From NCBI RefSeq assembly GCF_001270745.1, contig NZ_LFXL01000010.1, positions 186,001-250,000 of the forward strand: 64,000 nt of DNA. The letters are read 5' to 3'. The notes beneath the pieces are model-generated. The model saw nothing but the letters and a program-made list of their open reading frames with translations, was not told the DNA's origin and did no database searches. Within the stretch, counting starts at the first letter, position 1. Each line of letters starts with the position of its first letter. Made by a program: the position numbers and the translations under genes. This stretch comes from Jiangella muralis (GTDB taxonomy: Bacteria; Actinomycetota; Actinomycetes; Jiangellales; Jiangellaceae). Shown piece after piece: positions 1-64,000 of the stretch.

Positions 1-3000
1 ATGAGACGCACCAGCCTCGTCCGTCCGGGAGGAGGACCACCGGCGAGATCCGCCCGGTGGCGCCGCACGATCGTCCTGGCGAGCACGGCCGTCCTGGCGC
101 TGAGCGTGACCGCGCTGCCCGCGCAGGGGCAGACCGAGCCGGAGCCGGCCGAGCCCTCGCCGAGTGCCTCCAGCGCACCGGCCGCCAAGTCCCCCGACGC
201 CGCCGACGACGCCAGCCCGGCCGCACGCCAGGCGCTGGCCGCCGCCAAGGCGAACGCCGCCGACGGCGTCAAGGTGCTGGTCTTCCACGGCGCCGCCGCC
301 GAGCAGGACGACCCCGTCGCGGCCGCAGTCGCGGCGGTGCAGGAACTGGGCGCGGCCAGCGGCATCAGCGTCGACGTGTCGTCCGACCCGGCCAGTTTCT
401 CGGCGAACACGCTGGCCGGCTACCGCGGCGTCGTCTTCCTGTCCGCGATCGGCACCGAGCTGACGCCGTCCCAGGAGGATGCGCTCGAGGCCTACATCGA
501 GGACGGCGGCGGCTTCCTCGGCATCGGCGACGCCTCGCGCGCGCAGGAGCGGTCGGAGTGGTTCACCGGGCTGATCGGCACCCGGCCGGTCGGCGCGCTG
601 CCCGACTCGCTCGACGTCGCCTCCGTCAGCGCCACCGCCAGCAACCCGCCGAACGAGGATGCGCCGAAGCTGGTCGACGGCGACGGCAACACCAAGTGGC
701 TCGGGTTCGTGCGGACGGCGCAGATCACCGTCCGGCTGACCGAGCCGGCCGCGGTGAACCAGTACGCGCTGTCGTCGGCCAACGACTCCGCCGGCCGCGA
801 CCCGCAGGACTGGACCCTGCAGGGCTCGAACGACGGCACGACCTGGACCGACATCGACCGGCGGACCAACGAGGACTTCCCGGAGCGGTTCCAGACCAAG
901 GCCTACACGATCTCGAACACGACGGCCTACGAGTACTTCCGGCTGGACATCACCCGGAACTCCGGCGACTCGATCACCCAGCTGGCCGAGCTGCAGTTCT
1001 TCGCCGGCGAGATGGTAGAGCCGCCGCCGGTGCCGGCGCAGGAGGCGACGGTCAGCATCGTCGACCGCCAGCACCCGGCCAACGACGGGCTGCCGCTGAC
1101 GCTGACCCGCACGGACCGCTACACCAACTGGGCCCCGAACCCGGTCGGCACGGTGCACACCGTCGCGCAGATCCAGGAGCACACCTACGAACCGGGCGAC
1201 GGCGCCAACGGCGCGTTCCACCCGATCTCGTGGTGCCGTGACTACGACGGCGGCCGCTCCTTCTACACCGGCATGGGCGGCACGGCGGAGAGCTACGCCG
1301 AGCCGGAGTTCCGCAGCCACCTGACCGGCGCCCTGCAGTGGGCCACCGGGCTCGTGCGCGGCGACTGCCAGGCCACCATCGGCGCCAACTACGACATCGA
1401 GCGCCTGACGGCCCCGAACCAGCCGGGCCAGCTGGACCAGAACGGCGAGCCGCACGGCCTGGACGTCGCCGCCGACGGCACCGTCTTCTACATCGGCAAG
1501 GCGTCCTGCGCCACCGGCCCGATCGCGTCGTGGGACGACCCGAACGTCGGCCGCGGCTGCGGCACGATCCACCAGTGGGACCCGGAGACCGGCGACGTCA
1601 CGCAGCTGGCCTCGCTCGAGGTGTTCGGCAACCGCGGCAGCGGGAGCGAGCTGGTCAAGGCCGAGGACGGTCTGGTCGGCATCGCGCTGGACCCGTCGTT
1701 CACGGACAACGGCTGGATCTACACCTACTGGATGCCGTACGAGTCGCTCGACCGGGAGCGCCGCGTCGGTGACCGGACCGTCTCGCGGTTCACCTACGAC
1801 CACGAGACCCAGCAGATCGATCTCGACAGCCGCAAGGACCTGCTGTCCTGGGAGACCCAGATCCACAGCTGCTGCCACGCCGGCGGCGGCATGGACTTCG
1901 ACTCCGACGGCAACCTGTACGTCGGCGTCGGCGACAGCAACTCGTCGGGCGGCTCCAGCGGCTACTCCGGCAACAACTGGACGCAGGAGTTCGGCGGGTA
2001 CTCGTTCCAGGACGCGCGCCGCACGTCGGGCAACACGAACGACCTGAACGGCAAGATCCTGCGGATCCACCCGGAGGCCGACGGGACGTACACCATCCCC
2101 GAGGGCAACCTGTTCACCGGCGAGGAAGAGGGCGGCGGCAAGACCCGCCCGGAGATCTACGTCATGGGCGTGCGCAATATCTCCACCCTCTACGTCGACC
2201 CGGTGACGGACTACCTGCACGCCGCGTGGGTCGGCCCGGACGCCGGCAGCCCGAGCCCGGAGCTGGGCCCGGCGAAGTACGAGACGGCGACGATCATCAC
2301 GTCGGCGGGCAACCAGGGCTGGCCGTACTGCATGGGCAACCGGCAGCCGTACCGCGACCGCGACAACACCGACGCGTCGGTGCTGACCGACTGGTACGAC
2401 TGCAAGGGCAACCTGCTGAACACCTCGCCGCGCAACACCGGCCTGGTGGACATCCCGGACGCCCGCGACAACATGATCTGGTACTCCCCCAGCGGCGGCA
2501 GCCCGGTGTTCCCGGACCGCGGCGACGGGGTCCCGACCTACCAGAACGACGAGGCCACGTACACGTTCCCGTACCTGCGCGGTGGCTGCCAGGCCGTCAT
2601 GACCGGCCCGACGTACCGCGACGCGCTGGTCGATCCGGACAGCGACATCGCCTGGCCGGACTACTGGGAGGGCAAGTGGATCCTCGGTGACGAGTGCGGC
2701 GCGAACAACCGCGTCGCGGTGACCGTCGACCCCGAGGGCATCGAGGAGCAGGCGCCGCCGCTGTTCGCGGAGAGCCTGACCTCGATCATCCCGCAGGGCT
2801 CCGCGAACGACCAGCTGCAGAGCTGGATGATGACCTCGCGGTTCGGCCCGGACGGCGCGCTCTACATGAACGACTACAGCGGCGGGTTCTTCAGCCTCAC
2901 CCCGAACCAGAAGCTGATCCGCGTGGTCTACAACGGCGGCCCCGCCACCCCGGTGGCGACGGCGTCGGCGACGGCCGTGCAGAACAAGCCGCTGACCATC

Positions 3001-4086
3001 GCCTTCACCGGCGCCCGCTCCGGCGGCGTGTCCTACGCGTGGGACTTCGGTGACGGCGCGACGTCGGACGAGGCGAACCCGCGGCACACCTACGCCGCGG
3101 TGGGCTCCTACACGGCGACGCTCACGGTGACGTACGCCGACGGCGAGACCATGACCACCGAGGTCGAGGTCACCGTCGGGTGTGCGGTGCCGGACGACCG
3201 CGGCACGGTCCGGCTGCGCGACACCGACACCGGTGTGACGAACGACGTCGTCGGCGAGGGCTGCACGATCAACGACCTCATCGACGACGAGAGCAGCTGG
3301 CCGAACCACGGCCAGTTCGTCCGGCACGTCACCGACACCGCCAACGGCCTGGCCGCCGACGGTGTCATCACCGCTCGCGAGAAGGCGACGCTGACCCGGC
3401 TGGCCGCGGCCTCCGAGATCGGCGCGCCTGGGGACACCGGCTGGGACGCCATCTTCGACGGGACCGCCGAGTCCCTCGAGGGCTGGACCCAGGCGCCCGG
3501 CGGCTTCTTCGAGCTGCAGGGCGACGGGACGATCATCAGCCGCGGCGGGCTGGGCATGCTCTGGTACGAGGAGAAGGAGTTCGCGGACTACTCGATCCGG
3601 CTGCAGTTCCGGGACGTGTCACCCGGGACCACGCGCGCCAACAGCGGTGTGTTCATCCGGTTCCCGAACCCGAACCAGCCGCTGGCGGAGCGTCCGGAGT
3701 GCGGGCGCGTCGGTTCCGCGGCGAACTCGCCGGCCTGGGTCGCGATCTACTGCGGCCAGGAGATCCAGATCTACGACGGCGAGACCGGCGAGCCGCAGAA
3801 GACCGGGTCGGTCTACAACTTCGACCCGATCCAGCTGCCCGGTTCCGGCGCCACGCCGAAGGGCGAGTGGAACGACTACGAGATCCGGGTCGAGGGTCAG
3901 CACTACACGATCATCCGCAACGGCGTGGTGATCAACGAGTTCGACAACGTGCCTGGCATCGAGTCGTCTCGCGCGGGTGACCCGCCGACCGACCTGCGCC
4001 AGTTCCTCAGCGGATACGTCGGGTTGCAGAACCACGGCAACAACGACCAGATCGAATTCCGCAACATCCGAGTCCGGGAGCTGTAG
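1..4086 (+). CDS. Secreted ThuA / F5-8C / PQQ-type sugar dehydrogenase / PKD / DUF1080 protein
   Basis: A 1361-residue exported protein. The ATG is the first base of the window, so an earlier start cannot be excluded, but a twin-Arg-rich signal peptide (hydrophobic about 24-43) follows at once. Domains in order: ThuA-like first half (about 85-200), F5/8 type C (discoidin) domain (about 205-338), second half of the ThuA fold (about 349-457), glucose/sorbosone dehydrogenase beta-propeller (about 464-980), PKD domain (about 983-1060, with the usual WDFGDG motif), an 81-residue module also found in the next gene (1061-1141), and a C-terminal DUF1080/LamG-like glucanase-fold domain. Such proteins are thought to oxidise or degrade carbohydrates outside the cell; the exact substrate is unknown. 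The propeller family usually needs PQQ, and no PQQ biosynthesis gene is visible here. The following copper protein could accept electrons (inference). Confidence 0.87.
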   Translation: MRRTSLVRPGGGPPARSARWRRTIVLASTAVLALSVTALPAQGQTEPEPAEPSPSASSAPAAKSPDAADDASPAARQALAAAKANAADGVKVLVFHGAAAEQDDPVAAAVAAVQELGAASGISVDVSSDPASFSANTLAGYRGVVFLSAIGTELTPSQEDALEAYIEDGGGFLGIGDASRAQERSEWFTGLIGTRPVGALPDSLDVASVSATASNPPNEDAPKLVDGDGNTKWLGFVRTAQITVRLTEPAAVNQYALSSANDSAGRDPQDWTLQGSNDGTTWTDIDRRTNEDFPERFQTKAYTISNTTAYEYFRLDITRNSGDSITQLAELQFFAGEMVEPPPVPAQEATVSIVDRQHPANDGLPLTLTRTDRYTNWAPNPVGTVHTVAQIQEHTYEPGDGANGAFHPISWCRDYDGGRSFYTGMGGTAESYAEPEFRSHLTGALQWATGLVRGDCQATIGANYDIERLTAPNQPGQLDQNGEPHGLDVAADGTVFYIGKASCATGPIASWDDPNVGRGCGTIHQWDPETGDVTQLASLEVFGNRGSGSELVKAEDGLVGIALDPSFTDNGWIYTYWMPYESLDRERRVGDRTVSRFTYDHETQQIDLDSRKDLLSWETQIHSCCHAGGGMDFDSDGNLYVGVGDSNSSGGSSGYSGNNWTQEFGGYSFQDARRTSGNTNDLNGKILRIHPEADGTYTIPEGNLFTGEEEGGGKTRPEIYVMGVRNISTLYVDPVTDYLHAAWVGPDAGSPSPELGPAKYETATIITSAGNQGWPYCMGNRQPYRDRDNTDASVLTDWYDCKGNLLNTSPRNTGLVDIPDARDNMIWYSPSGGSPVFPDRGDGVPTYQNDEATYTFPYLRGGCQAVMTGPTYRDALVDPDSDIAWPDYWEGKWILGDECGANNRVAVTVDPEGIEEQAPPLFAESLTSIIPQGSANDQLQSWMMTSRFGPDGALYMNDYSGGFFSLTPNQKLIRVVYNGGPATPVATASATAVQNKPLTIAFTGARSGGVSYAWDFGDGATSDEANPRHTYAAVGSYTATLTVTYADGETMTTEVEVTVGCAVPDDRGTVRLRDTDTGVTNDVVGEGCTINDLIDDESSWPNHGQFVRHVTDTANGLAADGVITAREKATLTRLAAASEIGAPGDTGWDAIFDGTAESLEGWTQAPGGFFELQGDGTIISRGGLGMLWYEEKEFADYSIRLQFRDVSPGTTRANSGVFIRFPNPNQPLAERPECGRVGSAANSPAWVAIYCGQEIQIYDGETGEPQKTGSVYNFDPIQLPGSGATPKGEWNDYEIRVEGQHYTIIRNGVVINEFDNVPGIESSRAGDPPTDLRQFLSGYVGLQNHGNNDQIEFRNIRVREL
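3181..3423 (+). other. Shared 81-residue module, copy 1
   Basis: Residues 1061-1141 of the first protein. The module starts at a Cys, has a second Cys about 30 residues on in GCTINDLIDDE, then WPNHGQFVRHVT, then an ITxRE..LTR helix and ends near ASE(I/V)G. The copy in the next gene (7001-7243) has exactly the same length and is nearly identical over its central 40 residues. I do not recognise it as a named domain. Confidence 0.8.
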
Positions 4087-4104
4087 GACCCGGCGGCCGG
4101 CTGG

Positions 4105-4138
4105 ACGGGCGCGACCTCACCCCCTGGGTCGCGCCCGT
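4105..4138 (+). terminator. Stem-loop after the first gene
   Basis: Perfect 12-bp arms (ACGGGCGCGACC and its complement) around a 10-nt loop, 18 nt after the stop codon at 4086. It has no T-tract, as is common for GC-rich actinobacterial terminators. It may only attenuate transcription into the copper-protein gene, which starts 67 nt downstream. Confidence 0.6.
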
Positions 4139-4204
4139 TCCGGCGGGCCTCGGCCGCCGGGACGCACGGCGTCTCGCGGATTCACGAAAGAGGTGCGGCA
4201 CTTC

Positions 4205-7200
4205 ATGCTTCTACGACTCTGGGCGGACCTCACCGGCCGCCATCCCTCGACGGGCCGGTCCGGCCGCCGGCGGGTGACGCCCCAGGGCGTCGTCGTCGCG
4301 GTGCTGGCCACGGCCCTCATGGCGGTCGGCCTGGTGCCGACGGCGGCCGCCCTGCGCGGCGCGCCGGCGCCCACGCCGTCGTCCGTCTCCGGCAATGCCG
4401 AGACGGCGGCCGCGCAGACCCTGACCTGGACCGCCGACAACAGCGTGACGGCGTACCGGTCGGCCCCGACCACCGCGGTCGCCGGGCCGACGACGATCGT
4501 CTTCGAGAACAGCACGGCCACCGGTAACACCAGCGGCATGCCGCACACGCTGACGTTCGAGACCGGCGACCCGCAGTACAACCAGGACGTCGACCTCAAC
4601 ATCACGGCGAACCCGTTCGACCCGAACGGCGGCCGGTACGAGGTCGAGGTCAACCTGACGCCGGGCGTCTACCGGTTCTACTGCGCGTTCCCCGGGCACG
4701 GCCAGATGACCGGCCTGCTGGTCGTCACCGGCGGCCCGGACGACACCACGCCGCCGGAGGTGTCCGCGCAGGTCACCGGCGACCAGAACGCCGACGGCGA
4801 CTACGTCGGCGCGGCCACGGTGACGGTGAACGCCACCGACGCCGGGACGGGTGTCGACACCGTCGAGTACAACCTCGACAACGGCGGCTGGCAGCCGTAC
4901 ACCGCGCCCGTGCAGGTGACGGCGATCGGCGCGCACACGCTGCAGTACCGGGCGACGGACAACGCCGGCAACACGTCACCGGCCGGATCGGCGCAGTTCA
5001 CCGTCGTCGAGCCCGAGCCGGACGACACCACCCCGCCGGACATCTCGGCGGCGGTCACCGGCGAACAGGACGACCAGGGCAACTACATCGGGTCGGCGAC
5101 GGTCACGGTGACGGCGACGGACGCGCAGTCCGGCGTCGCGTCGGTCGAATACAACCTCGACAACGGCGGCTGGCAGCCGTACACCGCACCCGTGCAGGTG
5201 ACGGCCATCGGCGCGCACACGGTGCAGTACCGGGCGACCGACAACGCGGGCAACGTCGCGCCGGTCGAGTCGGTGCCGTTCACCGTCGTGGAGCCGGAGC
5301 CGGACGACACCACCCCGCCGGACATCTCGGCGGCGGTCAGCGGTGACCAGAACGCCGACGGCGACTACGTGGGGTCGGCGACGGTGACCGTCACCGCGAC
5401 GGACGCGCAGTCCGGCGTCGCGTCGGTGGAGTACAGCCTGAACGGCGCCGCGTTCGCCCCCTACACCGCGCCCGTCGTGGTGTCGGCGATCGGCGCCCAC
5501 ACGGTGCAGTACCGGGCGACCGACAACGCGGGCAACGTCGCGCCGGTCGAGGCCGTCCAGTTCACCGTCGTCGAGCCGGAGCCGGACGACACCACTCCGC
5601 CGGAGGTCGCGGCGGCCGTCACCGGCGAGCAGAACGACCAGGGCGACTACGTGTCGTCGGCGACCGTGACGATCACGGCGACGGACGCGCAGTCCGGCGT
5701 GGCGTCGATCGCGTACGCGCTGGACGGCGGCTCGTTCCAGCCGTACACGGCCCCAGTGGTCGTGACGGCGCTGGGTGACCACACGGTGCAGTACCGGGCG
5801 ACGGACAACGCCGGCAACACCTCGCCGGTCGGGTCCGCCGCGTTCACCGTCGTCGAGCCGGAGCCGGACGACACCACCCCGCCGGACATCTCGGCGACGG
5901 TGGCCGGCGACCAGAACGCCGACGGCGACTACATCGGGTCCGCGACGGTCACCGTCACGGCGTCTGACGCGCAGTCCGGCGTCGCGTCGGTCGAGTACAA
6001 CCTGGACGGCGCCGGCTTCACCGCCTACACGGCGCCGCTGGTCGTCTCGGCGCTCGGTGACCACACGGTCCAGTACCGGGCCACGGACAACGCCGGCAAC
6101 GTCGCGCCGGTCGAGTCGGTGGCGTTCACCGTCGTCGAGCCGGAGCCGGACGACACCACCCCGCCGGACGTGTCCGCGGCGGTGGCCGGCGACCAGAACC
6201 CCGACGGTGCGTACGTCGGGTCGGCGACCGTGACGATCACGGCGACGGACGCCGAGTCGGGCGTGGCGTCGATCGCGTACGCCCTGGACGGCGGCTCGTT
6301 CCAGCCGTACACCGCGCCGGTCGTCGTCGCGGCCGTCGGCGACCACGTCGTCCAGTACCGGGCGACCGACAACGCCGGCAACACCTCGCCGGTCGAGTCC
6401 GCCGCGTTCACCGTCGTCGCACCGGAGCCGGACGACACCACCCCGCCGGAGACGTCGGCGGCAGTGTCGGGTTCGCAGAACCCGGACGGTGACTACATCG
6501 CATCCGCGACGGTGACCGTCACCGCGTCGGATGCCCAGTCCAGCGTCGCGTCGATCGAGTACAACCTGAACGGCGCGGGCTTCACCGCCTACACCGCGCC
6601 GGTCGTGGTCTCGTCCATCGGCGATCACACGGTGCAGTACCGCGCGACCGACAACGCCGGCAACGTCGCGCCGGTCGAGTCCGTCGCGTTCACCGTCGTC
6701 GCGCCGGAGCCGGACGACACCACCCCGCCGGAGGTCGCGGCGGCCGTCACCGGCGAGCAGAACGCGGACGGCGCCTACGTCGACTCCGCGACCGTGACCG
6801 TCACCGCGACGGACGCCCAGTCCGGCGTCGCGTCGGTCGTCTACTCGCTGGACGACGGGGCGTTCGTGCCCTACACGGCGCCGGTCGTGGTGGGTGCGGT
6901 GGGCGAGCACACCGTCCGGTACCGGGCGACCGACAACGCGGGCAACGAGTCCGCCGTCGGGTCGGTGACGTTCACCGTCGTCGAGCGCGACGGCGACGCC
7001 TGCCCCGACTCCGACACCCGCCCGACGGTGGTCATCGGCGGCCTCGACTCGCTCGTGGCCAACGTCGACCGGGGTGACGGCTGCACCATCAACGACCTCA
7101 TCGACGACGAGGGCGAGTGGCCGAACCACGGCCAGTTCGTCCGGCACGTCACCGAGGTCGCGAACCAACTGGTCACGGACGGCGTCATCACCACGCGGGA

Positions 7201-7354
7201 GCGGGGCATGCTGACCCGCACCGCGGCCGCGTCCGAGGTCGGCACGACGCCGCCCCCGGCCGAGCCGGTGGCGGCCAAGGCGCCGGCCTCGGCCGAGCTC
7301 GCCGCCGAGCCGTCGATCGAGGAGGCGCTCGCGCAGCACGCCGGGCACCACTAG
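4205..7354 (+). CDS. Secreted cupredoxin with eight Ig-like repeats and the shared C-terminal module
   Basis: A 1049-residue protein. The ATG at 4205 is preferred over the upstream in-frame extension because an AAAGAGG Shine-Dalgarno lies just before it and a signal/anchor helix (about residues 30-45) follows. Residues about 75-178 form a plastocyanin/azurin-like domain with a complete type-1 copper site: His114, Cys160, His165, Met168 (motif YCAFPGHGQM). Residues 179-930 are eight Ig-like repeats (OmpL47-like, each opening DDTTPP and containing YRATDNAGN). Residues 933-1013 are the module shared with the upstream gene, and a short tail ends in QHAGHH. The likely role is extracellular electron transfer, with the repeats as a long stalk. 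Pairing with the upstream sugar dehydrogenase is inferred from adjacency and the shared module. Confidence 0.85.
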   Translation: MLLRLWADLTGRHPSTGRSGRRRVTPQGVVVAVLATALMAVGLVPTAAALRGAPAPTPSSVSGNAETAAAQTLTWTADNSVTAYRSAPTTAVAGPTTIVFENSTATGNTSGMPHTLTFETGDPQYNQDVDLNITANPFDPNGGRYEVEVNLTPGVYRFYCAFPGHGQMTGLLVVTGGPDDTTPPEVSAQVTGDQNADGDYVGAATVTVNATDAGTGVDTVEYNLDNGGWQPYTAPVQVTAIGAHTLQYRATDNAGNTSPAGSAQFTVVEPEPDDTTPPDISAAVTGEQDDQGNYIGSATVTVTATDAQSGVASVEYNLDNGGWQPYTAPVQVTAIGAHTVQYRATDNAGNVAPVESVPFTVVEPEPDDTTPPDISAAVSGDQNADGDYVGSATVTVTATDAQSGVASVEYSLNGAAFAPYTAPVVVSAIGAHTVQYRATDNAGNVAPVEAVQFTVVEPEPDDTTPPEVAAAVTGEQNDQGDYVSSATVTITATDAQSGVASIAYALDGGSFQPYTAPVVVTALGDHTVQYRATDNAGNTSPVGSAAFTVVEPEPDDTTPPDISATVAGDQNADGDYIGSATVTVTASDAQSGVASVEYNLDGAGFTAYTAPLVVSALGDHTVQYRATDNAGNVAPVESVAFTVVEPEPDDTTPPDVSAAVAGDQNPDGAYVGSATVTITATDAESGVASIAYALDGGSFQPYTAPVVVAAVGDHVVQYRATDNAGNTSPVESAAFTVVAPEPDDTTPPETSAAVSGSQNPDGDYIASATVTVTASDAQSSVASIEYNLNGAGFTAYTAPVVVSSIGDHTVQYRATDNAGNVAPVESVAFTVVAPEPDDTTPPEVAAAVTGEQNADGAYVDSATVTVTATDAQSGVASVVYSLDDGAFVPYTAPVVVGAVGEHTVRYRATDNAGNESAVGSVTFTVVERDGDACPDSDTRPTVVIGGLDSLVANVDRGDGCTINDLIDDEGEWPNHGQFVRHVTEVANQLVTDGVITTRERGMLTRTAAASEVGTTPPPAEPVAAKAPASAELAAEPSIEEALAQHAGHH
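4739..6994 (+). repeat. Eight in-frame 282-bp tandem repeats
   Basis: The GACGACACCAC start of each unit falls at 4739, 5021, 5303, 5585, 5867, 6149, 6431 and 6713, a period of exactly 282 bp (94 codons) with no indels. Each unit encodes one Ig-like domain. The uniform length and near-identical blocks point to recent expansion or gene conversion. Repeat number may vary between strains, and short-read assemblies could miscount it. Confidence 0.95.
7001..7243 (+). other. Shared 81-residue module, copy 2
   Basis: Residues 933-1013 of the cupredoxin protein, the same length and same two Cys as copy 1 at 3181-3423. The central stretch is nearly identical in DNA as well as protein, indicating duplication or conversion between the neighbouring genes. 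Copy 1 is internal (before DUF1080), whereas copy 2 is nearly C-terminal. Confidence 0.8.
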
Positions 7355-7366
7355 GAAGGAGACCAC

Positions 7367-7399
7367 GGACGCCCCGGGGACCGCAGCCCCGGGGCGTCC
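7367..7399 (+). terminator. Terminator hairpin between convergent genes
   Basis: Perfect 13-bp arms (GGACGCCCCGGGG and complement) flank the 7-nt loop ACCGCAG. It begins 12 nt after the cupredoxin stop and ends 6 nt before the stop of the convergent BrkB gene, so it can serve both directions. The same loop occurs in the hairpin at 63619-63651. Confidence 0.85.
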
Positions 7400-7405
7400 G
7401 CGCGT

Positions 7406-8230
7406 TCAACGCCGGATCCAGCGGCCCAGCCGCCCGTCGTCCGTCGCCACCACCCGGCCCACGACCGCCGCCACCAGGAAACAGAACGCGATCGCGTACA
7501 GCCAGGCCAGGTACGTGAACGCGACGCCGATCGAGCCGAACCGGTCGGCGCTGGACTCCAGCGCCCGCGGCAGCCACACCGCCGACACCGGGCGGAGCAC
7601 GATCATCGTCACCGCGAACAGCAGCGCGCCGGGCAGCAGCAGCCGCGGCCGGACGGCGCCGGCCAGCAGCACCCACGGCAGGAACAGCGTGACCGCCGCG
7701 TCCGCCGCGAACGCCACCGCCGACTGCCACGCCCGTGGCTGCGGCAGCCCGTCCGCCAGCGCCGCCAGCTGCCGCACCACGACGACCGCCAGCGCCAGCC
7801 CGACGACGGCGGCCAGCCAGCGCCAGGCCGAGCCGAGCCGGCTGCGCGGCCGCGGCAGCGACCACACCGCCGTGAACGCCCGCGTCACCGCGCGCGACAG
7901 GCTGGTCGCCGAGATCAGCACGATCAGCACGCCGGCCACCCCGAACGCCGCGCCCGACGACCCCTGCGCCGCGTCGTCGAGCACGTCCTTCGACTCGTCC
8001 GGGATCTGCAACGCCTCCGCCGTCGCGTCCGACGCGCTCGCCCCGGCCCACGTCGCGAACAGGATCAGGATCGGCAGCACCGAACTGAACAGCTGCGCCG
8101 CCACCGTCATCGCCCGATCGAACACGTCGATGCGCACGCACCCGGCCGCGCTGGTGATCGCGATCCGCCCCGGCCAGCGGTGCAGCAGCCAGGCGGGCGC
8201 CCGGATCGGCTCGTTCTCCTCCTGCGACAC
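7406..8230 (-). CDS. YihY/BrkB-family integral membrane protein
   Basis: About 274 residues if the GTG at 8230 is used; the Shine-Dalgarno is weak, so the start is uncertain, and a second GTG lies 12 nt upstream. The protein begins with a short amphipathic segment, then about six hydrophobic helices typical of the YihY/virulence factor BrkB family. The RxFxxVW-type stretch after the second helix and the YxxxAW..A motif near the C-terminus are visible. Family members are inner-membrane proteins of unclear role; the old RNase BN assignment is wrong for this family. It ends with a basic RWIRR tail. It stands alone, convergent to the cupredoxin gene and divergent from the flavoprotein at 8309. 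Confidence 0.8.
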   Translation of the reverse strand: MSQEENEPIRAPAWLLHRWPGRIAITSAAGCVRIDVFDRAMTVAAQLFSSVLPILILFATWAGASASDATAEALQIPDESKDVLDDAAQGSSGAAFGVAGVLIVLISATSLSRAVTRAFTAVWSLPRPRSRLGSAWRWLAAVVGLALAVVVVRQLAALADGLPQPRAWQSAVAFAADAAVTLFLPWVLLAGAVRPRLLLPGALLFAVTMIVLRPVSAVWLPRALESSADRFGSIGVAFTYLAWLYAIAFCFLVAAVVGRVVATDDGRLGRWIRR

Positions 8231-8308
8231 GGCCCATCCCACCCCGCCGGGCGGCGACGCCGGTACACCCGCGGCGGGTGATGTCCGCGCTCCAGCGATG
8301 ATGGAGCC

Positions 8309-9289
8309 ATGGCGTTGTCGACGGCGTTCACGGACCTGTTCGGCCTGCGGCACCCGATCGCGCTCGCGCCGATGGGCGGCTCGGCCGGTGGCGCGCTGGC
8401 CGCGGCGGTGTCGCAGGGCGGCGGCTTCGGGATCCTGGGCGCCGCGTTCGGCGACCCCGACTGGCTGGACCGCGAGGCGCCGATCGTCGCGTCGCGGCCC
8501 GGGCTGCCGTGGGGCGTCGGGTTCCTCACCTGGGGGATCCAGGACGGCGCGGTGGAGCACGCCCTGGAGCACGGCCCGCGGGCCGTCATGCTGTCCTTCG
8601 GCGACCCCACCCGGTACGCCGAGCGGATCCGTGCGGCCGGTGCGGCGCTGATCCTGCAGGTCACCGACCTCGAGGAGGCCAAGCAGGCCGTCGACCTGGG
8701 CGCCGACGTCATCGTGGCGCAAGGCACCGAGGCCGGTGGGCACGGTGCCCGGCACGGCCGGTCCACGCTGCCGTTCGTGCCCGTCGTCGTGGACCTGGCG
8801 GCACCGGTGCCGGTGCTGGCCGCCGGCGGCATCGCCGACGGCCGCGGCGTGGCCGCCGCCCTGGCCCTGGGCGCGGCCGGCGCGCTGATCGGCACCCGGT
8901 TCCAGGCGACGGCCGAGGCGCTGGTCGACCCCGTCATCGCCCAGGCGATCGTCGACGGCTCGGCCGAGGACACCGAGCGCAGCACCGTCCTCGACCTCGC
9001 CCGCGGCTCCGACTGGCCGTCACGGTATGCGGCGCGCACGCTCGGCCATCCCTACCTCGACCGATGGCACGGTCGGGAGGCCGACCTCGCCGCCGACGCC
9101 CATGCCCGGCAGGACTACCCGGACGACGTCGCCCGCGGCATGATCCCGCCGCTCCCCGTCTGGGCCGGCGAGGGCGTCGACCTCATCACCGACCTCCCCG
9201 CCGCCGGCGACCTCGTCGCCACCCTGGCCGCCCAGGCCGAGGACGCCCTGGCCCGAGCGGGCCGCCACGCGCCGTCGTCGGCGAGGTAA
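8309..9289 (+). CDS. Nitronate monooxygenase / NAD(P)H-dependent flavin oxidoreductase
   Basis: 326 residues, close to the 310-370 usual for the family. It is a TIM-barrel FMN enzyme: the N-terminal HPIALAPMGG strand carries the flavin-site Met, GTEAGGHGARHG (about 143-154) includes the conserved His of 2-nitropropane dioxygenase-type enzymes, and AAGGIADGRG and GTRF (about 171-200) bind the FMN phosphate. It probably oxidises alkyl nitronates such as propionate-3-nitronate, a detoxification role, although many relatives have unknown substrates. A GGAG lies close to the ATG. The gene is monocistronic, followed directly by a tRNA. Confidence 0.88.
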   Translation: MALSTAFTDLFGLRHPIALAPMGGSAGGALAAAVSQGGGFGILGAAFGDPDWLDREAPIVASRPGLPWGVGFLTWGIQDGAVEHALEHGPRAVMLSFGDPTRYAERIRAAGAALILQVTDLEEAKQAVDLGADVIVAQGTEAGGHGARHGRSTLPFVPVVVDLAAPVPVLAAGGIADGRGVAAALALGAAGALIGTRFQATAEALVDPVIAQAIVDGSAEDTERSTVLDLARGSDWPSRYAARTLGHPYLDRWHGREADLAADAHARQDYPDDVARGMIPPLPVWAGEGVDLITDLPAAGDLVATLAAQAEDALARAGRHAPSSAR

Positions 9290-9308
9290 GGTGCTCGGGC
9301 GTGAGCGC

Positions 9309-9385
9309 GGGGCGGTAGCTCAGCCGGTTAGAGCAGGGGACTCATAATCCCTGGGTCGTGGGTTCGAGTCCCACCCGCCCTACCA
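9309..9385 (+). tRNA. tRNA with CAT anticodon (Met elongator or Ile2)
   Basis: A 77-nt cloverleaf with encoded CCA at 9383-9385. The acceptor stem GGGGCGG pairs with CCGCCCT (terminal G-U), the D arm is GCTC/GAGC, and the anticodon loop is CTCATAA with CAT at 9343-9345. The T arm GTGGG/CCCAC carries TTCGAGT, and the discriminator is A. The anticodon is shared by elongator tRNA-Met and the lysidine-modified tRNA-Ile2; the sequence alone does not let me choose safely. It is not an initiator, because the acceptor ends in a G-U pair and the anticodon stem lacks the three G-C pairs. Confidence 0.93.
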
Positions 9386-9423
9386 GGACACGCCTACCCG
9401 AAATCTCGCAGGACGCCGCGCAC

Positions 9424-9564
9424 TCAGCTGTCGCGGTCATGCCGCCCCAAGTGCGGCGCGTGCCACTCCTGCGACGTCCGCCTGAGCGCCACCGCGGCGA
9501 TCTCCTTGGCCGAAGGGGTCTCCAGCGCGGCCGTCATGCTGTCGACGAACTGCTGCGGTCTCAT
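9424..9564 (-). CDS. Possible 46-residue ORF, perhaps a gene remnant
   Basis: The 348-nt gap between the tRNA and the GntR gene contains, on the minus strand, an open frame whose composition looks protein-like from about 9625 down to the TGA at 9424. The first ATG is at 9564 and gives 46 residues (MRPQQFVDSMTAALE...). There is no Shine-Dalgarno and I recognise no family. It could be a real small gene with a GTG start further up, or the 3' end of a lost gene next to the tRNA. The rest of the gap holds only the GntR promoter and operator. Confidence 0.25.
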   Translation of the reverse strand: MRPQQFVDSMTAALETPSAKEIAAVALRRTSQEWHAPHLGRHDRDS

Positions 9565-9703
9565 AGTGTCGACCACACCGACGGAGCCGTCAGCCGGGAC
9601 GCGGAGGAGAACGATGAGGAGCGGGCCACGCCGGTGAGACCGTGGCGGAGAGCGTCGTCCGGGTGACCTCTGGACACCGGCCCGGACGTTAGGATGGTCG
9701 AGG

Positions 9704-9719
9704 GGTTCACCGGTCAACC
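9704..9719. promoter_or_regulatory. Predicted GntR operator, copy 1 (autoregulatory)
   Basis: GGTTCACCGGTCAACC, a near-palindrome made of two GGTNNACC half-elements, ends 14 nt before the GntR ATG. A TAGGAT -10 hexamer at 9690-9695 puts the transcription start close to the first operator base, so a bound dimer would block transcription. The matching perfect palindrome is in the divergent promoter at 17633-17648. FCD-type GntR proteins typically bind GGT-N-ACC-like palindromes. Confidence 0.72.
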
Positions 9720-9733
9720 TTCGAGAGGATGTC

Positions 9734-10477
9734 ATGGGCGACCTTGCACCGCTGCCCGATCGGCCGCTGCGCCGGCGCGAACCGGCGACGGTCGAGCTGA
9801 CGCGGGAGTTGCTGACGTATCTCGCGTCCGGCGACGTGACGCCTGGGCAGCGGCTTCCGGGTGAGCGCGCGCTGAGCGAAGCGCTGGGGGTCGGCCGCGC
9901 GGCGCTGCGGGAGGCCATCAAGTCGCTCATCCTGCTCGGCGTGCTGGAGCAGCGTCAGGGCGACGGCACGTACCTGGCGAAAGAGCCGTCGAGCCTGCTG
10001 CCGAAGGTCATCGAATGGGGCGTGCTGCTCGGGAACAACCAGCTCACCGACCTCATCGAGGCCCGCCAGCTGCTCGAGGTGACCTTGGCGCCGCAGGCGG
10101 CGCGCAACCGCAGCGCGGTGGCGGCGGCCCGGCTGACGCAGCTGATCGAGGAGATGCGGGCGGCCAGTCACGACTACGACCGGTACATCGAGGCCGACGT
10201 GCAGTTCCATCTGGAGTTGGCCGCGGCGTCGGGCAACGAGGTGCTGACGGGTGTGCTGAGCAACATCCGGTCGCTGATCGAGGCCTGGGCGCACCGGGTC
10301 ATCGAGTCCGCGCAGGAGACGGAGTCGTCGCTGGCCATGCACGTGCCCGTCCTCGACGCCGTCATCGAGCAGGACGAGGACCGGGCACGTGCGGCCATGC
10401 AGGCGCTCATGGACCGGGCGACCCGGCGGCTGCGGCTGTCGCTGCCCGCGGCCGAGCAGCGCGCCGTCGAGAGCTGA
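9734..10477 (+). CDS. FCD-domain GntR transcriptional regulator
   Basis: 247 residues. A winged-helix GntR domain (about 18-85: PGQRLPGERALSEALGVGRAALREAIKSL then the wing QRQGDGTYL) is followed by an all-helical FCD ligand domain (about 105-235). It has the expected Asp/His metal or ligand positions (YIEADVQFHLELAAASGN and a later MHVPVLDAV). The ATG has a GAGAGG Shine-Dalgarno at good spacing. FCD regulators usually sense small organic acids or sugar acids. It lies head to tail against the minus-strand catabolic operon (10481-17524) and almost abuts it. The GGTNNACC-type sites here and at 17633 suggest that it represses itself and both divergent arms of the locus. Confidence 0.9.
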   Translation: MGDLAPLPDRPLRRREPATVELTRELLTYLASGDVTPGQRLPGERALSEALGVGRAALREAIKSLILLGVLEQRQGDGTYLAKEPSSLLPKVIEWGVLLGNNQLTDLIEARQLLEVTLAPQAARNRSAVAAARLTQLIEEMRAASHDYDRYIEADVQFHLELAAASGNEVLTGVLSNIRSLIEAWAHRVIESAQETESSLAMHVPVLDAVIEQDEDRARAAMQALMDRATRRLRLSLPAAEQRAVES

Positions 10478-10480
10478 GTG

Positions 10481-11263
10481 TCACCAGAGCGTCTGGCCGC
10501 CCTCGATCACCAGGTTGTGGCCGGTCATGTAGTCGGACGCGGGGCTGGAGAGGTACACGATGCCGCCCTGGAGATCCTCGACCTCGCCCAACCGGCCGGC
10601 CGGGATGGAACGCACCCACTCGTCGACGAGCGGGGCGAGGTCGGGCGACTGCTCGATCAGCGCGGTCCGGATGATTCCCGGCGACATGCAGTTCACCCGG
10701 ATGCCGCGCGGTGCCCACTCGGCGGCCAGGGTGCGGGTCAGCGTGACGACGGCGCCCTTCGACGCGTTGTACGAGACCTGCTTCTGCGGGTGCGGGACGA
10801 TGAGCGAGGCCATCGACGCGGTGTTGACGATCTTGCCGTAGCCGTGCGGGAACATGGCCCGCGCCTCGGCCTGGCAGGCGAGGAACACGCCCCGGGTGTT
10901 CACCGCGAAGACGCGGTCCCACTCGTCCAGCGTGGTCTCCTCCGCCGCCGAGTTGAGGTTGATCCCGGCGTTGTTGACGGCGATGTCGAGCCGGCCGAAG
11001 TGCGCGACGACCCGGGCGACGAAGCCGTCGATCTGCTCGGGGTCGGAGGCGTCGGCGCCGACGGCGAGCGCGGCGATCCCGTTCTCGCCGAGCTCGCCGA
11101 CGACCTGCTCGGCACGGTGCGGGTCGAGGTCGATCACCGCCACGTTCGCGCCGGCCTCGCCGAGGGCGTGCGCGAAGGCCCGCCCGATCCCCATGCCGGC
11201 GCCGGTGATCAACGCGGTGCGTCCGGTGAGGTCGAACCGGCCGAGGATCCCGCTCCTGCTCAC
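10481..11263 (-). CDS. SDR-family oxidoreductase (last gene of the acid-sugar operon)
   Basis: 260 residues, the classical SDR size. The GTG at 11263 overlaps the aldolase stop (GTGA) and has AAGGAGG eight bases upstream, so the longer frame is not real. The NAD(P) motif TGAGMGIG is at about 20-27; VIDLD after the second strand suggests NAD preference. NNAG (about 95), a catalytic Ser in NTASM, and YNASK (about 165) complete the active site. It probably interconverts a hydroxy and keto group of a sugar acid or its aldol product. The substrate is not predictable from sequence alone. Confidence 0.9.
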   Translation of the reverse strand: MSRSGILGRFDLTGRTALITGAGMGIGRAFAHALGEAGANVAVIDLDPHRAEQVVGELGENGIAALAVGADASDPEQIDGFVARVVAHFGRLDIAVNNAGINLNSAAEETTLDEWDRVFAVNTRGVFLACQAEARAMFPHGYGKIVNTASMASLIVPHPQKQVSYNASKGAVVTLTRTLAAEWAPRGIRVNCMSPGIIRTALIEQSPDLAPLVDEWVRSIPAGRLGEVEDLQGGIVYLSSPASDYMTGHNLVIEGGQTLW

Positions 11264-12075
11264 TGTGCTGCCTCCTTGACGTCGTGACGGGCGCCGTCCA
11301 GCGCCGCGGCCGCCGCCACGAGCTCGCGGGCCGCCCGGCCGAACAGGTCGATCGAGGTGATGAGGAACATCGACGCACCCAGAGCGTGCCATTCCTTGAT
11401 CTCGTGTGCGGACTTGACCAGCACCGCGGCGGTGGTCCGCTCGCTGCGGACGACCTCGGCGACGACCTGCTCGACGGCGGCGCGCACCCGCGGGTGGTCG
11501 CCCTGTCCAGGGAAGCCGAGCGACACGGACAGGTCGCCCGGCCCCACCCAGACGCCGTTGACGCCAGGAGTTGCGACGACCTCGGCGGCGTTGCGCACCC
11601 CGGCCTCGTCCTCGACCTGCACGACGACGACGGTCTGTGCGGCGGCCCGGGCGAGGTACTCGTCGATCGGCTCGTCGCCGTACCGGCCGCCGCGGGTGCT
11701 CACCGCGAGACCACGGCGGCCGCGCGGCGGGTAGTGGGCGCTGGCGACCGCCTCGCCGGCCTCGGCGCCGTCGGCGACGTGCGGGATGATCACCCCCGCG
11801 GCGCCGGCGTCGAGCGCCCGGAGGATGTCGAGCGGGGAGTTCGACCCGACCCGGACCAGTGCGTCGATGCCGGCGCTGCCGGCGGCGCGCAGGTGGTGCT
11901 CGAGCAGCAGGTCGTCGCCGGCCCCGTGCTCGGTGTCGATCACCACCAGGTCGAACCCGAGGTACCGGGCCTGCTCGACCAGGGCAGGGTTGGGCATCTT
12001 GACGATCAGCCCGAGCACCGGGTCGCGGTCGCGTAGGCGGTCCGCGAACGAACGGCTGCGGTTCGGGTCAGGCAC
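11260..12075 (-). CDS. HpcH/HpaI-family aldolase
   Basis: 271 residues with a GTG start at 12075 and AAGGAG upstream; it overlaps the kinase stop by 8 bp. The class II pyruvate aldolase fold is evident: VVIDTEHG supplies the general base/metal region, RVGSNSP an Arg, GAAGVIIPHV the beta-strand with the substrate loop, YPPRGRRG the conserved substrate Arg, and QVED the metal-binding Glu, with a downstream GPGDLS. Relatives (GarL, RhmA, HpaI) cleave 2-keto-3-deoxy acids to pyruvate plus an aldehyde. In this operon it likely splits a keto-acid derived from the imported compound. Beside a DUF1537 kinase one more often finds a class II (OtnC) aldolase, so this pairing is unusual. Confidence 0.88.
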   Translation of the reverse strand: MPDPNRSRSFADRLRDRDPVLGLIVKMPNPALVEQARYLGFDLVVIDTEHGAGDDLLLEHHLRAAGSAGIDALVRVGSNSPLDILRALDAGAAGVIIPHVADGAEAGEAVASAHYPPRGRRGLAVSTRGGRYGDEPIDEYLARAAAQTVVVVQVEDEAGVRNAAEVVATPGVNGVWVGPGDLSVSLGFPGQGDHPRVRAAVEQVVAEVVRSERTTAAVLVKSAHEIKEWHALGASMFLITSIDLFGRAARELVAAAAALDGARHDVKEAAQ

Positions 12076-13492
12076 TGGGGTCTCCTTCTGCGAGCCGGGT
12101 GACGGCGACCGCGAGGCTTGCGCGGTCGCCGACGTTGCCGGGGAACACGACGTAGGGCAGCTCAGGCCGGGAGCCGTCGAGCAGCCGCCATACCGGCACC
12201 ATCCCCGGGAACAACTGGCCGAGGACGACGGCCCGGGTCGCGCCGAGCGCCCGCGCGGGGACGTCGTGCGAGGTGATCCCGCCCTTCGCGACGAGGAAGC
12301 CCAGCCGCGTCGACTCGGCGATCCGGCGCACTGTCTCGGTGAGGGCGGCCGCCACCCGCCGGCTGGCGCCGATCGGGTTCTCGCCAGCGGGCGCGGCGAC
12401 GACCTGCCGGGAGGTCTGCAGCACAGTCGTGACGGACGGCACGGCGGCCCGGACGGCGGCGGCCGCCCGCCCGATCTCGGCCTCCAGCGCCGCCTCGTCG
12501 CCGGCGACGACCACCCCGGCGTCGAGCTCGACGAGCGAGACCGGCCGGCTCCGCCGCAACTCGTCCACCTGGGCGTTGGTGAGCCCGGTGTGGCTGCCGA
12601 CGACGACCAGCCCGCTCGCCGCCGCGCCGGCGCGACCCGGCCACGGCTTCGGCAGCGGCTGCCCGGCGAGTGCCCGTACCGCCGTAGGGCCGGTCCGATA
12701 GACGACCTGCAGGCCGTCCTCTTCGGCCAGCGCGCAGCCGGCCGCCACCGCGGCAAGGTCACCGCCGGTCACCGCCTCGGCGATCCAGACGTCGTCGTGG
12801 TGTCCGTGACGTAGTTCGTCGCGGACCCGCTCGGGGCCGGACCCGCTGCGCAGCCGCGCCAGGTCCAGCACCCGCACCTGGGCGACGTCGTCCCGCAACC
12901 GGCGGCGCACCCAGGCGGCCAGCTCCACGTCGTCGTAGCCGAACGCCGGGTCCGCGGCGTACTCGGTCGCAGCGGCCGGGACCAGCACGCCGTCGCCGAC
13001 CCACTGCACGCCGCGGGCGGTGAACCGGCCCGCCTCGACGAAGGCCGGCGCGAACACGACCCGCTGCCGCTGCGGGGCGCCGGCGGCAGCCCGGACGGCC
13101 GCCACCTCCTCCCGGACGTGCCCACGCAGGGTCGAATCGCTCCGGCTCACGTACCGCACCGGACGGCCCAGCCGCTCGCCGACCCGGCCGGCCGCGGCCG
13201 CCGCGTGCGACGTCACCCGGCTCGCCTCGGACGCCGTCAGCGCGCGGCTGTTCGTCAGCACGAAGGCGAGGTCGTGGCCCCGCGCCGCCCAGGCCAGGTC
13301 ATCCGCGGTCCACTCCCCCATGACGACCGGCACGTCGCGGACGCACTGGGTGCCGGTGGGGTCGTCGTCGATCACGACGGTCCAGGTGCGGCGCCGCACG
13401 GCGGCGGCCCGAACCGCGGCCAGGTCGTCCGCCTCGCGCCGTGCGGTGGGCGGCCGGTCCAACTCGGCGATCGTCACGGCCGGCCTAGTCAT
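12068..13492 (-). CDS. Four-carbon acid sugar kinase family protein (DUF1537/OtnK-type)
   Basis: 474 residues. The ATG at 13492 overlaps the end of the M24 gene (ATGACTAG). The N-terminal domain has the family signature DDDPTGTQ (about 40-50) and RSDSTLRGH. The C-terminal nucleotide-binding domain has SHTGLTNAQ, a KGGITSHD motif and VFPGNVGD near the end. Family members phosphorylate D-threonate, D- or L-erythronate and related acids, or 3-oxo-tetronates, before aldol or retro-aldol cleavage. It is the central catabolic enzyme of the locus and the best hint that the substrate contains a C4 sugar acid. No OtnI isomerase, PdxA2-like dehydrogenase or OtnC aldolase is present in the window, so the route must differ from known tetronate pathways. 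Confidence 0.87.
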   Translation of the reverse strand: MTRPAVTIAELDRPPTARREADDLAAVRAAAVRRRTWTVVIDDDPTGTQCVRDVPVVMGEWTADDLAWAARGHDLAFVLTNSRALTASEASRVTSHAAAAAGRVGERLGRPVRYVSRSDSTLRGHVREEVAAVRAAAGAPQRQRVVFAPAFVEAGRFTARGVQWVGDGVLVPAAATEYAADPAFGYDDVELAAWVRRRLRDDVAQVRVLDLARLRSGSGPERVRDELRHGHHDDVWIAEAVTGGDLAAVAAGCALAEEDGLQVVYRTGPTAVRALAGQPLPKPWPGRAGAAASGLVVVGSHTGLTNAQVDELRRSRPVSLVELDAGVVVAGDEAALEAEIGRAAAAVRAAVPSVTTVLQTSRQVVAAPAGENPIGASRRVAAALTETVRRIAESTRLGFLVAKGGITSHDVPARALGATRAVVLGQLFPGMVPVWRLLDGSRPELPYVVFPGNVGDRASLAVAVTRLAEGDPSA

Positions 13493-14681
13493 GGACGACC
13501 GTGTAGCCGCGGCCGATGTCCCCGGGCGCCTCATATCCGTCCGCCGTCACGATGAGGGTGTCCTCCAGCTTCACGAAGCCGACCACCGGATCCTCGATCC
13601 AGGTCTCGATGGACAGCACGTTGCCCTCGGCCAGCGGGGTGTTCGCGTGGTCCGCCGGGTAGGGCACCGGGCCGGTCGCCGTCAGCCGCGGGACCTCGTG
13701 GGTGATCAGGCCCATGCCGTGCGCCAGGAACGTCATGCTCGCGGCGTGCGGGCTGGCAGCCACCAGGTCGGCGGCGATCTCGTAGATCGCCGAACCCGGG
13801 TTGCCGGCCCGGACCACGGTCCGGACCTGCTGCTGGACGTGCTCGATCTCGGCCATCAGGTCGACCATGCGGTCGGTCGGCTCCCCGTGGACCGCCATCC
13901 GGGCGAGATCACCGATGTAGCCGTCGTACATGCCGCCGCTGTCGAGCGAGATCACGGTGCCGGGGCGCCAGGGTTCCTGCGACGGCGCCCGGTTGAGGCT
14001 CGGCCCGGTGGCGATCAGGCAGTAGTCGAAGACCAGCCCGCGGCTGGTCTGCTGGCGGCGGAACTCCTCCACGATCTGGTGCCTGGTGAAGCCGGGGCGC
14101 ACTGTGGCGAAGGTCGCCAGCATCGAGTCGATGATCCCCTCCGACGCCTTCCGGACCAGCGCCAGCTCCGCGGCGGACTTCTGCCCGCGCAAGGACTCCA
14201 GGATCGGGTGCGCGTCGACGAACTCGGCGTCCGGCAGCTCGCGCCGCAGCTCGTCCAGCGCGTCCGCGGGGATGAAGGCGTACTCGACGGCGATGCGCCC
14301 GGTCGCGGCCCCGCGACGGGTGATCGCGGCGGCCGCCGTGCGAGCCGAGTCGAGGCTCGACCAGCTCACGTTCTGGATCTCGCCGACCCAGAGCGGGTGG
14401 ACGTCGGTGCCCCAGTCCTCGTTGCCGCAGCCAACGTAGAACGAGTCCTCCGGCCGGCCCGCGACGTACCCGACGACGGGCAGGTAGCGGCTGACCCCGA
14501 TGGCGTCCATGCCGGCGAAGAAGAAGTAGCGGTAGCCGCCGAGCAGGTACTGGACGTTGTGCCGCGTGGTCGCGAGGACAACGTCGATCCCGGCCTCCTG
14601 CAGCAGTTGGTCGAGTCTCTCGGCCTGGAACGGTGCGGGCACCTGACCTCCTGGTGGGCGATGCGACGATCGGTCAGCCAT
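13485..14681 (-). CDS. M24-family metallopeptidase / creatinase-like hydrolase
   Basis: 398 residues from ATG 14681, which overlaps the binding-protein stop; a GTG at 14642 with AGGAGGT just before it (385 residues) is an equally good start. The creatinase N-terminal domain (about 20-155) is followed by a pita-bread domain with a full metal set: the two Asp in SLDSGGMYDGYIGD, His in LAHGMGL, Glu in IETWIED and Glu in VKLEDT. Xaa-Pro peptidases, creatinase and other C-N hydrolases share this fold. Its place in a sugar-acid operon argues for hydrolysing an amide or N-linked conjugate of the imported compound rather than general peptide turnover (inference). Confidence 0.85.
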   Translation of the reverse strand: MADRSSHRPPGGQVPAPFQAERLDQLLQEAGIDVVLATTRHNVQYLLGGYRYFFFAGMDAIGVSRYLPVVGYVAGRPEDSFYVGCGNEDWGTDVHPLWVGEIQNVSWSSLDSARTAAAAITRRGAATGRIAVEYAFIPADALDELRRELPDAEFVDAHPILESLRGQKSAAELALVRKASEGIIDSMLATFATVRPGFTRHQIVEEFRRQQTSRGLVFDYCLIATGPSLNRAPSQEPWRPGTVISLDSGGMYDGYIGDLARMAVHGEPTDRMVDLMAEIEHVQQQVRTVVRAGNPGSAIYEIAADLVAASPHAASMTFLAHGMGLITHEVPRLTATGPVPYPADHANTPLAEGNVLSIETWIEDPVVGFVKLEDTLIVTADGYEAPGDIGRGYTVVHD

Positions 14682-15687
14682 GGTTCTCCGAGCAGTCGGG
14701 CACCTCGGGTCGCGCGGTGCCGGCCTCGATCTCCTCGATCAGCGCCAGCACCTGCGCGGCGGTGTCCTCGGTGATCAGCGGCTGCGACGGGATCTCGCAG
14801 TCGGCGGCAACGGCGTCGTCGGCCGCGAGCCGGCTGGCCACCTGGATCGCCGTCGCGCCGAAGATCTCGCTCGGGTAGCTGGTGCTGGCGTCCTGAATCT
14901 CGCCGTTGGAGATCAGCTCCAGGTTGGCGGTCTGCCCGTCGCCGCCGATCACCGCCAGGTCCGCGCCCGCGGCGCGCAGCGCCTCGATCCCGCCGAGCAG
15001 CGCGATGTCGGTGTCGCTGAAGATGCCGGCCAGCTCCGGATGAGCGGTCAGCATGTTCTCGGTGAGCTTGCGCGCCTTGGTCGGGTCACACTGGGTCTCG
15101 CCGATCTGGACCTGGGTGATGTTGGCCGGCAGCCCCTCCGCGAACGCGGAGCGCCGCCCGTCCATCTGGGCGTTGCCGATCCCGCAGCCGATCACGCCCA
15201 GCTCGCCGCCCTCGGGCAGCAGCTCACCCATGTACTCCCCCGCGGCCCGGTAGCCGGCGGACTCGTCGTAGGCGATGTGCACCGTCGGCTCGAGGTCGGG
15301 GATCTCCTGGATCATCGAGATCACGTCGATCCCAGCCTCCTCCGCCTTGTTCAGGACGGGCGACAGCTGGGCCGCGTATTCGCCGGGGTCGACCACGATG
15401 ACGTCGAACCGCTGGGTGATCGCGTCCTCGACCTTCGCGATGATCGGCGTCGGGTCACGCCGCTGCGGGCCCGCCTGGACGTCGACCGTCACGCCCAGCC
15501 GGTCGGCCTCGGCCCGGGCGCCGGCCGCCTCACGGCTGTACGCCTCGTCGTTGAGCGTGGGGAGCAGGTACATGACCTTGATCTCGGTGTCCGTCGACGC
15601 CTCGCCGCGCGCGGAACATCCGGCGAGGCCGCCGGCCACGGCGCCGGCGCAGACGACCGCCGTTGCGGTCCTCATCAGCTGGTTCAT
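14674..15687 (-). CDS. Sugar ABC transporter substrate-binding lipoprotein (RbsB-like)
   Basis: 337 residues. A lipobox LAGC at about 21-24 makes it a lipoprotein. The mature part is a Peripl_BP_4 type I fold: the first strand IKVMYLLPTLND, a VIVVDPGEYAAQL second strand, the hinge region VIGCGIGNAQMDGR, and IFSDTDIALLGGIEAL then VIGGDGQ. It is one of the few genes here with a strong Shine-Dalgarno (AAGGAAGG) before ATG. It delivers a pentose- or sugar-acid-like ligand to the permease encoded by the next two genes upstream in the transcript. The binding pocket is not predictable at this level. Confidence 0.92.
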   Translation of the reverse strand: MNQLMRTATAVVCAGAVAGGLAGCSARGEASTDTEIKVMYLLPTLNDEAYSREAAGARAEADRLGVTVDVQAGPQRRDPTPIIAKVEDAITQRFDVIVVDPGEYAAQLSPVLNKAEEAGIDVISMIQEIPDLEPTVHIAYDESAGYRAAGEYMGELLPEGGELGVIGCGIGNAQMDGRRSAFAEGLPANITQVQIGETQCDPTKARKLTENMLTAHPELAGIFSDTDIALLGGIEALRAAGADLAVIGGDGQTANLELISNGEIQDASTSYPSEIFGATAIQVASRLAADDAVAADCEIPSQPLITEDTAAQVLALIEEIEAGTARPEVPDCSENHG

Positions 15688-15701
15688 GGGTGCCCTTCCT
15701 T

Positions 15702-16469
15702 TTATCGTTGCGGCGATCCGACGATCATCGAGACGAGCCGGTGCTCGTTCTCCTTGCTGGCGGCGGCGTTCCCGACGACCCGGCCCTGCCGCAGGACGGT
15801 GGCCCGGTCGGCGATCTGGAGGACGTGCTCCATGTTGTGGGAGATCAGCACGACCGACATCCCTCGCTCCGGCAGCGACCGCACCAGCTCGATCACCTGC
15901 CGGCTCTCCCGGATGCCGAGCGCCGCGGTGGGCTCGTCCAGCACGACGACCCGGCTGGCGAACGCCGCCGCCCGGGCCACCGCGACCGCCTGCCGCTGGC
16001 CGCCGGACATCAGGCCGATCGGCTGGCGCGGGTCGGGGATGGTGACCTGGAGCTCGGCCGACGCCGTCTTCCAGGCCGCGAGCATCTGACGATTGCGCAG
16101 GTAGCCCAGCGGCCCGAGCCAGCGCGGTGTGCGGTGCTCGCGGCCCATGAACATGTTCGCGAGGACGTCGAGGTTGTCGAAGACCGCGAGGTCCTGGTAG
16201 ACGGTCTCGATCCCGGCGCCGCGCGAGTCCGCGGGGCTGCGGAAGTGCACCGCCTCCCCGTCGATGCGCAGCTCGCCCGCGTCCAGTTGGTGCACGCCGG
16301 CGATGACCTTGACCAGGGTCGACTTCCCGGCCCCGTTGTCGCCGAGCAGCGCGACGATCTCACCCTCGTACAGTTGGAAGTCGACGCCGTTCAAGGCGGT
16401 GACGTGGCCGAACGTCTTGTACCCGCCGGTGATCTGCAGCAGCGGCGCGGTGGTCGTCGCCGAGTTCAT
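15702..16469 (-). CDS. Sugar ABC transporter ATP-binding protein
   Basis: 255 residues and a single nucleotide-binding domain, unlike the duplicated RbsA. The start ATG at 16469 overlaps the permease stop by 4 bp. Walker A GDNGAGKST is at 43-51, the Q-loop at VYQDLAVF, the signature LMSGGQRQAV at about 152-161, Walker B VVVLDEPTAAL at about 173-183 and the switch His in LISHNM. It resembles FrcA-type ATPases of CUT2 importers, working as a homodimer with the permease at 16466-17524. Confidence 0.93.
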   Translation of the reverse strand: MNSATTTAPLLQITGGYKTFGHVTALNGVDFQLYEGEIVALLGDNGAGKSTLVKVIAGVHQLDAGELRIDGEAVHFRSPADSRGAGIETVYQDLAVFDNLDVLANMFMGREHRTPRWLGPLGYLRNRQMLAAWKTASAELQVTIPDPRQPIGLMSGGQRQAVAVARAAAFASRVVVLDEPTAALGIRESRQVIELVRSLPERGMSVVLISHNMEHVLQIADRATVLRQGRVVGNAAASKENEHRLVSMIVGSPQR

Positions 16470-17524
16470 CGTTCCACCTCCAGCGCGGTCAGCCGCTTCA
16501 CGCGTTCCTCGAGCCGGCGGCGGATCACGTCGAGCTCGAGCGCGGCGAGCACGATGACCCCGACGGCGACCTGCTGCATGTACGGGCTCACGCCGAGCAG
16601 GTCCAGGCCGTTGCGGATGGTGCCGAGGATCAGCGCTCCGACCAGCACGTTCACGACGGTCCCGCGGCCGCCGAACAGGCTCGCGCCGCCGATGACGACG
16701 GCGATGATCGAGTCCAGCTCGGCGCCCGTTCCGGCCAGCGGGGTCGCGGTGTTGGTGCGCCCGGCGGCGATGATCCCGGCGCACGCGGCGGTGACCCCGG
16801 AGATGACGAACGCCGCCATCGTGATCCGGCCGACGGGCAGGCCCATTCGCGTGGCGCCCTCCGGGTTGCCACCCAGCGCGTAGAGCCACCGGCCCCACTG
16901 CGTCCGGGTCGTGACGTACCAGAGCAGCAGCCCGAGCGCGCCGACGAGCAGCACGGGCGTCGGCACCGGGCCGAGTTCGCCGCCACCGATCGTCGTGATC
17001 AGCTCCGGCACGCCGACGACGGCGGTGCCGTCGGTGAGCAGCTGGGCCGCTCCGGCCGCCGCGCCGAGCGTCGCCAGCGTGACGATGAACGGCTGCGGCA
17101 GCCGGCCCCAGACGATCACGGCGCCGTTGATCGTCCCGATCAGCGCACCGCCGAGCAGCGCGAGCAGGAGGAACTGCCAGCCGTTGCCGGTCCCGCCGAC
17201 GACTGCGGCGAACACCACCGAGAACCCGATGACGGAGCCGACCGAGATGTCGATGCCCCTGATGAGCACGACGATCAACTGGCCGAGCGCCAGAGCCATC
17301 ACGATCGAGCTCTGCGCACCGAGGTTCTGCAGGTTGCCGGAGGTCAGGAAGTACGGCGAGGCCACGGTGAAGACCACCGCGAGGATCGCCAGCAGCAGCG
17401 TCGGGCCCAGGCGGATCACCGCCAGCAGCAGCCGCGCGGAGGCGGCCTGCTGGCCGTCACCCGGCGGTGCGGGCGCGTGCTCGGTGCCTGGGTCGGAGCG
17501 ACGCTCGATGAACGCTCGGATCAA
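16466..17524 (-). CDS. Sugar ABC transporter permease (CUT2, RbsC-like)
   Basis: About 352 residues and 9-10 predicted membrane helices. The TTG at 17524 is preferred because GAGAGG sits eight bases before it; an ATG at 17578 would add 18 residues without a ribosome site. Conserved features of BPD_transp_2 permeases: GIDISVGSVIGF after the third helix, QPFIVTLATLGA, ALGGNPEGATRMGLPV (coupling helix region) and GGRGTVVNVLVGAL. It is the first gene of the seven-gene minus-strand operon (permease, ATPase, binding protein, M24, kinase, aldolase, SDR), in which every junction but one overlaps or is shorter than 20 bp. Confidence 0.9.
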   Translation of the reverse strand: MIRAFIERRSDPGTEHAPAPPGDGQQAASARLLLAVIRLGPTLLLAILAVVFTVASPYFLTSGNLQNLGAQSSIVMALALGQLIVVLIRGIDISVGSVIGFSVVFAAVVGGTGNGWQFLLLALLGGALIGTINGAVIVWGRLPQPFIVTLATLGAAAGAAQLLTDGTAVVGVPELITTIGGGELGPVPTPVLLVGALGLLLWYVTTRTQWGRWLYALGGNPEGATRMGLPVGRITMAAFVISGVTAACAGIIAAGRTNTATPLAGTGAELDSIIAVVIGGASLFGGRGTVVNVLVGALILGTIRNGLDLLGVSPYMQQVAVGVIVLAALELDVIRRRLEERVKRLTALEVER

Positions 17525-17632
17525 TGGTGTCCCTCTCGGGTCATGGAGTGCCGGGCGCGGGAGCCGGGACGGCGCCATGGCAGCCGCAGTGGATGTCGTC
17601 GTAGGCGGCACCATAGAGTTTCGGCCACAATT

Positions 17633-17648
17633 GGTCAACCGGTTGACC
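17633..17648. promoter_or_regulatory. Predicted GntR operator, copy 2 (perfect palindrome)
   Basis: GGTCAACCGGTTGACC is a perfect 16-bp palindrome, again two GGTNNACC units. It lies between the divergent permease and DegT genes and overlaps the -35 hexamer of the DegT promoter, so one bound dimer could control both arms. Its near twin is in front of the GntR gene at 9704-9719. Confidence 0.82.
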
Positions 17649-17672
17649 GATCCTGTTCATGCTCCGTACGCT
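17643..17672 (+). promoter_or_regulatory. Promoter of the DegT-amidohydrolase operon
   Basis: TTGACC (17643-17648), an 18-bp spacer, then TACGCT (17667-17672). Seven bases later is GTG 17680, which predicts a leaderless transcript starting at or next to the start codon. The -35 hexamer is the right half of the GntR palindrome. Confidence 0.6.
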
Positions 17673-17679
17673 GGCCGAC

Positions 17680-18957
17680 GTGACGATGGAACTTGCGATC
17701 GAGGGCGGCCCGGCCGCCTTCGGACATGAAACCCCTCGGTATCCGAGCTTCTCGGCAGCGATCCTGGAGCGGCTGGTCCAGGTGATCAGCACCGGGCCGA
17801 CGCAAGGGCTCTCCAAGCACCATCCGGTCGTCGGAGAGTTCGAGCGGGCGCTGGCCGAGTTCCACGAGGTGCCGCACTGCCTGAGCGCGAGCTCCGGGCA
17901 CGGCGCGCTGCAGTCCGCGCTGATCGGGCTGGAGATCGCCGACGGCGATCACGTCATCACGTCGCCGTACTCCTGGGGCGCGTCGGTGTCGTGCATCCTC
18001 CACAACGGCGCGGTCCCCGTCTTCTGCGACGTGAGCGCGGAGACCGGCCTCATCGACCCGGGCAGCCTGGAGCGGGCACTGACGCCGCACACCCGCGCCG
18101 TCCTGGTGCCGCACCTGTATGGACAGGTCAGCGACATGACCGCGATCCTCGACTTCGCCGACCGCCACGGCCTGGCCGTGATCGAGGACGGTAGCCAGGC
18201 GCACGGTGCCCGCCACCGCGGCCGGCGCCTCGGGTCACTCGGCGATGCCGCCGGCTTCTCGATCAACGGCGTCAAGCCGCTGGCGACGACCGAGGGCGGC
18301 TACCTCGTGACCCGTCACGAGTCCGTCTACTGGACGCCGACCATCAGCGCACAGCACGCCGGGCGCGGCGAACTGATCGGGCGCGCCAGTGAACCGGGCT
18401 TCCCCGACGACCTGCGCGACCTCGTCGACACGCTCGTCTACACCTACCGGCCCAACCTCGCCTCGCTGATCCTGGCGCTGGACCAGCTGCCGCACGTCGA
18501 CGAGCTCAACGCGAACCGGCGCGGCAACGCCGAGGCACTGCGGAAGAAGATCGACGACCTCGACCTGTTCTCGATGCCGGCCTATCCGGCCGACGACACG
18601 CCCGTCTACCACATGGTCACAATCAACGTCCGCGTCCCGGAGTGGCGCGACGCGATCCTGGGGGCGCTGCAGGCCGAGGGCGTCCCGGCGGTCACCTACG
18701 TGGCCCGCGGCCTCAACGAGTCGCCGCGGCTGAGCCCGTCGTACGCCGGGCCGAAGGTGATGTGGACCGGCACCGTCCGGCGCTCCGGGTACGACGCGAC
18801 GGCGGCGGACCTCCCAGGTATGCGGACGAAGGTGGCCGCGTCGATCGAGATCCCGTGGAACTACGTCGAGGAGAACGAGGACCTGACCACGGACCTGGCG
18901 CTCGCCTTCGCGAAGATCCAGGCCAACCCCGGCGCGCTGCGGCGGCTCGCCTCATGA
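17680..18957 (+). CDS. DegT/DnrJ/EryC1/StrS-family PLP aminotransferase
   Basis: About 425 residues. GTG 17680 is chosen because it sits seven bases after a TACGCT -10 box; ATG 17686 and ATG 17659 are alternatives, and homology-like sequence begins at LAIEGGPAAFG. Fold type I features: SASSGHGALQSAL (phosphate-binding turn), ITSPYSWGASVSC, IEDGSQAHGA with the PLP-nitrogen Asp, and FSINGVKPLATTEGG with Schiff-base Lys199. Most relatives aminate keto-sugars; some act in catabolism. It forms a two-gene operon with the amidohydrolase (ATGA overlap). In a catabolic locus it could remove or transfer an amino group from an amino-sugar acid (inference). Confidence 0.88.
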   Translation: MTMELAIEGGPAAFGHETPRYPSFSAAILERLVQVISTGPTQGLSKHHPVVGEFERALAEFHEVPHCLSASSGHGALQSALIGLEIADGDHVITSPYSWGASVSCILHNGAVPVFCDVSAETGLIDPGSLERALTPHTRAVLVPHLYGQVSDMTAILDFADRHGLAVIEDGSQAHGARHRGRRLGSLGDAAGFSINGVKPLATTEGGYLVTRHESVYWTPTISAQHAGRGELIGRASEPGFPDDLRDLVDTLVYTYRPNLASLILALDQLPHVDELNANRRGNAEALRKKIDDLDLFSMPAYPADDTPVYHMVTINVRVPEWRDAILGALQAEGVPAVTYVARGLNESPRLSPSYAGPKVMWTGTVRRSGYDATAADLPGMRTKVAASIEIPWNYVEENEDLTTDLALAFAKIQANPGALRRLAS

Positions 18958-19997
18958 CCAGCCGGCTCGCTCGCGCCGCGGCCGGGCCGCACGACGGCTA
19001 CCGGTCCCGCTTCCACGGGCAGATCGTCGACGTCCACACGCACTTCTCCGTCGGCGCCGGCGACGCGGCCGTCGCGGCCATGCGGGCCGCGGGCCTCGGC
19101 GGGCTGGTCAACCTCGTCGGCGCCTGGCCGCCGCAACCGTTCGAGGAGTGGCGGGCCGGCTGGAGCGGCGACCGCGCGGTCGCCGGGATGGTCCTCTTCC
19201 ACGCTCCTGACCTCGCGGGCATCGGCTCCCCCGGCTTCGAGCGGGACCTCGCCGACGACGTCCGGCGCGCCTTCGAGCTGGGTGCCCGCGGCCTCAAGAT
19301 CTGGAAGCAGCTGGGCCTCTGGCTCACCGACGCGAGCGGCGACCGGGTCGCCGTCGACGACGAGCGGCTGGCGCCGATGTGGGACTGCGCCGCACGGCAC
19401 CGGCGTCCGGCCGGCATCCACATCGCCGACCCGCAGCCGTTCTTCCAGCCCGTCGCGCCGGACAACCCGCGCTACACCGAGCTGCTCGAACGACCCGACT
19501 GGTCCTTCGCCGGCGACGAGTTCCCTCGCCTGGAGACGCTGCACGACGAGTTCGAGCGGCTCGTGTCGGCGCATCCGGCGACGGACTTCGTCGCACTGCA
19601 CGGCGGCTGCTTCATCCCGTTCGATCGCCTGCACCGGATGATGCGGAGGTACCCGAACCTCTGGCTGGAGACGTCGGCACGCGTCCTCGACCTCGCCCAG
19701 GAGCCGGCGGCGGCCCGGGCGCTGCTGTGCGACTTCGCCGACCGGGTGCTCTTCGGCAGCGACTACGCGCGCATGGCCGGGTGGCTGGACCAGCCGCTGC
19801 CCGGCGAGTATCCCGACCTCACCCAGGCCTTCTACGCGCGGAATCTGGCCTTCTTCGAGACCGGCCTGGACGGGATCGGCAACCCGTTCCCGTTCCAGTC
19901 CGAGGCGACGGTCCGAGGCCTGGACCTGCCCGATGATGTCCTGGAGCAGCTGTACTTCCGGAACGCACAGCGGCTGCTGGGCCTGCCGGCTACCTGA
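18954..19997 (+). CDS. Amidohydrolase-family (PF04909-type) metal-dependent hydrolase
   Basis: 347 residues; the ATG overlaps the DegT stop. The TIM-barrel amidohydrolase-2 signature is present: VDVHTHFS (metal HxH) near residue 26, GLKIWKQLG on a middle strand, IHIADPQPFF (metal His), FVALHGGCF (His) and VLFGSDYAR near the C-terminus (catalytic Asp). Family members are decarboxylases or C-O/C-N hydrolases acting on carboxylated or amide substrates. With the M24 protein it gives the locus two candidate hydrolases. Its stop overlaps the end of the convergent FBP gene by 8 bp. Confidence 0.87.
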   Translation: MTSRLARAAAGPHDGYRSRFHGQIVDVHTHFSVGAGDAAVAAMRAAGLGGLVNLVGAWPPQPFEEWRAGWSGDRAVAGMVLFHAPDLAGIGSPGFERDLADDVRRAFELGARGLKIWKQLGLWLTDASGDRVAVDDERLAPMWDCAARHRRPAGIHIADPQPFFQPVAPDNPRYTELLERPDWSFAGDEFPRLETLHDEFERLVSAHPATDFVALHGGCFIPFDRLHRMMRRYPNLWLETSARVLDLAQEPAAARALLCDFADRVLFGSDYARMAGWLDQPLPGEYPDLTQAFYARNLAFFETGLDGIGNPFPFQSEATVRGLDLPDDVLEQLYFRNAQRLLGLPAT

Positions 19998-20490
19998 GCA
20001 CGGAGTCGACGAACGCGGCGAGGTTGCGGCGGGCGCGGGCGATCTTCTCCTCGACGGGGGTGGTCTCGATGGGCTGGACGGCGACGACGGCCTTCTTGCG
20101 GCCGCGGACGTAGAGCGAGCAGGCGAGGTCGGCGCAGAGGTACTGGCCGACGCTGTTGCCCTGGCGGCCGGCCTCGCCGGCGCGGCGCGCGGTCATGAGC
20201 GACACGCCCCCGCCGGTGTGCGCCGTCATGCAGAGCGAGCACATGCTGCTGTGCGTGAAGCCCCGGCCGGACTTCGGGTTCGCCCGCAGCGTGATGCCGA
20301 GCAGGCCGCCGTCGTCGCGGGTGGTGACGAGGTAGCCGCGGTCGGGCGCGCCGGGGTCGCGCCAGCCGAGGAAGTCGAGGTCGTCCCAGGGCTGCTCGTC
20401 GAGGTCGCGCGGGACGGCCAGCCGCTTCGCCTCGCCCTTGGAGCAGTTGACGAAGGAGCGGCGGATGTCGTCCTCGGTGACCGGCCTCAT
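19990..20490 (-). CDS. FBP-domain protein (EF-G-binding-type treble-clef zinc finger)
   Basis: 166 residues. The ATG at 20490 is seven bases after a TAGCGT -10 box (complement of 20498-20503), so the mRNA is probably leaderless. The C-terminal half holds two Cys pairs, CSLC and CADLAC, with a basic SLYVRGRKK segment, typical of the FBP_C zinc finger whose staphylococcal and mycobacterial relatives bind elongation factor G and protect it from fusidic acid. The N-terminal part is a helix (MRPVTEDDIRRSFVN) followed by a beta-rich WRDPG..DRGYLV region. It is unrelated in function to the catabolic genes. Confidence 0.85.
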   Translation of the reverse strand: MRPVTEDDIRRSFVNCSKGEAKRLAVPRDLDEQPWDDLDFLGWRDPGAPDRGYLVTTRDDGGLLGITLRANPKSGRGFTHSSMCSLCMTAHTGGGVSLMTARRAGEAGRQGNSVGQYLCADLACSLYVRGRKKAVVAVQPIETTPVEEKIARARRNLAAFVDSVLR

Positions 20491-20538
20491 GCTCGCGACG
20501 CTAACCCGGCCCGATTCGGCGAGCAACGCAATTAGCCG

Positions 20539-21633
20539 TCACCCGAACAGGATGCGGCGGGCGGCGGCCCGGCCCGGCGGCGTGCGCAGCAGCGCGAACC
20601 CCGCGGTCGCGACGGCCGGCGTCCGCACCCGGGCCAGCCCGTGCCGCAGCGCGAGCCGGCCACGGAACCGGGCCCGCAGCGCGGCGCCGTCGTAGTGGGC
20701 CAGGGCATCGGTGCGCCCGGTCCGCAGGGCGTCGTCGAGGACGGCGGCGGCGTGCTCGGACAGCCGCAGGCACGGGTCCAGCCCGCCGGCGGTCAACGGG
20801 GAGACGGCGCCCGCGGCGTCGCCGACCAGCAGGCCGTCGGAGCAGCCGATGCGCCGCAGCATGCCACCGACCGGAATCGGGCCGCCGCGCCGCTCGACCT
20901 CGGCGCCGGCCGGCCGCCGCACGCCGTCGAGGCCGGGCGCCGTGGCGCTGAACCGGGCCAGCGCCCGCCGCATGCCGCCGGGGAACCGGTCGGGATACCC
21001 GGCCACCCCGACGTGCGCGTGCCGGCCGTCGTCGACGACCCAGGCGAGGTAGCCGGGGGCGAGCACGGGATCGACGACGCAGTGGAAGGTCGGCGGCCGC
21101 TCCCCCGCCGGGACCGCGAACACCTCCTCGGCGCCGGTGAGCAGGTGCTCGTTGCGGTCGAGGACGAGGTCGCGGGCCACCCGCGAGCGCGCGCCGTCGG
21201 CCCCGACGACGAACCGCGCACGCACCCGCACCGGCCCGTCCGGCCCGCTGAGCAGGAACGACGACCGTCCCCCGCCCTCGTAGCGGGTGCCGAGGAGAAC
21301 CCGCACGCCCGCCGCTGCCGCCGTCCGCGCGCCCGCCAGGTACAGCGCCGCCATGTCGCCGACGCGGTACTCGTCGCGCTCGCTGACCAGCGTCACCGGG
21401 CGGCGCCGGCTGGGCGGATAGAGGACGACGCGGCGGATCGGCGGGCCCAGGTGCTCCGGCGGCAGCGCGAAGTCGTCGAGCGTGCGGCGGACGAAGATCC
21501 CGGTGGTGCGGACGGCGCCGCCGAGCCGCGCCCGCCGCTCGGCCAGCAGCACGTCGTGACCGGCGCGCGCCAGCAGCGTCGCCGTGTGCAGCCCGGCCAG
21601 CCCGGCGCCGACGACCAGCACGTCGGCCCTCAC
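20539..21633 (-). CDS. FAD-dependent oxidoreductase, geranylgeranyl-reductase-like
   Basis: 364 residues; the GTG at 21633 overlaps the XRE stop (GTGA). The Rossmann motif VVGAGLAGLHTATLLARAG is at about 6-24. A second FAD motif FVVGADGARSRVAR is mid-protein, and LLVGDAAGAVSPLTAGGLDPCL (GD motif) is near residue 275. This is the p-hydroxybenzoate hydroxylase-like fold used by geranylgeranyl reductases and digeranylgeranylglycerophospholipid reductases. Many actinobacterial members have unknown isoprenoid or aromatic substrates. It is the last gene of a small operon with DUF2975 and XRE genes, an unexpected partner. Confidence 0.85.
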   Translation of the reverse strand: MRADVLVVGAGLAGLHTATLLARAGHDVLLAERRARLGGAVRTTGIFVRRTLDDFALPPEHLGPPIRRVVLYPPSRRRPVTLVSERDEYRVGDMAALYLAGARTAAAAGVRVLLGTRYEGGGRSSFLLSGPDGPVRVRARFVVGADGARSRVARDLVLDRNEHLLTGAEEVFAVPAGERPPTFHCVVDPVLAPGYLAWVVDDGRHAHVGVAGYPDRFPGGMRRALARFSATAPGLDGVRRPAGAEVERRGGPIPVGGMLRRIGCSDGLLVGDAAGAVSPLTAGGLDPCLRLSEHAAAVLDDALRTGRTDALAHYDGAALRARFRGRLALRHGLARVRTPAVATAGFALLRTPPGRAAARRILFG

Positions 21634-21845
21634 TCGGCGCCGTCCGGGACCCATTCGAGCAGGTCGCCGGGCTGGCAGTCGAGGACCCGGCACATCGCCT
21701 CCAGCGTGTTGAACCGCACCGCCTTCGCCCGGCCGTTCTTCAGGACGGCGACGTTGGCCGGCGTGAGCCCGACCCGCTCCGCGAACTCGCCGACGCTCAG
21801 CTTCCGCTTCGCCAGCTCGACGTCGATGCGCACGACGATGGGCAT
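21630..21845 (-). CDS. Small XRE-family HTH protein (YozG-like)
   Basis: 71 residues, essentially one Cro/CI-type HTH: VRIDVELAKRKLSVGEFAERVGLTPANVAVLKNGRAKAVRFNTLEAMCRVLDCQPGDLLE, split here only by its turns. The ATG shares a base with the end of DUF2975 (TGATG). Small XRE genes paired with DUF2975 membrane proteins are common; the pair probably senses an envelope signal and controls its own promoter. The inverted repeat at 22344-22374 is the best candidate site. Confidence 0.88.
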   Translation of the reverse strand: MPIVVRIDVELAKRKLSVGEFAERVGLTPANVAVLKNGRAKAVRFNTLEAMCRVLDCQPGDLLEWVPDGAE

Positions 21846-22324
21846 CAGATCACCCCGTCCAGGTCCGCGCGCAGCGTGGTGGCCTGCCGGAGCAGCGCCC
21901 GCATGACGACCACCAGCAGGACCAGCGCTCCCCCGGCCAGCACGGCCCCGAACAGCAGCACCGGCAGCCCCGGCCCGTCGACCAGCACGCTCACGTAGAC
22001 GAGCGCGGCCAGCAGCAGCCCCCACGCGACGGCCATGGTCGCCACGATGGCGTTCACCCAGACGAACGCGGCCTCACTGAAGATGCGGCCGGCCCGGACC
22101 ATGCCGAGCAGCCGCCACGTGCAGACGATGACGACCTGCACGCACACCAGCTCGACGACGGAGAAGGCCAGCGCCGGCCACTGCAGGTAGGCGAGATCGG
22201 GCTCGTCGTCGGCCAGGGACGCGAGCGTCGGCGGCAGGATGGCCACCTGCGCCACGACCAGCCCTGCGAACAGCAGCACGAGCAGGACCCGGAGCGGGCC
22301 GACGGCCCGATGCGTGGACGGCAT
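21845..22324 (-). CDS. DUF2975 membrane protein
   Basis: 159 residues with four predicted membrane helices (about 10-30, 50-75, 90-115, 120-142), matching DUF2975. The loop MVRAGRIFSEAAFVWVN after helix 2 is the conserved stretch of the family. The ATG at 22324 is six bases from a GACAGT -10 box with TTGACT 17 bp further up, so the transcript is likely leaderless. It is the first gene of a DUF2975-XRE-flavoprotein operon. Its function is unknown. Confidence 0.85.
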   Translation of the reverse strand: MPSTHRAVGPLRVLLVLLFAGLVVAQVAILPPTLASLADDEPDLAYLQWPALAFSVVELVCVQVVIVCTWRLLGMVRAGRIFSEAAFVWVNAIVATMAVAWGLLLAALVYVSVLVDGPGLPVLLFGAVLAGGALVLLVVVMRALLRQATTLRADLDGVI

Positions 22325-22330
22325 GCACCG

Positions 22331-22374
22331 ACTGTCGCCCGATATCGATCGAAAGTCAATGGATTTCGCTCGAT
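22331..22374 (-). promoter_or_regulatory. Promoter and inverted-repeat operator of the DUF2975 operon
   Basis: On the minus strand TTGACT (22354-22359), a 17-bp spacer and GACAGT (22331-22336) lead to the ATG at 22324. Over the -35 lies an inverted repeat with 11-bp arms, ATCGATCGAAA (22344-22354) and TTTCGCTCGAT (22364-22374), one mismatch and a 9-bp spacer. The upstream MFS gene ends inside this element (stop at 22356), so coding and control sequences overlap. Confidence 0.65.
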
Positions 22375-23999
22375 GCTCCGCCGACAGCCGCCGGTTGCCG
22401 GCGAGGAATCCCCCGTGCCGCGAACAGCGCGACGAACGCGAGCAGGGCCAGCAGCGCGAGCGCCGACCGCAGGCCGTCGACACGCGCGTCGGCGTTGGCG
22501 TCGACGATCGCCGTCGTGACGTCCGCGGGAACGCCGGCGTCGTCCAGGCCTGCGGTCAGCTGGTCGTCGGAGACGAACGGCACGCCGCCGGCCAGCTCGG
22601 CCTCGGCCTGGGTGGTCAGCTGCGCCGGGACGGCCGGGTCGTCGCGCACGTTGGTGAAGAACGACGTCGTCAGCGCCGCGATCAGCACGGCGCCGGCCAG
22701 CGCCGTCCCGATCGACGACCCCAGGAACATGACGCTGTTCTGGACGCCGCCGACCTCGTCGCTGCGCTCGTCCGGCACCGACGACACCGTGATGCTGCCC
22801 AGTTGCGACGCCAGCGCGCCGATGCCGAGCCCGGCCAGCACCATCGGCCAGCTGACGATCTCCGCCCCGGCGTCGACGTCCAGCGCCGCGACCAGCCACA
22901 CGATGCCGGCGCACATCGAGAGGAAGCCGGCCCGCACGACCAGCCGCGGCGACACACCGGGCAGCAGCTTCGGGATCCCCAGCGCCGTCGCGAGCAGCGC
23001 CAGCGACAGCGGGAGGATCCGCACGCCCGTCTCGATGGCCGACAGCCCCAGGGCGACGGAGAGGAACAGCGGCACGGTGAAGAACACGCCCGCCAGCACC
23101 ACGTACTGGAAGAGGAACGAGACCAGCCCGGCGCGCAGGACGCCGTTGCGCAGCAGCGCCGGGTCGAACAGGATCGCCTGGCCGGCGTCGCGCCGCCGGC
23201 GTTCCCATGCGGCGAACCCGAGCAGCGCCAGGCCGCCGGCGAGCAGCAGCCAGATCACCGGTGACAGGCCGAGCCAGTCCGGGGCGTCCGGCTTCGGGTT
23301 GACGAACCCCCACGTCCCGGAGCGGATGACCGCGAAGACGATGAGGCCGAGCCCCAGTGCCGACAGCACCGTGCCGACGACGTCCAGCCGGGCCGAGCGG
23401 TCGCCCGGGACGTCGGCCAGCCGCCGCGTCAGCACCAGGATCGCGCCGACGATCAGCACCTCACCCGCGAACACCCACCGCCACGACGCGTACGTCGTCA
23501 GCGCCCCGCCGATCAGCGGACCCAGCGCGACGGCGATCGCGCCGGCAGCCGCCACCAGGCCGTACGCCCGCGGCCGGGCGCCGCGATCGAAGTTCGCCGC
23601 GATCAGCGCGACGATCGCCGGCATGATCAGCGCCGCACCAACGCCCTCCAGCACGGACCAGCCGACCAGCAGCACCGCCAGGTTCGGCGCCAGCGACGTC
23701 GTCAGCGAGCCACAGCCGTAGACGACGCAGCCGATCGCGAACGCGCGCTTGCGGCCCAGGATCTCGCCGATCTTCCCGCCGGTGATCATCAGCGACGACA
23801 TCACCAGCGTGTAGAACGTGATGGCGGACTGGATCCCGGTGACCGTCGTGTCGAGGTCCGCGGCGACGGTGGCGATGGACACGTTCATGACCGAGCTGTC
23901 CAGCGCCATCAGGAACTGCCCCGACGCCAGCGTCAGCAGGATCAGCCCGGACGCGGCCGGCACCGGTCCGGTCGCGGCCGGACCGCTGGGCTCCACCAT
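22356..23999 (-). CDS. DHA2-type MFS multidrug transporter (14 TM)
   Basis: 547 residues with about 14 hydrophobic helices. Motifs: FLMALDSSVMNVSIATVAADL in helix 1 (DHA2 motif D1), GGKIGEILGRKRAF (motif A) after helix 2, VLEGVGAALIMPA, and GPLIGGAL (motif C) in helix 5. Close relatives are proton-driven exporters for drugs and quaternary ammonium compounds. A non-membrane insertion (about 440-500) between the last two helices is typical of actinobacterial EmrB/QacA-type proteins. No regulator gene is adjacent. The Shine-Dalgarno is GGGGGTG. Confidence 0.9.
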   Translation of the reverse strand: MVEPSGPAATGPVPAASGLILLTLASGQFLMALDSSVMNVSIATVAADLDTTVTGIQSAITFYTLVMSSLMITGGKIGEILGRKRAFAIGCVVYGCGSLTTSLAPNLAVLLVGWSVLEGVGAALIMPAIVALIAANFDRGARPRAYGLVAAAGAIAVALGPLIGGALTTYASWRWVFAGEVLIVGAILVLTRRLADVPGDRSARLDVVGTVLSALGLGLIVFAVIRSGTWGFVNPKPDAPDWLGLSPVIWLLLAGGLALLGFAAWERRRRDAGQAILFDPALLRNGVLRAGLVSFLFQYVVLAGVFFTVPLFLSVALGLSAIETGVRILPLSLALLATALGIPKLLPGVSPRLVVRAGFLSMCAGIVWLVAALDVDAGAEIVSWPMVLAGLGIGALASQLGSITVSSVPDERSDEVGGVQNSVMFLGSSIGTALAGAVLIAALTTSFFTNVRDDPAVPAQLTTQAEAELAGGVPFVSDDQLTAGLDDAGVPADVTTAIVDANADARVDGLRSALALLALLAFVALFAARGIPRRQPAAVGGASSEIH

Positions 24000-24091
24000 G
24001 AGGCACCCCCGTCCAGGACTCGCACCTCAGCGTGCCCTGGATCGGGCGGCCCGCCCTCACCCGTCGCGTGGGATAGCGGACGAGCCCGGCC

Positions 24092-24478
24092 TCAACTCGC
24101 CGGGCCGGTGCCGACGTTGAGGATGTTGCCGTCGGGATCCTTGAACCAGGCGCCACGGAACGGCCCCAGCTCGGCGATGCCCCGCTCGTCGGTCTTGAGC
24201 CCCGGCAGGTCGTACTGCTCGAACGTCACGCCCTTGCCGGCCAGCTCGGCCACCGTCGCGTCGGCGTCCTCCACCATCCACGTCGCCACGGTCTGCCCCG
24301 CATCGCCGGCGAACTCGCTGGCGTAGAGCAGGAACCGGGTGCCACCGGACCGGTAGAGAATGCCGCCGGCGGCGTCCTCCATCTCGGGGCTGAACCCCAG
24401 AGTCTTCTCGTAGAAGGCCCGCGCCCGTGCGAGGTCACCCGTCGCAATCGTTGCGTACACCGGATAGTCATTCAGCAT
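24092..24478 (-). CDS. VOC-family (glyoxalase/bleomycin-resistance-like) protein
   Basis: 128 residues from ATG 24478 (GGGGGTG upstream); ATG 24484 is two codons earlier. It has the paired beta-alpha-beta-beta-beta modules of the vicinal oxygen chelate superfamily: YATIATGDLARARAFYEKTLGF at the start and WFKDPDGNILNV at the end. Metal-site residues are incomplete, as in many single-domain VOC proteins. The biochemical role is unknown. Confidence 0.85.
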   Translation of the reverse strand: MLNDYPVYATIATGDLARARAFYEKTLGFSPEMEDAAGGILYRSGGTRFLLYASEFAGDAGQTVATWMVEDADATVAELAGKGVTFEQYDLPGLKTDERGIAELGPFRGAWFKDPDGNILNVGTGPAS

Positions 24479-24557
24479 GACCATCACCCCCACCCTGAAC
24501 GTACGCGCCTCCCGACGCGATGGCCAGGGGTGACGTGGCCGACCGTCGCTGACGGCG

Positions 24558-25268
24558 CTACGACAGGTCGACCGTCACGCCGCCGGAGAAGAGCGAATCG
24601 TGCAACTCCACCGCCGCGGGGACCGCGTCGGCCGGGATGTCGAAGACCACCGTCCCGGTCAACGTGTTGCCGGGGTTGATCTCCTCGTAGAGCGACTGCG
24701 ACTCCGGGAGGTAGACGGCGGCTTCGGTGTCGGCGCTGGCCTTCCGGCCCTCGGTGTCGACGAGGTACTGGTTGTCGCCGAAGAACGAGCCGGCCTCGTC
24801 GCCGTGGTTGGTGACCGTGACGGTCACGTAGACGAAGCGGCCTTGCGGGCTCGTCCCGAAGGTGTCGGTGCCGATGCGCTCCGGACCGTCCTCGACGGAC
24901 TCCACGACGAAGGTGAAGTCGCCGTCCTCGGCCGCGTCGCCGAGGCCCAGGCCGGCATCCTGCGCCTCGCCACCGTTCTCCTGGCTCGTCGTTGCGGGCG
25001 TGTCGGTGTCGTCGCCGCCCGTGATGCCTTGGATGATCGAGATCAGGACGATCACGCCGACCACGATGAGGGCGGCGTTGCGGACGCGGTGCCGCTTCTT
25101 CGGCGGCGCCGGCGCCACGACGATCGGCGCTCGCTGGTCGGCGGCCACCGCACCCGGCGCCACCCTCGGCCGGGTCGCGCCGGTCCACCGGGTGCCGTCC
25201 CACCACCGGTCCATCGTCGGGTCCTGGCCGTCCTGGTACCAGCCTTGGGGCGTGTGCTGCTCGTTCAT
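24558..25268 (-). CDS. DUF2510/DUF4352-type membrane-anchored protein
   Basis: 236 residues; ATG 25268 follows AGGGGGG. The N-terminal DUF2510 motif GWYQDGQDPTMDRWWDGTRW (about 9-28) is followed by a proline-rich linker, one membrane helix (about 66-84, preceded by KKRHRVR) and an extracellular DUF4352-like immunoglobulin domain (about 105-236) containing the usual YVTVTVTNHGDEA strand. The topology is N-in. This widespread actinobacterial architecture has no known enzymatic role. The gene is monocistronic. Confidence 0.83.
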   Translation of the reverse strand: MNEQHTPQGWYQDGQDPTMDRWWDGTRWTGATRPRVAPGAVAADQRAPIVVAPAPPKKRHRVRNAALIVVGVIVLISIIQGITGGDDTDTPATTSQENGGEAQDAGLGLGDAAEDGDFTFVVESVEDGPERIGTDTFGTSPQGRFVYVTVTVTNHGDEAGSFFGDNQYLVDTEGRKASADTEAAVYLPESQSLYEEINPGNTLTGTVVFDIPADAVPAAVELHDSLFSGGVTVDLS

Positions 25269-25465
25269 GGATCCCCCCTGCGTTTGCGCAGGCCACGCCC
25301 CCTGCGAGGCCTGCGGGGCGGACGCTACTCGCGGGCTCGGACAGAACACCGGATGCGGCCGGGGTGGCGCGCAGGCCGACCGCGAGCGTCCGGCCCCGCT
25401 GGCCCAGTGCACGAGCGCGCGGCTGGCCCTGTTCCGGCAGTGGAGGCAGCGGCGACGATGCCCGC

Positions 25466-26167
25466 ATGCGGTTCCGTCATGCCCCGGAGATCTGGGCCGA
25501 TCACCCCACCCTGGCCGCCGGGGTCCTCGTCGTCGACGGGGTGAGCGACCGGGCCACCACCGGCGACGCCGTCGACCGGTACCTCGACGCGGCCAGGGCC
25601 CGGCTCGGCGGCGAGCCGGCCAGCGCGTTGCCGCAACTGCGGGCCTGGCGGCGCGCGTTCGCCGCGATGGGCCTGAAGCCGACGCAGTACCGGTGCGCCG
25701 CCGAGTCGCTGCTGCGCCGGCTCGGCAAGGACGGCGACCTGCCGCGCATCCACCCGCTGGTCGACCTGTGCAACGCGGCGTCGGCGGCGGCCGCGATCCC
25801 CGTCGCCGCGCTGGACCGCGACCGCGTCAAGGGCGACCTCGAGGTCCGCCGGGCGCGCGGCGACGAGACGTACACGGCGTTCGGCGGCGACGTCGAGCGG
25901 CCCGTGCCCGGCGAGGTGATCTTCGCCGACGAGGCCGGCCAGGCGCACGCGCGCCGCTGGACGTACAAGCAGAGCGGCACGTCGATCGTCCGGCCCGAGA
26001 CCCGCGACGTGCTGATCGTGTCCGAGGCGCTGCACCCGGGCGCCGCCGCCGACGTCGAGGCGCTGCTGACGGCGCTGGCCGGCGATCTCGCCGCCGCCTG
26101 GCCGGGCGTGACGCCGCGGCTGACGATGCTGACGAGCGCGCGGCCGGCCGTGGAACTCGCTGGCTGA
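25466..26167 (+). CDS. B3/B4 tRNA-binding-domain protein
   Basis: 233 residues, with the start chosen at ATG 25466 where the conserved part begins. The whole protein is the B3/B4 domain of phenylalanyl-tRNA synthetase beta as a free-standing unit: LPQLRAWRRAFAAMGLKPTQYRCAAESLLRRL, IHPLVDLCNAASAAAAIPVAALD, and the C-terminal TRDVLIVSEAL. Stand-alone B3/B4 proteins may hydrolyse mischarged tRNA or sense aminoacyl-tRNA, but this is unproven. A kinase-like gene follows 25 nt later on the same strand. Confidence 0.85.
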   Translation: MRFRHAPEIWADHPTLAAGVLVVDGVSDRATTGDAVDRYLDAARARLGGEPASALPQLRAWRRAFAAMGLKPTQYRCAAESLLRRLGKDGDLPRIHPLVDLCNAASAAAAIPVAALDRDRVKGDLEVRRARGDETYTAFGGDVERPVPGEVIFADEAGQAHARRWTYKQSGTSIVRPETRDVLIVSEALHPGAAADVEALLTALAGDLAAAWPGVTPRLTMLTSARPAVELAG

Positions 26168-26192
26168 CCCGTCACGGCTGTGATGGGGTGGC

Positions 26193-27152
26193 GTGGTGGA
26201 CGCCGCCGCCATCGCCGACCGCTTCGCCCTCGGCGCCCGTCCGGCGCTGTCCGAGGGACCGGTCGCGCGCGGCAAGCAGGGTGCCGTCTGGCGGCTCACC
26301 ACCGCGGACGGACGGTGGGCGGTCAAGGTCCCGTTCCGCCACGAGGACGAGGCCGCGCTGGCGCCCGCCGCCGCGTTCCAGGAGGCCGCCGCCGCGTCCG
26401 GCGTGCCGGCGCCACGGATCCGCCGCACCGGCGAGGGCGACCTCTTCGCCGTCGTCGACGGGGTTCAGCTGCGGGTCTACGAGTGGGTCGACCTGGGCCA
26501 CCCCGATCCGCTCCTCGATCCGGAGCTGGTGGGCGCCGCCGTCGCCGCCACCCACCAGGTGCCCGGCGCCGAACGAGCGGCGCCCATCATCGACGTCGAC
26601 GGCTGGTACTTCGACTCCGTCGGCGCGCCGCGGTGGGACGAGCTGATCGCGGAGCTGCACGCGAAGGGCGCGCCGTTCGCCGGGCGGCTGGCGGCGGTGC
26701 GGGACGAGTTGGTCGCGCTGGAGTCGTGGCTCGCTCCCCCGGCGGCGCTGCGGACCTGCCACCGCGACCTCATGGCCGACAACCTCGTCCCGACCGCGGC
26801 CGGCGGCGTGTGCGTCATCGACTGGGAGAACAGCGGCCCGGCCGGCGCCGGCCAGGAGCTCGCCGTCGCGCTGTTCGAGTTCGGCCGCACCGATCCCGGC
26901 CGGGCCCGCGCACTGGCGAACGCCTACGCCGACGCCGGCGGCCCCGGCCGCGTCACCGGCCGCGGCGACTTCTCCATGCTGATCGCGGTGCTCGGGCACA
27001 TCGCCGAGATCGCGGCCACCGAATGGCTGCGCCCGAACCACCGCTCGCGCGGCCGGTCGCATGCCGAGGCGTGGATCGGCGAGATGCTCGACGACCAGCA
27101 CACGCGCGAACGGCTCGACGGGCTGCTCGCGAGCCTCACCCGCGGTGGATGA
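26193..27152 (+). CDS. APH-family phosphotransferase
   Basis: 319 residues from GTG 26193 (a second GTG follows immediately). The small-molecule kinase fold is clear: GKQGAVWRL glycine loop (about 27-35), AVKVPFR with the ATP Lys, TCHRDLMADN catalytic loop (about 188-197) and VIDWEN metal motif (about 209-214). Family members include aminoglycoside phosphotransferases and kinases for choline, homoserine or macrolides. Nothing here identifies the substrate, and resistance should not be assumed. It may be co-transcribed with the B3/B4 gene. Confidence 0.84.
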   Translation: MVDAAAIADRFALGARPALSEGPVARGKQGAVWRLTTADGRWAVKVPFRHEDEAALAPAAAFQEAAAASGVPAPRIRRTGEGDLFAVVDGVQLRVYEWVDLGHPDPLLDPELVGAAVAATHQVPGAERAAPIIDVDGWYFDSVGAPRWDELIAELHAKGAPFAGRLAAVRDELVALESWLAPPAALRTCHRDLMADNLVPTAAGGVCVIDWENSGPAGAGQELAVALFEFGRTDPGRARALANAYADAGGPGRVTGRGDFSMLIAVLGHIAEIAATEWLRPNHRSRGRSHAEAWIGEMLDDQHTRERLDGLLASLTRGG

Positions 27153-27210
27153 GGCGCGGACGCGTCGCCGGCCGCATGCTCGGAAGCCGGACGGGAAGGA
27201 CGTGGCCGGC

Positions 27211-27759
27211 ATGGCACTGGGACGACGACGCGAACGCCGGGAGGAACGCCGCGAGGAGCGGCACGACGGCGGTCAGGTCCACTATCGAATGCGGCAGCGG
27301 CTGGTGTCGATCGGGGACGACTTCTGGATCGAGACCGACGACGGGCAGCGCGCGTACAAAGTGGACGGGAAGGCGCTGCGGATGCGCAAGACGCTGATCC
27401 TCGAGGACCCCCAGGGTCACGAGGTGGCGAAGATCCAGGACCGGGTCATGCGGGTGAAGGACTCGATGGAGGTCGAGGACGCCGACGGCAACCGGATCGC
27501 GCTCATCAAGAAGGCCCTGGTCAGCCCGCTGCGCGATCGGTGGAGCGTCGAGATCAGCGGCGGGTCCGACCTCGACGTCCAGGGCAACGTCGTCGACCAC
27601 GAGTACACGTTCACCGACGGCCGCACATCGGTCGCGACCGTCTCCAAGAAGTGGTTCCGGGTCGCCGACACCTACGGCGTGGAGATCGCGCCCGGCCAGG
27701 ACCCGGTGCCCGTGCTGGCGGCCACCGTCGCGCTCGACCTGATGACCCACGACGACTGA
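27211..27759 (+). CDS. LURP-one-related (tubby-like beta-barrel) family protein
   Basis: 182 residues. A very basic N-terminal tail (RRRERREERREER) precedes a beta-barrel with the repeated YRMRQRLVSIGDDFWIET, ILEDPQGHEVAKIQDRV and MEVEDADGNRIALIKKA strands typical of LOR/DUF567 proteins and phospholipid scramblases. ATG 27211 is favoured because it has AAGGAC upstream and begins the conserved region. Members bind phospholipids in eukaryotes; the bacterial role is unknown. The basic tail could contact membranes or nucleic acid. Confidence 0.82.
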   Translation: MALGRRRERREERREERHDGGQVHYRMRQRLVSIGDDFWIETDDGQRAYKVDGKALRMRKTLILEDPQGHEVAKIQDRVMRVKDSMEVEDADGNRIALIKKALVSPLRDRWSVEISGGSDLDVQGNVVDHEYTFTDGRTSVATVSKKWFRVADTYGVEIAPGQDPVPVLAATVALDLMTHDD

Positions 27760-27769
27760 CCCGCCCGGC

Positions 27770-28063
27770 TCAGCCGATCGGCTCGTAGTCGAGCTCGAGG
27801 AAGTCCTCGACCTCGGCGGCCCACCGGTCGGCGACGAACGCGACGTGCACCGGGTGCTCGTTGTAGCCGTCGTAGGCCGCCTGATCGGCGAACTCCATGG
27901 AGAAGCCGAAGGCGAAGTCGTTCTTCGGGCTGGTCTGCCGCAGCTGTTCGAACCGCTCGACGCCGGGGATGCCTGCCAGTGCTCGGGCGGCGATCAGGAA
28001 GTCACGCTCCTGCTCCGAGCGGGCGGGGTGACGAAGACGGAAGGCGACCGTGTGCCGGATCAT
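27770..28063 (-). CDS. Dabb-family (stress-responsive A/B barrel) protein
   Basis: 97 residues: MIRHTVAFRLRHP start, EFADQAAYDGYNEHPVHVAFV centre, VEDFLELDYEP end. This is the single-domain dimeric alpha/beta barrel. ATG 28063 is six bases from a TAGGCT -10 box (complement of 28070-28075), so it is probably leaderless. The function is unknown; homologues include small cyclases and stress proteins. It converges on the LOR gene with 10 bp between stops. Confidence 0.85.
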   Translation of the reverse strand: MIRHTVAFRLRHPARSEQERDFLIAARALAGIPGVERFEQLRQTSPKNDFAFGFSMEFADQAAYDGYNEHPVHVAFVADRWAAEVEDFLELDYEPIG

Positions 28064-28150
28064 GCCCGGAGCCTAGCTCCGCTTGGTCTCCGAGACTCCG
28101 ACACTCGAACCGAGTTTTGAAGCAGGTGGCGGCGCCTCGCCGGCCCGGCG

Positions 28151-28256
28151 CAACGATGCGGGATCGCTGCGTGATCGATGGGAGAACACTGTCGTGTCCG
28201 CGACAGTGATGCCGCGTCGTTTCCGCAGCGATCTCACATCGATCCCCGCATCGTTG
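28151..28256. repeat. Nested inverted repeats, multi-arm structure
   Basis: Outer arms CAACGATGCGGG (28151-28162) and complement (28245-28256); inner arms GATCGCTGCG (28162-28171) and CGCAGCGATC (28224-28233), both perfect; central hairpin CACTGTCG/CGACAGTG (28187-28194, 28201-28208) with a 6-nt loop. Together they can fold into one long three-stage hairpin. It lies in the gene-free interval 28064-28777, which shows no convincing coding frame and is filled with such elements. Confidence 0.75.
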
Positions 28257-28290
28257 GGCCGCGACGACTGTGCGCCCCTGGCGCGTCACT

Positions 28291-28355
28291 GGGTGGGATC
28301 ACTGTGCTTGGTGGGTGGCGTTGCTGTTGTCAGGGAACAGTGATCCGCCCCACCC
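28291..28355. repeat. Imperfect inverted repeat with GATC in the arms
   Basis: Left arm GGGTGGGATCACTG (28291-28304) matches the complement of 28338-28355 apart from a short insertion. The following bases repeat GCAGCGATCTCACA, also present at 28226-28239, so this is probably a second, diverged copy of the preceding element. Confidence 0.6.
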
Positions 28356-28491
28356 GGCGCAGCGATCTCACACAGTGAGGTGGGGATCGTGCAGAGGGGG
28401 ACGCGACCGGTCACGGTTCCGCCCGTCTGCGTACCTCACCCCACCGGCTCGGCGGTCCGAGGCCAACCTCGCTGGATGCCGTCCCCGCTCG

Positions 28492-28560
28492 CCGAGTTGA
28501 TCATGGTGAGATCGGGGTTCCCCGTGCGCCGGAACCCCGATATGGCCATGATCAACTCGG
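28492..28560. repeat. Large hairpin with 30-bp arms, GAGTTGATCATGG type
   Basis: Arms 28492-28521 and 28531-28560 match at 26 of 30 positions around a 9-nt loop. The outer part is GAGTTGATCATGG and the inner part ATCGGGGTTCC; all mismatches fall in one internal 4-nt block. It resembles the hairpin at 54315-54404 in starting with AGTTGATC. Confidence 0.85.
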
Positions 28561-28676
28561 GTCATGGAGGCGGAGCTATCGACGACGGTCGCGGGAGTCG
28601 AGGACGACCAAACGGCGCACCGGCAGGAACGACGAACGGCAGCCAGCCAGGCGGACGGTGCACCCGGGCGGGTCGA

Positions 28677-28730
28677 CATGATCATCAACGATCAGCGACA
28701 TCATGACGTCGCCAGCGGTTGATGATCATG
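28677..28730. repeat. Inverted repeat with perfect 13-bp arms
   Basis: CATGATCATCAAC (28677-28689) and its complement (28718-28730) flank a 28-nt loop. The core ATGATCATCAAC recurs at 41884-41895 beside a gene fragment, so it is dispersed in this genome. Confidence 0.8.
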
Positions 28731-28777
28731 GCTGACAGGTCCACCCGATCAATCGGACTCGCTCATCCAGCGGGGCG

Positions 28778-29254
28778 TCAACCGCAGTGGATTCGGGTGC
28801 GGGTGGCCGTGGTCCAGTCGACCACGCCCTTGATGTTGAGGCAGCGGTTGGACATGTTCACGCCCGCCGGGGTGTAGACCGGGCCGGCGTAGTAGCCGTA
28901 CATGCCGCCGTCGCAACCGACGCTGCTGGGGCAGGACGGCGCCGCGGAGCCGTACGGCCAGATGCTCGCCTCGGTGTACAACCGCTCCCCGTAGGTGGCG
29001 CTGGAGTGGTTGACGACCATGCAGTTGCGTTTCGCCGTGCTGGACCAGTAGACGTCCATGTAGCCGAGGACCGGCGACGAGCCGATCGGGTAGTGGCCGA
29101 TGTGCCGGTACGACGAGCCGCATGGACCGGCCGCGGCGGCCACCCGTTCGTCGCCGCCGACGGTGGGGTCGGACTCTCCGCCGGCGGCCGCGGGGACGGA
29201 GAGACCGAGGAGCAGGAACAGAACGAAGGCAAGTGCAGAGATGGCGCGTTTCAT
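28778..29254 (-). CDS. Secreted small protein, SapA-like
   Basis: 158 residues with a clear Sec signal (KRAISALAFVLFLLLGLSVPAAAG) and a strong AAGGAGG before ATG 29254. The mature protein has six Cys (in GPCGSS, RNCMVV, PSCPS, VGCDG, NRCLN and IHCG), an aromatic-rich middle and YYAGPVYTPAG followed by a Cys-containing segment, recalling streptomycete spore-associated protein A. The likeness is by eye only. The gene stands alone, and the strong ribosome site suggests substantial expression. A structural or spore-surface role is possible. Confidence 0.7.
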   Translation of the reverse strand: MKRAISALAFVLFLLLGLSVPAAAGGESDPTVGGDERVAAAAGPCGSSYRHIGHYPIGSSPVLGYMDVYWSSTAKRNCMVVNHSSATYGERLYTEASIWPYGSAAPSCPSSVGCDGGMYGYYAGPVYTPAGVNMSNRCLNIKGVVDWTTATRTRIHCG

Positions 29255-29394
29255 CCGGCAGTTCCTCCTTGCCCTGCGACAACCGGATTGTCACGAACGA
29301 CCCTGTCGGACCGGCCGCCCGAACGCAAGATCATTTCGGCATCGATCTCACAACGGCGGTGGATTCAGGGCGTTCCGCGCCCGTGACGCCGGGG

Positions 29395-29787
29395 TCACAC
29401 CGTCGGGTCGGCCCCGTCTGGCAGCACGGCCACGCAGTCGATCTCGATCTGGATGAACGAGAAGTGGTTTCCGACGGTGGTGCGCGCCGGGTACGGCGGC
29501 TGGAACGTCTGCGCGTACAACTCGTTGAAGCGCGCCCGCGCCTCCTCGTCGCGCAGGAACGCGCGCACCTGCACGACGTCGCGCAGGGTCGCGCCCGCGG
29601 CGGCGAGGACCTCCTGCACGTTGCGGATGGTGCGATGGAACTCGCCGTCGAAGGTGTCGGCCACGATCCCCACGCCCGGCTCCGTCGACACCTGGCCGGA
29701 CACGAACAGCAGCCGGCCCACCCGCACGGCGGACGACAGCGGCACGGGCGGCGGGTTCTCGGGGTCGGGCTCGATGTACTCGATCAC
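29395..29787 (-). CDS. RidA-family protein (YjgF/YER057c/UK114), first of two
   Basis: 130 residues. Conserved features: LLFVSGQV, TIRNVQEVLAAAGATLRDVVQVRAFL and a C-terminal IEIDCVAV. True RidA deaminases have Arg in a VRxxV(A/E)V context; here the C-terminal motif differs, so enamine/imine deaminase activity is uncertain and it may belong to an Rid1-7 paralogue group. It is transcribed divergently from the XRE-cupin regulator at 29889, which itself overlaps a second RidA gene. Confidence 0.85.
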   Translation of the reverse strand: MIEYIEPDPENPPPVPLSSAVRVGRLLFVSGQVSTEPGVGIVADTFDGEFHRTIRNVQEVLAAAGATLRDVVQVRAFLRDEEARARFNELYAQTFQPPYPARTTVGNHFSFIQIEIDCVAVLPDGADPTV

Positions 29788-29876
29788 GCGGGCGCTCCTC
29801 GCTGGGTGGACGGACTCGGCTCACCCTCGGATGGCACGTCGTTCCATGTCAAACTCGACTATGCCGCGATAGCGGA

Positions 29877-29888
29877 TATGCTTCCGCC
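29877..29888 (+). promoter_or_regulatory. Leaderless -10 element before the XRE-cupin gene
   Basis: TATGCT at 29877-29882, then six bases, then ATG 29889. A small palindrome, CCGCGATAGCGG, lies just upstream at 29864-29875 and is a candidate autoregulatory site in the 101-bp divergent gap. Confidence 0.5.
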
Positions 29889-30458
29889 ATGGACGACGAT
29901 CTGCCGGAGCGGCTGCGCACCCGGCTCAGGGCGCAGCGGCACCAGCGCGAGCTGAGCCTCGAGGCGCTCGCCGCGGCCAGCGGGGTGAGCCGGAGCATGA
30001 TCTCCGACATCGAGCGCGGCGCCAAGATCCCCACCGTCATCGTGCTGGCCCGGCTGGCGACGGCGCTGGGCGTCACCGTCGCGCGGCTGCTCGGCGAGGA
30101 CCGGCCCGAGCGGGTGATCGTCCGCCGGCAGGCCGAGCAGCGGGCCATCACCGACGCCGACGGGTGGCAGCGGCGCATCCTCTCCCCCACGCTGCCCGGC
30201 GTCGAGTTCGAGTTCATCCGCACCACCGTCCCGGCCGGGGTCACGCTCGGCTCGTTCGCCGCACACGCACCCGGCTCGCGCGAGTACGTCGCCGTCGAGA
30301 GCGGGGAGCTGACCGTCACCGTCGACGGCGTCAGGCACCGGCTCGCCGCCGGCGACGCGCTGTACTACGCGGGCGACGCGGTGCACGAGTTCGCCAATCC
30401 CGGCGCCACCGAGTGCGTCTACTACACCGCCATGCACGTCGCGAAGGAGCCCGCATGA
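29889..30458 (+). CDS. XRE-family regulator with C-terminal cupin domain
   Basis: 189 residues. The N-terminal HTH (about 7-65: LRTRLRAQRHQRELSLEALAAASGVSRSMISDIERGAKIPT) is followed by a cupin (about 105-180: VESGELTVTVDGVRHRLAAGDALYYAGDAVHEFANPG). This is the common sensor-repressor layout, the cupin binding a small ligand. It is encoded between two RidA genes, one divergent and one overlapping (ATGA), so both are its probable targets. The effector may be an amino acid or reactive imine product (inference). Confidence 0.9.
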   Translation: MDDDLPERLRTRLRAQRHQRELSLEALAAASGVSRSMISDIERGAKIPTVIVLARLATALGVTVARLLGEDRPERVIVRRQAEQRAITDADGWQRRILSPTLPGVEFEFIRTTVPAGVTLGSFAAHAPGSREYVAVESGELTVTVDGVRHRLAAGDALYYAGDAVHEFANPGATECVYYTAMHVAKEPA

Positions 30459-30838
30459 CCATCGAACGGCTCGACCCCGCCGTCCTGCCCGCCGCCAGCA
30501 ACTACACCCACGGCACGCTGGTCACCGGCGTCCGCCGCACGGTCTACGTCAGCGGCCAGGTCCCCTGGGCCGGCGACGACGGCCGGGTGCCGCCGGAGTT
30601 CGCCGACCAGTGCCGGCTGACGTGGCGCAACGTGCTCGCCGTCCTGGCAGAGGCCGGCATGGGCGTCCAGAACCTCGCCAAGGTCACCACCTACCTGTCC
30701 GACCGCCGCTACCGCGAGGCGAACAGCCGCATCCGCGAGGAGGTGCTCGGCGACCACACGCCGGCGCTGACGATCATCATCACCGACATCTATTCCGAGG
30801 ACTGGCTGCTCGAGATCGAGGCCGTCGCGGTCGGCTGA
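30455..30838 (+). CDS. RidA-family protein, second of two
   Basis: 127 residues; the ATG overlaps the regulator stop. It contains TVYVSGQVPW, TWRNVLAVLAEAGMGVQNLAKVTTYL and a C-terminal LLEIEAVAVG. It differs clearly from the first RidA protein, so the two are not a recent duplication. The canonical active-site Arg of RidA is not obvious (LLEIEAVAV in place of RVEVEAVA). The enzyme role is likely related to quenching reactive enamines/imines or hydrolysing an N-substituted intermediate, but this is unproven. Confidence 0.86.
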   Translation: MTIERLDPAVLPAASNYTHGTLVTGVRRTVYVSGQVPWAGDDGRVPPEFADQCRLTWRNVLAVLAEAGMGVQNLAKVTTYLSDRRYREANSRIREEVLGDHTPALTIIITDIYSEDWLLEIEAVAVG

Positions 30839-30873
30839 CGACCAGACGGGCCCGGCTCCGTAGACTCCCGGCG

Positions 30874-31551
30874 ATGGACCGATCCCGCATCGACGCCGCC
30901 ATCGACGACGCCCGGGCCCGAGCGGCCGAGGCCGGCATCGCGTTGCCCGGATTCGCGGCCTGGACGCGGGCCGACTGGCTCGCCGCCGCGCCCACGCCGG
31001 GCCTGCGACCGGCGCTGGAACGCGGCCTGGGCTGGGACGTCACCGACTTCGGCCGCGGCGACTTCGACCGCGTCGGGCTGGTCCTGTGCACGCTGCGCAA
31101 CGGCACCCTGGCCGAGCGCGACGCCGGGGCCGGGCAGACGTACGCGGAGAAGTTCCTGGTCGCGCGCGACGGCCAGGAGACGCCGATGCACCTGCACCGG
31201 CGCAAGACCGAGGACATCATCAACCGCGGCGGCGCCGAACTGGTGGTCGAGCTGCGCCCCGAGTCGGGCGACGGCGAGGTCGTCACGCTGGTCGACGGGC
31301 TGGAGCGGGCGGTGCGGGGCGGGTCGCCGCTGCGGCTGGAGCCCGGGCAGAGCGTGCAGGTGCCGGCCGGCGTCTACCACCGGTTCTGGGCCGACGGCGG
31401 GGTCCTGCTGGCCGGCGAGGTGTCGGCCGTGAACGACGACGCCGACGACAACGTCTTCCTCGATCCGTCGCCGCGCTACCCGTCCGTCACCGAGGACGCC
31501 GCGGCACGATACGTGCTGGTCAGCGAGTACGCAGAGCTGCTCGCCGGCTGA
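30874..31551 (+). CDS. D-lyxose/D-mannose isomerase-like cupin
   Basis: 225 residues, matching the size of D-lyxose isomerases (YdaE/EcSI, PF07385). Cupin metal-binding residues are visible: KFLVARDGQETPMHLHRRKTEDIINRGGAE (His, His, Glu) and VPAGVYHRFW (His). The ATG is seven bases after TAGACT (30861-30866), a clean leaderless promoter, so it is not simply the third gene of the RidA operon. It probably isomerises lyxose/xylulose or mannose/fructose. No sugar kinase is adjacent. Confidence 0.85.
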   Translation: MDRSRIDAAIDDARARAAEAGIALPGFAAWTRADWLAAAPTPGLRPALERGLGWDVTDFGRGDFDRVGLVLCTLRNGTLAERDAGAGQTYAEKFLVARDGQETPMHLHRRKTEDIINRGGAELVVELRPESGDGEVVTLVDGLERAVRGGSPLRLEPGQSVQVPAGVYHRFWADGGVLLAGEVSAVNDDADDNVFLDPSPRYPSVTEDAAARYVLVSEYAELLAG

Positions 31552-31594
31552 AAATATGGTGCGCCGGGCGCTGCCGGCGGGCTAGCGTCCGATC

Positions 31595-32680
31595 ATGAGC
31601 ACCTACGCCGCCGTCGCCATCGAGGAACTGGAGATCCCGGCCTCGATGGACGCACCCGGCGCGGCCGCCTTCGCCGAGATGGTCCAGGTCCGCAACGCGA
31701 TCGAGACCCAGATCATGGGCACCGACGTGCTGAACTACTCCGCCCGCGAGCTGCTGCCCGTCTACCTCGTCCAGGAGGACGAGCCGAACCGGCTGTTCGT
31801 CGCCCGTGTCGACGGCCGCATCGTCGGGCGGGCCATCCTGTCGTGGCAGACCGAGGAGGGCGCGAGCGCGTCGTGGGTTTCAGTCGAGGTGCTACCGGAG
31901 TACCGCCGGCGCGGCATCGGCACGACGTTGCTCGAGCACCTGACGGCCATCGCGCTGGCCTCCGGCCGCCCGACGCTGCAGGCCGAGGCCATCCACACCC
32001 GGCCGGCCACGGGCGAGCGCATCGACTCGCCGACCGGCTTCGGCTGGGTGTCCGCCGACGACCCCGGCGTGCGGTTCCTGCTGCGCCACGGTTACCGCCT
32101 CGAGCAGGTGGCTCGCATCAGCGCGCTGCCGCTGCCGGTCGATCCCGCGGTCCTCGCCGCACAGCGAACGTCCGCCCAGGCCGCCGCGGGCGACGACTAC
32201 CGCGTGGTCGCCTGGACCGGCACCACCCCGCCAGAGCGCGTCGACGACCTCGTCACGCTGAAGACGCGCATGAGCACCGACATCCCCAGCGCCGCCCTCG
32301 AGACCACCGACGAGCAGTGGGACGCCGCGCGACTCGCGCGGTGGGACGGCCACCTCGCCGGCAGCGGCCGCGAGCGCCTCACCGTCGCCGCCGAGCACGT
32401 CCCGACCGGGCGGCTGGCCGGCTACAACGAGCTCTACCTGCCGGCCGACCGCACCCGCCCAGTCACCCAGGAGGACACCCTGGTGCTCTCCGAGCACCGC
32501 GGCCGGCGGCTCGGCATGCTGCTCAAGGTGGCCAACCTGCAGCGGCTGGCCGAGCTGAGCCCGTCCTCGACGCTGGTCACCACGTTCAACGCCGAGGAGA
32601 ACCGGCACATGCTCGACGTCAACGAGGCGGTCGGGTTCGCCCCGATCGGCTACGAGGGCTGCTGGCAGCTCACGCCCTGA
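31595..32680 (+). CDS. Double GNAT-domain acetyltransferase
   Basis: 361 residues with two acetyltransferase folds. The N-terminal GNAT has VSVEVLPEYRRRGIGTTLLEHL (acetyl-CoA loop, about 98-118). The C-terminal one has QEDTLVLSEHRGRRLGMLLKVANLQRL and TFNAEENRHMLDVNEAVGF. Only the first has a full RRxGxG/T loop; the second has RGRRLG, which also fits. Mycobacterial and streptomycete relatives include mycothiol synthase-like double GNATs, but length and motifs differ. The leaderless promoter TAGCGT (31583-31588) lies six bases before ATG. Confidence 0.83.
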   Translation: MSTYAAVAIEELEIPASMDAPGAAAFAEMVQVRNAIETQIMGTDVLNYSARELLPVYLVQEDEPNRLFVARVDGRIVGRAILSWQTEEGASASWVSVEVLPEYRRRGIGTTLLEHLTAIALASGRPTLQAEAIHTRPATGERIDSPTGFGWVSADDPGVRFLLRHGYRLEQVARISALPLPVDPAVLAAQRTSAQAAAGDDYRVVAWTGTTPPERVDDLVTLKTRMSTDIPSAALETTDEQWDAARLARWDGHLAGSGRERLTVAAEHVPTGRLAGYNELYLPADRTRPVTQEDTLVLSEHRGRRLGMLLKVANLQRLAELSPSSTLVTTFNAEENRHMLDVNEAVGFAPIGYEGCWQLTP

Positions 32681-33191
32681 CGGCGGCGGCGATGCGCTCG
32701 GCCACCGCGCGCGGCTCGGCGCCGGCGGTGTCGACGACGGTGTCGGCGGCGGGCCGCAGCCACGGCAGCGCCGCCGCGTACGGCGCCAGGTGGTCCAGCC
32801 GCCACTGCCGGGCCCCGGCCTCGACGGTGTCGCCGTCGATGCGCTGCCGCAGCGTGTCGTCGTCGGCGTGCAGGAGCACGAGGTGCACCGGGAGACCGGC
32901 CTTCTCCATCCCCGTCCGCAACTCCTGCCAGTACGCCTCGACCAGCACCGTCTGCGGCACCACCAGCGTGCCCCCGACGTAGGCGTGCACCTGGGCGGCG
33001 GTCTCGACCACCAGCCCGCGCCACGGCGGCCAGTCCTGGAAGTCATCGACGGGGACGGAGCCGAGCAGGTGGCGCAGCAGCAAGCCGACGTACTCGGAGT
33101 CGAAGATCCGGGCATCGGGCAGCAGGGCCGTCAGCTCCTTCGCCGTCGTCGTCTTGCCTGCCCCGAACGTCCCGTTCAGCCATACGATCAT
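32670..33191 (-). CDS. TmrB-like P-loop ATP-binding protein
   Basis: 173 residues starting at ATG 33191. MIVWLNGTFGAGKTTTAKEL places the Walker A loop (GTFGAGKT) at residues 7-14 and matches tunicamycin-resistance protein TmrB and related AAA_33-type kinases. RIFDSEYVG and the later TLRQRID lid region support the kinase-like fold. The substrate is unknown; a resistance role is only by analogy. It converges on the GNAT gene with an 11-bp overlap. Confidence 0.82.
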   Translation of the reverse strand: MIVWLNGTFGAGKTTTAKELTALLPDARIFDSEYVGLLLRHLLGSVPVDDFQDWPPWRGLVVETAAQVHAYVGGTLVVPQTVLVEAYWQELRTGMEKAGLPVHLVLLHADDDTLRQRIDGDTVEAGARQWRLDHLAPYAAALPWLRPAADTVVDTAGAEPRAVAERIAAAVRA

Positions 33192-33307
33192 GGGTCCCGA
33201 AAATATCCTGTCCGCACCGGGTCCGGACGGCTCGGACACGCCTAGACTCGTGCGGGTCTGGAACTCCGACGGGGGGTCGGCGCGCGCCGGCCGGGGAGTG
33301 ATGGGTC

Positions 33308-35482
33308 ATGTCCATGACCACGCGCGACAGCGACAGCACGCCGCCTGCAGCAGGCTCGCGACGCCGACTGGGCCCGCTCGTCTGCGGCCGCCGCTCGAAG
33401 TGGGTGGTCCTGGTGTTCTGGCTGGTGCTGCTGGTCGTGGCGTTCCCGCTGTCGGCGAAGCTGACCGGCGCGCAGGACAACGACACCGCATCCTGGCTGC
33501 CCGGCTCGGCCGAGTCGACCCAGGTGTTCGAGGTCCAGCAGGACGCCTTCCAGACCGGCGAGGAGCTGCCGGCCATCATCGTCTACGAGCGGCCGGACGG
33601 CATCACGCCCGCGGACCAGGAGAAGGCCGCTGCCGACGCGCAGGCGTTCGCGGACGTCGAGCACGTCAGCGGCGACGTCGTCGGGCCGATCCCGTCGGAG
33701 GACGGCCAGGCGCTGCAGATCATCGTGCCGATCGATCCCGGCGACGGCGGCTGGTTCGCACTGGGCGACGCCGTCAACGAGATGAACGGCATCGTCAGCG
33801 GCGGGCCCGACGGCCTGAACGCGTACGTCGCCGGGCCGGCCGGTGTGTCCGCCGACTTCGCCGACGCGTTCGAGGGCATCGACGGCACGCTGCTGTACGC
33901 GGCGATGGGCGTCGTCATCGTCATCCTGCTGATCTCGTACCGCAGTCCCTCGCTGTGGTTCATCCCGGTCTTCTCGGCGTTCACCGCGCTCACCGCCGCC
34001 CAGGCCGTCGTCTACCTGCTGGCCGAGTACGCCGGCGTCACCGTCAACGGGCAGACCGCCGGCATCCTGCTGGTGCTGGTGTTCGGCGCGAGCACGGACT
34101 ATGCCTTGCTGCTGATCGCGCGCTATCGCGAGGAGCTGCGCCGCCACGAGGACCGGCACGAGGCCATGGCGTTCGCCCTGCACCGGGCCGGTCCCGCCAT
34201 CGTCGCCAGCGCCGCCACCGTCGCCGTCGGCATGCTGTGTCTGGTGGCCGCGGAGATGAACTCCACCCGCGGCATGGGCCCGGTCCTGGCCATCGGCGTC
34301 CTCATCGGGGTGTCGGCGATGCTCACGCTGCTGCCGGCGCTGCTCGTGGTGACCGGCCGCTGGGTGTTCTGGCCGCTCAAGCCGAAGTACGGATCGGCCG
34401 AGCCGACAGAACGCGGGTTCTGGTCCCGGATCGGCCGGGCCATCGCGCACCGCCCGCGCACGGTGTGGATCGGTACGTCGCTGGCGCTCGGCGCGATGGC
34501 GCTCGGGCTGCTCGGCCTGAACACCGGTGTCATCCAGAACAAGGACGCGTTCATCGACACGCCCGCCTCGATCACCGGAGAGGACGCGCTGGCCCGCCAC
34601 TTCCCCGCCGGAACGGGCAGCCCCGTGATCGTGGTCGCCGACGCGCCCGAGGCCGACGCGGTGCGGCAGGCGTTCGAGGACACCGAGGGCATCGCCGACG
34701 TGGCCGACCCGGTACCGCTGGACGACCGCGTGTACATGGAGGGCACCCTCGAGGCGGCGCCGGACAGCCCGGCCGCGCAGGACACCGTCGAGGCGGTCCG
34801 CGACAGCGTGCACGCCGTCCCCGACGCCGACGCGCTGGTCGGCGGCAACACCGCGATCGCCCTGGATGCGCGCGACGCGTCCAGCCGCGACAGCATCGTG
34901 ATCATGCCGCTGGTGCTGGTGGCGGTGCTCGTCATCCTCATGATCCTGCTGCGCGCGTTCGTGGCGCCGCTAGTCCTCATCGCGACGGTGGTGCTGTCGT
35001 TCGCCGCGGCGCTCGGGCTGAGCTCGCTGATCTTCGAGCACCTCCTGGGCTTCGCCGGCGCCGACACCGCGTTCCCGCTGTTCGTCTTCGTGTTCCTGGT
35101 CGCGCTCGGAATCGACTACAACATCTTCCTGATGACGCGCGTGCACGAGGAGGCGAAACAGCACGGCACCCGACGGGGGGCGCTGATCGGGCTGGCGGCG
35201 ACGGGCGGCGTCATCACGTCGGCCGGGCTGGTGCTGGCGGGGACGTTCGCGGTGCTGGCGACGCTGCCGGTGGTGGCGTTCGCGGAGATCGGGATCGCGG
35301 TGGCGCTGGGCGTGCTGCTGGACACGCTGATCGTGCGGTCCATCCTGGTGACGGCGCTCAACCTCGACATCGGGCGGTTCATGTGGTGGCCCAGCGACCT
35401 GTATCGGCGATCCGAGCCGCCGGCGGCGCTGGTGGCCCGGGAACCGGCTGAGGCGACGGAGACGCCGCGACCCACGCGCTGA
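33308..35482 (+). CDS. MMPL-family RND transporter
   Basis: 724 residues and about 12 membrane helices in two repeats. Each half starts with one helix (VVLVFWLVLLVVAFPLSAKL, then about 380-400), a large extracellular loop and five further helices. Motifs: GASTDYALLLIARYREEL and GIDYNIFLMTRVHEEAK, the two proton-relay Asp-Tyr pairs typical of MMPL proteins. Relatives export lipids or small molecules; MmpL3 is a trehalose monomycolate flippase. The organism need not make mycolates. A TAGACT -10 box at 33243-33248 predicts a leader of about 55 nt. Confidence 0.92.
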   Translation: MSMTTRDSDSTPPAAGSRRRLGPLVCGRRSKWVVLVFWLVLLVVAFPLSAKLTGAQDNDTASWLPGSAESTQVFEVQQDAFQTGEELPAIIVYERPDGITPADQEKAAADAQAFADVEHVSGDVVGPIPSEDGQALQIIVPIDPGDGGWFALGDAVNEMNGIVSGGPDGLNAYVAGPAGVSADFADAFEGIDGTLLYAAMGVVIVILLISYRSPSLWFIPVFSAFTALTAAQAVVYLLAEYAGVTVNGQTAGILLVLVFGASTDYALLLIARYREELRRHEDRHEAMAFALHRAGPAIVASAATVAVGMLCLVAAEMNSTRGMGPVLAIGVLIGVSAMLTLLPALLVVTGRWVFWPLKPKYGSAEPTERGFWSRIGRAIAHRPRTVWIGTSLALGAMALGLLGLNTGVIQNKDAFIDTPASITGEDALARHFPAGTGSPVIVVADAPEADAVRQAFEDTEGIADVADPVPLDDRVYMEGTLEAAPDSPAAQDTVEAVRDSVHAVPDADALVGGNTAIALDARDASSRDSIVIMPLVLVAVLVILMILLRAFVAPLVLIATVVLSFAAALGLSSLIFEHLLGFAGADTAFPLFVFVFLVALGIDYNIFLMTRVHEEAKQHGTRRGALIGLAATGGVITSAGLVLAGTFAVLATLPVVAFAEIGIAVALGVLLDTLIVRSILVTALNLDIGRFMWWPSDLYRRSEPPAALVAREPAEATETPRPTR

Positions 35483-35525
35483 CCCGGCGCGTTCACTGGT
35501 CCCGTGTCGCGCCGGGCCGCAGCCG

Positions 35526-35544
35526 CACGCAAGGATCTTGCGTG
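35526..35544. promoter_or_regulatory. LacI operator in front of the regulator gene
   Basis: CACGCAAGGATCTTGCGTG is a perfect palindrome with 8-bp arms around GAT, 23 nt before ATG 35567. It overlaps the expected -35 region of the TATGCT (35554-35559) leaderless promoter. LacI proteins of this class bind such palindromes, so autoregulation is likely. Confidence 0.75.
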
Positions 35545-35566
35545 ATCTTGTCGTATGCTTTCGCAC

Positions 35567-36592
35567 ATGGCTGGACGACTGACTGAGGTGGCCGCGAAGG
35601 TCGGCGTGAGCGAGGCGACCGTGAGCCGGGTGCTGAACGGGCGCCCGGGGGTGTCCGAGGCCACCCGCGAGGCGGTCCTGACGGCGCTCGACGTGCTGGG
35701 GTACGAGCGGCCGACGAAGCTGCGGGGGGAACGGGCACGGCTGGTGGGGCTGGTGCTGCCGGAGCTGCAGAACCCCATCTTCCCCGCGTTCGCCGACGTC
35801 GTGGGCGGGTCGCTGGCGCAGCAGGGCCTCACGCCGGTGCTGTGCACGCAGACCGTCGGCGGGGTGTCCGAGGCCGACTACATCGAGCTGCTCTTCCAGC
35901 AGCGCGTGTCGGGCGTGCTGTTCGCCGGCGGCCTGTACAGCGGCCGCAACGGCGCACACGACCACTACGCGCGCCTGATCGAGCGCAACCTGCCCACCGT
36001 CATGGTCAACGCGGGCATCGACGAGCTGCCGTTTCCGCGGGTGAGCTGCGACGACGCGGTGGCGACGGAGCAGGCGCTGGGCCACCTGCTGTCGCTGGGG
36101 CACACCCGGATCGCCCTGATCCTGGGGCCGCCGGACCATGTGCCGTCGCAGCGGAAGCTGGCAGCAGCGCACACCAGGCTGGCGGCAGCGGGGCTGGAGC
36201 TCCCCGACGACCACGTCGAGAACGCCATGCACTCCCTGGAAGGCGGCCAGGCCGCCGCCGCCCGCCTCCTTCGCCGCGGCGTCACCGCTCTCATCTGCGC
36301 CAGCGATCCCATCGCCCTCGGCGCCATTCGCGCCGCCAAGCGCGCCGGCCTGCGCGTCCCGCACGACCTCTCCGTCGTGGGCTACGACGACTCCGCCCTG
36401 ATGAACTGCACCGAACCCCCGCTGACGACGGTCCGCCAGCCGATCGAGGCCATGGGCAAGACCGCCGTCGACCTCCTGGTCGGGCTGATCAGCGGGCACC
36501 GGGTCGAGTCGGACGAACTGCTCTTCGAACCGGAACTGGTGGTCAGGGGCTCGACGGCGCCGCCGCCAGCACGGAATCCGGCCGAGATCTAG
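35567..36592 (+). CDS. LacI-family transcriptional regulator of the alpha-glucoside operon
   Basis: 341 residues from ATG 35567, which lies seven bases after TATGCT; an ATG four codons upstream is less likely. The HTH (AGRLTEVAAKVGVSEATVSRVLNGRPGVSEATREAV) is followed by a hinge helix and a periplasmic-binding-protein-like core (about 60-330: LVGLVLPELQNPIFPAFADVV, VMVNAGIDELPFPRVSCDDAVAT, ICASDPIALGAIRAAKRAGLRVPHDLSVVGYDDS). It stands 60 bp upstream of the GH13/ABC genes, the usual position for their repressor. The effector is probably an alpha-glucoside. Confidence 0.92.
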   Translation: MAGRLTEVAAKVGVSEATVSRVLNGRPGVSEATREAVLTALDVLGYERPTKLRGERARLVGLVLPELQNPIFPAFADVVGGSLAQQGLTPVLCTQTVGGVSEADYIELLFQQRVSGVLFAGGLYSGRNGAHDHYARLIERNLPTVMVNAGIDELPFPRVSCDDAVATEQALGHLLSLGHTRIALILGPPDHVPSQRKLAAAHTRLAAAGLELPDDHVENAMHSLEGGQAAAARLLRRGVTALICASDPIALGAIRAAKRAGLRVPHDLSVVGYDDSALMNCTEPPLTTVRQPIEAMGKTAVDLLVGLISGHRVESDELLFEPELVVRGSTAPPPARNPAEI

Positions 36593-36616
36593 TTATTGCA
36601 ACTTTCTGTCTGACTA

Positions 36617-36645
36617 TTGCGCGGCGATGTCGCCGTCGTTACCGT
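36617..36645 (+). promoter_or_regulatory. Promoter of the alpha-glucoside operon
   Basis: TTGCGC (36617-36622), a 17-bp spacer, TACCGT (36640-36645) and seven bases to ATG 36653: a leaderless promoter. TATTGCAA (36594-36601) and TATTGCGC (36615-36622), two turns apart, share the TTGCG core of the palindrome at 35526-35544 and may be weak LacI half-sites. Confidence 0.5.
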
Positions 36646-36652
36646 GACCGCC

Positions 36653-38302
36653 ATGGACAACGCGTGGTGGCGCAGCGCCGTCATCTACCAGGTGTACGTG
36701 CGCAGCTTCGCCGACGGGAACGGTGACGGCACCGGCGACCTGGCCGGCGTCCGGGCCCGGCTGCGCTACCTCGCCGACCTCGGCGTCGACGCGCTGTGGT
36801 TCAGCCCGTGGTACCCGTCGCCGATGGCGGACGGCGGCTACGACGTGGCCGACTACCGGGACATCGACCCGGCCTACGGGACGCTCGACCAGGCCGAGCA
36901 GCTCATCGCCGAGGCGAAGGAGCTGGGCCTGCGCACCATCGTCGACATCGTCCCGAACCACGTGTCCGACCAGCACGCCTGGTTCCGGGCCGCGCTCGAC
37001 GCCGCGCCCGGGTCGCCGGCCCGGCAGCGGTTCTGGTTCCGGCCCGGACGCGGTCCCGGCGGCGCCGAGCCGCCGAACGACTGGAGCTCGATCTTCGGCG
37101 GCTCGGCCTGGACCCGGACGAAGAACGCCGACGGCACGCCCGGCGAGTGGTACCTGCACCTGTTCGCGCCGGAGCAGCCCGACCTCAACTGGACGCACCC
37201 GCTGGTCTGGCACGAGCACGAGCAGATCCTGCGGTTCTGGTTCGACCGCGGCGCCGCCGGCGTGCGCATCGACTCCGCCGGGCTGCTGGCCAAGCACGCC
37301 GACCTCCCCGACGTCGACCCCGCCCACGCGCCCGGCCAGCACGTGCACACCGACCGCGACGAGGTGCACGACATCTACCGCAGCTGGCGGCGGCTGGCCG
37401 ACGGCTACCCGGAGCCCCGGGCGCTGATCGGCGAGATCTGGCTGCCCGACCTCGAACGGCTGGCCCGCTACCTGCGCCCGGGCGAGCTGCACACCGTCTT
37501 CAACTTCGATTTCCTGGCCTGCCCGTGGGAGCCGGCCCGGCTGCGCGAGAGCATCGAGCGGAGCCTGCACTTCCACGAGCGGGTGGACGCCCCCGCCACC
37601 TGGGTGCTGTCCAACCACGACGTCACCCGCCCGGTGACGCGCTACGGCCGGGCCGACACGTCGTTCGCGTTCGAGACGAAGCGGGCGGGCACCGCGTCCG
37701 ACCTGGTCCTCGGCGAGCGACGGGCGAGGGCGGCGGCGCTGCTGATGCTCGCGCTGCCCGGCTCGGCCTACATCTACCAGGGCGAGGAGCTGGGCCTGCC
37801 GGAGGTCGAGGACCTCGCGCCGGAGCGCATCCAGGACCCCATGCACTTCCGCTCCGGCGGCGTGGACCCCGGCCGGGACGGCTCCCGGGTGCCGGTCCCG
37901 TGGAGCGGCGCCGCGCCGCCGTACGGGTTCAGCCCGGACGGCGCGACCGGCGACACCTGGCTGCCGCAGCCCACGACCTGGGCGGGCCTGACGGTCGAGG
38001 CGCAGCAACGCGACCCGGCCTCGACGCTGCGGCTGTACCGGGCGGCGCTGCGGATCCGCAAGGCCCGGCCCGCCCTCGGCGAGGGTGCGCTGACCTGGCT
38101 GGACGCCCCGCCCGACGTGCTCGCGTTCCGGCGCGGCGACGACATCGCGTGCGTCGTCAACCTGTCGGCCGAGCCCGTCGGCCTGCCCGCGCACGAGGAG
38201 GTCCTGCTCGCCAGCGCGGACCTCGACGACGGCCGGCTCGGCCCCGACGCCGCCGTCTGGCTACGACTGCCGACCACTGACAAGGGATGGAGTACGAGAT
38301 GA
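36653..38302 (+). CDS. GH13 alpha-glucosidase
   Basis: 549 residues, intracellular (no signal). Catalytic motifs of GH13: DIVPNHVSD, GVRIDSAG with nucleophile Asp207, GEIW with acid/base Glu261 and LSNHD with Asp323. The N-terminal WWRSAVIYQVYVRSFADGNGDG and the size fit the oligo-1,6-glucosidase/alpha-glucosidase group (GH13_23/30-like). Expected role: hydrolysis of maltose, trehalose-like or isomalto-oligosaccharides imported by the following ABC system. The stop overlaps the binding-protein ATG (ATGA). Confidence 0.92.
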   Translation: MDNAWWRSAVIYQVYVRSFADGNGDGTGDLAGVRARLRYLADLGVDALWFSPWYPSPMADGGYDVADYRDIDPAYGTLDQAEQLIAEAKELGLRTIVDIVPNHVSDQHAWFRAALDAAPGSPARQRFWFRPGRGPGGAEPPNDWSSIFGGSAWTRTKNADGTPGEWYLHLFAPEQPDLNWTHPLVWHEHEQILRFWFDRGAAGVRIDSAGLLAKHADLPDVDPAHAPGQHVHTDRDEVHDIYRSWRRLADGYPEPRALIGEIWLPDLERLARYLRPGELHTVFNFDFLACPWEPARLRESIERSLHFHERVDAPATWVLSNHDVTRPVTRYGRADTSFAFETKRAGTASDLVLGERRARAAALLMLALPGSAYIYQGEELGLPEVEDLAPERIQDPMHFRSGGVDPGRDGSRVPVPWSGAAPPYGFSPDGATGDTWLPQPTTWAGLTVEAQQRDPASTLRLYRAALRIRKARPALGEGALTWLDAPPDVLAFRRGDDIACVVNLSAEPVGLPAHEEVLLASADLDDGRLGPDAAVWLRLPTTDKGWSTR

Positions 38303-39696
38303 GCAGCACACGCAGACACCTGGGCGCCGTGGCCGCGGCCGTGATGGCGGTGAGCCTGGTGGCGGCCTGCGGGTCCGACGACGAGCCTGCGGCCGACGGC
38401 GGCAGCCCGGGCGGCGACGGCGGAGACGAGCAGGTCACCATCAGCGTGAGCAACCTGCCGCCGGCGACGGAGTCGGCCACCCGCGAGGCGTTCCTCGCCC
38501 GCGTCGAGGAGTTCGAGGCGGCCAACCCGAACATCACCGTCGAGCCCAGCGAGTACGAGTGGGACGTGACGACGTTCGCGGCCCAGCTCGCGGGCGGCAC
38601 GCTCCCGACGACGTTCGAGTTCCCGTTCACCGACGGCCAGGCGATGATCGAGCGCGGCCAGTTGGTCGACATCACCGCCGAGGTGCAGGCCCTCCCCTAC
38701 GCCGACAGCTTCAATCCCAGCGTGCTGGAGGTCGCGCAGGACGACAGCGGCAGCATCTTCGCCGTCCCGACCACCGCCTACGGCATGGGGCTGCACTACA
38801 ACCGGGCCATGTTCGAGCAGGCCGGCCTCGACCCGGACACGCCGCCGGCCAGCTGGGCCGAGGTCCGCGAGTACGCCGACGCGATCGCCGAGGCCACCGG
38901 CCAGGCCGGCTTCGCGCAGATGAGCCAGAACAACACCGGCGGCTGGATCCTGACGACCTTGACGTACGCGCTGGGCGGCCGCATGGAGGACGGCTCCGGC
39001 GACGACGTCACCGCCACGCTGGACAACGACGGCACGAAGGCCGCCCTGGAGCTGCTGCGGCAGCTGCGCTGGGAGGACGACGCCATGGGCGACAACTTCC
39101 TGTTCGACTGGGGCACCATCAACCAGGCGTTCGCCGCCGGCCAGGTGGGCATGTACATCGGCGGCTCGGACGTCTACAACAGCCTGGTGACGGAGAACGG
39201 CATCGACCCGGACAGCTACGGGCTGACGGTGCTGCCGCTGGAGGGCGGCGACGCCGGCGTGCTGGGCGGCGGGACGATCGTCGGCGTGCGGCCGGACGCC
39301 AGTGAGGCCGAGCGCGACGCCGCGGTGAAGTGGATCGACTTCTTCTACATGAGCAAGCTGACCCAGCAGGACGCCGCGCTGGCCGACGCCGAGGCGCTGG
39401 TCGCGACGGACGCGCCGCTGGGCACGCCGGCGCTGCCGATCTTCGGGGCCGAGCAGCTGGCGGAGTCCGACGCCTGGGTGGCCGACCTCGTGAACGTGCC
39501 GCTGGAGCAGATGATGCCGTTCAAGGAGAGCATCCTGGACCAGCCGCTGGTGCCGGAGCCGCCGGTGCGGGCCCAGGACCTGTACGCCGAGCTGGACGCC
39601 GTCGTGCAGGCCGTGCTGACCGACGAGAACGCCGACATCGAGGCCCTGCTCGAGACCGCGAACGGCAACGTCAGTTCGCTGGTCGAGGCCGGCTGA
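38299..39696 (+). CDS. ABC transporter extracellular solute-binding lipoprotein (MalE/UgpB type)
   Basis: 465 residues. A signal with lipobox VAAC (about 21-24) marks it as a lipoprotein. Family 1 binding-protein features: EEFEAANPNITVEPSEYEWD, LVDITAEVQ, GLHYNRAMFEQAGLDPDTPPASWAEV and MYIGGSD. ATG 38299 overlaps the GH13 stop and has AAGGG-GGAG upstream; ATG 38287 is an alternative. It delivers alpha-glucosides to the permeases at 39727-41588. There is no dedicated ATPase in the operon, as usual for actinobacterial CUT1 importers that share an MsmK-like ATPase. Confidence 0.92.
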   Translation: MSSTRRHLGAVAAAVMAVSLVAACGSDDEPAADGGSPGGDGGDEQVTISVSNLPPATESATREAFLARVEEFEAANPNITVEPSEYEWDVTTFAAQLAGGTLPTTFEFPFTDGQAMIERGQLVDITAEVQALPYADSFNPSVLEVAQDDSGSIFAVPTTAYGMGLHYNRAMFEQAGLDPDTPPASWAEVREYADAIAEATGQAGFAQMSQNNTGGWILTTLTYALGGRMEDGSGDDVTATLDNDGTKAALELLRQLRWEDDAMGDNFLFDWGTINQAFAAGQVGMYIGGSDVYNSLVTENGIDPDSYGLTVLPLEGGDAGVLGGGTIVGVRPDASEAERDAAVKWIDFFYMSKLTQQDAALADAEALVATDAPLGTPALPIFGAEQLAESDAWVADLVNVPLEQMMPFKESILDQPLVPEPPVRAQDLYAELDAVVQAVLTDENADIEALLETANGNVSSLVEAG

Positions 39697-39726
39697 GGCC
39701 ACGGCGCCGTCGATGGGAGAACCGAG

Positions 39727-40614
39727 GTGAGCGCGACCATCCGCTGGGTCCGCGGCGGTGGGCTGAGCACGCTGCTGCTCCTGCTGCCGTTGCTGCTGGT
39801 GTTCGGCTACTTCGCCTGGTTCCCCATCGGCCGCGCCGTGGTGATGAGCTTCCAGGAGACCAACCTGGTCGCCGACCCGGCGTGGGTCGGCCTGGACAAC
39901 TTCCGGCAGGTCCTCGACGACCCGCTGTTCTGGACGTCGGTGCGCAACACGTTCTTCTTCACCGGGCTGGCGCTGCTGTTCGGCTACCCGGTGCCGCTGG
40001 TGCTGGCGGTGGTGATGAGCGAGCTGCGCCGCGGCAAGGGCCTGTACAGCGGGCTGGCCTACCTGCCGGTCGTGGTGCCGCCGGTGGTGGCGGTGCTGCT
40101 CTGGCGGTTCTTCTACGACGCCAGCCAGACCGGCGTCTTCAACACCATCTTCGGCTGGGTCGGGCTCGGCCCGTTCGCCTGGATCCAGGACGCGTCGTCG
40201 GCGATGCCGTCACTGGTGCTGCAGGCCACGTGGGCCAACGCCGGCGCGACGGTGCTCATCTACCTGGCCGCGCTGACGGCGGTGCGCGGCGACCTGTACG
40301 ACGCGGCCGAGGTCGACGGCGCGGGGCTGTGGCGCAAGATCGGGCACGTCACGCTGCCGCAGCTGCGCGGCGTCCTGCTGATCACGTTGATCCTGCAGGT
40401 CATCGCCACGTTCCAGGTGTTCACCGAGCCGTACCTGATGACGAACGGCGGCCCGCAGAACGCCACCGTCACCGTGCTGCTGCAGATCTACAACTACGCG
40501 TTCCGATTCGGCGACTACGGCGCCGCGACGGCGCTGTCGGTGCTGCTGGCGCTGTTCCTGGCGGTCATGTCCGCCGTCTACTTCCGGCTCACCCGGTCCT
40601 GGAGCACGACATGA
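39727..40614 (+). CDS. Sugar ABC transporter permease (MalF type)
   Basis: 295 residues with six membrane helices. The CUT1 permease loop EAA motif is DAAEVDGAGLWRKIGHVTLPQL (about 194-215). GTG 39727 is preceded by GGAG. The helix-1 segment LLLLLPLLLVFGYFAWFPIGRAVVMSF and the TNGGPQNAT stretch are typical of MalF-like subunits without the long periplasmic loop. Confidence 0.92.
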   Translation: MSATIRWVRGGGLSTLLLLLPLLLVFGYFAWFPIGRAVVMSFQETNLVADPAWVGLDNFRQVLDDPLFWTSVRNTFFFTGLALLFGYPVPLVLAVVMSELRRGKGLYSGLAYLPVVVPPVVAVLLWRFFYDASQTGVFNTIFGWVGLGPFAWIQDASSAMPSLVLQATWANAGATVLIYLAALTAVRGDLYDAAEVDGAGLWRKIGHVTLPQLRGVLLITLILQVIATFQVFTEPYLMTNGGPQNATVTVLLQIYNYAFRFGDYGAATALSVLLALFLAVMSAVYFRLTRSWSTT

Positions 40615-41588
40615 GCGACACCGTGAAGGACGACGTCCGGGTCGCGGCGCCCGCCCCGGCCGCTCCGGCGGCGGAGACCGCCCGCCGGCCGCGGCGGCGC
40701 CTCGACGGCGACGGCGAGCGCGGTCTCCTGTCCGGCTACGACCGGGGCCGCACCGGCACCCGCTGGGGCCTGCGCGCCGCCCAGGGGCTGGTGCTGGTGC
40801 TGCTGGTGGTCGCCAGCCTGGGCCCGATCCTGTGGCTGGCCCGGGCGTCGGTGAGCACCACGCAGGACACGCTGCGCACGCCGATGGCGTTCTGGCCCAG
40901 CGGCATCGACTGGGCGAACCTGTCGACGGCCTGGAACGAGGCGCAGATCAGCCACTACTTCGCCAACACCATGTGGGTGGCGCTGGGCTCCTGGTTCGTG
41001 CAGTTGCTGGTCGCGACGACCGGCGGCTACGTGCTCGCAGTGCTGCGGCCGCGGTACGCCCCGGTGGTGACGGCGGCCGTGCTGGCGACATTGTTCATCC
41101 CCGGCGTGGTGGTGCTGGTGCCGCTGTTCCTGACCGTGCTGGACCTGCCGGTGGTGAACGCGTCGCTGCTGAACACCTACTGGGCGGTGTGGCTGCCGGC
41201 CGGCGCCAACGCGTTCAACGTGCTGCTGGTCAAGCGGTTCATGGACGGCCTGCCGCGCGACGTCTACGAGGCGGCCCGGATGGACGGCGCCGGCCCGCTG
41301 CGCATGCTGTGGTCGGTGGTGCTGCCGATGTCCCGGCCGATCCTCGGCGTCGTCTCGATCTTCGCCTTCCTCAACGCGTGGAAGGACTTCCTCTGGCCGC
41401 AGATCGTGCTGCCGGAGCCGACGCTGCAGCCGCTGTCGGTGCGGCTGCCGCTGATCCGCGACACCGTCGAGCTGGACGTGTTCCTGGCCGCGCTGCTGAT
41501 CTCGATGGCGCTGCCGATCGTGATCTTCCTGGTGTTCCAGCGGCTGTTCCTCCGCGGCGCCGGGCTGGGTGGCGCCGTCAAGGGCTGA
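40611..41588 (+). CDS. Sugar ABC transporter permease (MalG type)
   Basis: 325 residues; the ATG overlaps the MalF-type stop (ATGA). A charged N-terminal extension of about 50 residues (KDDVRVAAPAPAAPAAETARRPRRR) precedes six helices. The EAA loop is EAARMDGAGPLRMLWSVVLPM (about 222-242). The extension is longer than in most MalG proteins and is probably cytoplasmic and disordered. It is the last gene of the LacI-controlled operon. Confidence 0.92.
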   Translation: MSDTVKDDVRVAAPAPAAPAAETARRPRRRLDGDGERGLLSGYDRGRTGTRWGLRAAQGLVLVLLVVASLGPILWLARASVSTTQDTLRTPMAFWPSGIDWANLSTAWNEAQISHYFANTMWVALGSWFVQLLVATTGGYVLAVLRPRYAPVVTAAVLATLFIPGVVVLVPLFLTVLDLPVVNASLLNTYWAVWLPAGANAFNVLLVKRFMDGLPRDVYEAARMDGAGPLRMLWSVVLPMSRPILGVVSIFAFLNAWKDFLWPQIVLPEPTLQPLSVRLPLIRDTVELDVFLAALLISMALPIVIFLVFQRLFLRGAGLGGAVKG

Positions 41589-41665
41589 CGCCGGCCGCCC
41601 CGCCGTCCAGCTCGTGCGCCGCCGCCACCCCGGTGCCCAGGCCGAGGACCAGGCCCGGATCGGCG

Positions 41666-41845
41666 TCACGCAGCTGGCCGGGAGCGGGAGTGCTCACGCG
41701 GCGGTCCGCTCCCGCACGGCGCGTAGTCGGCGGCGTTGAGCGCCCGCACCTCGTCGAAGGTGAGGTCGGCGATGTTCCCGGTGCCGTCGGTGGTGCGGTC
41801 GACGGTGGAGTCGTGCAGCGCGACGAACCGGTCCGGCGCGACGTT
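41666..41845 (-). pseudogene. Glycerophosphodiester phosphodiesterase fragment (decayed)
   Basis: The minus-strand frame from 41845 to 41666 encodes HDSTVDRTTDGTGNIADLTF followed by DEVRALNAADY, the family signature immediately after the first catalytic His of GDPD enzymes. The preceding start region (MTDLTVVTG from 41890) is in another frame and the downstream part ends at a TGA at 41666. No barrel remainder is present, so this is a truncated, frameshifted remnant. The flanking 41589-41693 stretch reads as protein-like (LRDADPGLVLGLGTGVAAAHEL) but I cannot assign it. It lies in the 352-bp gap between the ABC operon and LtrA gene. Confidence 0.6.
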
Positions 41846-41893
41846 CGCAGGCCAGCGAACCCGTCACCACAGTGAGGTCCGTCATGATCATCA

Positions 41894-41925
41894 ACCTTTT
41901 GAGCTGCTATACCGACCGAAAAGGT
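41894..41925. terminator. Possible terminator between ABC operon and LtrA gene
   Basis: ACCTTTT (41894-41900) and AAAAGGT (41919-41925) are perfect 7-bp arms around an 18-nt loop, an AT-rich exception in this region. It partly overlaps the dispersed 12-mer ATGATCATCAAC (41884-41895). It could terminate in either direction. Confidence 0.4.
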
Positions 41926-41940
41926 GGACGGTAGCGGCCG

Positions 41941-43161
41941 TCATCCGCCGGTCGACGGGACGTCGCGGCTGTTCACGGACGCCGTGCGGCGGAACTCCAC
42001 CACCGCCAGCGTTCCGAGCACGACCAGCGCGAACGTCGACGTCGCCAGCCCGCTCCGCCCCGCCATCACCGGCACCCCGGCCAGCAGGACGACCACCGCG
42101 GCGACCGTCGGCCAGCCGGTCCGGTGCCGGACCCGCAGGCTGCAGGCCAGCAGGCCGAGCAGGAACAGCGCCGGCCCGCCGAGCACGGCCAGCGCGCCGG
42201 TGATCTCCAGGTCGTGGTCCGGGTGCGCGACCACCAGCTCGTCGCCGACCGCCGTCAGGACGATGCCGGCGACGATCGGGACGTGCAGGTAGGTGTAGAT
42301 GTCGCGGCCGAGCGCGCCGACGTCCTCGCTGCTGCTGTGCCCGAGCCGGTGCGCGATGACCGGCGACGCGCCGGAGAAGTACAGCCACCACAGCGCCACC
42401 GAGCCGAGGAACGACACCGACAGCGCCACGCCGATCTCCAGGCTCAGCTCGGTGCCGGACGCGGTGACGCCGGTGAGCACGATGCTCTCGCCCAGCGCGA
42501 TGATCACGAACAACTGGAACCGTTCGGCGAAGTGGTGCCCGTCGATCGCCCACTGGCTCATCGGCGCGCTGCCGTCGCCGGGCAGCCAGTACTGCGCCAG
42601 TGGTCCGGCGAGGTCGAGCGCCAGCGCGGCCAGCCAGAGCGGCCAGCGGGCGTCGTCGATCAGCCCGCCGGCGACCCAGAACGGCGCGGACGCGACCGAC
42701 CAGGCGAGGATGTGGCGGAAGTTCCGGTTGAACGTGCCCCGTGGCGTGACGATGACGACGAACAGGTTGCGGCCGATCTGCAGGGCGGCGTAGCTGCACG
42801 CGAACAGCAGCGCGAGGTCGCCGAAGCCCTCCGGGATCGCGACCGCCATCAGCAGGCTGGCCAGCATGACGAACATCAGCACCAGCCGCACGGGGGCGGT
42901 CTCGGGGTCGAACCAGTTCGCCATCCAGGTCGTGTAGTTCCACGCCCAGTAGACCGCCAGCAGCATGAACGCCGTCTCGGCGGCGCCGGTCCAGGTCAGG
43001 TGGGTGGCCAGCAGGTGGTGCGAGAGCTGGGTGACGGCGAAGACGTAGACGAGGTCGAAGAACAGCTCGAAGAACGTCGCCCGCTGCTCGAGCCCGGACC
43101 GTCGCATGATCCGGATCTGCGGGATGACCGAGCCGCCGCCCTCACGTGTCGCATCGGACAT
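41941..43161 (-). CDS. Low temperature requirement protein A (LtrA) family membrane protein
   Basis: 406 residues, about ten helices. The family signature ATFFELFFDLVYVFAVTQLSH (about 28-48), YWAWNYTTWMANWFDPE (about 72-88), FGDGHHFAERFQLFVIIALGESIV (about 210-235) and WWLYFSG are all present. LtrA was named for Listeria growth at low temperature, but its biochemical function is unknown. It is monocistronic, ending 16 bp from a possible terminator. Confidence 0.88.
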   Translation of the reverse strand: MSDATREGGGSVIPQIRIMRRSGLEQRATFFELFFDLVYVFAVTQLSHHLLATHLTWTGAAETAFMLLAVYWAWNYTTWMANWFDPETAPVRLVLMFVMLASLLMAVAIPEGFGDLALLFACSYAALQIGRNLFVVIVTPRGTFNRNFRHILAWSVASAPFWVAGGLIDDARWPLWLAALALDLAGPLAQYWLPGDGSAPMSQWAIDGHHFAERFQLFVIIALGESIVLTGVTASGTELSLEIGVALSVSFLGSVALWWLYFSGASPVIAHRLGHSSSEDVGALGRDIYTYLHVPIVAGIVLTAVGDELVVAHPDHDLEITGALAVLGGPALFLLGLLACSLRVRHRTGWPTVAAVVVLLAGVPVMAGRSGLATSTFALVVLGTLAVVEFRRTASVNSRDVPSTGG

Positions 43162-43208
43162 GAGCGGGAGCGTAGTCCTGCCGCTGCCCGGCCGCGACGC
43201 GCGTTCGC

Positions 43209-44351
43209 TCAGCGCGTGGCCGCGCCGCGGTCCCGGATCACCGCGGCGGTCGCCGCGTCGGAGCGCTGACCGGCCACGTCACCGGCTGCGGTGTCGATGG
43301 CCAGCTGCCGGGCGACGACGCCGAGCCGCGCGCCGTCGACCTCGGCCGGCGGGCGGTAGGGCAGGGTGAGGTCGAGGACGGCGGTCGCGGTGTCGACGGC
43401 CGCCTGCCGCACCGCGGCGGGGTCGCCGGCATCGGCCGCGTCCGACAGCCGGCCGAGCGCGTCGTCCAGCTCGGCGGCCAGCGCGGGCGGCGCGGTGTCG
43501 TCGGGCCGGTCCCGCCAGGCCGCCGTCATCGCGTCCACCTCGGCGCCGACGGCGGCACCGGCGCCCGCGTCGTCGAAGACCCGCGCGGCGCCGTCGGCGA
43601 GCTCCGTCAGCACGGCCGGGACCGCACCGGGCGTGGCGTCAGTGGGCACGGCGACGGCGACCTGGCCGAGCTCGTCGCTCGCCTCGGCCCGGAACTCGCC
43701 GTAGCCGGGGGCGAAGACCTTGTGCTCGATGGAATTGTCCTGCTGCCGTTCCTCGGTGGCGACGGCGCCGTCGACGGGCCCGCGCGGGCCGTCGACCGTG
43801 ACCGCGGCGTCCTGGATCGTGACCTCCTCGAACACGAGGTCCGGGATGTTCTCCGGCCGGAAGGCGTCGCCTTCCGCCGGGTCGGCGGGCATGATCAGCC
43901 CGCCCGGCCCGTCGCGGCCGGCCAGCCAGCTGCCCTCGTGGTCGGCGACCACCCCGTCCTCGTAGTTGTCGACGTCCTCGCCCAGGTACCAGACGCCGCC
44001 GTCGTCGTCCTGCGCGTAGTAGTCGTAGGCGACCTCGAGGATGCGCCCGGACCGGTACGCGACGTACTGCGACACGACGGCCTCGATCTGGCGGCCGTCC
44101 CAGCTGATCGTCCGCGTCCGCGGCAGCGTGGTGATCTCGACCCGCAGCGGCTCGCCCTCCTCCTGGCCCAGCTGGATCGTCCGGTCGCCCGCCACCAGCG
44201 GGAACAGCGGGTTCGTGATGTCGGTCGGCGCCGAGAACGACGGGGTCGCGGTGTCGACCCGCCGGGTGGGGGCGCCGGTGTCCTGGCTCGCGCCGCAGCC
44301 GGCCAGCACGAGGCCCACGGCCAGGGCTGCGACGGCTGGGCGCGGGTCCAT
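43209..44351 (-). CDS. Lipoprotein of unknown function in two-component operon
   Basis: 380 residues. Lipobox LAGC at 16-19. A soluble beta-rich N-terminal part (DITNPLFPLVAGDRTIQLGQEEGEPLRVEITTLPRT, ending YEDGVVADHEGSWLAGRDGPGGLIMPADP) is followed by an Ala-rich helical C-terminal half (about 240-380). The N-terminal part resembles lipoproteins I have seen beside PepSY/two-component genes, but I know no named family for it. The ATG at 44351 begins one base after the PepSY stop, so it is the last gene of the RR-HK-PepSY-lipoprotein operon. Confidence 0.75.
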   Translation of the reverse strand: MDPRPAVAALAVGLVLAGCGASQDTGAPTRRVDTATPSFSAPTDITNPLFPLVAGDRTIQLGQEEGEPLRVEITTLPRTRTISWDGRQIEAVVSQYVAYRSGRILEVAYDYYAQDDDGGVWYLGEDVDNYEDGVVADHEGSWLAGRDGPGGLIMPADPAEGDAFRPENIPDLVFEEVTIQDAAVTVDGPRGPVDGAVATEERQQDNSIEHKVFAPGYGEFRAEASDELGQVAVAVPTDATPGAVPAVLTELADGAARVFDDAGAGAAVGAEVDAMTAAWRDRPDDTAPPALAAELDDALGRLSDAADAGDPAAVRQAAVDTATAVLDLTLPYRPPAEVDGARLGVVARQLAIDTAAGDVAGQRSDAATAAVIRDRGAATR

Positions 44352-44352
44352 G

Positions 44353-44679
44353 TCAGCCGCCGCTCTCCTCGGTGTCGCCGGCGCCGTCGGACTCGTCGCT
44401 CAGCACGGCGAAGTCCTTGTCCAGGTGGACGTCGACCTGGGTGCCGTCGTCGAGGGTGACCTCGACCTCGTAGTAGCCCTCCTCGTCGCCGACCTCGGTG
44501 CCGGTGACGGTGCCGCCGCCGGTGTGGTCGAGGGCGGCCGCGCTGGCCTGCGCCAGGGCGTCGCCGGTGATCGGCTGCTCGCTGTCGTGGCCCGCCGACG
44601 CGGCGCCCATGGTGGCGACGGCCCCGGCCGCCGCCACGGCCGCGGCCCCGGCGCCGATCCATGCCTTCGGATGCTTCAT
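44353..44679 (-). CDS. PepSY-domain exported protein
   Basis: 108 residues with AGGAGG eight bases before ATG. A signal/anchor segment (about 6-29) precedes one PepSY unit (about 38-95: ITGDALAQASAAALDHTGGGTVTGTEVGDEEGYYEVEVTLDDGTQVDVHLDKDFAVLS). The tail is highly acidic (DESDGAGDTEESGG). PepSY proteins bind or inhibit peptidases or membrane partners; small ones next to two-component systems are common in actinomycetes and may modulate the sensor. It is in an operon with the sensor kinase and lipoprotein. Confidence 0.87.
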   Translation of the reverse strand: MKHPKAWIGAGAAAVAAAGAVATMGAASAGHDSEQPITGDALAQASAAALDHTGGGTVTGTEVGDEEGYYEVEVTLDDGTQVDVHLDKDFAVLSDESDGAGDTEESGG

Positions 44680-44749
44680 GGTGCTCGCCTCCTGTGTAGG
44701 TCGATGCTGCGAGCGTGCACCCTGGCCGCTGAACCGGACCTGAACGGCG

Positions 44750-46048
44750 TCAGCCGGCGGGCAGGCGGACGACGATCCGGGCGCCGCCGCCGGTGCGCTC
44801 CCCCACCTCGACCGTCCCGTCGTGGGCCCGGACCAGCTCGTCGACGATGGCCAGGCCCAGGCCGGCGCCACCGGCGTCGCGGTCCCGGGCCTCGTCGAGG
44901 CGGACGAAGCGGCGCAGGACGCGCTCACGGTCGGCGGGCGGGATGCCGGGACCGTCGTCCTCGACGGCCAGGGTGACGGTGCCGTCCCGCGACGCCACCG
45001 ACAGCGCGACAGCCCCGGCGGCATGCCGCGCGGCGTTGTCGCCGAGGTTGCGCAGCACCCGCCGCAGCGCGGCCGCGTCGCCGGTCACCCGGGCCGCGGC
45101 GACCCCGGTGGTGCCGACCGCGGCGGCGCCGGTCGCCCGCAGCCGTGCGGCCTCCTCCAGCACGAGGTCGTCGAGGTCGACGGGGTGCGCGGCGAGCCGC
45201 AGCAGCTGCTCGTCGGCGCGGGCCAGCACCAGCAGGTCCTCGACCAGTCGCTGCACGCGCAGGTCCTCGGCCAGGACGGTGCCGGCGAGGGCGGGGACGG
45301 TGGTGCGGCCGGGGTGCGCCAGCGCGACCTCGGCGTGCTGCCGGATCGACGCCACCGGCGAGCGCAGCTCGTGCGACGCGTCGGAGACGAACTGGCGCTG
45401 CCGGGTCTGCGCGTCCTCGAGGCGGTCCAGCATGCGGTTCATGGTGCGGGCCAGCCGGGCGATCTCGTCGTCGCCGCGGCCGGCGGGCACGCGGCGGTGC
45501 AGCTCGGCGGCGGAGATCGCGTCGACCTCGGCCCGGACCGCCTCGACCGGCGCCAGCGCCCGGCCCGTCGTCCACCAGGTCGTGACCCCGACGACGGCGA
45601 GCAGGACCGGCAGGCCGATGCCGAGCAGCCGGGTCACCACCCCGGTCGCGTCGGCGACGTCGTCGGTGGACTGGCCCGCCACGACGGTCCGGTCGCCGGA
45701 GCGCACCGCGACGGCCAGCAGCTCCTCGCCGCCGACGTCCACCCGGGTGGTGTCGCCGGGACGCACCTCGACGGCCGCCATGCCGGCCACGTTCGGGGTG
45801 GCCGCGACCACCTCACCGTCCGCGACCACCTGCACGAACCCGTCGTCGTCGGCGACCAGGTGCGGGTCGGCGGCGTCGACCGCCATCGCCCTGGACCGGG
45901 CCGCGTCGGCCACCTGCTCGAGCAGCGCCGACCGCATGACGACGACCAGCGCCACGCCGCCGAGCAGCAGCGCCAGCCCGGCGACCACCACCGCCCCGGC
46001 CGTCGTCCGCAGCCGGACTGAGCCCCAGCGCCCGCGCTCAGCCGCCAT
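44750..46048 (-). CDS. Sensor histidine kinase
   Basis: 432 residues. Helices at about 17-38 and 138-160 enclose a small extracellular sensor (about 100 residues). Then a HAMP domain (about 160-212: RALAPVEAVRAEVDAISAAELHRRVPAGRGDDEIARLARTMN), the dimerisation helix with phospho-acceptor His226 (SDASHELRSPVAS), and a catalytic domain with NLGDNAARHA (N box), DDGPGIPPADR (G1) and GGAGLGLAIV (G2). Its start overlaps the response-regulator stop by 11 bp. PepSY and lipoprotein genes follow. The stimulus is unknown, but the extracellular partners suggest an envelope or metal signal. Confidence 0.92.
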   Translation of the reverse strand: MAAERGRWGSVRLRTTAGAVVVAGLALLLGGVALVVVMRSALLEQVADAARSRAMAVDAADPHLVADDDGFVQVVADGEVVAATPNVAGMAAVEVRPGDTTRVDVGGEELLAVAVRSGDRTVVAGQSTDDVADATGVVTRLLGIGLPVLLAVVGVTTWWTTGRALAPVEAVRAEVDAISAAELHRRVPAGRGDDEIARLARTMNRMLDRLEDAQTRQRQFVSDASHELRSPVASIRQHAEVALAHPGRTTVPALAGTVLAEDLRVQRLVEDLLVLARADEQLLRLAAHPVDLDDLVLEEAARLRATGAAAVGTTGVAAARVTGDAAALRRVLRNLGDNAARHAAGAVALSVASRDGTVTLAVEDDGPGIPPADRERVLRRFVRLDEARDRDAGGAGLGLAIVDELVRAHDGTVEVGERTGGGARIVVRLPAG

Positions 46049-46715
46049 CGACGGCCATCCGGTAGCCCGCTCCGCGCACCGTCTCGATGCTCTGGCGCCC
46101 GAACGGGCGGTCCAGCTTGGTGCGCAGGTGCCCGATGTAGACCTCGACGATGTTGGGGTCGCCGTCGAACGCCTCGTCCCACACGTGCCGCAGGATCTCC
46201 GCCTTCGGCAGCACCTCGCCGCGCCGGCGCAGCAGGAACTCCAGCACGGAGAACTCCCGCGCGGTCAGCTCCACCTCCTGGTCGCCGCGCCACGCCCGCC
46301 GCGAGCCGGGGTCGGCCCGCAGGTCGCCCGCCGCCAGCACGACCGGCCGTTCCCGCAGGTCGCGGCGGAGCAGCGCGCGCAATCGAGCGACCAGCACGTG
46401 GTGCGAGAACGGCTTGGTGAGGTAGTCGTCGGCGCCGGTGTCGAGTGCTTCGACCTCGTCCCACTCGCCGTCCTTGGCGGTGAGCACCAGGATCGGCGTC
46501 CAGACGTCGCGCTCGCGCAGCCGCGCGCAGACCTGGTAGCCGTTGAGGCCGGGCAGCAGCAGGTCGAGCACGATCGCGTCGTACGGGTGCTCGGTGGCCG
46601 ACCACAGCCCGTCGATGCCGGAGTGGGCGACGTCGACGGCGAACCCCTCGGCCTCGAGGCCGGCCCGGATCCCGTCGGCCAGCCGCCGCTCGTCCTCCAC
46701 TACCAGGACGCGCAT
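46038..46715 (-). CDS. OmpR/PhoB-family response regulator
   Basis: 225 residues; GGAGGTGAGG precedes ATG 46715. The receiver domain has acidic pocket ED(8)E, phospho-acceptor Asp51 (IVLDLLLPG), Thr79 and Lys101 (YLTKPF). The C-terminal winged helix (about 128-223) ends with the RTKLD..IETVRGAGYRM recognition helix/wing. It is the first gene of the four-gene operon and probably activates it. The upstream 200-bp gap separates it from the divergent HupE/UreJ gene, another candidate target. Confidence 0.94.
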   Translation of the reverse strand: MRVLVVEDERRLADGIRAGLEAEGFAVDVAHSGIDGLWSATEHPYDAIVLDLLLPGLNGYQVCARLRERDVWTPILVLTAKDGEWDEVEALDTGADDYLTKPFSHHVLVARLRALLRRDLRERPVVLAAGDLRADPGSRRAWRGDQEVELTAREFSVLEFLLRRRGEVLPKAEILRHVWDEAFDGDPNIVEVYIGHLRTKLDRPFGRQSIETVRGAGYRMAVDGG

Positions 46716-46915
46716 GGCCTCACCTCCGGTCCGACCGTGCGGCGGCGCACCTGAACCCCCGCTGAACGACCTGGCCCCAGTCTCGTCCTCCGACGGCCAT
46801 CCGTCGCCGGTGCGAACCCTGGGCGAACAACGGACGACGACCATTGCCGCCGGGAACTCCGGCAAACCAGGGTGATCCCGGCGGAGTGCCGGATCGCGTG
46901 GACCGGAAGGTGTGC

Positions 46916-48046
46916 ATGTCGGCGAGTGGTGTGGTGCGTGCGGGCGTGGCCGGCATCGTCGCGGTCCTCGTGCTGTTGCCGGCCGCCGCGCCCGCCGTCG
47001 CGCACGTCCGCACCAGCGACGGCTGGTCGGAGGTCCGCGCCGACGGCGACCACGTCGGCTACCGGCTCGGCCTGGAGTACGAGATCCTCGCCCGCGCCAT
47101 CGGCATGGGCGCCGACGCGATCGAGGCGCCCGACGACGGCGGCCGCCGGGCCGAGCTGGCCGGGCAGCACGACCTGATCGAGACCTACCTGGCCGACCGC
47201 GTCCGGATCTTCGTCGACGAGGTCGAGTGCGCGATGACGCTGGCGGCGTCGGACGTCGAGCAGCGGCCGGCCACCGACGCCACCGCCGAGGACGTCGCGT
47301 ACGCCGTCCTCGACCTCGACTACGACTGCCACGGCGCGACATCGGGCCGCTACGTCATCGACTACTCGGTGTTCTCCGGGGCCGGCTCGGACGCCGTCGT
47401 CGACGACCACGCCACCACCGTCGACTACCACCTCGGCGGCGAGCGCGGCCGGGTCGTGCTGGACGGCGCGCACCCGCGGTTCAGCGCCGGCGAGCAGTCG
47501 TTCGGCGACTCCGCGCCGCGCTCCATCGGGCTGGGCGCGGAGCGGGTGCTCACCGGCCTGGACCACGCGCTGTTCGTGGCCGCGCTGGCGATCGGCGCGA
47601 CCGGGGTCGCGCAGCTCGTCCGCGGCGTCGCCGCGTTCGCCGTCACCAGCAGCATCGGCCTGCTGGCCGCCGTCGCCGGCTGGGTGAGCCCGCCCGAGCA
47701 GGTGACCGGCGCGCTGGTCGCGCTGTCGGTCGTCTACGTCGCCGCGACGAACCTGGTCGGGCCGGAGTCGCGCTGGCGGCTGCCGGCCGTCGCGACCGCC
47801 GGGCTGCTGCACGGGTTCGCGTTCGCCGGCGAGCTGCGCTTCGGCGACGACCTCGGCTGGGACCTGGTGACGTCGTTCGCCGGCTTCGACCTCGGCATCG
47901 TGCTCGGGCAGGCCGCCCTGGCCGCCGGGCTGTTCGCGCTGGCCACCGCCGCCCGGCGCTACGCGTGGTTCTCGCTGGCCCACCTGGTCGCGGCCGCCGC
48001 GACCGTCGTGACCGGGCTGGCGTGGTTCGTCCACCGGCTGCTGTGA
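46916..48046 (+). CDS. HupE/UreJ-family membrane protein
   Basis: 376 residues from ATG 46916 (GGAAGG upstream). A signal peptide (about 8-29) is followed by an extracellular beta domain (about 30-200) and then seven helices. The membrane part has GAERVLTGLDHALFVAALAI (the conserved GxDH motif of HupE/UreJ_2), then LLHGFAFAGELRF, with His and acidic residues that could conduct Ni or Co. Unlike true HupE, no hydrogenase or urease gene is near, so the metal role is only by family. It is divergent from the two-component operon. Confidence 0.82.
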   Translation: MSASGVVRAGVAGIVAVLVLLPAAAPAVAHVRTSDGWSEVRADGDHVGYRLGLEYEILARAIGMGADAIEAPDDGGRRAELAGQHDLIETYLADRVRIFVDEVECAMTLAASDVEQRPATDATAEDVAYAVLDLDYDCHGATSGRYVIDYSVFSGAGSDAVVDDHATTVDYHLGGERGRVVLDGAHPRFSAGEQSFGDSAPRSIGLGAERVLTGLDHALFVAALAIGATGVAQLVRGVAAFAVTSSIGLLAAVAGWVSPPEQVTGALVALSVVYVAATNLVGPESRWRLPAVATAGLLHGFAFAGELRFGDDLGWDLVTSFAGFDLGIVLGQAALAAGLFALATAARRYAWFSLAHLVAAAATVVTGLAWFVHRLL

Positions 48047-48068
48047 CCCCTCAGTGAATGGAGACGAA

Positions 48069-51000
48069 GTGAGATCGCTCAGCGCACGCCTCGCCCCGGA
48101 GGCGCTCGGCCGCTACCGCCGTGCCGTCTACGCGGCGCTGGCCCTGCTGGTCGGCGTCGCCCTCATCGGCCCGGTCGCGACCGTGGTCGCGGAGACCGTC
48201 GCCGCGACGGCCGCGCAGGTCAGCGGCGTCGTGTACGAGGACGCCAACGCCAACGGCACGCAGGACGCCGGCGAGCCCGGCGTCGCGGGCGTCAGCGTGT
48301 CCGACGGCGTCGCCCTGGTCGAGACCGACGAGCAGGGCCGCTACCGGCTGGAACTGGACACCGAGCGGCGGCTCACCGACCTGGTGTTCATCACCCAGCC
48401 GGCCGGCTACGTCGTCGGGACCGACGAGTTCATGACGCCGCGGTTCTACCAGAGCCTCGGGCAGGTTCCGGCCGGTCAGACGCGGTCGGCGGACTTCGCG
48501 CTGACCCGCGACCCGGGCAGCCAGGGCTCGACGTTCTCGTTCGCGAACATCGCCGACCCGCACGTCAACCCGCAGCTGCCGGAGCAGATCCACGAGATCA
48601 ACTCCACCTCGAACGACATCCCGTTCATCGCCGTCAGCGGCGACCTCACGAACAACGCGACCGACGCCGAGTTCACCAGGTACAAGGACGCGACGGCCGG
48701 CTCCGAGGTCCCGGTGTGGCCCGCGGTGGGCAACCACGAGTACTTCTCCGGCGGCGGCACCGGCTACGCCGCGCGCATCGACAACTACCGCCGTCACGTC
48801 GGCCCCGAGTGGTACTCGTTCGACTACGGCGACCGGCACTTCCTGGTGCTGGAGAACAACGGCCAGGCGCCGTTCGACGAGCAGCTCAGCTGGATCCGCC
48901 GCGACCTCGAAGCGAACGTCGGCGACAAGGAACTGATCGTCCTGGCGCACCAGCCGATGAACGTGCCGTTCGGCTCGCCGTCGCAGTACGACCAGTACGG
49001 CGACCTGTTCGACCAGTACGGCGCCGAGCTGATGCTGGTCGGCCACGAGCACTCCAACGACGTCGAGCCGAACAGCGAGTTCGCGCCGTCGGCGAAGCAC
49101 ATCCAGACGGTGTCCAGCTCGTACACCATCGACAACGCGCCTCGCGGCTTCCGCTTCATCCACCTGCGCGGCGACCAGTTCGAGAACCCGTTCCGCATGT
49201 ACGGCGTGGACCAGGCGCTGACGATCACCAGCCCGGCGCCGGGCAGCGAGGTCGGCGCCGACGGTCACCGCACCGGCTTCCCGGACATCCAGGTCAACGC
49301 GTACGACACCGCCGACGAGGTGGTCCGGGTCCGGTACCGCATCGATAACGGCTCGTGGCGTCCTCTGACGCCGTCCGGCGAGCTGACCTGGCACTCGGAG
49401 TTCGCCGGCCGGGCGCCGGCGCCCGGCCCGCACACCATCGAGGTGGAGGCGGTCGACGAGGGCGGCGAGCGCTGGACCGAGTCGGCGGACTTCACCATGA
49501 CGACCGAGCCGCTGGTCGCGCCGGTGGCCGGCGCGGACTGGACCCAGCACCACGGCGACGCCGCCCACTCGGGCGTGGCCGCCGATGTCGTCGACGCCGG
49601 ACTGGAGCTGGCGTGGAGCTACCGCACGCCGGGCACGTTCCTCACCGGCTCGCCCACCATCGTCGACGGCGTCGTGTACGCCGGCACCCGGGACGAGAAC
49701 GGCGACGGCAACGCCGCGCTGCACGCCGTCGACCTCGCGACCGGCGAGCAGCTGTGGGAGTACCCGGTGCCGTCGTCGATCGTCGGCACGCCCGCGGTCC
49801 TCGGCGACACGGTGTTCGTGGGGACGCTGCGCGCGCAACTCTTCGCCGTCGACCGCCGTACCGGCGAACTGGTGTGGCAGCGCGACACCGAGTCCGGCCA
49901 AGGCGAGTTCAACCAGCGCGCCTACGGCTATTACTCCCCCGCCGTCGCCGACGGCAAGGTGTACTGGGCCTACCAGACCCGCTACGGCCCGGCCAGCCAG
50001 GGCCTGCTGGTCGCGCTCGACCCGGCCGACGGCAGCCAGCTCTGGGCCTCGCCCATGGCCGGCGCGACGATGAGCGACGGCACGCCGGCCATCGCCGACG
50101 GCCAGGTCTTCGTGGGCAGCCAGACCGCCGACCGCGTGCTCGCCTACGACGCCGCGACCGGCGCCCAGCAGTGGACGTCGTCGGCGGTGCTCGGCGGCTG
50201 GCAGGACGGCATCCCGGCGGCCGCCGACGGCCGGGTGTTCATCGGCTCGAACAACGGCATCATCGCCCGCGACGCCGCGACCGGCCGCGACCTGTGGACC
50301 TACCGCAGCCCGCACGCCTCCCGGGTGTCCAGCGGCGCCACCCCGTCCGCCCCGGCCATCGACGGCGAGATCGTCTACATGGGCTTCCCGAGCGGCGCGG
50401 TGACCGCGCTCGACGCCCGCACCGGCGCGGTGCTGTGGGACCGGCTGCTGCCCGGCGGCACCTACACCGGCGGCGTGCTGTCCTCGCCCGTGCTCAGCGG
50501 CGAGACGCTGTTCGTCGGCGCCAACAACGGCTTCTTCTACGCGCTGGACAGCGTGACCGGGCAGCCGCTGTGGCAGTACGAGATCGGCACCTGGGTCGGC
50601 TCCGGCCCGGCGGTCAGCGGCAACACCGTCGTCGCCGGCGCGTGGGACGGCAACCTCTACGCGTTCACGCCGGGCGGTGAGGCCGCGGCCCGCTGGGCGC
50701 GCGTCACCGGCGCCGTGACGGACGAGGCGACCGGCGCGCCGATCGCCGACGCCCGGGTGGTCGCCACCAGCGGCGGCCAGTCGCTGTCGACGACCACCGA
50801 CTCGCAGGGCCGCTACGTGCTCGGCCTGGCGCCCGGCGACTACACGGTGTCGACGGCGAAGCGGGCGTTCCTGCCGGTGGGCGGCTCGACGGCGGCGGTG
50901 ACGGTCGGCGCGACCGGGACGGTGACCGCGGACCTGGCGCTGGCCGAGGTCACCGAGCCGACGGCCGGCGCGGCGGCCGTGCTGCCCGACTACGGCTCGG

Positions 51001-52808
51001 GCAGCCCGCGCACCGACGCGGTGGCCGGCGAGACGTACCACTTCACCATGAACGAGCGGGTCCAGGCGACGATCTCGTCGCGGGCCGCCGCGAACAACCA
51101 GCCCGGCACGCTGGCCGCGGGCAGCCTCGGCGACCTGTTCCTGCTCGACGGCACCGCGCAGGAGACGCTGGACTGGAGCGAGCTGATGCTGTCGCGGACG
51201 GCCGGCGGGCCCGGCACGCCGGACTGGAACCGTCCGGACGACTGGCTGGACCTCACCGACATCGGGACCGAGGGCTCCGCCGTCGTGGCGTCCGGATCGG
51301 CGCGGGTCGACCCGAACCTGAAGACGACGCTGCGCTACCGGGCGCTGGCCGACGCGCCCGTCGTCAAGATCAGCCTGGAGATCGAGAACACCGGCACCTC
51401 GGACTTCGACGGGTACTTCCAGTACCTGCTCGACCCCGACAGCGCGCAGGACGTGGCGTACGTGCCGGGCATCGGCCGCAACGACCCCGGCTACGTCACG
51501 TCCGGCTGGACGGACAACTTCGTGTACGTCGGCTCGACGACGGCGCGGCAGCTGCCGGCGCACGGCCTGGCCTGGCTGGCGGACGAGCCGCACGCGATCA
51601 GCGGGTTCGGCTACGTCACGGGCGCCTGGTTCGACGCCGCCGTCGGCGCCGGGGACACCCGCACGATCAGCTGGTACCACATCACCGACTACCCGGGCGC
51701 CGGGCACGTCTCGTCGAACGTCGCCGCCTGGGCCGGCCGGCTCGACCTGCTCGACGACGAGGTGGCCGACCGGTCCCGCGTCGGCGGCAGCGTGACGCAG
51801 GCCGACACCGGCGGGCCGGCGGCCGGCGTGCTGGTGGAGGCGGTGGACGCGGCCGGGACCGTTGTGGGCTCGGCCCGGACGGGTTCCGATGGGCGCTACC
51901 TGATAGCGCTGGACCCGGGAGAGTACACGCTGCGGGTGGCGGCGCTCGGGTACGCGACGGCGACCGTGCCGGCGTCGGTGGTAGCCGGTGCGACGGCGAC
52001 CGCGGATGTGACGCTCGCGCCGGTGACCGTGCTGGCCAGCGTGGGGCGGCAGCTCTCCGGCGGCATCGTCGAGGGCGGCCCGCAGGACGTCGTCATCGAG
52101 AACGACCTGCTCGCCATGACCATCGCCCAGGTGTTCGACGACGGCCAGCTGCCGGGCTCCACCGTCGGCAAGCCGGTCGACCTCGCCGTCCGCGGCCGGG
52201 CCGACCAGCTGGACTGGCTGAACCTGCCGTACATCGCCGACGAGCAGCCGACCGGCACGGAGGCCTGGCAGCAGACGACGGTCCGGAACTCGGCGGTCGA
52301 GATCGTGCAGGCCACGGGCGACGCGGCGATTGTCCGCAGCACCGGGACATCGTCGGAGCACCCCGGCGTGACCGTCGAGACGACGTACACGATCCGGCCC
52401 GGCGAGGAGTGGGTGCGGGCGTCGACGGTGTTCCGCAACACCGGCTCGTCCGACCTCTCGGTGTGGGTCGGTGACGCGATGGACTGGGACGGCGCCGGGC
52501 AGCGGCACGGCGTGGCCGGGCACCCGGTCATCACGACCCCGTACGAGTCCCCCGCCGAGTACGTCCCGGCCGGGCGGTGGATCGGCGGCGCCGGCACCGA
52601 CCCGCAGACGTACGGCCTCGTCTACGCGGGCGACGACGAGTTCACCGCGTACGGCAACGGGAACTGGATCATGAGCCGGTTCCCGGTGTCGCTGCCGGCG
52701 GGCGGGTCGTACACGCTGGACCGGCGGATCGTCGCGGCCGCCAACGGCGGTGCGGCGAACCCGTTCGGGTTGCTCGATCAGGGGGTGTCTCCCGGGTCTC
52801 GGCCGTAG
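48069..52808 (+). CDS. Giant secreted metallophosphoesterase / PQQ-like propeller / CarboxypepD-reg protein
   Basis: 1579 residues. GTG 48069 with GGAG five bases before it is preferred over GTG 48054. After a signal/anchor helix (about 20-42) come an SdrD_B-like collagen-type domain (about 50-100), a calcineurin-type phosphoesterase (about 155-385) with all metal motifs, IADPH, SGDLTN, GNHE, AHQP and GHEHSN, an Ig-like segment, a beta-propeller of PQQ-like repeats (about 490-870, recurrent GTPAVLGDTVFVGT-type blades), a CarboxypepD-regulatory-like domain (about 875-960), a region of unknown fold, a second CarboxypepD-regulatory-like domain (about 1240-1310) and a C-terminal beta-rich domain. 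The enzyme probably acts on extracellular phosphoesters; the fused propeller is unexplained. It is followed by repeated hairpins (52867-52987). Confidence 0.88.
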   Translation: MRSLSARLAPEALGRYRRAVYAALALLVGVALIGPVATVVAETVAATAAQVSGVVYEDANANGTQDAGEPGVAGVSVSDGVALVETDEQGRYRLELDTERRLTDLVFITQPAGYVVGTDEFMTPRFYQSLGQVPAGQTRSADFALTRDPGSQGSTFSFANIADPHVNPQLPEQIHEINSTSNDIPFIAVSGDLTNNATDAEFTRYKDATAGSEVPVWPAVGNHEYFSGGGTGYAARIDNYRRHVGPEWYSFDYGDRHFLVLENNGQAPFDEQLSWIRRDLEANVGDKELIVLAHQPMNVPFGSPSQYDQYGDLFDQYGAELMLVGHEHSNDVEPNSEFAPSAKHIQTVSSSYTIDNAPRGFRFIHLRGDQFENPFRMYGVDQALTITSPAPGSEVGADGHRTGFPDIQVNAYDTADEVVRVRYRIDNGSWRPLTPSGELTWHSEFAGRAPAPGPHTIEVEAVDEGGERWTESADFTMTTEPLVAPVAGADWTQHHGDAAHSGVAADVVDAGLELAWSYRTPGTFLTGSPTIVDGVVYAGTRDENGDGNAALHAVDLATGEQLWEYPVPSSIVGTPAVLGDTVFVGTLRAQLFAVDRRTGELVWQRDTESGQGEFNQRAYGYYSPAVADGKVYWAYQTRYGPASQGLLVALDPADGSQLWASPMAGATMSDGTPAIADGQVFVGSQTADRVLAYDAATGAQQWTSSAVLGGWQDGIPAAADGRVFIGSNNGIIARDAATGRDLWTYRSPHASRVSSGATPSAPAIDGEIVYMGFPSGAVTALDARTGAVLWDRLLPGGTYTGGVLSSPVLSGETLFVGANNGFFYALDSVTGQPLWQYEIGTWVGSGPAVSGNTVVAGAWDGNLYAFTPGGEAAARWARVTGAVTDEATGAPIADARVVATSGGQSLSTTTDSQGRYVLGLAPGDYTVSTAKRAFLPVGGSTAAVTVGATGTVTADLALAEVTEPTAGAAAVLPDYGSGSPRTDAVAGETYHFTMNERVQATISSRAAANNQPGTLAAGSLGDLFLLDGTAQETLDWSELMLSRTAGGPGTPDWNRPDDWLDLTDIGTEGSAVVASGSARVDPNLKTTLRYRALADAPVVKISLEIENTGTSDFDGYFQYLLDPDSAQDVAYVPGIGRNDPGYVTSGWTDNFVYVGSTTARQLPAHGLAWLADEPHAISGFGYVTGAWFDAAVGAGDTRTISWYHITDYPGAGHVSSNVAAWAGRLDLLDDEVADRSRVGGSVTQADTGGPAAGVLVEAVDAAGTVVGSARTGSDGRYLIALDPGEYTLRVAALGYATATVPASVVAGATATADVTLAPVTVLASVGRQLSGGIVEGGPQDVVIENDLLAMTIAQVFDDGQLPGSTVGKPVDLAVRGRADQLDWLNLPYIADEQPTGTEAWQQTTVRNSAVEIVQATGDAAIVRSTGTSSEHPGVTVETTYTIRPGEEWVRASTVFRNTGSSDLSVWVGDAMDWDGAGQRHGVAGHPVITTPYESPAEYVPAGRWIGGAGTDPQTYGLVYAGDDEFTAYGNGNWIMSRFPVSLPAGGSYTLDRRIVAAANGGAANPFGLLDQGVSPGSRP

Positions 52809-52866
52809 CAAGTGCCGTCCAGGGTGGATGCCCCGCAAGGTGCGAGGAAGGACGACTGACGAGAAC

Positions 52867-52987
52867 GATCAGGTGACGGAACCGCCCGGCGTCCGCGCGT
52901 TTATGTCACCTGATCATCTCCACGATGCGGACACAAAACGATCAGGTGACGAAGACGCGGCGAATCTGGGCGATACGTCACCTGATC
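52867..52987. repeat. Two tandem copies of a GATCAGGTGAC inverted repeat
   Basis: Copy 1: GATCAGGTGAC (52867-52877) with complement 52905-52915. Copy 2: the same 11-mer at 52940-52950, complement 52977-52987, extended by one further pair (G52951-C52976). The copies start 73 bp apart, their loops differ and their arms are identical, so selection or conversion keeps the arms. They fill much of the 436-bp gap 52809-53244, which otherwise contains no convincing gene. They could act as two terminators for the giant gene or as regulator sites. Confidence 0.85.
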
Positions 52988-53244
52988 ATCGGCAGCAGCG
53001 GCGCCGCCTGGCGTCGCGCGGTAGGCCACGGACCCGGGCGACACCCCCTGACTCTGAGCGTCCTCTCGTCCCCGTCGTCCGGCACCACGCCGGGCGGCGG
53101 GGACGCCGCGTTTGATGAGAGATCGCGGCCCAGCGATGAGGTGGCGATGAGAACGCTCTCAACAACGCCGTTCGCGCTGGAATCCCGGCGCTGACCAGGA
53201 CAGATTGAGGTCAGGAAGACCAACCGACACGAAGGAGCCCAGCC

Positions 53245-53646
53245 ATGCGTTCCAGCAGGATCAGCCTCGCCGCGGCAGTTGCCGCGACCGCCGGACTGAC
53301 CGGCGCCGGCATCGCGCTCGCCGCCCCCGCGACCGCCGTCGACGCCGTGGCCATCACCGCCGACGACGACGCGGGCGACGACGACGGAGGTGACGACGAC
53401 GGCTCCGGTGACGATGACGGTGACGACGGCCGGGCCCCGAGCGGCGGCGTGAACACCGGAGTCACCGCGGGCGACGGCGACGGCTCCGGCGACGACGGCG
53501 GGCAGGCGCCCAGCGGCGGCGTCGACACGGGAGCCGGCGGCACCGCGGACGGCGACCTCGGCTGGCTGGCGCCGGGCTCGCTGGTCGGGCTGGCCGGCGT
53601 CGGCGGCGCCGGCCTGCTCTGGCGCCGGTTCCGGACCGAGAGCTGA
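53245..53646 (+). CDS. Secreted acidic protein with sorting-like C-terminus
   Basis: 133 residues; GAAGGAG precedes ATG. A Sec signal (about 5-32) is followed by a low-complexity Asp/Gly stretch (about 39-62) and a PSGGVNTG...PSGGVDTG repeat (about 65-95). Then come a hydrophobic segment (about 105-125: LAPGSLVGLAGVGGAGLLW) and a basic tail RRFRTES. The layout, motif plus helix plus Arg-rich tail, is that of a sortase substrate, but no LPxTG is present. A class F sortase gene starts 8 bp after its stop. PSGGVDTGAGG may be a non-canonical recognition region (inference). The Asp-rich part could bind Ca. Confidence 0.75.
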   Translation: MRSSRISLAAAVAATAGLTGAGIALAAPATAVDAVAITADDDAGDDDGGDDDGSGDDDGDDGRAPSGGVNTGVTAGDGDGSGDDGGQAPSGGVDTGAGGTADGDLGWLAPGSLVGLAGVGGAGLLWRRFRTES

Positions 53647-53654
53647 CCGGCGCC

Positions 53655-54296
53655 GTGCACCGGACCCGCGACGGCCGCCGCTCCGGGCGGGTGGCGGCCG
53701 TCGCGGCCCTGGCCGTGCTGCTGGCGGCGGCCTGCGGCGGCGACGGCAACCCGTCCGGCGCGGGCGCCACCACCCCGCCCGTCCCACCGGCGGACCCGGT
53801 CGCGGCGGCGAGCGAGGCACCCAGCGCCACGCCGCCCACCCCGGTGGCGGAGCAGCTGGCCGACCCGGTCGCGGTGGCGGTACCGGCGGCCGGCATCGAC
53901 ACGAACCTCGTCCCGCTCGCCGTCGACGGCGATAACGTCCTCGTCCCGCCCCCGTACGGCGACGCCGGCTGGTGGCAGGCCGGGCCGGAGCCGGGCGAGA
54001 ACGGCGCCGCGGTGATCGCGGGCCACCTCGACAACCGCGACGGGCCGGACGTGTTCCATCGGCTCGGTGACGTCGCGGCGGGCGACGAGATCGTCGTCAC
54101 CCGCGCCGACGGCGGCACGTCCGCCTTCCGCGTCGTCGAGGTCGGGCAGTATCCGCAGGACGCGTTCCCGACCGACGCCGTCTACGGCGGCCCGGATGAC
54201 CGGCCGCTGCTGCGGCTGATCACCTGCGGCGGCGAGTACGACCGCGACCTGGGCCGCTACCGCGACAACGTGGTGGTGTTCGCCGAGCCGGCGTGA
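53655..54296 (+). CDS. Class F sortase
   Basis: 213 residues from GTG. The N-terminus has a hydrophobic segment ending in LLAAACGGD, a possible lipobox, followed by a Pro/Ala-rich linker (about 30-70). The sortase barrel has His124 (IAGHLDN), Cys191 (LITCGGEY) and Arg203 (YRDNVVVF), the full catalytic triad, with the short class F layout (AGIDTNLVPLAVDGDNVLVPPPYGDAGWWQAGPEPGENG). Class F enzymes are widespread in Actinobacteria and mostly uncharacterised. The adjacent acidic protein is the obvious candidate substrate. Confidence 0.9.
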   Translation: MHRTRDGRRSGRVAAVAALAVLLAAACGGDGNPSGAGATTPPVPPADPVAAASEAPSATPPTPVAEQLADPVAVAVPAAGIDTNLVPLAVDGDNVLVPPPYGDAGWWQAGPEPGENGAAVIAGHLDNRDGPDVFHRLGDVAAGDEIVVTRADGGTSAFRVVEVGQYPQDAFPTDAVYGGPDDRPLLRLITCGGEYDRDLGRYRDNVVVFAEPA

Positions 54297-54314
54297 GACC
54301 GGACCACTCACCCT

Positions 54315-54404
54315 CCCCGCGAAGTTGATCTTGGAGCAACAGGGGAATTGCGGTCCGTTTTGTCCGATGAATACCGCCAGAACTCCAAGATCAACTTTGC
54401 GGGG
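54315..54404. repeat. Large inverted repeat with 22-bp arms (AGTTGATCTTGGAG type)
   Basis: Arms 54315-54336 and 54383-54404 match at 21 of 22 positions; the 46-nt loop itself is A/T-rich compared with the region. The right side runs into a GGGGCCCGGCGG block. It may terminate both the sortase gene and the convergent TetR gene (stop 54461). It is the third member of the family with an AGTTGATC core. Confidence 0.85.
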
Positions 54405-54460
54405 CCCGGCGGACGGGGCGGACGCGGGCAGCGGACGGCGGGCGGACGGGGCGGGGCGGG

Positions 54461-55030
54461 TCAGCGGGGCGGCAGGGTCGCCGCGTACATGGCGACGAAG
54501 CGGTCCATCGCAGCGTCGACGCCGGCGCGGTCGCCGGTCGCGAGCAGGTCCAGCAGCAGCCCGCGGCCGACCGCGACCCCGAGCCGGGCCTGCGACCGGG
54601 CGACGTCGGGCGCGACACCGGCCCGCTCCATGGGCGCGGCCAGCGCCGCCACCCAGGTGTCGACGACGCCGTCGAGCAGCGGCAGCGCCGCCGGGTCGCC
54701 CTGCAGGGCGCGGCCGTAGAGCTCGAAGAACAGCCGCTCGTTCGGCCACAGCGCCGGGTCGGACACCCGAGCCCAGAACCGCCGGCCGGCCTCGACCGGG
54801 TCGTCGGCGGCGGCCAGTTCGGCCAGCAGCTCCCGCTGCCGTTCCTCCACGGTCCGGGCGACCTCGACGAGCAGGCCCTCCTTGGAACCGAAGTGGTAGA
54901 TCAGCATGCGGTGGCTGGTGCCCAGCGCCGTCGCGATCTGCCGCAGGCTGCGCTCGCCCACCCCGTTCGCCGCGACGTACTCGATCGCGGCCCGCAGCAA
55001 CCGCTCCTTCCCGCCACCCGCCTCTGCCAT
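54461..55030 (-). CDS. TetR-family regulator
   Basis: 189 residues. The N-terminal HTH is ERLLRAAIEYVAANGVGERSLRQIATALGTSHRMLIYHFGSKEGLLVEV. The C-terminal ligand domain is all-helical. ATG 55030 lies seven bases after TACGAT (complement of 55038-55043), a leaderless promoter. The palindrome 55046-55061 lies immediately upstream, between its -35 and -10, and overlaps the start codon of the divergent SRPBCC gene. The regulator most likely represses both genes. Confidence 0.9.
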   Translation of the reverse strand: MAEAGGGKERLLRAAIEYVAANGVGERSLRQIATALGTSHRMLIYHFGSKEGLLVEVARTVEERQRELLAELAAADDPVEAGRRFWARVSDPALWPNERLFFELYGRALQGDPAALPLLDGVVDTWVAALAAPMERAGVAPDVARSQARLGVAVGRGLLLDLLATGDRAGVDAAMDRFVAMYAATLPPR

Positions 55031-55045
55031 GCCTCAGATCGTACC

Positions 55046-55061
55046 TGTACCATTTGGTACA
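55046..55061. promoter_or_regulatory. TetR operator shared by divergent leaderless promoters
   Basis: TGTACCATTTGGTACA: perfect 7-bp arms around TT. It covers the TACCAT -10 box of the SRPBCC gene (55048-55053) and its start-codon A (55061), and is 16 bp from the TetR ATG. One bound dimer would occlude both promoters. Confidence 0.85.
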
Positions 55062-55498
55062 TGGGTGTCCAACACATCGACGTCACCGCCACCACGACGG
55101 CACCAGCCGCTGCCGTCTACGCACTGCTGATCGACGGCGCGAGCTGGCCGGTCTGGTCGCCACTCGGCTCGTTCGAGCTGGAGTCGCCCGGCCCGGACGG
55201 CGGCGAGAGCCTCGGCGCGGTCCGCATCTTCCGCACCGGCCGCATCACCAACCGCGAACGCCTGGTCGAGCTCGTGCCGGACCGGCGGCTCAGCTACGCG
55301 CTGCTGTCGGGCATGGCGATCAAGGGCTACCGTTCCGACATCGACCTCACCGAAGGGCCGGACGGCACCACCATCCACTGGCGCTCGTCGTTCCGGGCCA
55401 AGGTGCCGGGCTTCGGCGGGCTCTACCGGCGCACACTGACGAAGTTCCTCCAGCGGTGCGTCGACGGCCTCGCGGCGCACGCCCTCGTCAGGGGGTAG
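55061..55498 (+). CDS. SRPBCC-family polyketide cyclase/lipid-binding-like protein
   Basis: 145 residues, one START/SRPBCC helix-grip domain: VTATTTAPAAAVYALLIDGASWPVWSPLGSFEL at the start, a beta sheet with VRIFRTGRITNRERLVEL, and the long C-terminal helix GLYRRTLTKFLQRCVDGLAAHAL. The ATG is seven bases from TACCAT, so it is probably leaderless. The family binds hydrophobic ligands. It is the likely target of the divergent TetR and might carry or sense the same ligand. Confidence 0.87.
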   Translation: MGVQHIDVTATTTAPAAAVYALLIDGASWPVWSPLGSFELESPGPDGGESLGAVRIFRTGRITNRERLVELVPDRRLSYALLSGMAIKGYRSDIDLTEGPDGTTIHWRSSFRAKVPGFGGLYRRTLTKFLQRCVDGLAAHALVRG

Positions 55499-55591
55499 TC
55501 CGCTCTCCGGAGCATCCGTTATGGTGCGAACCGGGCAGGCGGGTCCGGCGACGGCTCGTCCCGTGGTGGCGCACACGAAGGGTGCCCGGCC

Positions 55592-58525
55592 GTGCCAAAC
55601 CCGCCCCGCACCGGCGACCGGCCCGACGAGGTCGCGGCGCCCGCGTTCGTGGGCCGTGAGCGCGAGACCGCCGTCCTCGCCGGCGCGCTGGCGCAGCCGC
55701 CGGCCATGGTGCTGCTGGAGGGCGAGGCCGGCATCGGCAAGAGCCGCCTCGTCCACGAGCACGTCGCCGCCGGCCCGCCCGGCACGCTCATCGCGACCTG
55801 CCCGCCGTACCAGGAGTCGCTCACGCTCGGGCCGGTCGTCGACGCCGTCCGGCAGAGCCGCGCGGGCGTCGGGCTGCCGGGGCTGCAGGTCAGCTCGCTG
55901 GTCGGCGCGCTGCGGCCGCTGTTCCCGGAGTGGGGCGCCGACCTGCCGCCGGCGCCGGAGCCGCTGGACGACCCGCAGGCCGCCCGGCACCGCATCTTCA
56001 GCGCGCTGGCCGAGCTGATCGGCCGGCTGCGGGTGCGCGTGCTGGTGGTCGAGGACGTGCACTGGGCCGACCGCGCGACGCTGGAGTTCCTGCTGTTCCT
56101 GGTGTCGCGGCGGCCGCCGCTGAGCCTGCTACTGAGCTACCGGCCCGAGGACGTCGCGCCCGGCTCGCTGCTGCTGCGGCTGTCGTCGCGGCTGCCGGCC
56201 GGGTGGACCCAGCTGCGGCTCACGCTGCCGCCGCTGGACGTGGCCGCGACGGCCGGGCTGGTGTCGTCGATGCTCGGCGGTGAGCGGGTCTCCGATGCGT
56301 TCGCCGCGTTCCTGCACGACCGCACCGACGGCGTCCCGCTCGCGCTGGAGGAGTCGGTGCGGCTGCTGCGCCAGCGCGACGACGTCGTCCGGCACGACGG
56401 CGAGTGGATCCGGCGCAGCCTGGACGAGCTGGCCGTCCCGCCGACCGTGCGCGACTCGGTGCTGGAACGCGCCCAGCGGCTCGCCCCGGCGGCCCGGCGC
56501 ACGGCCGAGGCGGCCGCCGTGCTGGCCGAGCCGGCCGAGGAGCGGCTGATCGCCGAGGTCGCCGGGCTGACGGCGACAGAGGTACGGGATGCGCTGGCCG
56601 AGGCGGTGCGCAGCGGCCTGCTGGCCGACGACGACCGCGGCCGGCTGGCGTTCCGGCACGTGCTGGTCGGCCGCGCCGTGTACGACGCGATGACCGGTGT
56701 CGAGCAGCGCCGGCTGCACCAGCGGGCCGGCGCCGCGCTGGAACGCCAGCGGCCGCGGCCGGTCGTGCAGCTGACCCGGCACTTCCAGGCCGCCCACGAC
56801 GTCGAGAAGTGGTGCGCGTACGCCGAGCAGGCGGCCGCTCACGCCGCCGTCTCCGGCGACCACACGACCGCCGTGACGCTGCTGGTCCGGCTGCTGACGA
56901 CGGCGCCGGTGCGCACGCCGGCCGCGGTACCGCTGGCGATCCGGCTGGCGACGGCGGCCAGCGACCGCCGCGAGCCGGTCGACGACCTGCACCACGAGGT
57001 GATCCGGACGCTGCGCGACCTGCTGGCCCGCGACGACCTCGCACCACGCGCGCAGGCGGAGATCCGCAATCCGCTCGGCCGGCTGCTGCTGCAGGCGGGC
57101 GAGTTCGAGCAGGCGCACGCCGAGCTGGCCCGCGCCGTCCCCGACCTCAGCCACGACCCGGTCGAGGCGGCCCGCGCGATGACGTACCTGGGCTACCCGC
57201 TGCAGGGACCGTGGCCGGCCGCCGTCCACCTGGGCTGGCTGGAGCGGGCGGCGGAGGTGGCGGCCGGAATCGGCACGCCCGCCGACCGGCTGGCGCTGAC
57301 CGCCGACCGCGCCGCGGCACTGCTGACGCTGGGCCAGCAGCAGGGGTGGGCGGTGGCGGCCGAGCTGCCGGACGACGCCACGGAGATCGAGGGCGCCCGG
57401 CAGCTGGCTCGCGGCCTGGCCAACCTCGCCTACGTCGCCACCGGCTGGGGCCGCTACGACTTCGCCCAGGCCCGGCTGGACACCGCGACGGAACTGGCCG
57501 GCCGCACCGGCTACTTCCGGCTGAACGCCAGCGTGCAGGCGATGCAGGCGCAGCTGGACTGGTACACCGGACGGTGGGACGGGCTCTCCGGGCGGGTGGC
57601 GGCACTGATCGCCGACGGCGGCCTTGCGGCCATGGGCGGCCTCGAGCCGTTCCTCGTCGACGGCCTGCTGCACGCGGCCGGCGGGTCGCCGCGCCGGGCC
57701 GAGCAGCGCTTCCGCGGCCTGCTCGCCGACGCGCCGGCCGACAGCATCGCCGTCCTCCCGGTGTCGCCGGCCGCGGCGCTGGCCGCGCTGCTGCTGGCCG
57801 CCGGGGACGTCGACGGCGCCGCGGCGGCCACGGACGAGCCGATGCGCACGATCGGCGCCAAGCAGATGTGGGTGTGGGCCAGCGACCTCGCCCGGATCCG
57901 GCTGGACGTGCTGCTGGCGGCCGGGCGCGCGGCGGAGGCGGCCGAACTGGTGGCGGCGTTCGAGCAGGGCCTGGGCGACGTCGACGCGCCGGCGTCACGG
58001 GCGGCGCTGCTGACCTGCCGGGCCGGGCTGCTGGCCGCCGGCGGCGATGTGACGGGAGCGGCCGGCGGCTACGCGGCGGCCGCGGCGGCGTGGGCCGCCC
58101 TGCCCCGCCCGTACGACGCCGCGCTGACGCTGGAACGGCAGGCCCACTGCCTGCTCCGCGCGGGCCGTCCCGATGACGGCGCCGCGCTGCTGTCCGACGT
58201 CTTCCACGCCCTCGCCGGCCTCGGCGCCCGCACCGACGCCGCCCGCATCGGCACCGAGCTGCGCGGCCTCGGCGTGCAGGTGCGGCGGACCTGGCAGCGC
58301 GGCCGGCGCGGCTACGGCGACCAGCTGTCGCCGCGTGAGCTGGAGGTCGTGCGGCTGGTCGTCACCGGCCGGACCAACCGCGAGATCGCCGGCGCGCTGT
58401 CCCGCTCGCCGAAGACGGTGTCCTGGCAGCTCAACTCCGCCATGCGCAAGCTGGGCGTCACGTCGCGCACCGCGCTCGCCGTCAAGGCGCTCGAGGCCGG
58501 GCTGCTGCCCGCCGATAAAGATTAG
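55592..58525 (+). CDS. LAL-type (large ATP-binding LuxR-family) transcriptional regulator
   Basis: 977 residues from GTG. FVGRERETAVL opens the AAA-like STAND ATPase. Walker A EGEAGIGKSR has Lys50, Walker B is VLVVEDVHWAD (about 150-160), and RPPLSLLLSYRPED is the sensor-like strand. A long helical/TPR-like repeat region covers about 400-900. The C-terminal LuxR HTH is at about 915-972 (LSPRELEVVRLVVTGRTNREIAGALSRSPKTVSWQLNSAMRKLGV). LAL proteins activate degradative or antibiotic operons when bound to inducer (e.g. MalT). The next gene pair, a 42-residue ORF and a subtilase on the same strand, is the likely target. The 81-bp gap after the stop contains two GGTCGAGA direct repeats (58557-58564, 58582-58589), 25 bp apart, that could be LAL sites. 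Confidence 0.9.
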   Translation: MPNPPRTGDRPDEVAAPAFVGRERETAVLAGALAQPPAMVLLEGEAGIGKSRLVHEHVAAGPPGTLIATCPPYQESLTLGPVVDAVRQSRAGVGLPGLQVSSLVGALRPLFPEWGADLPPAPEPLDDPQAARHRIFSALAELIGRLRVRVLVVEDVHWADRATLEFLLFLVSRRPPLSLLLSYRPEDVAPGSLLLRLSSRLPAGWTQLRLTLPPLDVAATAGLVSSMLGGERVSDAFAAFLHDRTDGVPLALEESVRLLRQRDDVVRHDGEWIRRSLDELAVPPTVRDSVLERAQRLAPAARRTAEAAAVLAEPAEERLIAEVAGLTATEVRDALAEAVRSGLLADDDRGRLAFRHVLVGRAVYDAMTGVEQRRLHQRAGAALERQRPRPVVQLTRHFQAAHDVEKWCAYAEQAAAHAAVSGDHTTAVTLLVRLLTTAPVRTPAAVPLAIRLATAASDRREPVDDLHHEVIRTLRDLLARDDLAPRAQAEIRNPLGRLLLQAGEFEQAHAELARAVPDLSHDPVEAARAMTYLGYPLQGPWPAAVHLGWLERAAEVAAGIGTPADRLALTADRAAALLTLGQQQGWAVAAELPDDATEIEGARQLARGLANLAYVATGWGRYDFAQARLDTATELAGRTGYFRLNASVQAMQAQLDWYTGRWDGLSGRVAALIADGGLAAMGGLEPFLVDGLLHAAGGSPRRAEQRFRGLLADAPADSIAVLPVSPAAALAALLLAAGDVDGAAAATDEPMRTIGAKQMWVWASDLARIRLDVLLAAGRAAEAAELVAAFEQGLGDVDAPASRAALLTCRAGLLAAGGDVTGAAGGYAAAAAAWAALPRPYDAALTLERQAHCLLRAGRPDDGAALLSDVFHALAGLGARTDAARIGTELRGLGVQVRRTWQRGRRGYGDQLSPRELEVVRLVVTGRTNREIAGALSRSPKTVSWQLNSAMRKLGVTSRTALAVKALEAGLLPADKD

Positions 58526-58606
58526 GTCGATCGCCCGGGTACAAATCGGGCGCACCGGTCGAGACTCTCCTGACGACTCCAGGTCGAGATACAGGAGAAC
58601 GCCCGG

Positions 58607-58735
58607 ATGACCACCCCCGACCCGCAGGACCGGGTGCCGGACCACGCCCCGCAGGACGCCCCGGAGTCCGAGCCTGACCCGACCTCGCCCACCCCCGAAC
58701 CGGCCCGCCGCCCGGACGGCTACGAGCCGCTCTGA
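58607..58735 (+). CDS. 42-residue acidic peptide gene between LAL regulator and subtilase
   Basis: The ORF has a good AGGAGA site nine bases before ATG, a standard start and a natural TGA. The peptide is rich in Asp, Pro and Glu (PDPQDRVPDHAPQDAPESEP) and ends in ARRPDGYEPL. There is no signal peptide and no Cys. It is short enough to be missed by most callers. It is 36 bp upstream of the subtilase ATG, so co-transcription is likely. It might be a signalling or modified peptide, a regulator of the protease, or a non-functional leader ORF. Confidence 0.6.
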   Translation: MTTPDPQDRVPDHAPQDAPESEPDPTSPTPEPARRPDGYEPL

Positions 58736-58771
58736 GCGCGGTCCGGCGCACCACCGACACGAGGAGTGACG

Positions 58772-61700
58772 ATGGGAAGACTGCGACGCGCGACCGCGGC
58801 CCTGGCTTCGGTCATCGGCCTGACCTGCACCGCCCTGGTCCTGTCCGGAGCGCCGACGGCGGGCGTCGAGGCGGCCGATCCGGCGCCGCCCGGCACCGCC
58901 GGACCACCGTCCGCGCTCGCCGGCCTGGATCAGCAGACCTACGAGCTCACCCTCGTCACCGGCGACCGCGTGACGGTCGAGCGGACGGCGCCCGGCGGCT
59001 ACGACGTCCAGGCGCAGGCGGCCGCGCGCCCGGACGGCTCCGTCCCCGACATCCAGGTGACCAACCAGGGCGAGAGCGACGCTCTGTACGCCATCCCGGA
59101 CGACGTCCTCGGGCTGCTCGAGTCCGGCCTGCTCGACGAGCAGCTGTTCGACGTCGCCTACCTGGCCGAGAACGGCTACGCCGACCGCGCCGACCTGCCG
59201 CTGATCGTCGAGTACGCCGGCGCCCAGGACGCCCGCAGCCTGGCCGGCCGCACCGCCGCGCTCGCGGCGACGGACGCCAGCGCGCCGCTGGACAGCATCG
59301 ACGCCGCCGCGGTAACGGTGGACCGTGCCGCTGCCGCCGACTTCTGGGCGTCGCTGACCGGCGGACGGAACCGGCTGGCGGCCGGCATCGAGCGGGTCTG
59401 GCTGGACCCCGCGGTCTCCGTCAGCCTGGATGAGAGCGTCCCGCAGATCGGCGCCGACGAGGCGCGGGCTGCGGGCCTGGACGGCGCCGGCGTCACCGTC
59501 GCGGTCCTGGACACCGGGATCGACGCGACGCATCCGGACGTCGCCGGGCAGGTCGTGGCCGGCCGCAGCTTCATCCCCGGCGAAGAGGTCGCCGACGGCC
59601 ACGGGCACGGCACCCACGTCGCCTCGACCGTCGCCGGAACGGGCGCCGCCTCCGGTGGCCGCTTCACCGGCGTCGCGCCGGGCGCCGGGCTGGTCATCGG
59701 CAAGGTGCTGTCCGACGCCGGCAGCAGCGTCGGCTCGTCGGTCATCGCCGGCATGGAATGGGCCGCCGTCGAGCAGGACGCCGACATCGTCAGCATGAGC
59801 CTCGGCGGCGGCCCGTCCGACGGGACCGACCCGCTCAGCCAGGCGGTCGACGCGCTGTCGGAGCAGACCGGCGCGCTGTTCGTCATCGCCGCGGGCAACG
59901 CCGGCCGCGACTTCTCCGTCAGCACGCCCGGCACCGCGAACACCGCGCTGACCGTCGGCGCCGTCGACAAGCAGGACGCGCTCGCCTCGTTCTCCAGCCG
60001 CGGCCCCCGTCGCGGCGACTATGCGATCAAGCCGGAGATCACCGCGCCCGGGGTGTCGATCGGCGCGGCCCGCGCGACCGGCACGAGCATGCCCGGCGCG
60101 GTACACATCGACGACCGCTACACCCGGGTCAGCGGCACCTCGATGGCGACGCCGCACACCGCCGGCGCCGCGGCGATCCTGGCGCAGCAGCACCCGGACT
60201 GGACCGGCCCGCAGCTGAAGTCGGCGCTGGTGGCCGGCGCCGAGGACGGCGGCTACACCGCGTACGAGCAGGGCGCCGGCCGCCTGGACGTCGCGCGGGC
60301 GATCGGCCAGCAGGTCCAGGTGAGCCCCGCGACCGCCGACTTCGGCTTCCTGCGGCTGCCGACGGAGGGCGAACCTCGAACCCGGACGCTGACCTACACC
60401 AACCCCACCGACCAGCCGGTGACGCTGGACCTGACGGTGACCGCGCGGGAGGGCGGCGGTGCCGACGTGCCGGACGGCACGGTACGGCTGGACCGCGACA
60501 CCGTCGAGCTGCCCGCCGGCGGATCGGCCCAGGTCGTCGTCACATTCGACCAGAACGCCGTCGAGGCCGGCGCGTACACCGGCGGCGTCGTCGCCACCGC
60601 GGACGGCGTCCAGCTCACCACTCCGCTCGGGGCCACCATCGGAGCGCAGCTGCACACGATCACCGTCCGCCAGCTGCACTCCGGCGATCCGGACGGGTGG
60701 CACCCCAGCAACGTCACGTTCGCGCCGATCGCCGGCGAGGCCGCCGCGTCGACCCGGGCCGGCTGGGTCACGCGCGGCAGCGGTGTCGACGTCCGGACCC
60801 CGGACCAGTGGGCGGCCGGTGTGGAGTTCGAGGTGCCGACCGGCACCTACATCGCGTTCACCAACCCCGTGCAGTGGTACGACGCCGAGACCGGCGGCAC
60901 GAACCGGGCCAACCTCGTCGACGCCGAGGTGGAGATCACCGGCGACGCCGAGATCGTGCTGGACGCCGCCGACGCGGAGAAGGTCACGTTCGACACCCCG
61001 CTGCCGGCCGAGGGCTACCAGCGCCGGGTGGTGATGCAGCGCTGGGTGCCCGAGCACGTGGCGACCGGCGGCGGGTTCGTGACGTACGCGGAGAACCCGA
61101 CAACGACGAACGGCCGGGTCGACTACTGGCTGACGCCGACCGACGAGGTGGAGACCGGCGAGTTCCGGATGGTCATCGAGAACACGCTGGTCGCGCCGGA
61201 CCTGTCCATGCGGGCCGAGGGGCACGGCGACCTCGTGCTGCGACCGGAGTATCCGGAGTGGGGCTCGCCGTTCGCGACCGTCGGGCCGCCCGGCTTCACC
61301 GTCAGCGAGCCGGCGGTCGACGGCGTCCCGGCCGCGGCCGCACCCGGGCCCGTCGTGGCGACCGGTGCACCGATCGAGCTGTCGGTGCGGGTGACGAACC
61401 CGGCCGGCGCGTCCACCTGGACCGGGCTGGGAGCACGCACGCCGCTGGGCGCCGGCGTCTGCGCGACGGACACGCTCGGCTCCGGCCAGTCGACCACCTG
61501 CGGCCTGCGCACGACGGCCGTGGCCGGGCCGCAGGCGGTGCCCGTCATCGTCACCGGGGCCACTGCCGATGCGGTCGGCAGGCCGGTGCCGCTGGCCGGC
61601 GTCGCCGTGGCCCACTACACCGGCGCGGCGGACCCGAGCACCCCGCCGCCGTCCGGGACGGCCGTCTCGATCGTCGCGACCACCGCGTCCGGGCAGGCCG

Positions 61701-63613
61701 CGGTGAGGTCGCCGGGCCCGGAACTGGAGACCGGGACCGACGTGAGCATCGCGGCGACCGTCCGCAACACCGGGACCACGACGCTGACCGAGGTGGTCAC
61801 GGACAGCGACCTGGGCCCGCTGACCTGCCTGCGGCAGCAGCTGGCGCCGGGCGAGGAGACGACCTGCTCGGCGACGGCCCCGGTGACCGACGGGCGGTCC
61901 GCGGTCGCCGTCACCGCCGTCGGCCGCGACGCCGAAGGCGCTGCGGGCGCCGGCGCCGTCGCCTACTACGTCGGCCGGACCAAGCCGGCGATGTTCTCCG
62001 GCCGCCAGGATCTGAAGGTCGTGGACGCCGGTTTCGGCACGCCGGACGAGCTGGCCGGGCTGGACCTGCGCGGCGCGCTGGTGCTGCTGCGGTCCGACCC
62101 GGAGGAGTTCGACGGCCAGCCGAAGCACTGCTGGCCCACCGTCGACGCCATGGACACCGTGGTGGCGGCCGGTGCCGCCGGCATCGTGCTGTCGCCGAAC
62201 GAGGAGCACGTGTTCTTCGACAGCCCGACCTCGGACCTGCATGGCAGCGTGTGGTGCGAGGTGGCGCCGCTGCAGAGCTCGACCGAGGTGACCCAGTTCG
62301 ACGACGCGATCACCCGCGTGCCGCTCGTCTACGTGCCGTTCGACCAGGGCGCCGCCCTGCGCGAGCTGGCCGGCGACGACCTGCGCATCACCGTCGACGG
62401 CACGCCCGTCACGCCGTACTACTACCAGCTGCGCCCGGCGCTTGACGGCTCGATCCCGGACTCGCTGCACTTCACCGTCGCCGAGGACGAGCTGGTCACG
62501 ATCGACCACCGGATCCACGCCGGTGCCACGACGAGCATCGGGGTGACGATGGCGTCGTGGCGGGCCACCGACTCGGCGGCCGGGCCGCGCACCACCGGCA
62601 CCAAGGCGCTGCCGCCGTTCGCCACGACCGCGCCCTTGGAGGTGACCGAGTTCTCCTGGCCGCTGGACCCCGACACCGTCGTCCGTCACGAGGTGCAGGA
62701 CTTCAGTTCGCCGGCCGGGCGGCAGGTGCGCTACGACGTCCTCGACCAGCCCACCCGCACCACGATGGAATGGAACGACTCACCGCCGGTGCCGGCGCCG
62801 GTACCGCCGCTGGCCGGGACCGCGCCGATCGGCTACCAGACGCACGGCCACGCGCCGCCCGAGCTGGCGCCGTGCACCGGCTGCCGGGAGGGCGACGTGT
62901 TCTACCCGCACCTGCGCTACACCACGTCGGCTGACACGGACCAGATCGGCTGGGACAGCATCGGCCAGTTCGGGCCGCTGGGCAACGACCGCAACACGCA
63001 CCTCTACCGCGACGGCGTGGAGGTCGCGGGCGGGCCGGACCCGGTCGGCCGGACGCTGCTCGCGTACCAGCTGCCGCCGGAGCCGGCCGACTACCGGCTG
63101 ACCCACCGGTTCGGCCCGACGGAGACCGCGTGGGAGTTCCGCTCCGGCACGGCCGACGAGGACCTGCTGGCCGACCCGTACGTCTGCGACTCCGAGTGGA
63201 TGACCCGGCTGCTGAAGCGGCCGCCGCTGGGCACGCCGTGCCGGCCGGAGCCGCTGATCTTCCTCCGCTACGACCTCGGGCTGGACCTGACGAACCGGGT
63301 GGACGCACCGGGGCCGCAGCGGATCACGGTGACGACGGACCGCCAGCCGTCGCAGCGGCCGCACCCGGAGGTGGAGGGCCTGCGCCTGTGGGTCAGCTAT
63401 GACGAGGGCGCTGAGTGGACCGAGGCCCGCGTCCGTCCCCGCGGCGACGGCGAGTTCGAGGCGACGGCCCTGCACCGCCCGCGCAACCGCCGCGCGTCGG
63501 ACGTGGTCAGCCTGCGGGTGGAGGCGTGGGACGAGGCGGGCAACCGGGTGGAGCAGACCATCCGCAACGCCTACCGCCTCACCGACCGGGCCGACGCCGC
63601 CGGGCCGCGCTGA
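58772..63613 (+). CDS. Large secreted S8 (subtilisin-like) serine peptidase
   Basis: 1613 residues from ATG 58772 (GAGG at good spacing; the GTG two codons upstream is too close to it). Signal peptide about 5-35, prodomain to about 220. The catalytic triad is complete: Asp247 (VAVLDTGID), His279 (GHGTHVAS), oxyanion Asn376 (AAGN) and Ser457 (GTSMATPH). After the catalytic domain (about 235-520) come Fn3/CARDB-like beta domains and a PA-like domain (about 1075-1200). A further long C-terminal region ends in a beta domain and a short tail. It would digest extracellular protein. No membrane anchor is evident, so it is either freely secreted or held by unseen contacts. Confidence 0.92.
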   Translation: MGRLRRATAALASVIGLTCTALVLSGAPTAGVEAADPAPPGTAGPPSALAGLDQQTYELTLVTGDRVTVERTAPGGYDVQAQAAARPDGSVPDIQVTNQGESDALYAIPDDVLGLLESGLLDEQLFDVAYLAENGYADRADLPLIVEYAGAQDARSLAGRTAALAATDASAPLDSIDAAAVTVDRAAAADFWASLTGGRNRLAAGIERVWLDPAVSVSLDESVPQIGADEARAAGLDGAGVTVAVLDTGIDATHPDVAGQVVAGRSFIPGEEVADGHGHGTHVASTVAGTGAASGGRFTGVAPGAGLVIGKVLSDAGSSVGSSVIAGMEWAAVEQDADIVSMSLGGGPSDGTDPLSQAVDALSEQTGALFVIAAGNAGRDFSVSTPGTANTALTVGAVDKQDALASFSSRGPRRGDYAIKPEITAPGVSIGAARATGTSMPGAVHIDDRYTRVSGTSMATPHTAGAAAILAQQHPDWTGPQLKSALVAGAEDGGYTAYEQGAGRLDVARAIGQQVQVSPATADFGFLRLPTEGEPRTRTLTYTNPTDQPVTLDLTVTAREGGGADVPDGTVRLDRDTVELPAGGSAQVVVTFDQNAVEAGAYTGGVVATADGVQLTTPLGATIGAQLHTITVRQLHSGDPDGWHPSNVTFAPIAGEAAASTRAGWVTRGSGVDVRTPDQWAAGVEFEVPTGTYIAFTNPVQWYDAETGGTNRANLVDAEVEITGDAEIVLDAADAEKVTFDTPLPAEGYQRRVVMQRWVPEHVATGGGFVTYAENPTTTNGRVDYWLTPTDEVETGEFRMVIENTLVAPDLSMRAEGHGDLVLRPEYPEWGSPFATVGPPGFTVSEPAVDGVPAAAAPGPVVATGAPIELSVRVTNPAGASTWTGLGARTPLGAGVCATDTLGSGQSTTCGLRTTAVAGPQAVPVIVTGATADAVGRPVPLAGVAVAHYTGAADPSTPPPSGTAVSIVATTASGQAAVRSPGPELETGTDVSIAATVRNTGTTTLTEVVTDSDLGPLTCLRQQLAPGEETTCSATAPVTDGRSAVAVTAVGRDAEGAAGAGAVAYYVGRTKPAMFSGRQDLKVVDAGFGTPDELAGLDLRGALVLLRSDPEEFDGQPKHCWPTVDAMDTVVAAGAAGIVLSPNEEHVFFDSPTSDLHGSVWCEVAPLQSSTEVTQFDDAITRVPLVYVPFDQGAALRELAGDDLRITVDGTPVTPYYYQLRPALDGSIPDSLHFTVAEDELVTIDHRIHAGATTSIGVTMASWRATDSAAGPRTTGTKALPPFATTAPLEVTEFSWPLDPDTVVRHEVQDFSSPAGRQVRYDVLDQPTRTTMEWNDSPPVPAPVPPLAGTAPIGYQTHGHAPPELAPCTGCREGDVFYPHLRYTTSADTDQIGWDSIGQFGPLGNDRNTHLYRDGVEVAGGPDPVGRTLLAYQLPPEPADYRLTHRFGPTETAWEFRSGTADEDLLADPYVCDSEWMTRLLKRPPLGTPCRPEPLIFLRYDLGLDLTNRVDAPGPQRITVTTDRQPSQRPHPEVEGLRLWVSYDEGAEWTEARVRPRGDGEFEATALHRPRNRRASDVVSLRVEAWDEAGNRVEQTIRNAYRLTDRADAAGPR

Positions 63614-63618
63614 CCGGG

Positions 63619-63651
63619 CCGGCCGGGCCGCACCGCAGGCGGCCCGGCCGG
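63619..63651 (+). terminator. Terminator hairpin after the subtilase gene
   Basis: Perfect 13-bp arms (CCGGCCGGGCCGC and complement) around the 7-nt loop ACCGCAG, starting 6 nt after the stop. The loop is identical to the one at 7367-7399 although the stems differ. The remaining 60 bases to 63712 contain nothing else I can assign. Confidence 0.85.
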
Positions 63652-63711
63652 TTCACTCCACCTCGTTGCGGACCAGCGCGACCGCGGCGGTGGTCCGCAC
63701 TGTTCGCGAGC

Positions 63712-64000
63712 ATGCTCACCTACATGGCTGAGGGCAAGGGCGTATCGGTTATGCCGATGCACACCATGCTCACCACTCAGCAGGCCGCCGACCTGCTGAA
63801 CGTCTCGCGCCCCTACCTCGTGGGGCTGCTGGAGCGCGGTGACATCGCGTTCGAGAAGGTCGGCCGCCACCGGCGCGTCCGGCTGGATGACCTCCTCGAC
63901 TACCAGCGCGCCTCGGTCGCCCGGCAGCGGAATGCCGCGACGAGCTGTCCACGCTGCGGCGACCTGGGCCACGTCGCCGGCCCCCCGACACGTTCCATGA
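63712..64000 (+). CDS. Excisionase-type HTH DNA-binding protein (3' end beyond window)
   Basis: An open frame of 96 codons, continuing past the window end. MLTTQQAADLLNVSRPYLVGLLERGDIAFEKVGRHRRVRLDDLLDYQR is the MerR/excisionase-like helix-turn-helix with wing, as in many antitoxins. Several in-frame ATGs (63712, 63724, 63751, 63757, 63766) make the start uncertain. The final 25 residues, NAATSCPRCGDLGHVAGPP, look unlike the usual Ala-rich helical tail. A neighbouring frame reads DELST at that place, so a small double frameshift may be present. A toxin (PIN-type) gene would be expected immediately downstream. Confidence 0.75.
   Translation, partial: MLTYMAEGKGVSVMPMHTMLTTQQAADLLNVSRPYLVGLLERGDIAFEKVGRHRRVRLDDLLDYQRASVARQRNAATSCPRCGDLGHVAGPPTRSM

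Follow-up and report, generated by a model that had tools for sequence, protein, structure and literature searches.

What kind of compound is handled by a locus in Jiangella muralis that joins a four-carbon acid-sugar kinase of the DUF1537 family to an aldolase, two putative metal hydrolases, an aminotransferase and a sugar importer, and do these genes form a single pathway at all? The locus (positions 9734-19997) lies in a window of 64,000 nucleotides, the whole stretch of DNA that was analyzed, and comprises a gntR gene for a FadR-type regulator, an operon of seven genes (permease, single-domain ATPase and binding protein of a CUT2 system, M24 enzyme, DUF1537 kinase, HpcH/HpaI aldolase and SDR) and a divergent DegT-amidohydrolase pair (Table 1). 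All ten open reading frames were intact, with coordinates as listed in a first-pass annotation of the same DNA, and the Pfam domains, all of them above cut-off, and the catalytic residues agreed with the gene make-up given there. Overlaps of 4-8 bp were observed at the permease/ATPase, M24/binding protein, kinase/M24, HpcH/kinase, SDR/HpcH and DegT/amidohydrolase junctions; the sole gap among the packed genes (14 bp) separates the binding protein from the ATPase. The permease start was placed by inference, because its reading frame, open to 17638, would otherwise overlap the operator described below. The whole locus is conserved in two congeners at 90-98% identity, and PADLOC returned no match.

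Table 1. Genes and operator copies of the locus, with the evidence for each assignment.
Feature	Position	Strand	Evidence
Operator copy GGTTCACCGGTCAACC	9704..9719	none	One mismatch to GGTYRACCGGTYRACC; 14 bases from gntR, upstream
GntR regulator, FadR-type	9734..10477	+	Pfam GntR and FCD, above cut-off
SDR dehydrogenase	10481..11263	-	Pfam, above cut-off; resembles gluconate 5-dehydrogenase
HpcH/HpaI class II aldolase	11260..12075	-	Pfam HpcH_HpaI, 101.7 bits, above cut-off
DUF1537 acid-sugar kinase, KGGITS/DDDPTG clade	12068..13492	-	Pfam SBD_N and NBD_C, 136 and 109 bits
M24B metalloenzyme	13485..14681	-	Pfam Peptidase_M24 and Creatinase_N
CUT2-type sugar-binding lipoprotein/periplasmic binding protein	14674..15687	-	Peripla_BP_4; ribose-binding-protein family
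CUT2-type ABC ATPase, single nucleotide-binding domain	15702..16469	-	Pfam ABC_tran
CUT2-type permease	16466..17524	-	Pfam BPD_transp_2; start inferred
Operator GGTCAACCGGTTGACC	17633..17648	none	Divergent promoter between permease and DegT
DegT/DnrJ/EryC1/StrS aminotransferase	17689..18957	+	Pfam DegT_DnrJ_EryC1, 219 bits; ORF from 17659, start 17689 preferred
Amidohydro_2-family hydrolase (possible lactonase)	18954..19997	+	Pfam Amidohydro_2, 56.6 bits

The composite operator GGTYRACCGGTYRACC has one exact match in the 7.27-Mb genome, at 17633 between the permease and DegT genes and ∼40 bp from the preferred DegT start. Together with the copy ahead of gntR it precedes all transcripts of the locus, as expected of a single regulon; those other one-mismatch sites of the genome that were inspectable lie inside unrelated coding sequence. 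In 15 cassette loci, 26 sites matched the operator with one mismatch or none, against ≤0.1 expected per locus; 23 of them precede named cassette genes, no site falls within a mapped cassette gene, and in almost every related locus some version of the operator is placed ahead of cassette genes. By sequence comparison, two copies of a single operator thus serve all ten genes. Its conservation suggests that it is recognized by the GntR protein. Regulators of this type (43-65% identical) are encoded in 10 of 11 related cassettes. Such an operator would draw an explicit regulon boundary, so that the substrate could be found by a simple inducer or ligand screen.

Related loci were collected by an M24 alignment search of the genome contig collection, in which a single-sequence scan with the kinase gave no match. 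Cassettes of M24, kinase, HpcH, SDR and GntR genes, with some losses, were observed in Kribbella, Dactylosporangium, Streptomyces, Actinomadura and Frondihabitans, in partial form in Pseudarthrobacter, and also in one more distant actinobacterium; the genes of the core are clustered in no fewer than six bacterial families. Among the ten loci whose M24 protein is at least 55% identical, the kinase, HpcH and a GntR of this type were each found in nine, and the SDR (70-76%) and a CUT2-like importer each in six; the core is incomplete in L059 and L060. The SDR is the most conserved enzyme of the cassette, at 70-76% identity between families. In ∼70 loci with M24 proteins at most 53% identical the kinase was found in none, and their neighbors clustered into mixed contexts. 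By this comparison, the core (M24, DUF1537 kinase, HpcH, SDR, FadR-type GntR and usually a sugar importer) is an old functional unit common to several actinobacterial families, and so wide a distribution suggests that the substrate is a common compound of soils or plants, the breakdown route of which is undescribed. The view of the locus as one catabolic unit, put forward in the first-pass annotation, is borne out by gene packing, the shared operator and this conserved core, most of which stays together in related genomes instead of splitting into unrelated units.

Two further leads from the survey were set aside. Loci on Rhizobium plasmids whose M24 protein is related (∼50%) lie outside the cassette clade and have no operator, their M24 partners being Tm-1-like, PEP-hydrolase-family and cupin genes. 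Guanidino compounds, hinted at by a pair of genes, one for an agmatinase-family protein and one for a thiamine enzyme, beside the M24 gene of L059, were dropped as a single occurrence.

It is likely that the locus constitutes one carbohydrate-acid catabolic regulon, the ten jointly controlled genes of which probably import and degrade a sugar-like acid. With somewhat less assurance, we favor as the best explanation of the whole a regulon that is induced by its substrate and serves to take up and degrade a carbohydrate acid or a compound derived from one. The GntR protein would act as a repressor that is released by the substrate or by an early intermediate, and the CUT2 system would bring the substrate in. 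The amidohydrolase-family enzyme, the M24 enzyme or both would then open or trim it (at a lactone, an amide or another leaving group), and DegT would take off an amino group, thereby playing the ketone-forming part that in sister loci may fall to Gfo/Idh/MocA dehydrogenases. The SDR would oxidize a further hydroxyl, the kinase would phosphorylate the oxo-acid so formed at its terminal hydroxyl, and HpcH would cleave the product to pyruvate or hydroxypyruvate and a (phospho)aldehyde; an aldolase of the class II ketose-bisphosphate type might, in sister loci, also yield DHAP. None of the enzymes has a characterized close relative, and the proposed order of steps is doubtful.

Import by a CUT2 system, as originally annotated, is upheld by the Peripla_BP_4 binding protein, the BPD_transp_2 permease and the ABC ATPase; the importer is of the sugar type. 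Its ATPase is a one-domain protein of 255 aa, double-domain ATPases being common in CUT2 systems. The SDR carries the catalytic residues S150, Y165 and K169. In HpcH, the metal and catalytic residues of pyruvate aldolases are intact (D47-E49-H50, R75, E155 and D181 align with those of solved aldolases). Such enzymes usually need a 4-hydroxy-2-oxo acid, and the operon contains no dehydratase. Class II ketose-bisphosphate-type aldolases (PF01116) occur in sister loci L026, L052, L054 and L055; none is encoded at the locus itself, and five PF01116 proteins are encoded elsewhere in the genome.

These aldolases, which belong to the same family as IolJ, also enter into the foremost of the rival readings, namely catabolism of a cyclitol or aminocyclitol by an iol-like route. 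DegT or a Gfo/Idh/MocA protein would make a keto-cyclitol, the SDR would re-oxidize it, the M24 enzyme would open the ring, and the DUF1537 kinase and an aldolase would take the roles of IolC and IolJ. Both systems indeed follow a scheme of importer, dehydrogenase, hydrolase, kinase and aldolase, and CUT2 importers carry inositol as well. The nearest solved relative of DegT is L-glutamine:2-deoxy-scyllo-inosose aminotransferase. The same operator precedes genes for Gfo/Idh/MocA proteins in L059 and L061, and such proteins are encoded close to the cassette in L056-L058. However, DegT, which lies outside the core, resembles that aminotransferase no more closely than as a member of its family. 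The kinase and aldolase here belong to other families than those of the iol system, and by Pfam none of the ten genes is of the IolB, IolD, IolE or IolC/IolJ type. Moreover, we know of no M24 enzyme that cleaves C-C bonds. The iol-like reading is considered unlikely.

A lower probability still is given to a non-orthologous tetronate (threonate/erythronate) pathway, in which the SDR would replace OtnD and HpcH would replace OtnC in the degradation of a four-carbon acid. In the L-threonate/D-erythronate pathway (LtnD/OtnD, OtnI, OtnK, OtnC), a DUF1537 kinase acts after oxidation to lead the substrate into central metabolism, according to the summary of Zhang et al. (2016) in PMC12540250. The locus kinase carries the motifs DDDPTG, DSTLRG and KGGITS, and both of its domains score above the Pfam cut-off; by family it is predicted to be an acid-sugar kinase, and the usual partners of sister kinases (L025-L037 and others) are OtnD-like dehydrogenases. 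In contrast, a branch with 100/100 support divides it from the genome's own OtnK and from E. coli YgbK, the OtnK reference in the tree. Its best NCBIfam match, D-threonate kinase, scored 89.8 bits, far below the cut-off of 450, and its clade is distinct from both OtnK and DtnK. Searches by tblastn (E ≤ 1e-5) found no OtnD, OtnC, OtnI or PdxA2 in the 64-kb window, and none of the first three in cassettes L052, L053 and L056-L061; OtnI- and OtnD-like matches in L054 and L055 are parts of a glyoxylate carboligase cluster. The earlier claim that the customary partners are absent holds, and the kinase falls outside the known tetronate kinases. In addition, separate classical loci are already present in the genome, one with OtnK and OtnC (L041) and one with DtnK and PdxA (L042), the latter being the counterpart of the D-threonate pathway (DtnK and PdxA2), which likewise employs a DUF1537 kinase. 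The scheme has no place for the M24 enzyme, and HpcH aldolases are not, to our knowledge, able to decarboxylate 3-oxo acids. The locus is not one of the known threonate/erythronate pathways.

The nearest plasmid relatives of the kinase adjoin a class II aldolase, a CUT2 importer, a dehydrogenase and a FadR-type regulator. Two such loci, in Rhodococcus antarcticus (L156) and Deinococcus taeanensis (L157), share with the present one a kinase (∼40% identical), a CUT2-type importer, a FadR-type regulator and dehydrogenases, but have an Asp/Glu racemase, a beta-hydroxyacid dehydrogenase and a class II aldolase and lack M24, HpcH and an SDR of this type. With strict cut-offs, plasmid searches with the kinase and DegT gave no match, and the SDR found relatives at 43-46% only.

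Alternatively, two units may merely be neighbors, the DegT-amidohydrolase pair having a biosynthetic or scavenging task of its own and sharing the promoter region with the core operon by chance. Catalytic residues are present in both proteins (the lysine in NGVK of DegT; HxH, K114, H155, H215 and D269 of the amidohydrolase). At the thresholds used, neither gene was found in the ten best-matching related loci or in the genomes that carry them, except for a DegT homologue (49%) in G293. This homologue lies on another contig, without the operator; its neighbors are an ABC importer of the peptide type, LacI-like regulators and a gene resembling Gfo/Idh/MocA. The amidohydrolase was found in three species of the genus only, in this survey. 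Against the arrangement being fortuitous, the genome's sole exact operator lies between the divergent transcripts, the order is conserved in the three species, and DegT at this similarity occurs, within a sample of 346 genomes, only here and in G293, a genome that likewise carries the cassette. Chance proximity is accordingly improbable, to about the same degree as the tetronate scheme. Since the two genes share the operator, versions of which are found before cassette genes of related loci, they are predicted to be members of the regulon; their place in it thus stands, as an add-on of this genus and not as part of the core. As for function, the Amidohydro_2 assignment is retained, but the protein may be a sugar lactonase instead of the amide hydrolase originally suggested. 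A profile search of the PDB found no relative of it, and an AlphaFold model from the single sequence had a pLDDT of 35.6.

Very improbable, finally, is a peptide-like or proline-containing substrate with M24 as a normal Xaa-Pro peptidase whose product the remaining proteins would handle, a reading suggested by the Pfam domains (M24 and Creatinase_N) and by a fold search whose best matches were prolidases and aminopeptidases, but opposed by the sugar-type importer, by a sequence identity of ∼20% to prolidases and by the active site. The metal ligands D247, D258, H321, E359 and E373 are invariant, whereas in a profile alignment to PDB 5cdl the prolidase histidine (PHG/PHA motif) aligns with an asparagine, N230-R231 standing where prolidases have His-Gly. 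This pair is invariant in 12 aligned cassette M24 proteins and present in most other subfamily members tested, and the 14 cassette proteins tested form one clade (96/89). The enzyme is therefore probably not a peptidase, and it need not be an amide hydrolase. The structure model, the alignment for which included rows L023 and L026, and the fold search serve as supporting evidence. Ectoine hydrolase (DoeA/EutD) and creatinase similarly place a pita-bread M24 fold in a catabolic operon, but are ∼18% identical to the locus protein and have other partner genes; the ectoine hydrolase model, for which the cut-off is 575, scored 49.1 bits.

Literature searches for this gene combination found no description of it. 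As a tentative extension of the favored carbohydrate-acid reading, an undescribed route may be proposed, in which the M24-fold enzyme, with its His-to-Asn replacement, would carry out a non-peptidase step on an oxidized carbohydrate (ring or lactone opening, or C-N or C-C cleavage). A third DUF1537 clade would phosphorylate the oxo-acid for HpcH or class II aldolases, and the DegT-amidohydrolase pair would extend the route to an amino-substituted substrate. If so, a further functional group would be added to the DUF1537 kinases, whose assigned substrates in the literature consulted are four-carbon acids and 4-hydroxythreonine, and a large M24 subfamily now annotated as Xaa-Pro peptidases would acquire a catabolic role.

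All ten genes that the first-pass annotation had grouped into one catabolic locus were found, undamaged and where it had placed them, in a 7.27-Mb actinobacterial genome of ∼72% G+C. Seven form a single leftward operon encoding, from the middle outwards, a permease, an ATPase, a binding protein, an M24 metalloenzyme, a DUF1537 kinase, an HpcH aldolase and an SDR; neighboring genes overlap by 4-8 bp, the sole exception being binding protein/ATPase, separated by a 14-bp gap. The genes for DegT and an amidohydrolase constitute a rightward pair (4 bp overlap), and gntR is convergent with the SDR gene.

Features of the locus, its surroundings and related loci
Feature	Position	Remarks
Ten-gene locus	window 9734-19997
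1125-aa ORF	window 3977-7354
tRNA-Met	window 9309-9385	locus begins directly after
One-mismatch operator	window 9704-9719	in front of gntR
Exact operator	window 17633-17648	between permease and DegT
Genus-wide gene	window 19990-20490	downstream of locus
Cassette of G293, a distant actinobacterium	L026	M24 49%, kinase 48%, class II aldolase, HpcH 46%, SDR 71%, GntR 53%
Alpha/beta hydrolase fragments	L026 8310-8990	between M24 and kinase
DegT homologue of G293	G293:C22:197073-198335 (L149)	49%
Operon with M24 relative	L049 11437-15149	also L050, L051
Genes downstream of cassette M24	L059 11175-14110	Pseudarthrobacter
Glyoxylate carboligase cluster	L055 16969-20573	also L054

The composite operator is the palindromic site GGTYRACCGGTYRACC. 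Its exact sequence occurs once in the whole genome, and five sites genome-wide differ from it by one mismatch. In 15 cassette loci (related loci centered on M24, the kinase, HpcH, SDR and GntR), 26 sites matched the operator with no more than one mismatch, the expectation being ≤0.1 per locus. Most of these (23 of 26) are located 11-335 bp upstream of a named cassette gene, none lies within a mapped cassette gene, and the other three are all in L055. The operator also precedes Gfo/Idh/MocA genes in L059 and L061. On the basis of this placement and conservation, which provide the best evidence, the ten genes, including the DegT-amidohydrolase pair, are assigned to one regulon, with GntR as the putative binder of the operator.

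A phylum-wide sample contained one additional carrier of the cassette, G293. A scan of ∼85,000 species genomes with an M24 alignment revealed ten more loci with M24 identity of at least 55% (L052-L061), in Kribbella, Dactylosporangium, Streptomyces, Actinomadura, Pseudarthrobacter and Frondihabitans. The core unit is evident in these loci: kinase, HpcH and GntR each occur in nine of the ten, and the SDR (70-76%) and a CUT2-like importer in six each, while the kinase was found in none of the ∼70 loci of the scan with M24 identity of 53% or less. DegT and the amidohydrolase had no match in the ten genomes at the thresholds used. The sister loci have various further partners, among them Gfo/Idh/MocA dehydrogenases, an MFS sugar transporter, beta-lactamase-like esterases and class II ketose-bisphosphate-type aldolases. 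In Pseudarthrobacter, the genes downstream of the cassette M24 encode a member of the agmatinase family and a thiamine-diphosphate enzyme similar to 5-guanidino-2-oxopentanoate decarboxylase. The alpha/beta hydrolase fragments of G293 are spread over different reading frames and appear to be the remains of a decayed gene.

The kinase carries both DUF1537 domains, scores far under the D-threonate kinase cut-off and belongs to a clade whose members carry the motifs DDDPTG and KGGITS. It stands apart from the known tetronate kinases: in a 38-row tree, in which some rows have long branches and the fine order within the kinase clade is therefore unsure, a 100/100 branch separates its clade from OtnK and DtnK. 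Sister kinases outside the cassette are usually partnered by an OtnD-like dehydrogenase and sometimes by a class II aldolase. Two further DUF1537 kinases of the same genome adjoin OtnC and PdxA, respectively, so that other loci seem to take care of the classical tasks.

The cassette M24 proteins form a single clade (support 96/89). The predicted model (pLDDT 83.7, good), built from an alignment that included L023 and L026, shares its fold with prolidases, creatinase and ectoine hydrolase, to which identity is ∼20%. All five metal ligands are retained, as is the second His. Where the PHG/PHA motif has its His, however, every cassette M24 protein and most relatives have Asn with Arg next to it, and an ordinary peptidase role is thus doubtful. 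Plasmids of Rhizobium and Phyllobacterium carry a conserved operon that combines an M24 relative (∼50%) with a cupin, a Tm-1-like ATP-binding protein and a PEP-hydrolase-family protein; a sugar ABC importer adjoins it, and no published description of this operon was found.

Catalytic residues of HpcH and SDR are complete, and DegT is closest to 2-deoxy-scyllo-inosose aminotransferases. The DegT homologue of G293, the only sampled non-congener with the cassette, is on a different contig, where its neighbors are LacI-like regulators, a Gfo/Idh/MocA-like gene and an ABC importer of the dipeptide type. The amidohydrolase had no relative among solved structures; a 33% relative lies within a sugar-utilization operon (L161), a context that would suit a lactonase or an amidase equally.

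Taken together, the findings fit best with an inducible pathway that acts on a sugar acid or one of its derivatives. The regulon, the core unit and the enzyme families are established; as to substrate, step order and hydrolase roles, we infer that such a compound would be imported, trimmed hydrolytically by one or other hydrolase, deaminated or oxidized, phosphorylated by the DUF1537 kinase and finally subjected to aldol cleavage. Inositol-like and tetronate-like pathways remain as rivals to the sugar-acid route. Two Streptomyces cassettes adjoin a cluster for glyoxylate carboligase, a hydroxypyruvate-isomerase-like protein and tartronate semialdehyde reductase, hinting that the product may be glyoxylate or tartronate semialdehyde. 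The components are of known families and the overall plan resembles known acid-sugar pathways; no description of the gene set was found in open-licence papers, and an earlier account may exist elsewhere.

Within the genus, the whole locus is retained in two of 11 congeners (protein identity 90-98%) and absent from the rest, while the downstream gene is present in all 12 genomes. The tRNA-Met is ∼1.6 kb from the homologue of that gene in G006 (L180), and in G012, a congener lacking the locus, the left neighbor, tRNA-Met and homologue all lie within 5 kb (L186). Since this distance is much shorter in locus-free congeners, the locus looks to occupy a variable site adjoining the tRNA gene. Elsewhere in the window, the 1125-aa ORF has a cupredoxin-like start, followed by ∼8 near-identical repeats (TTPPDISAAVTGDQNADGDYVGSATVTVTATDAQSGVASVEY...).
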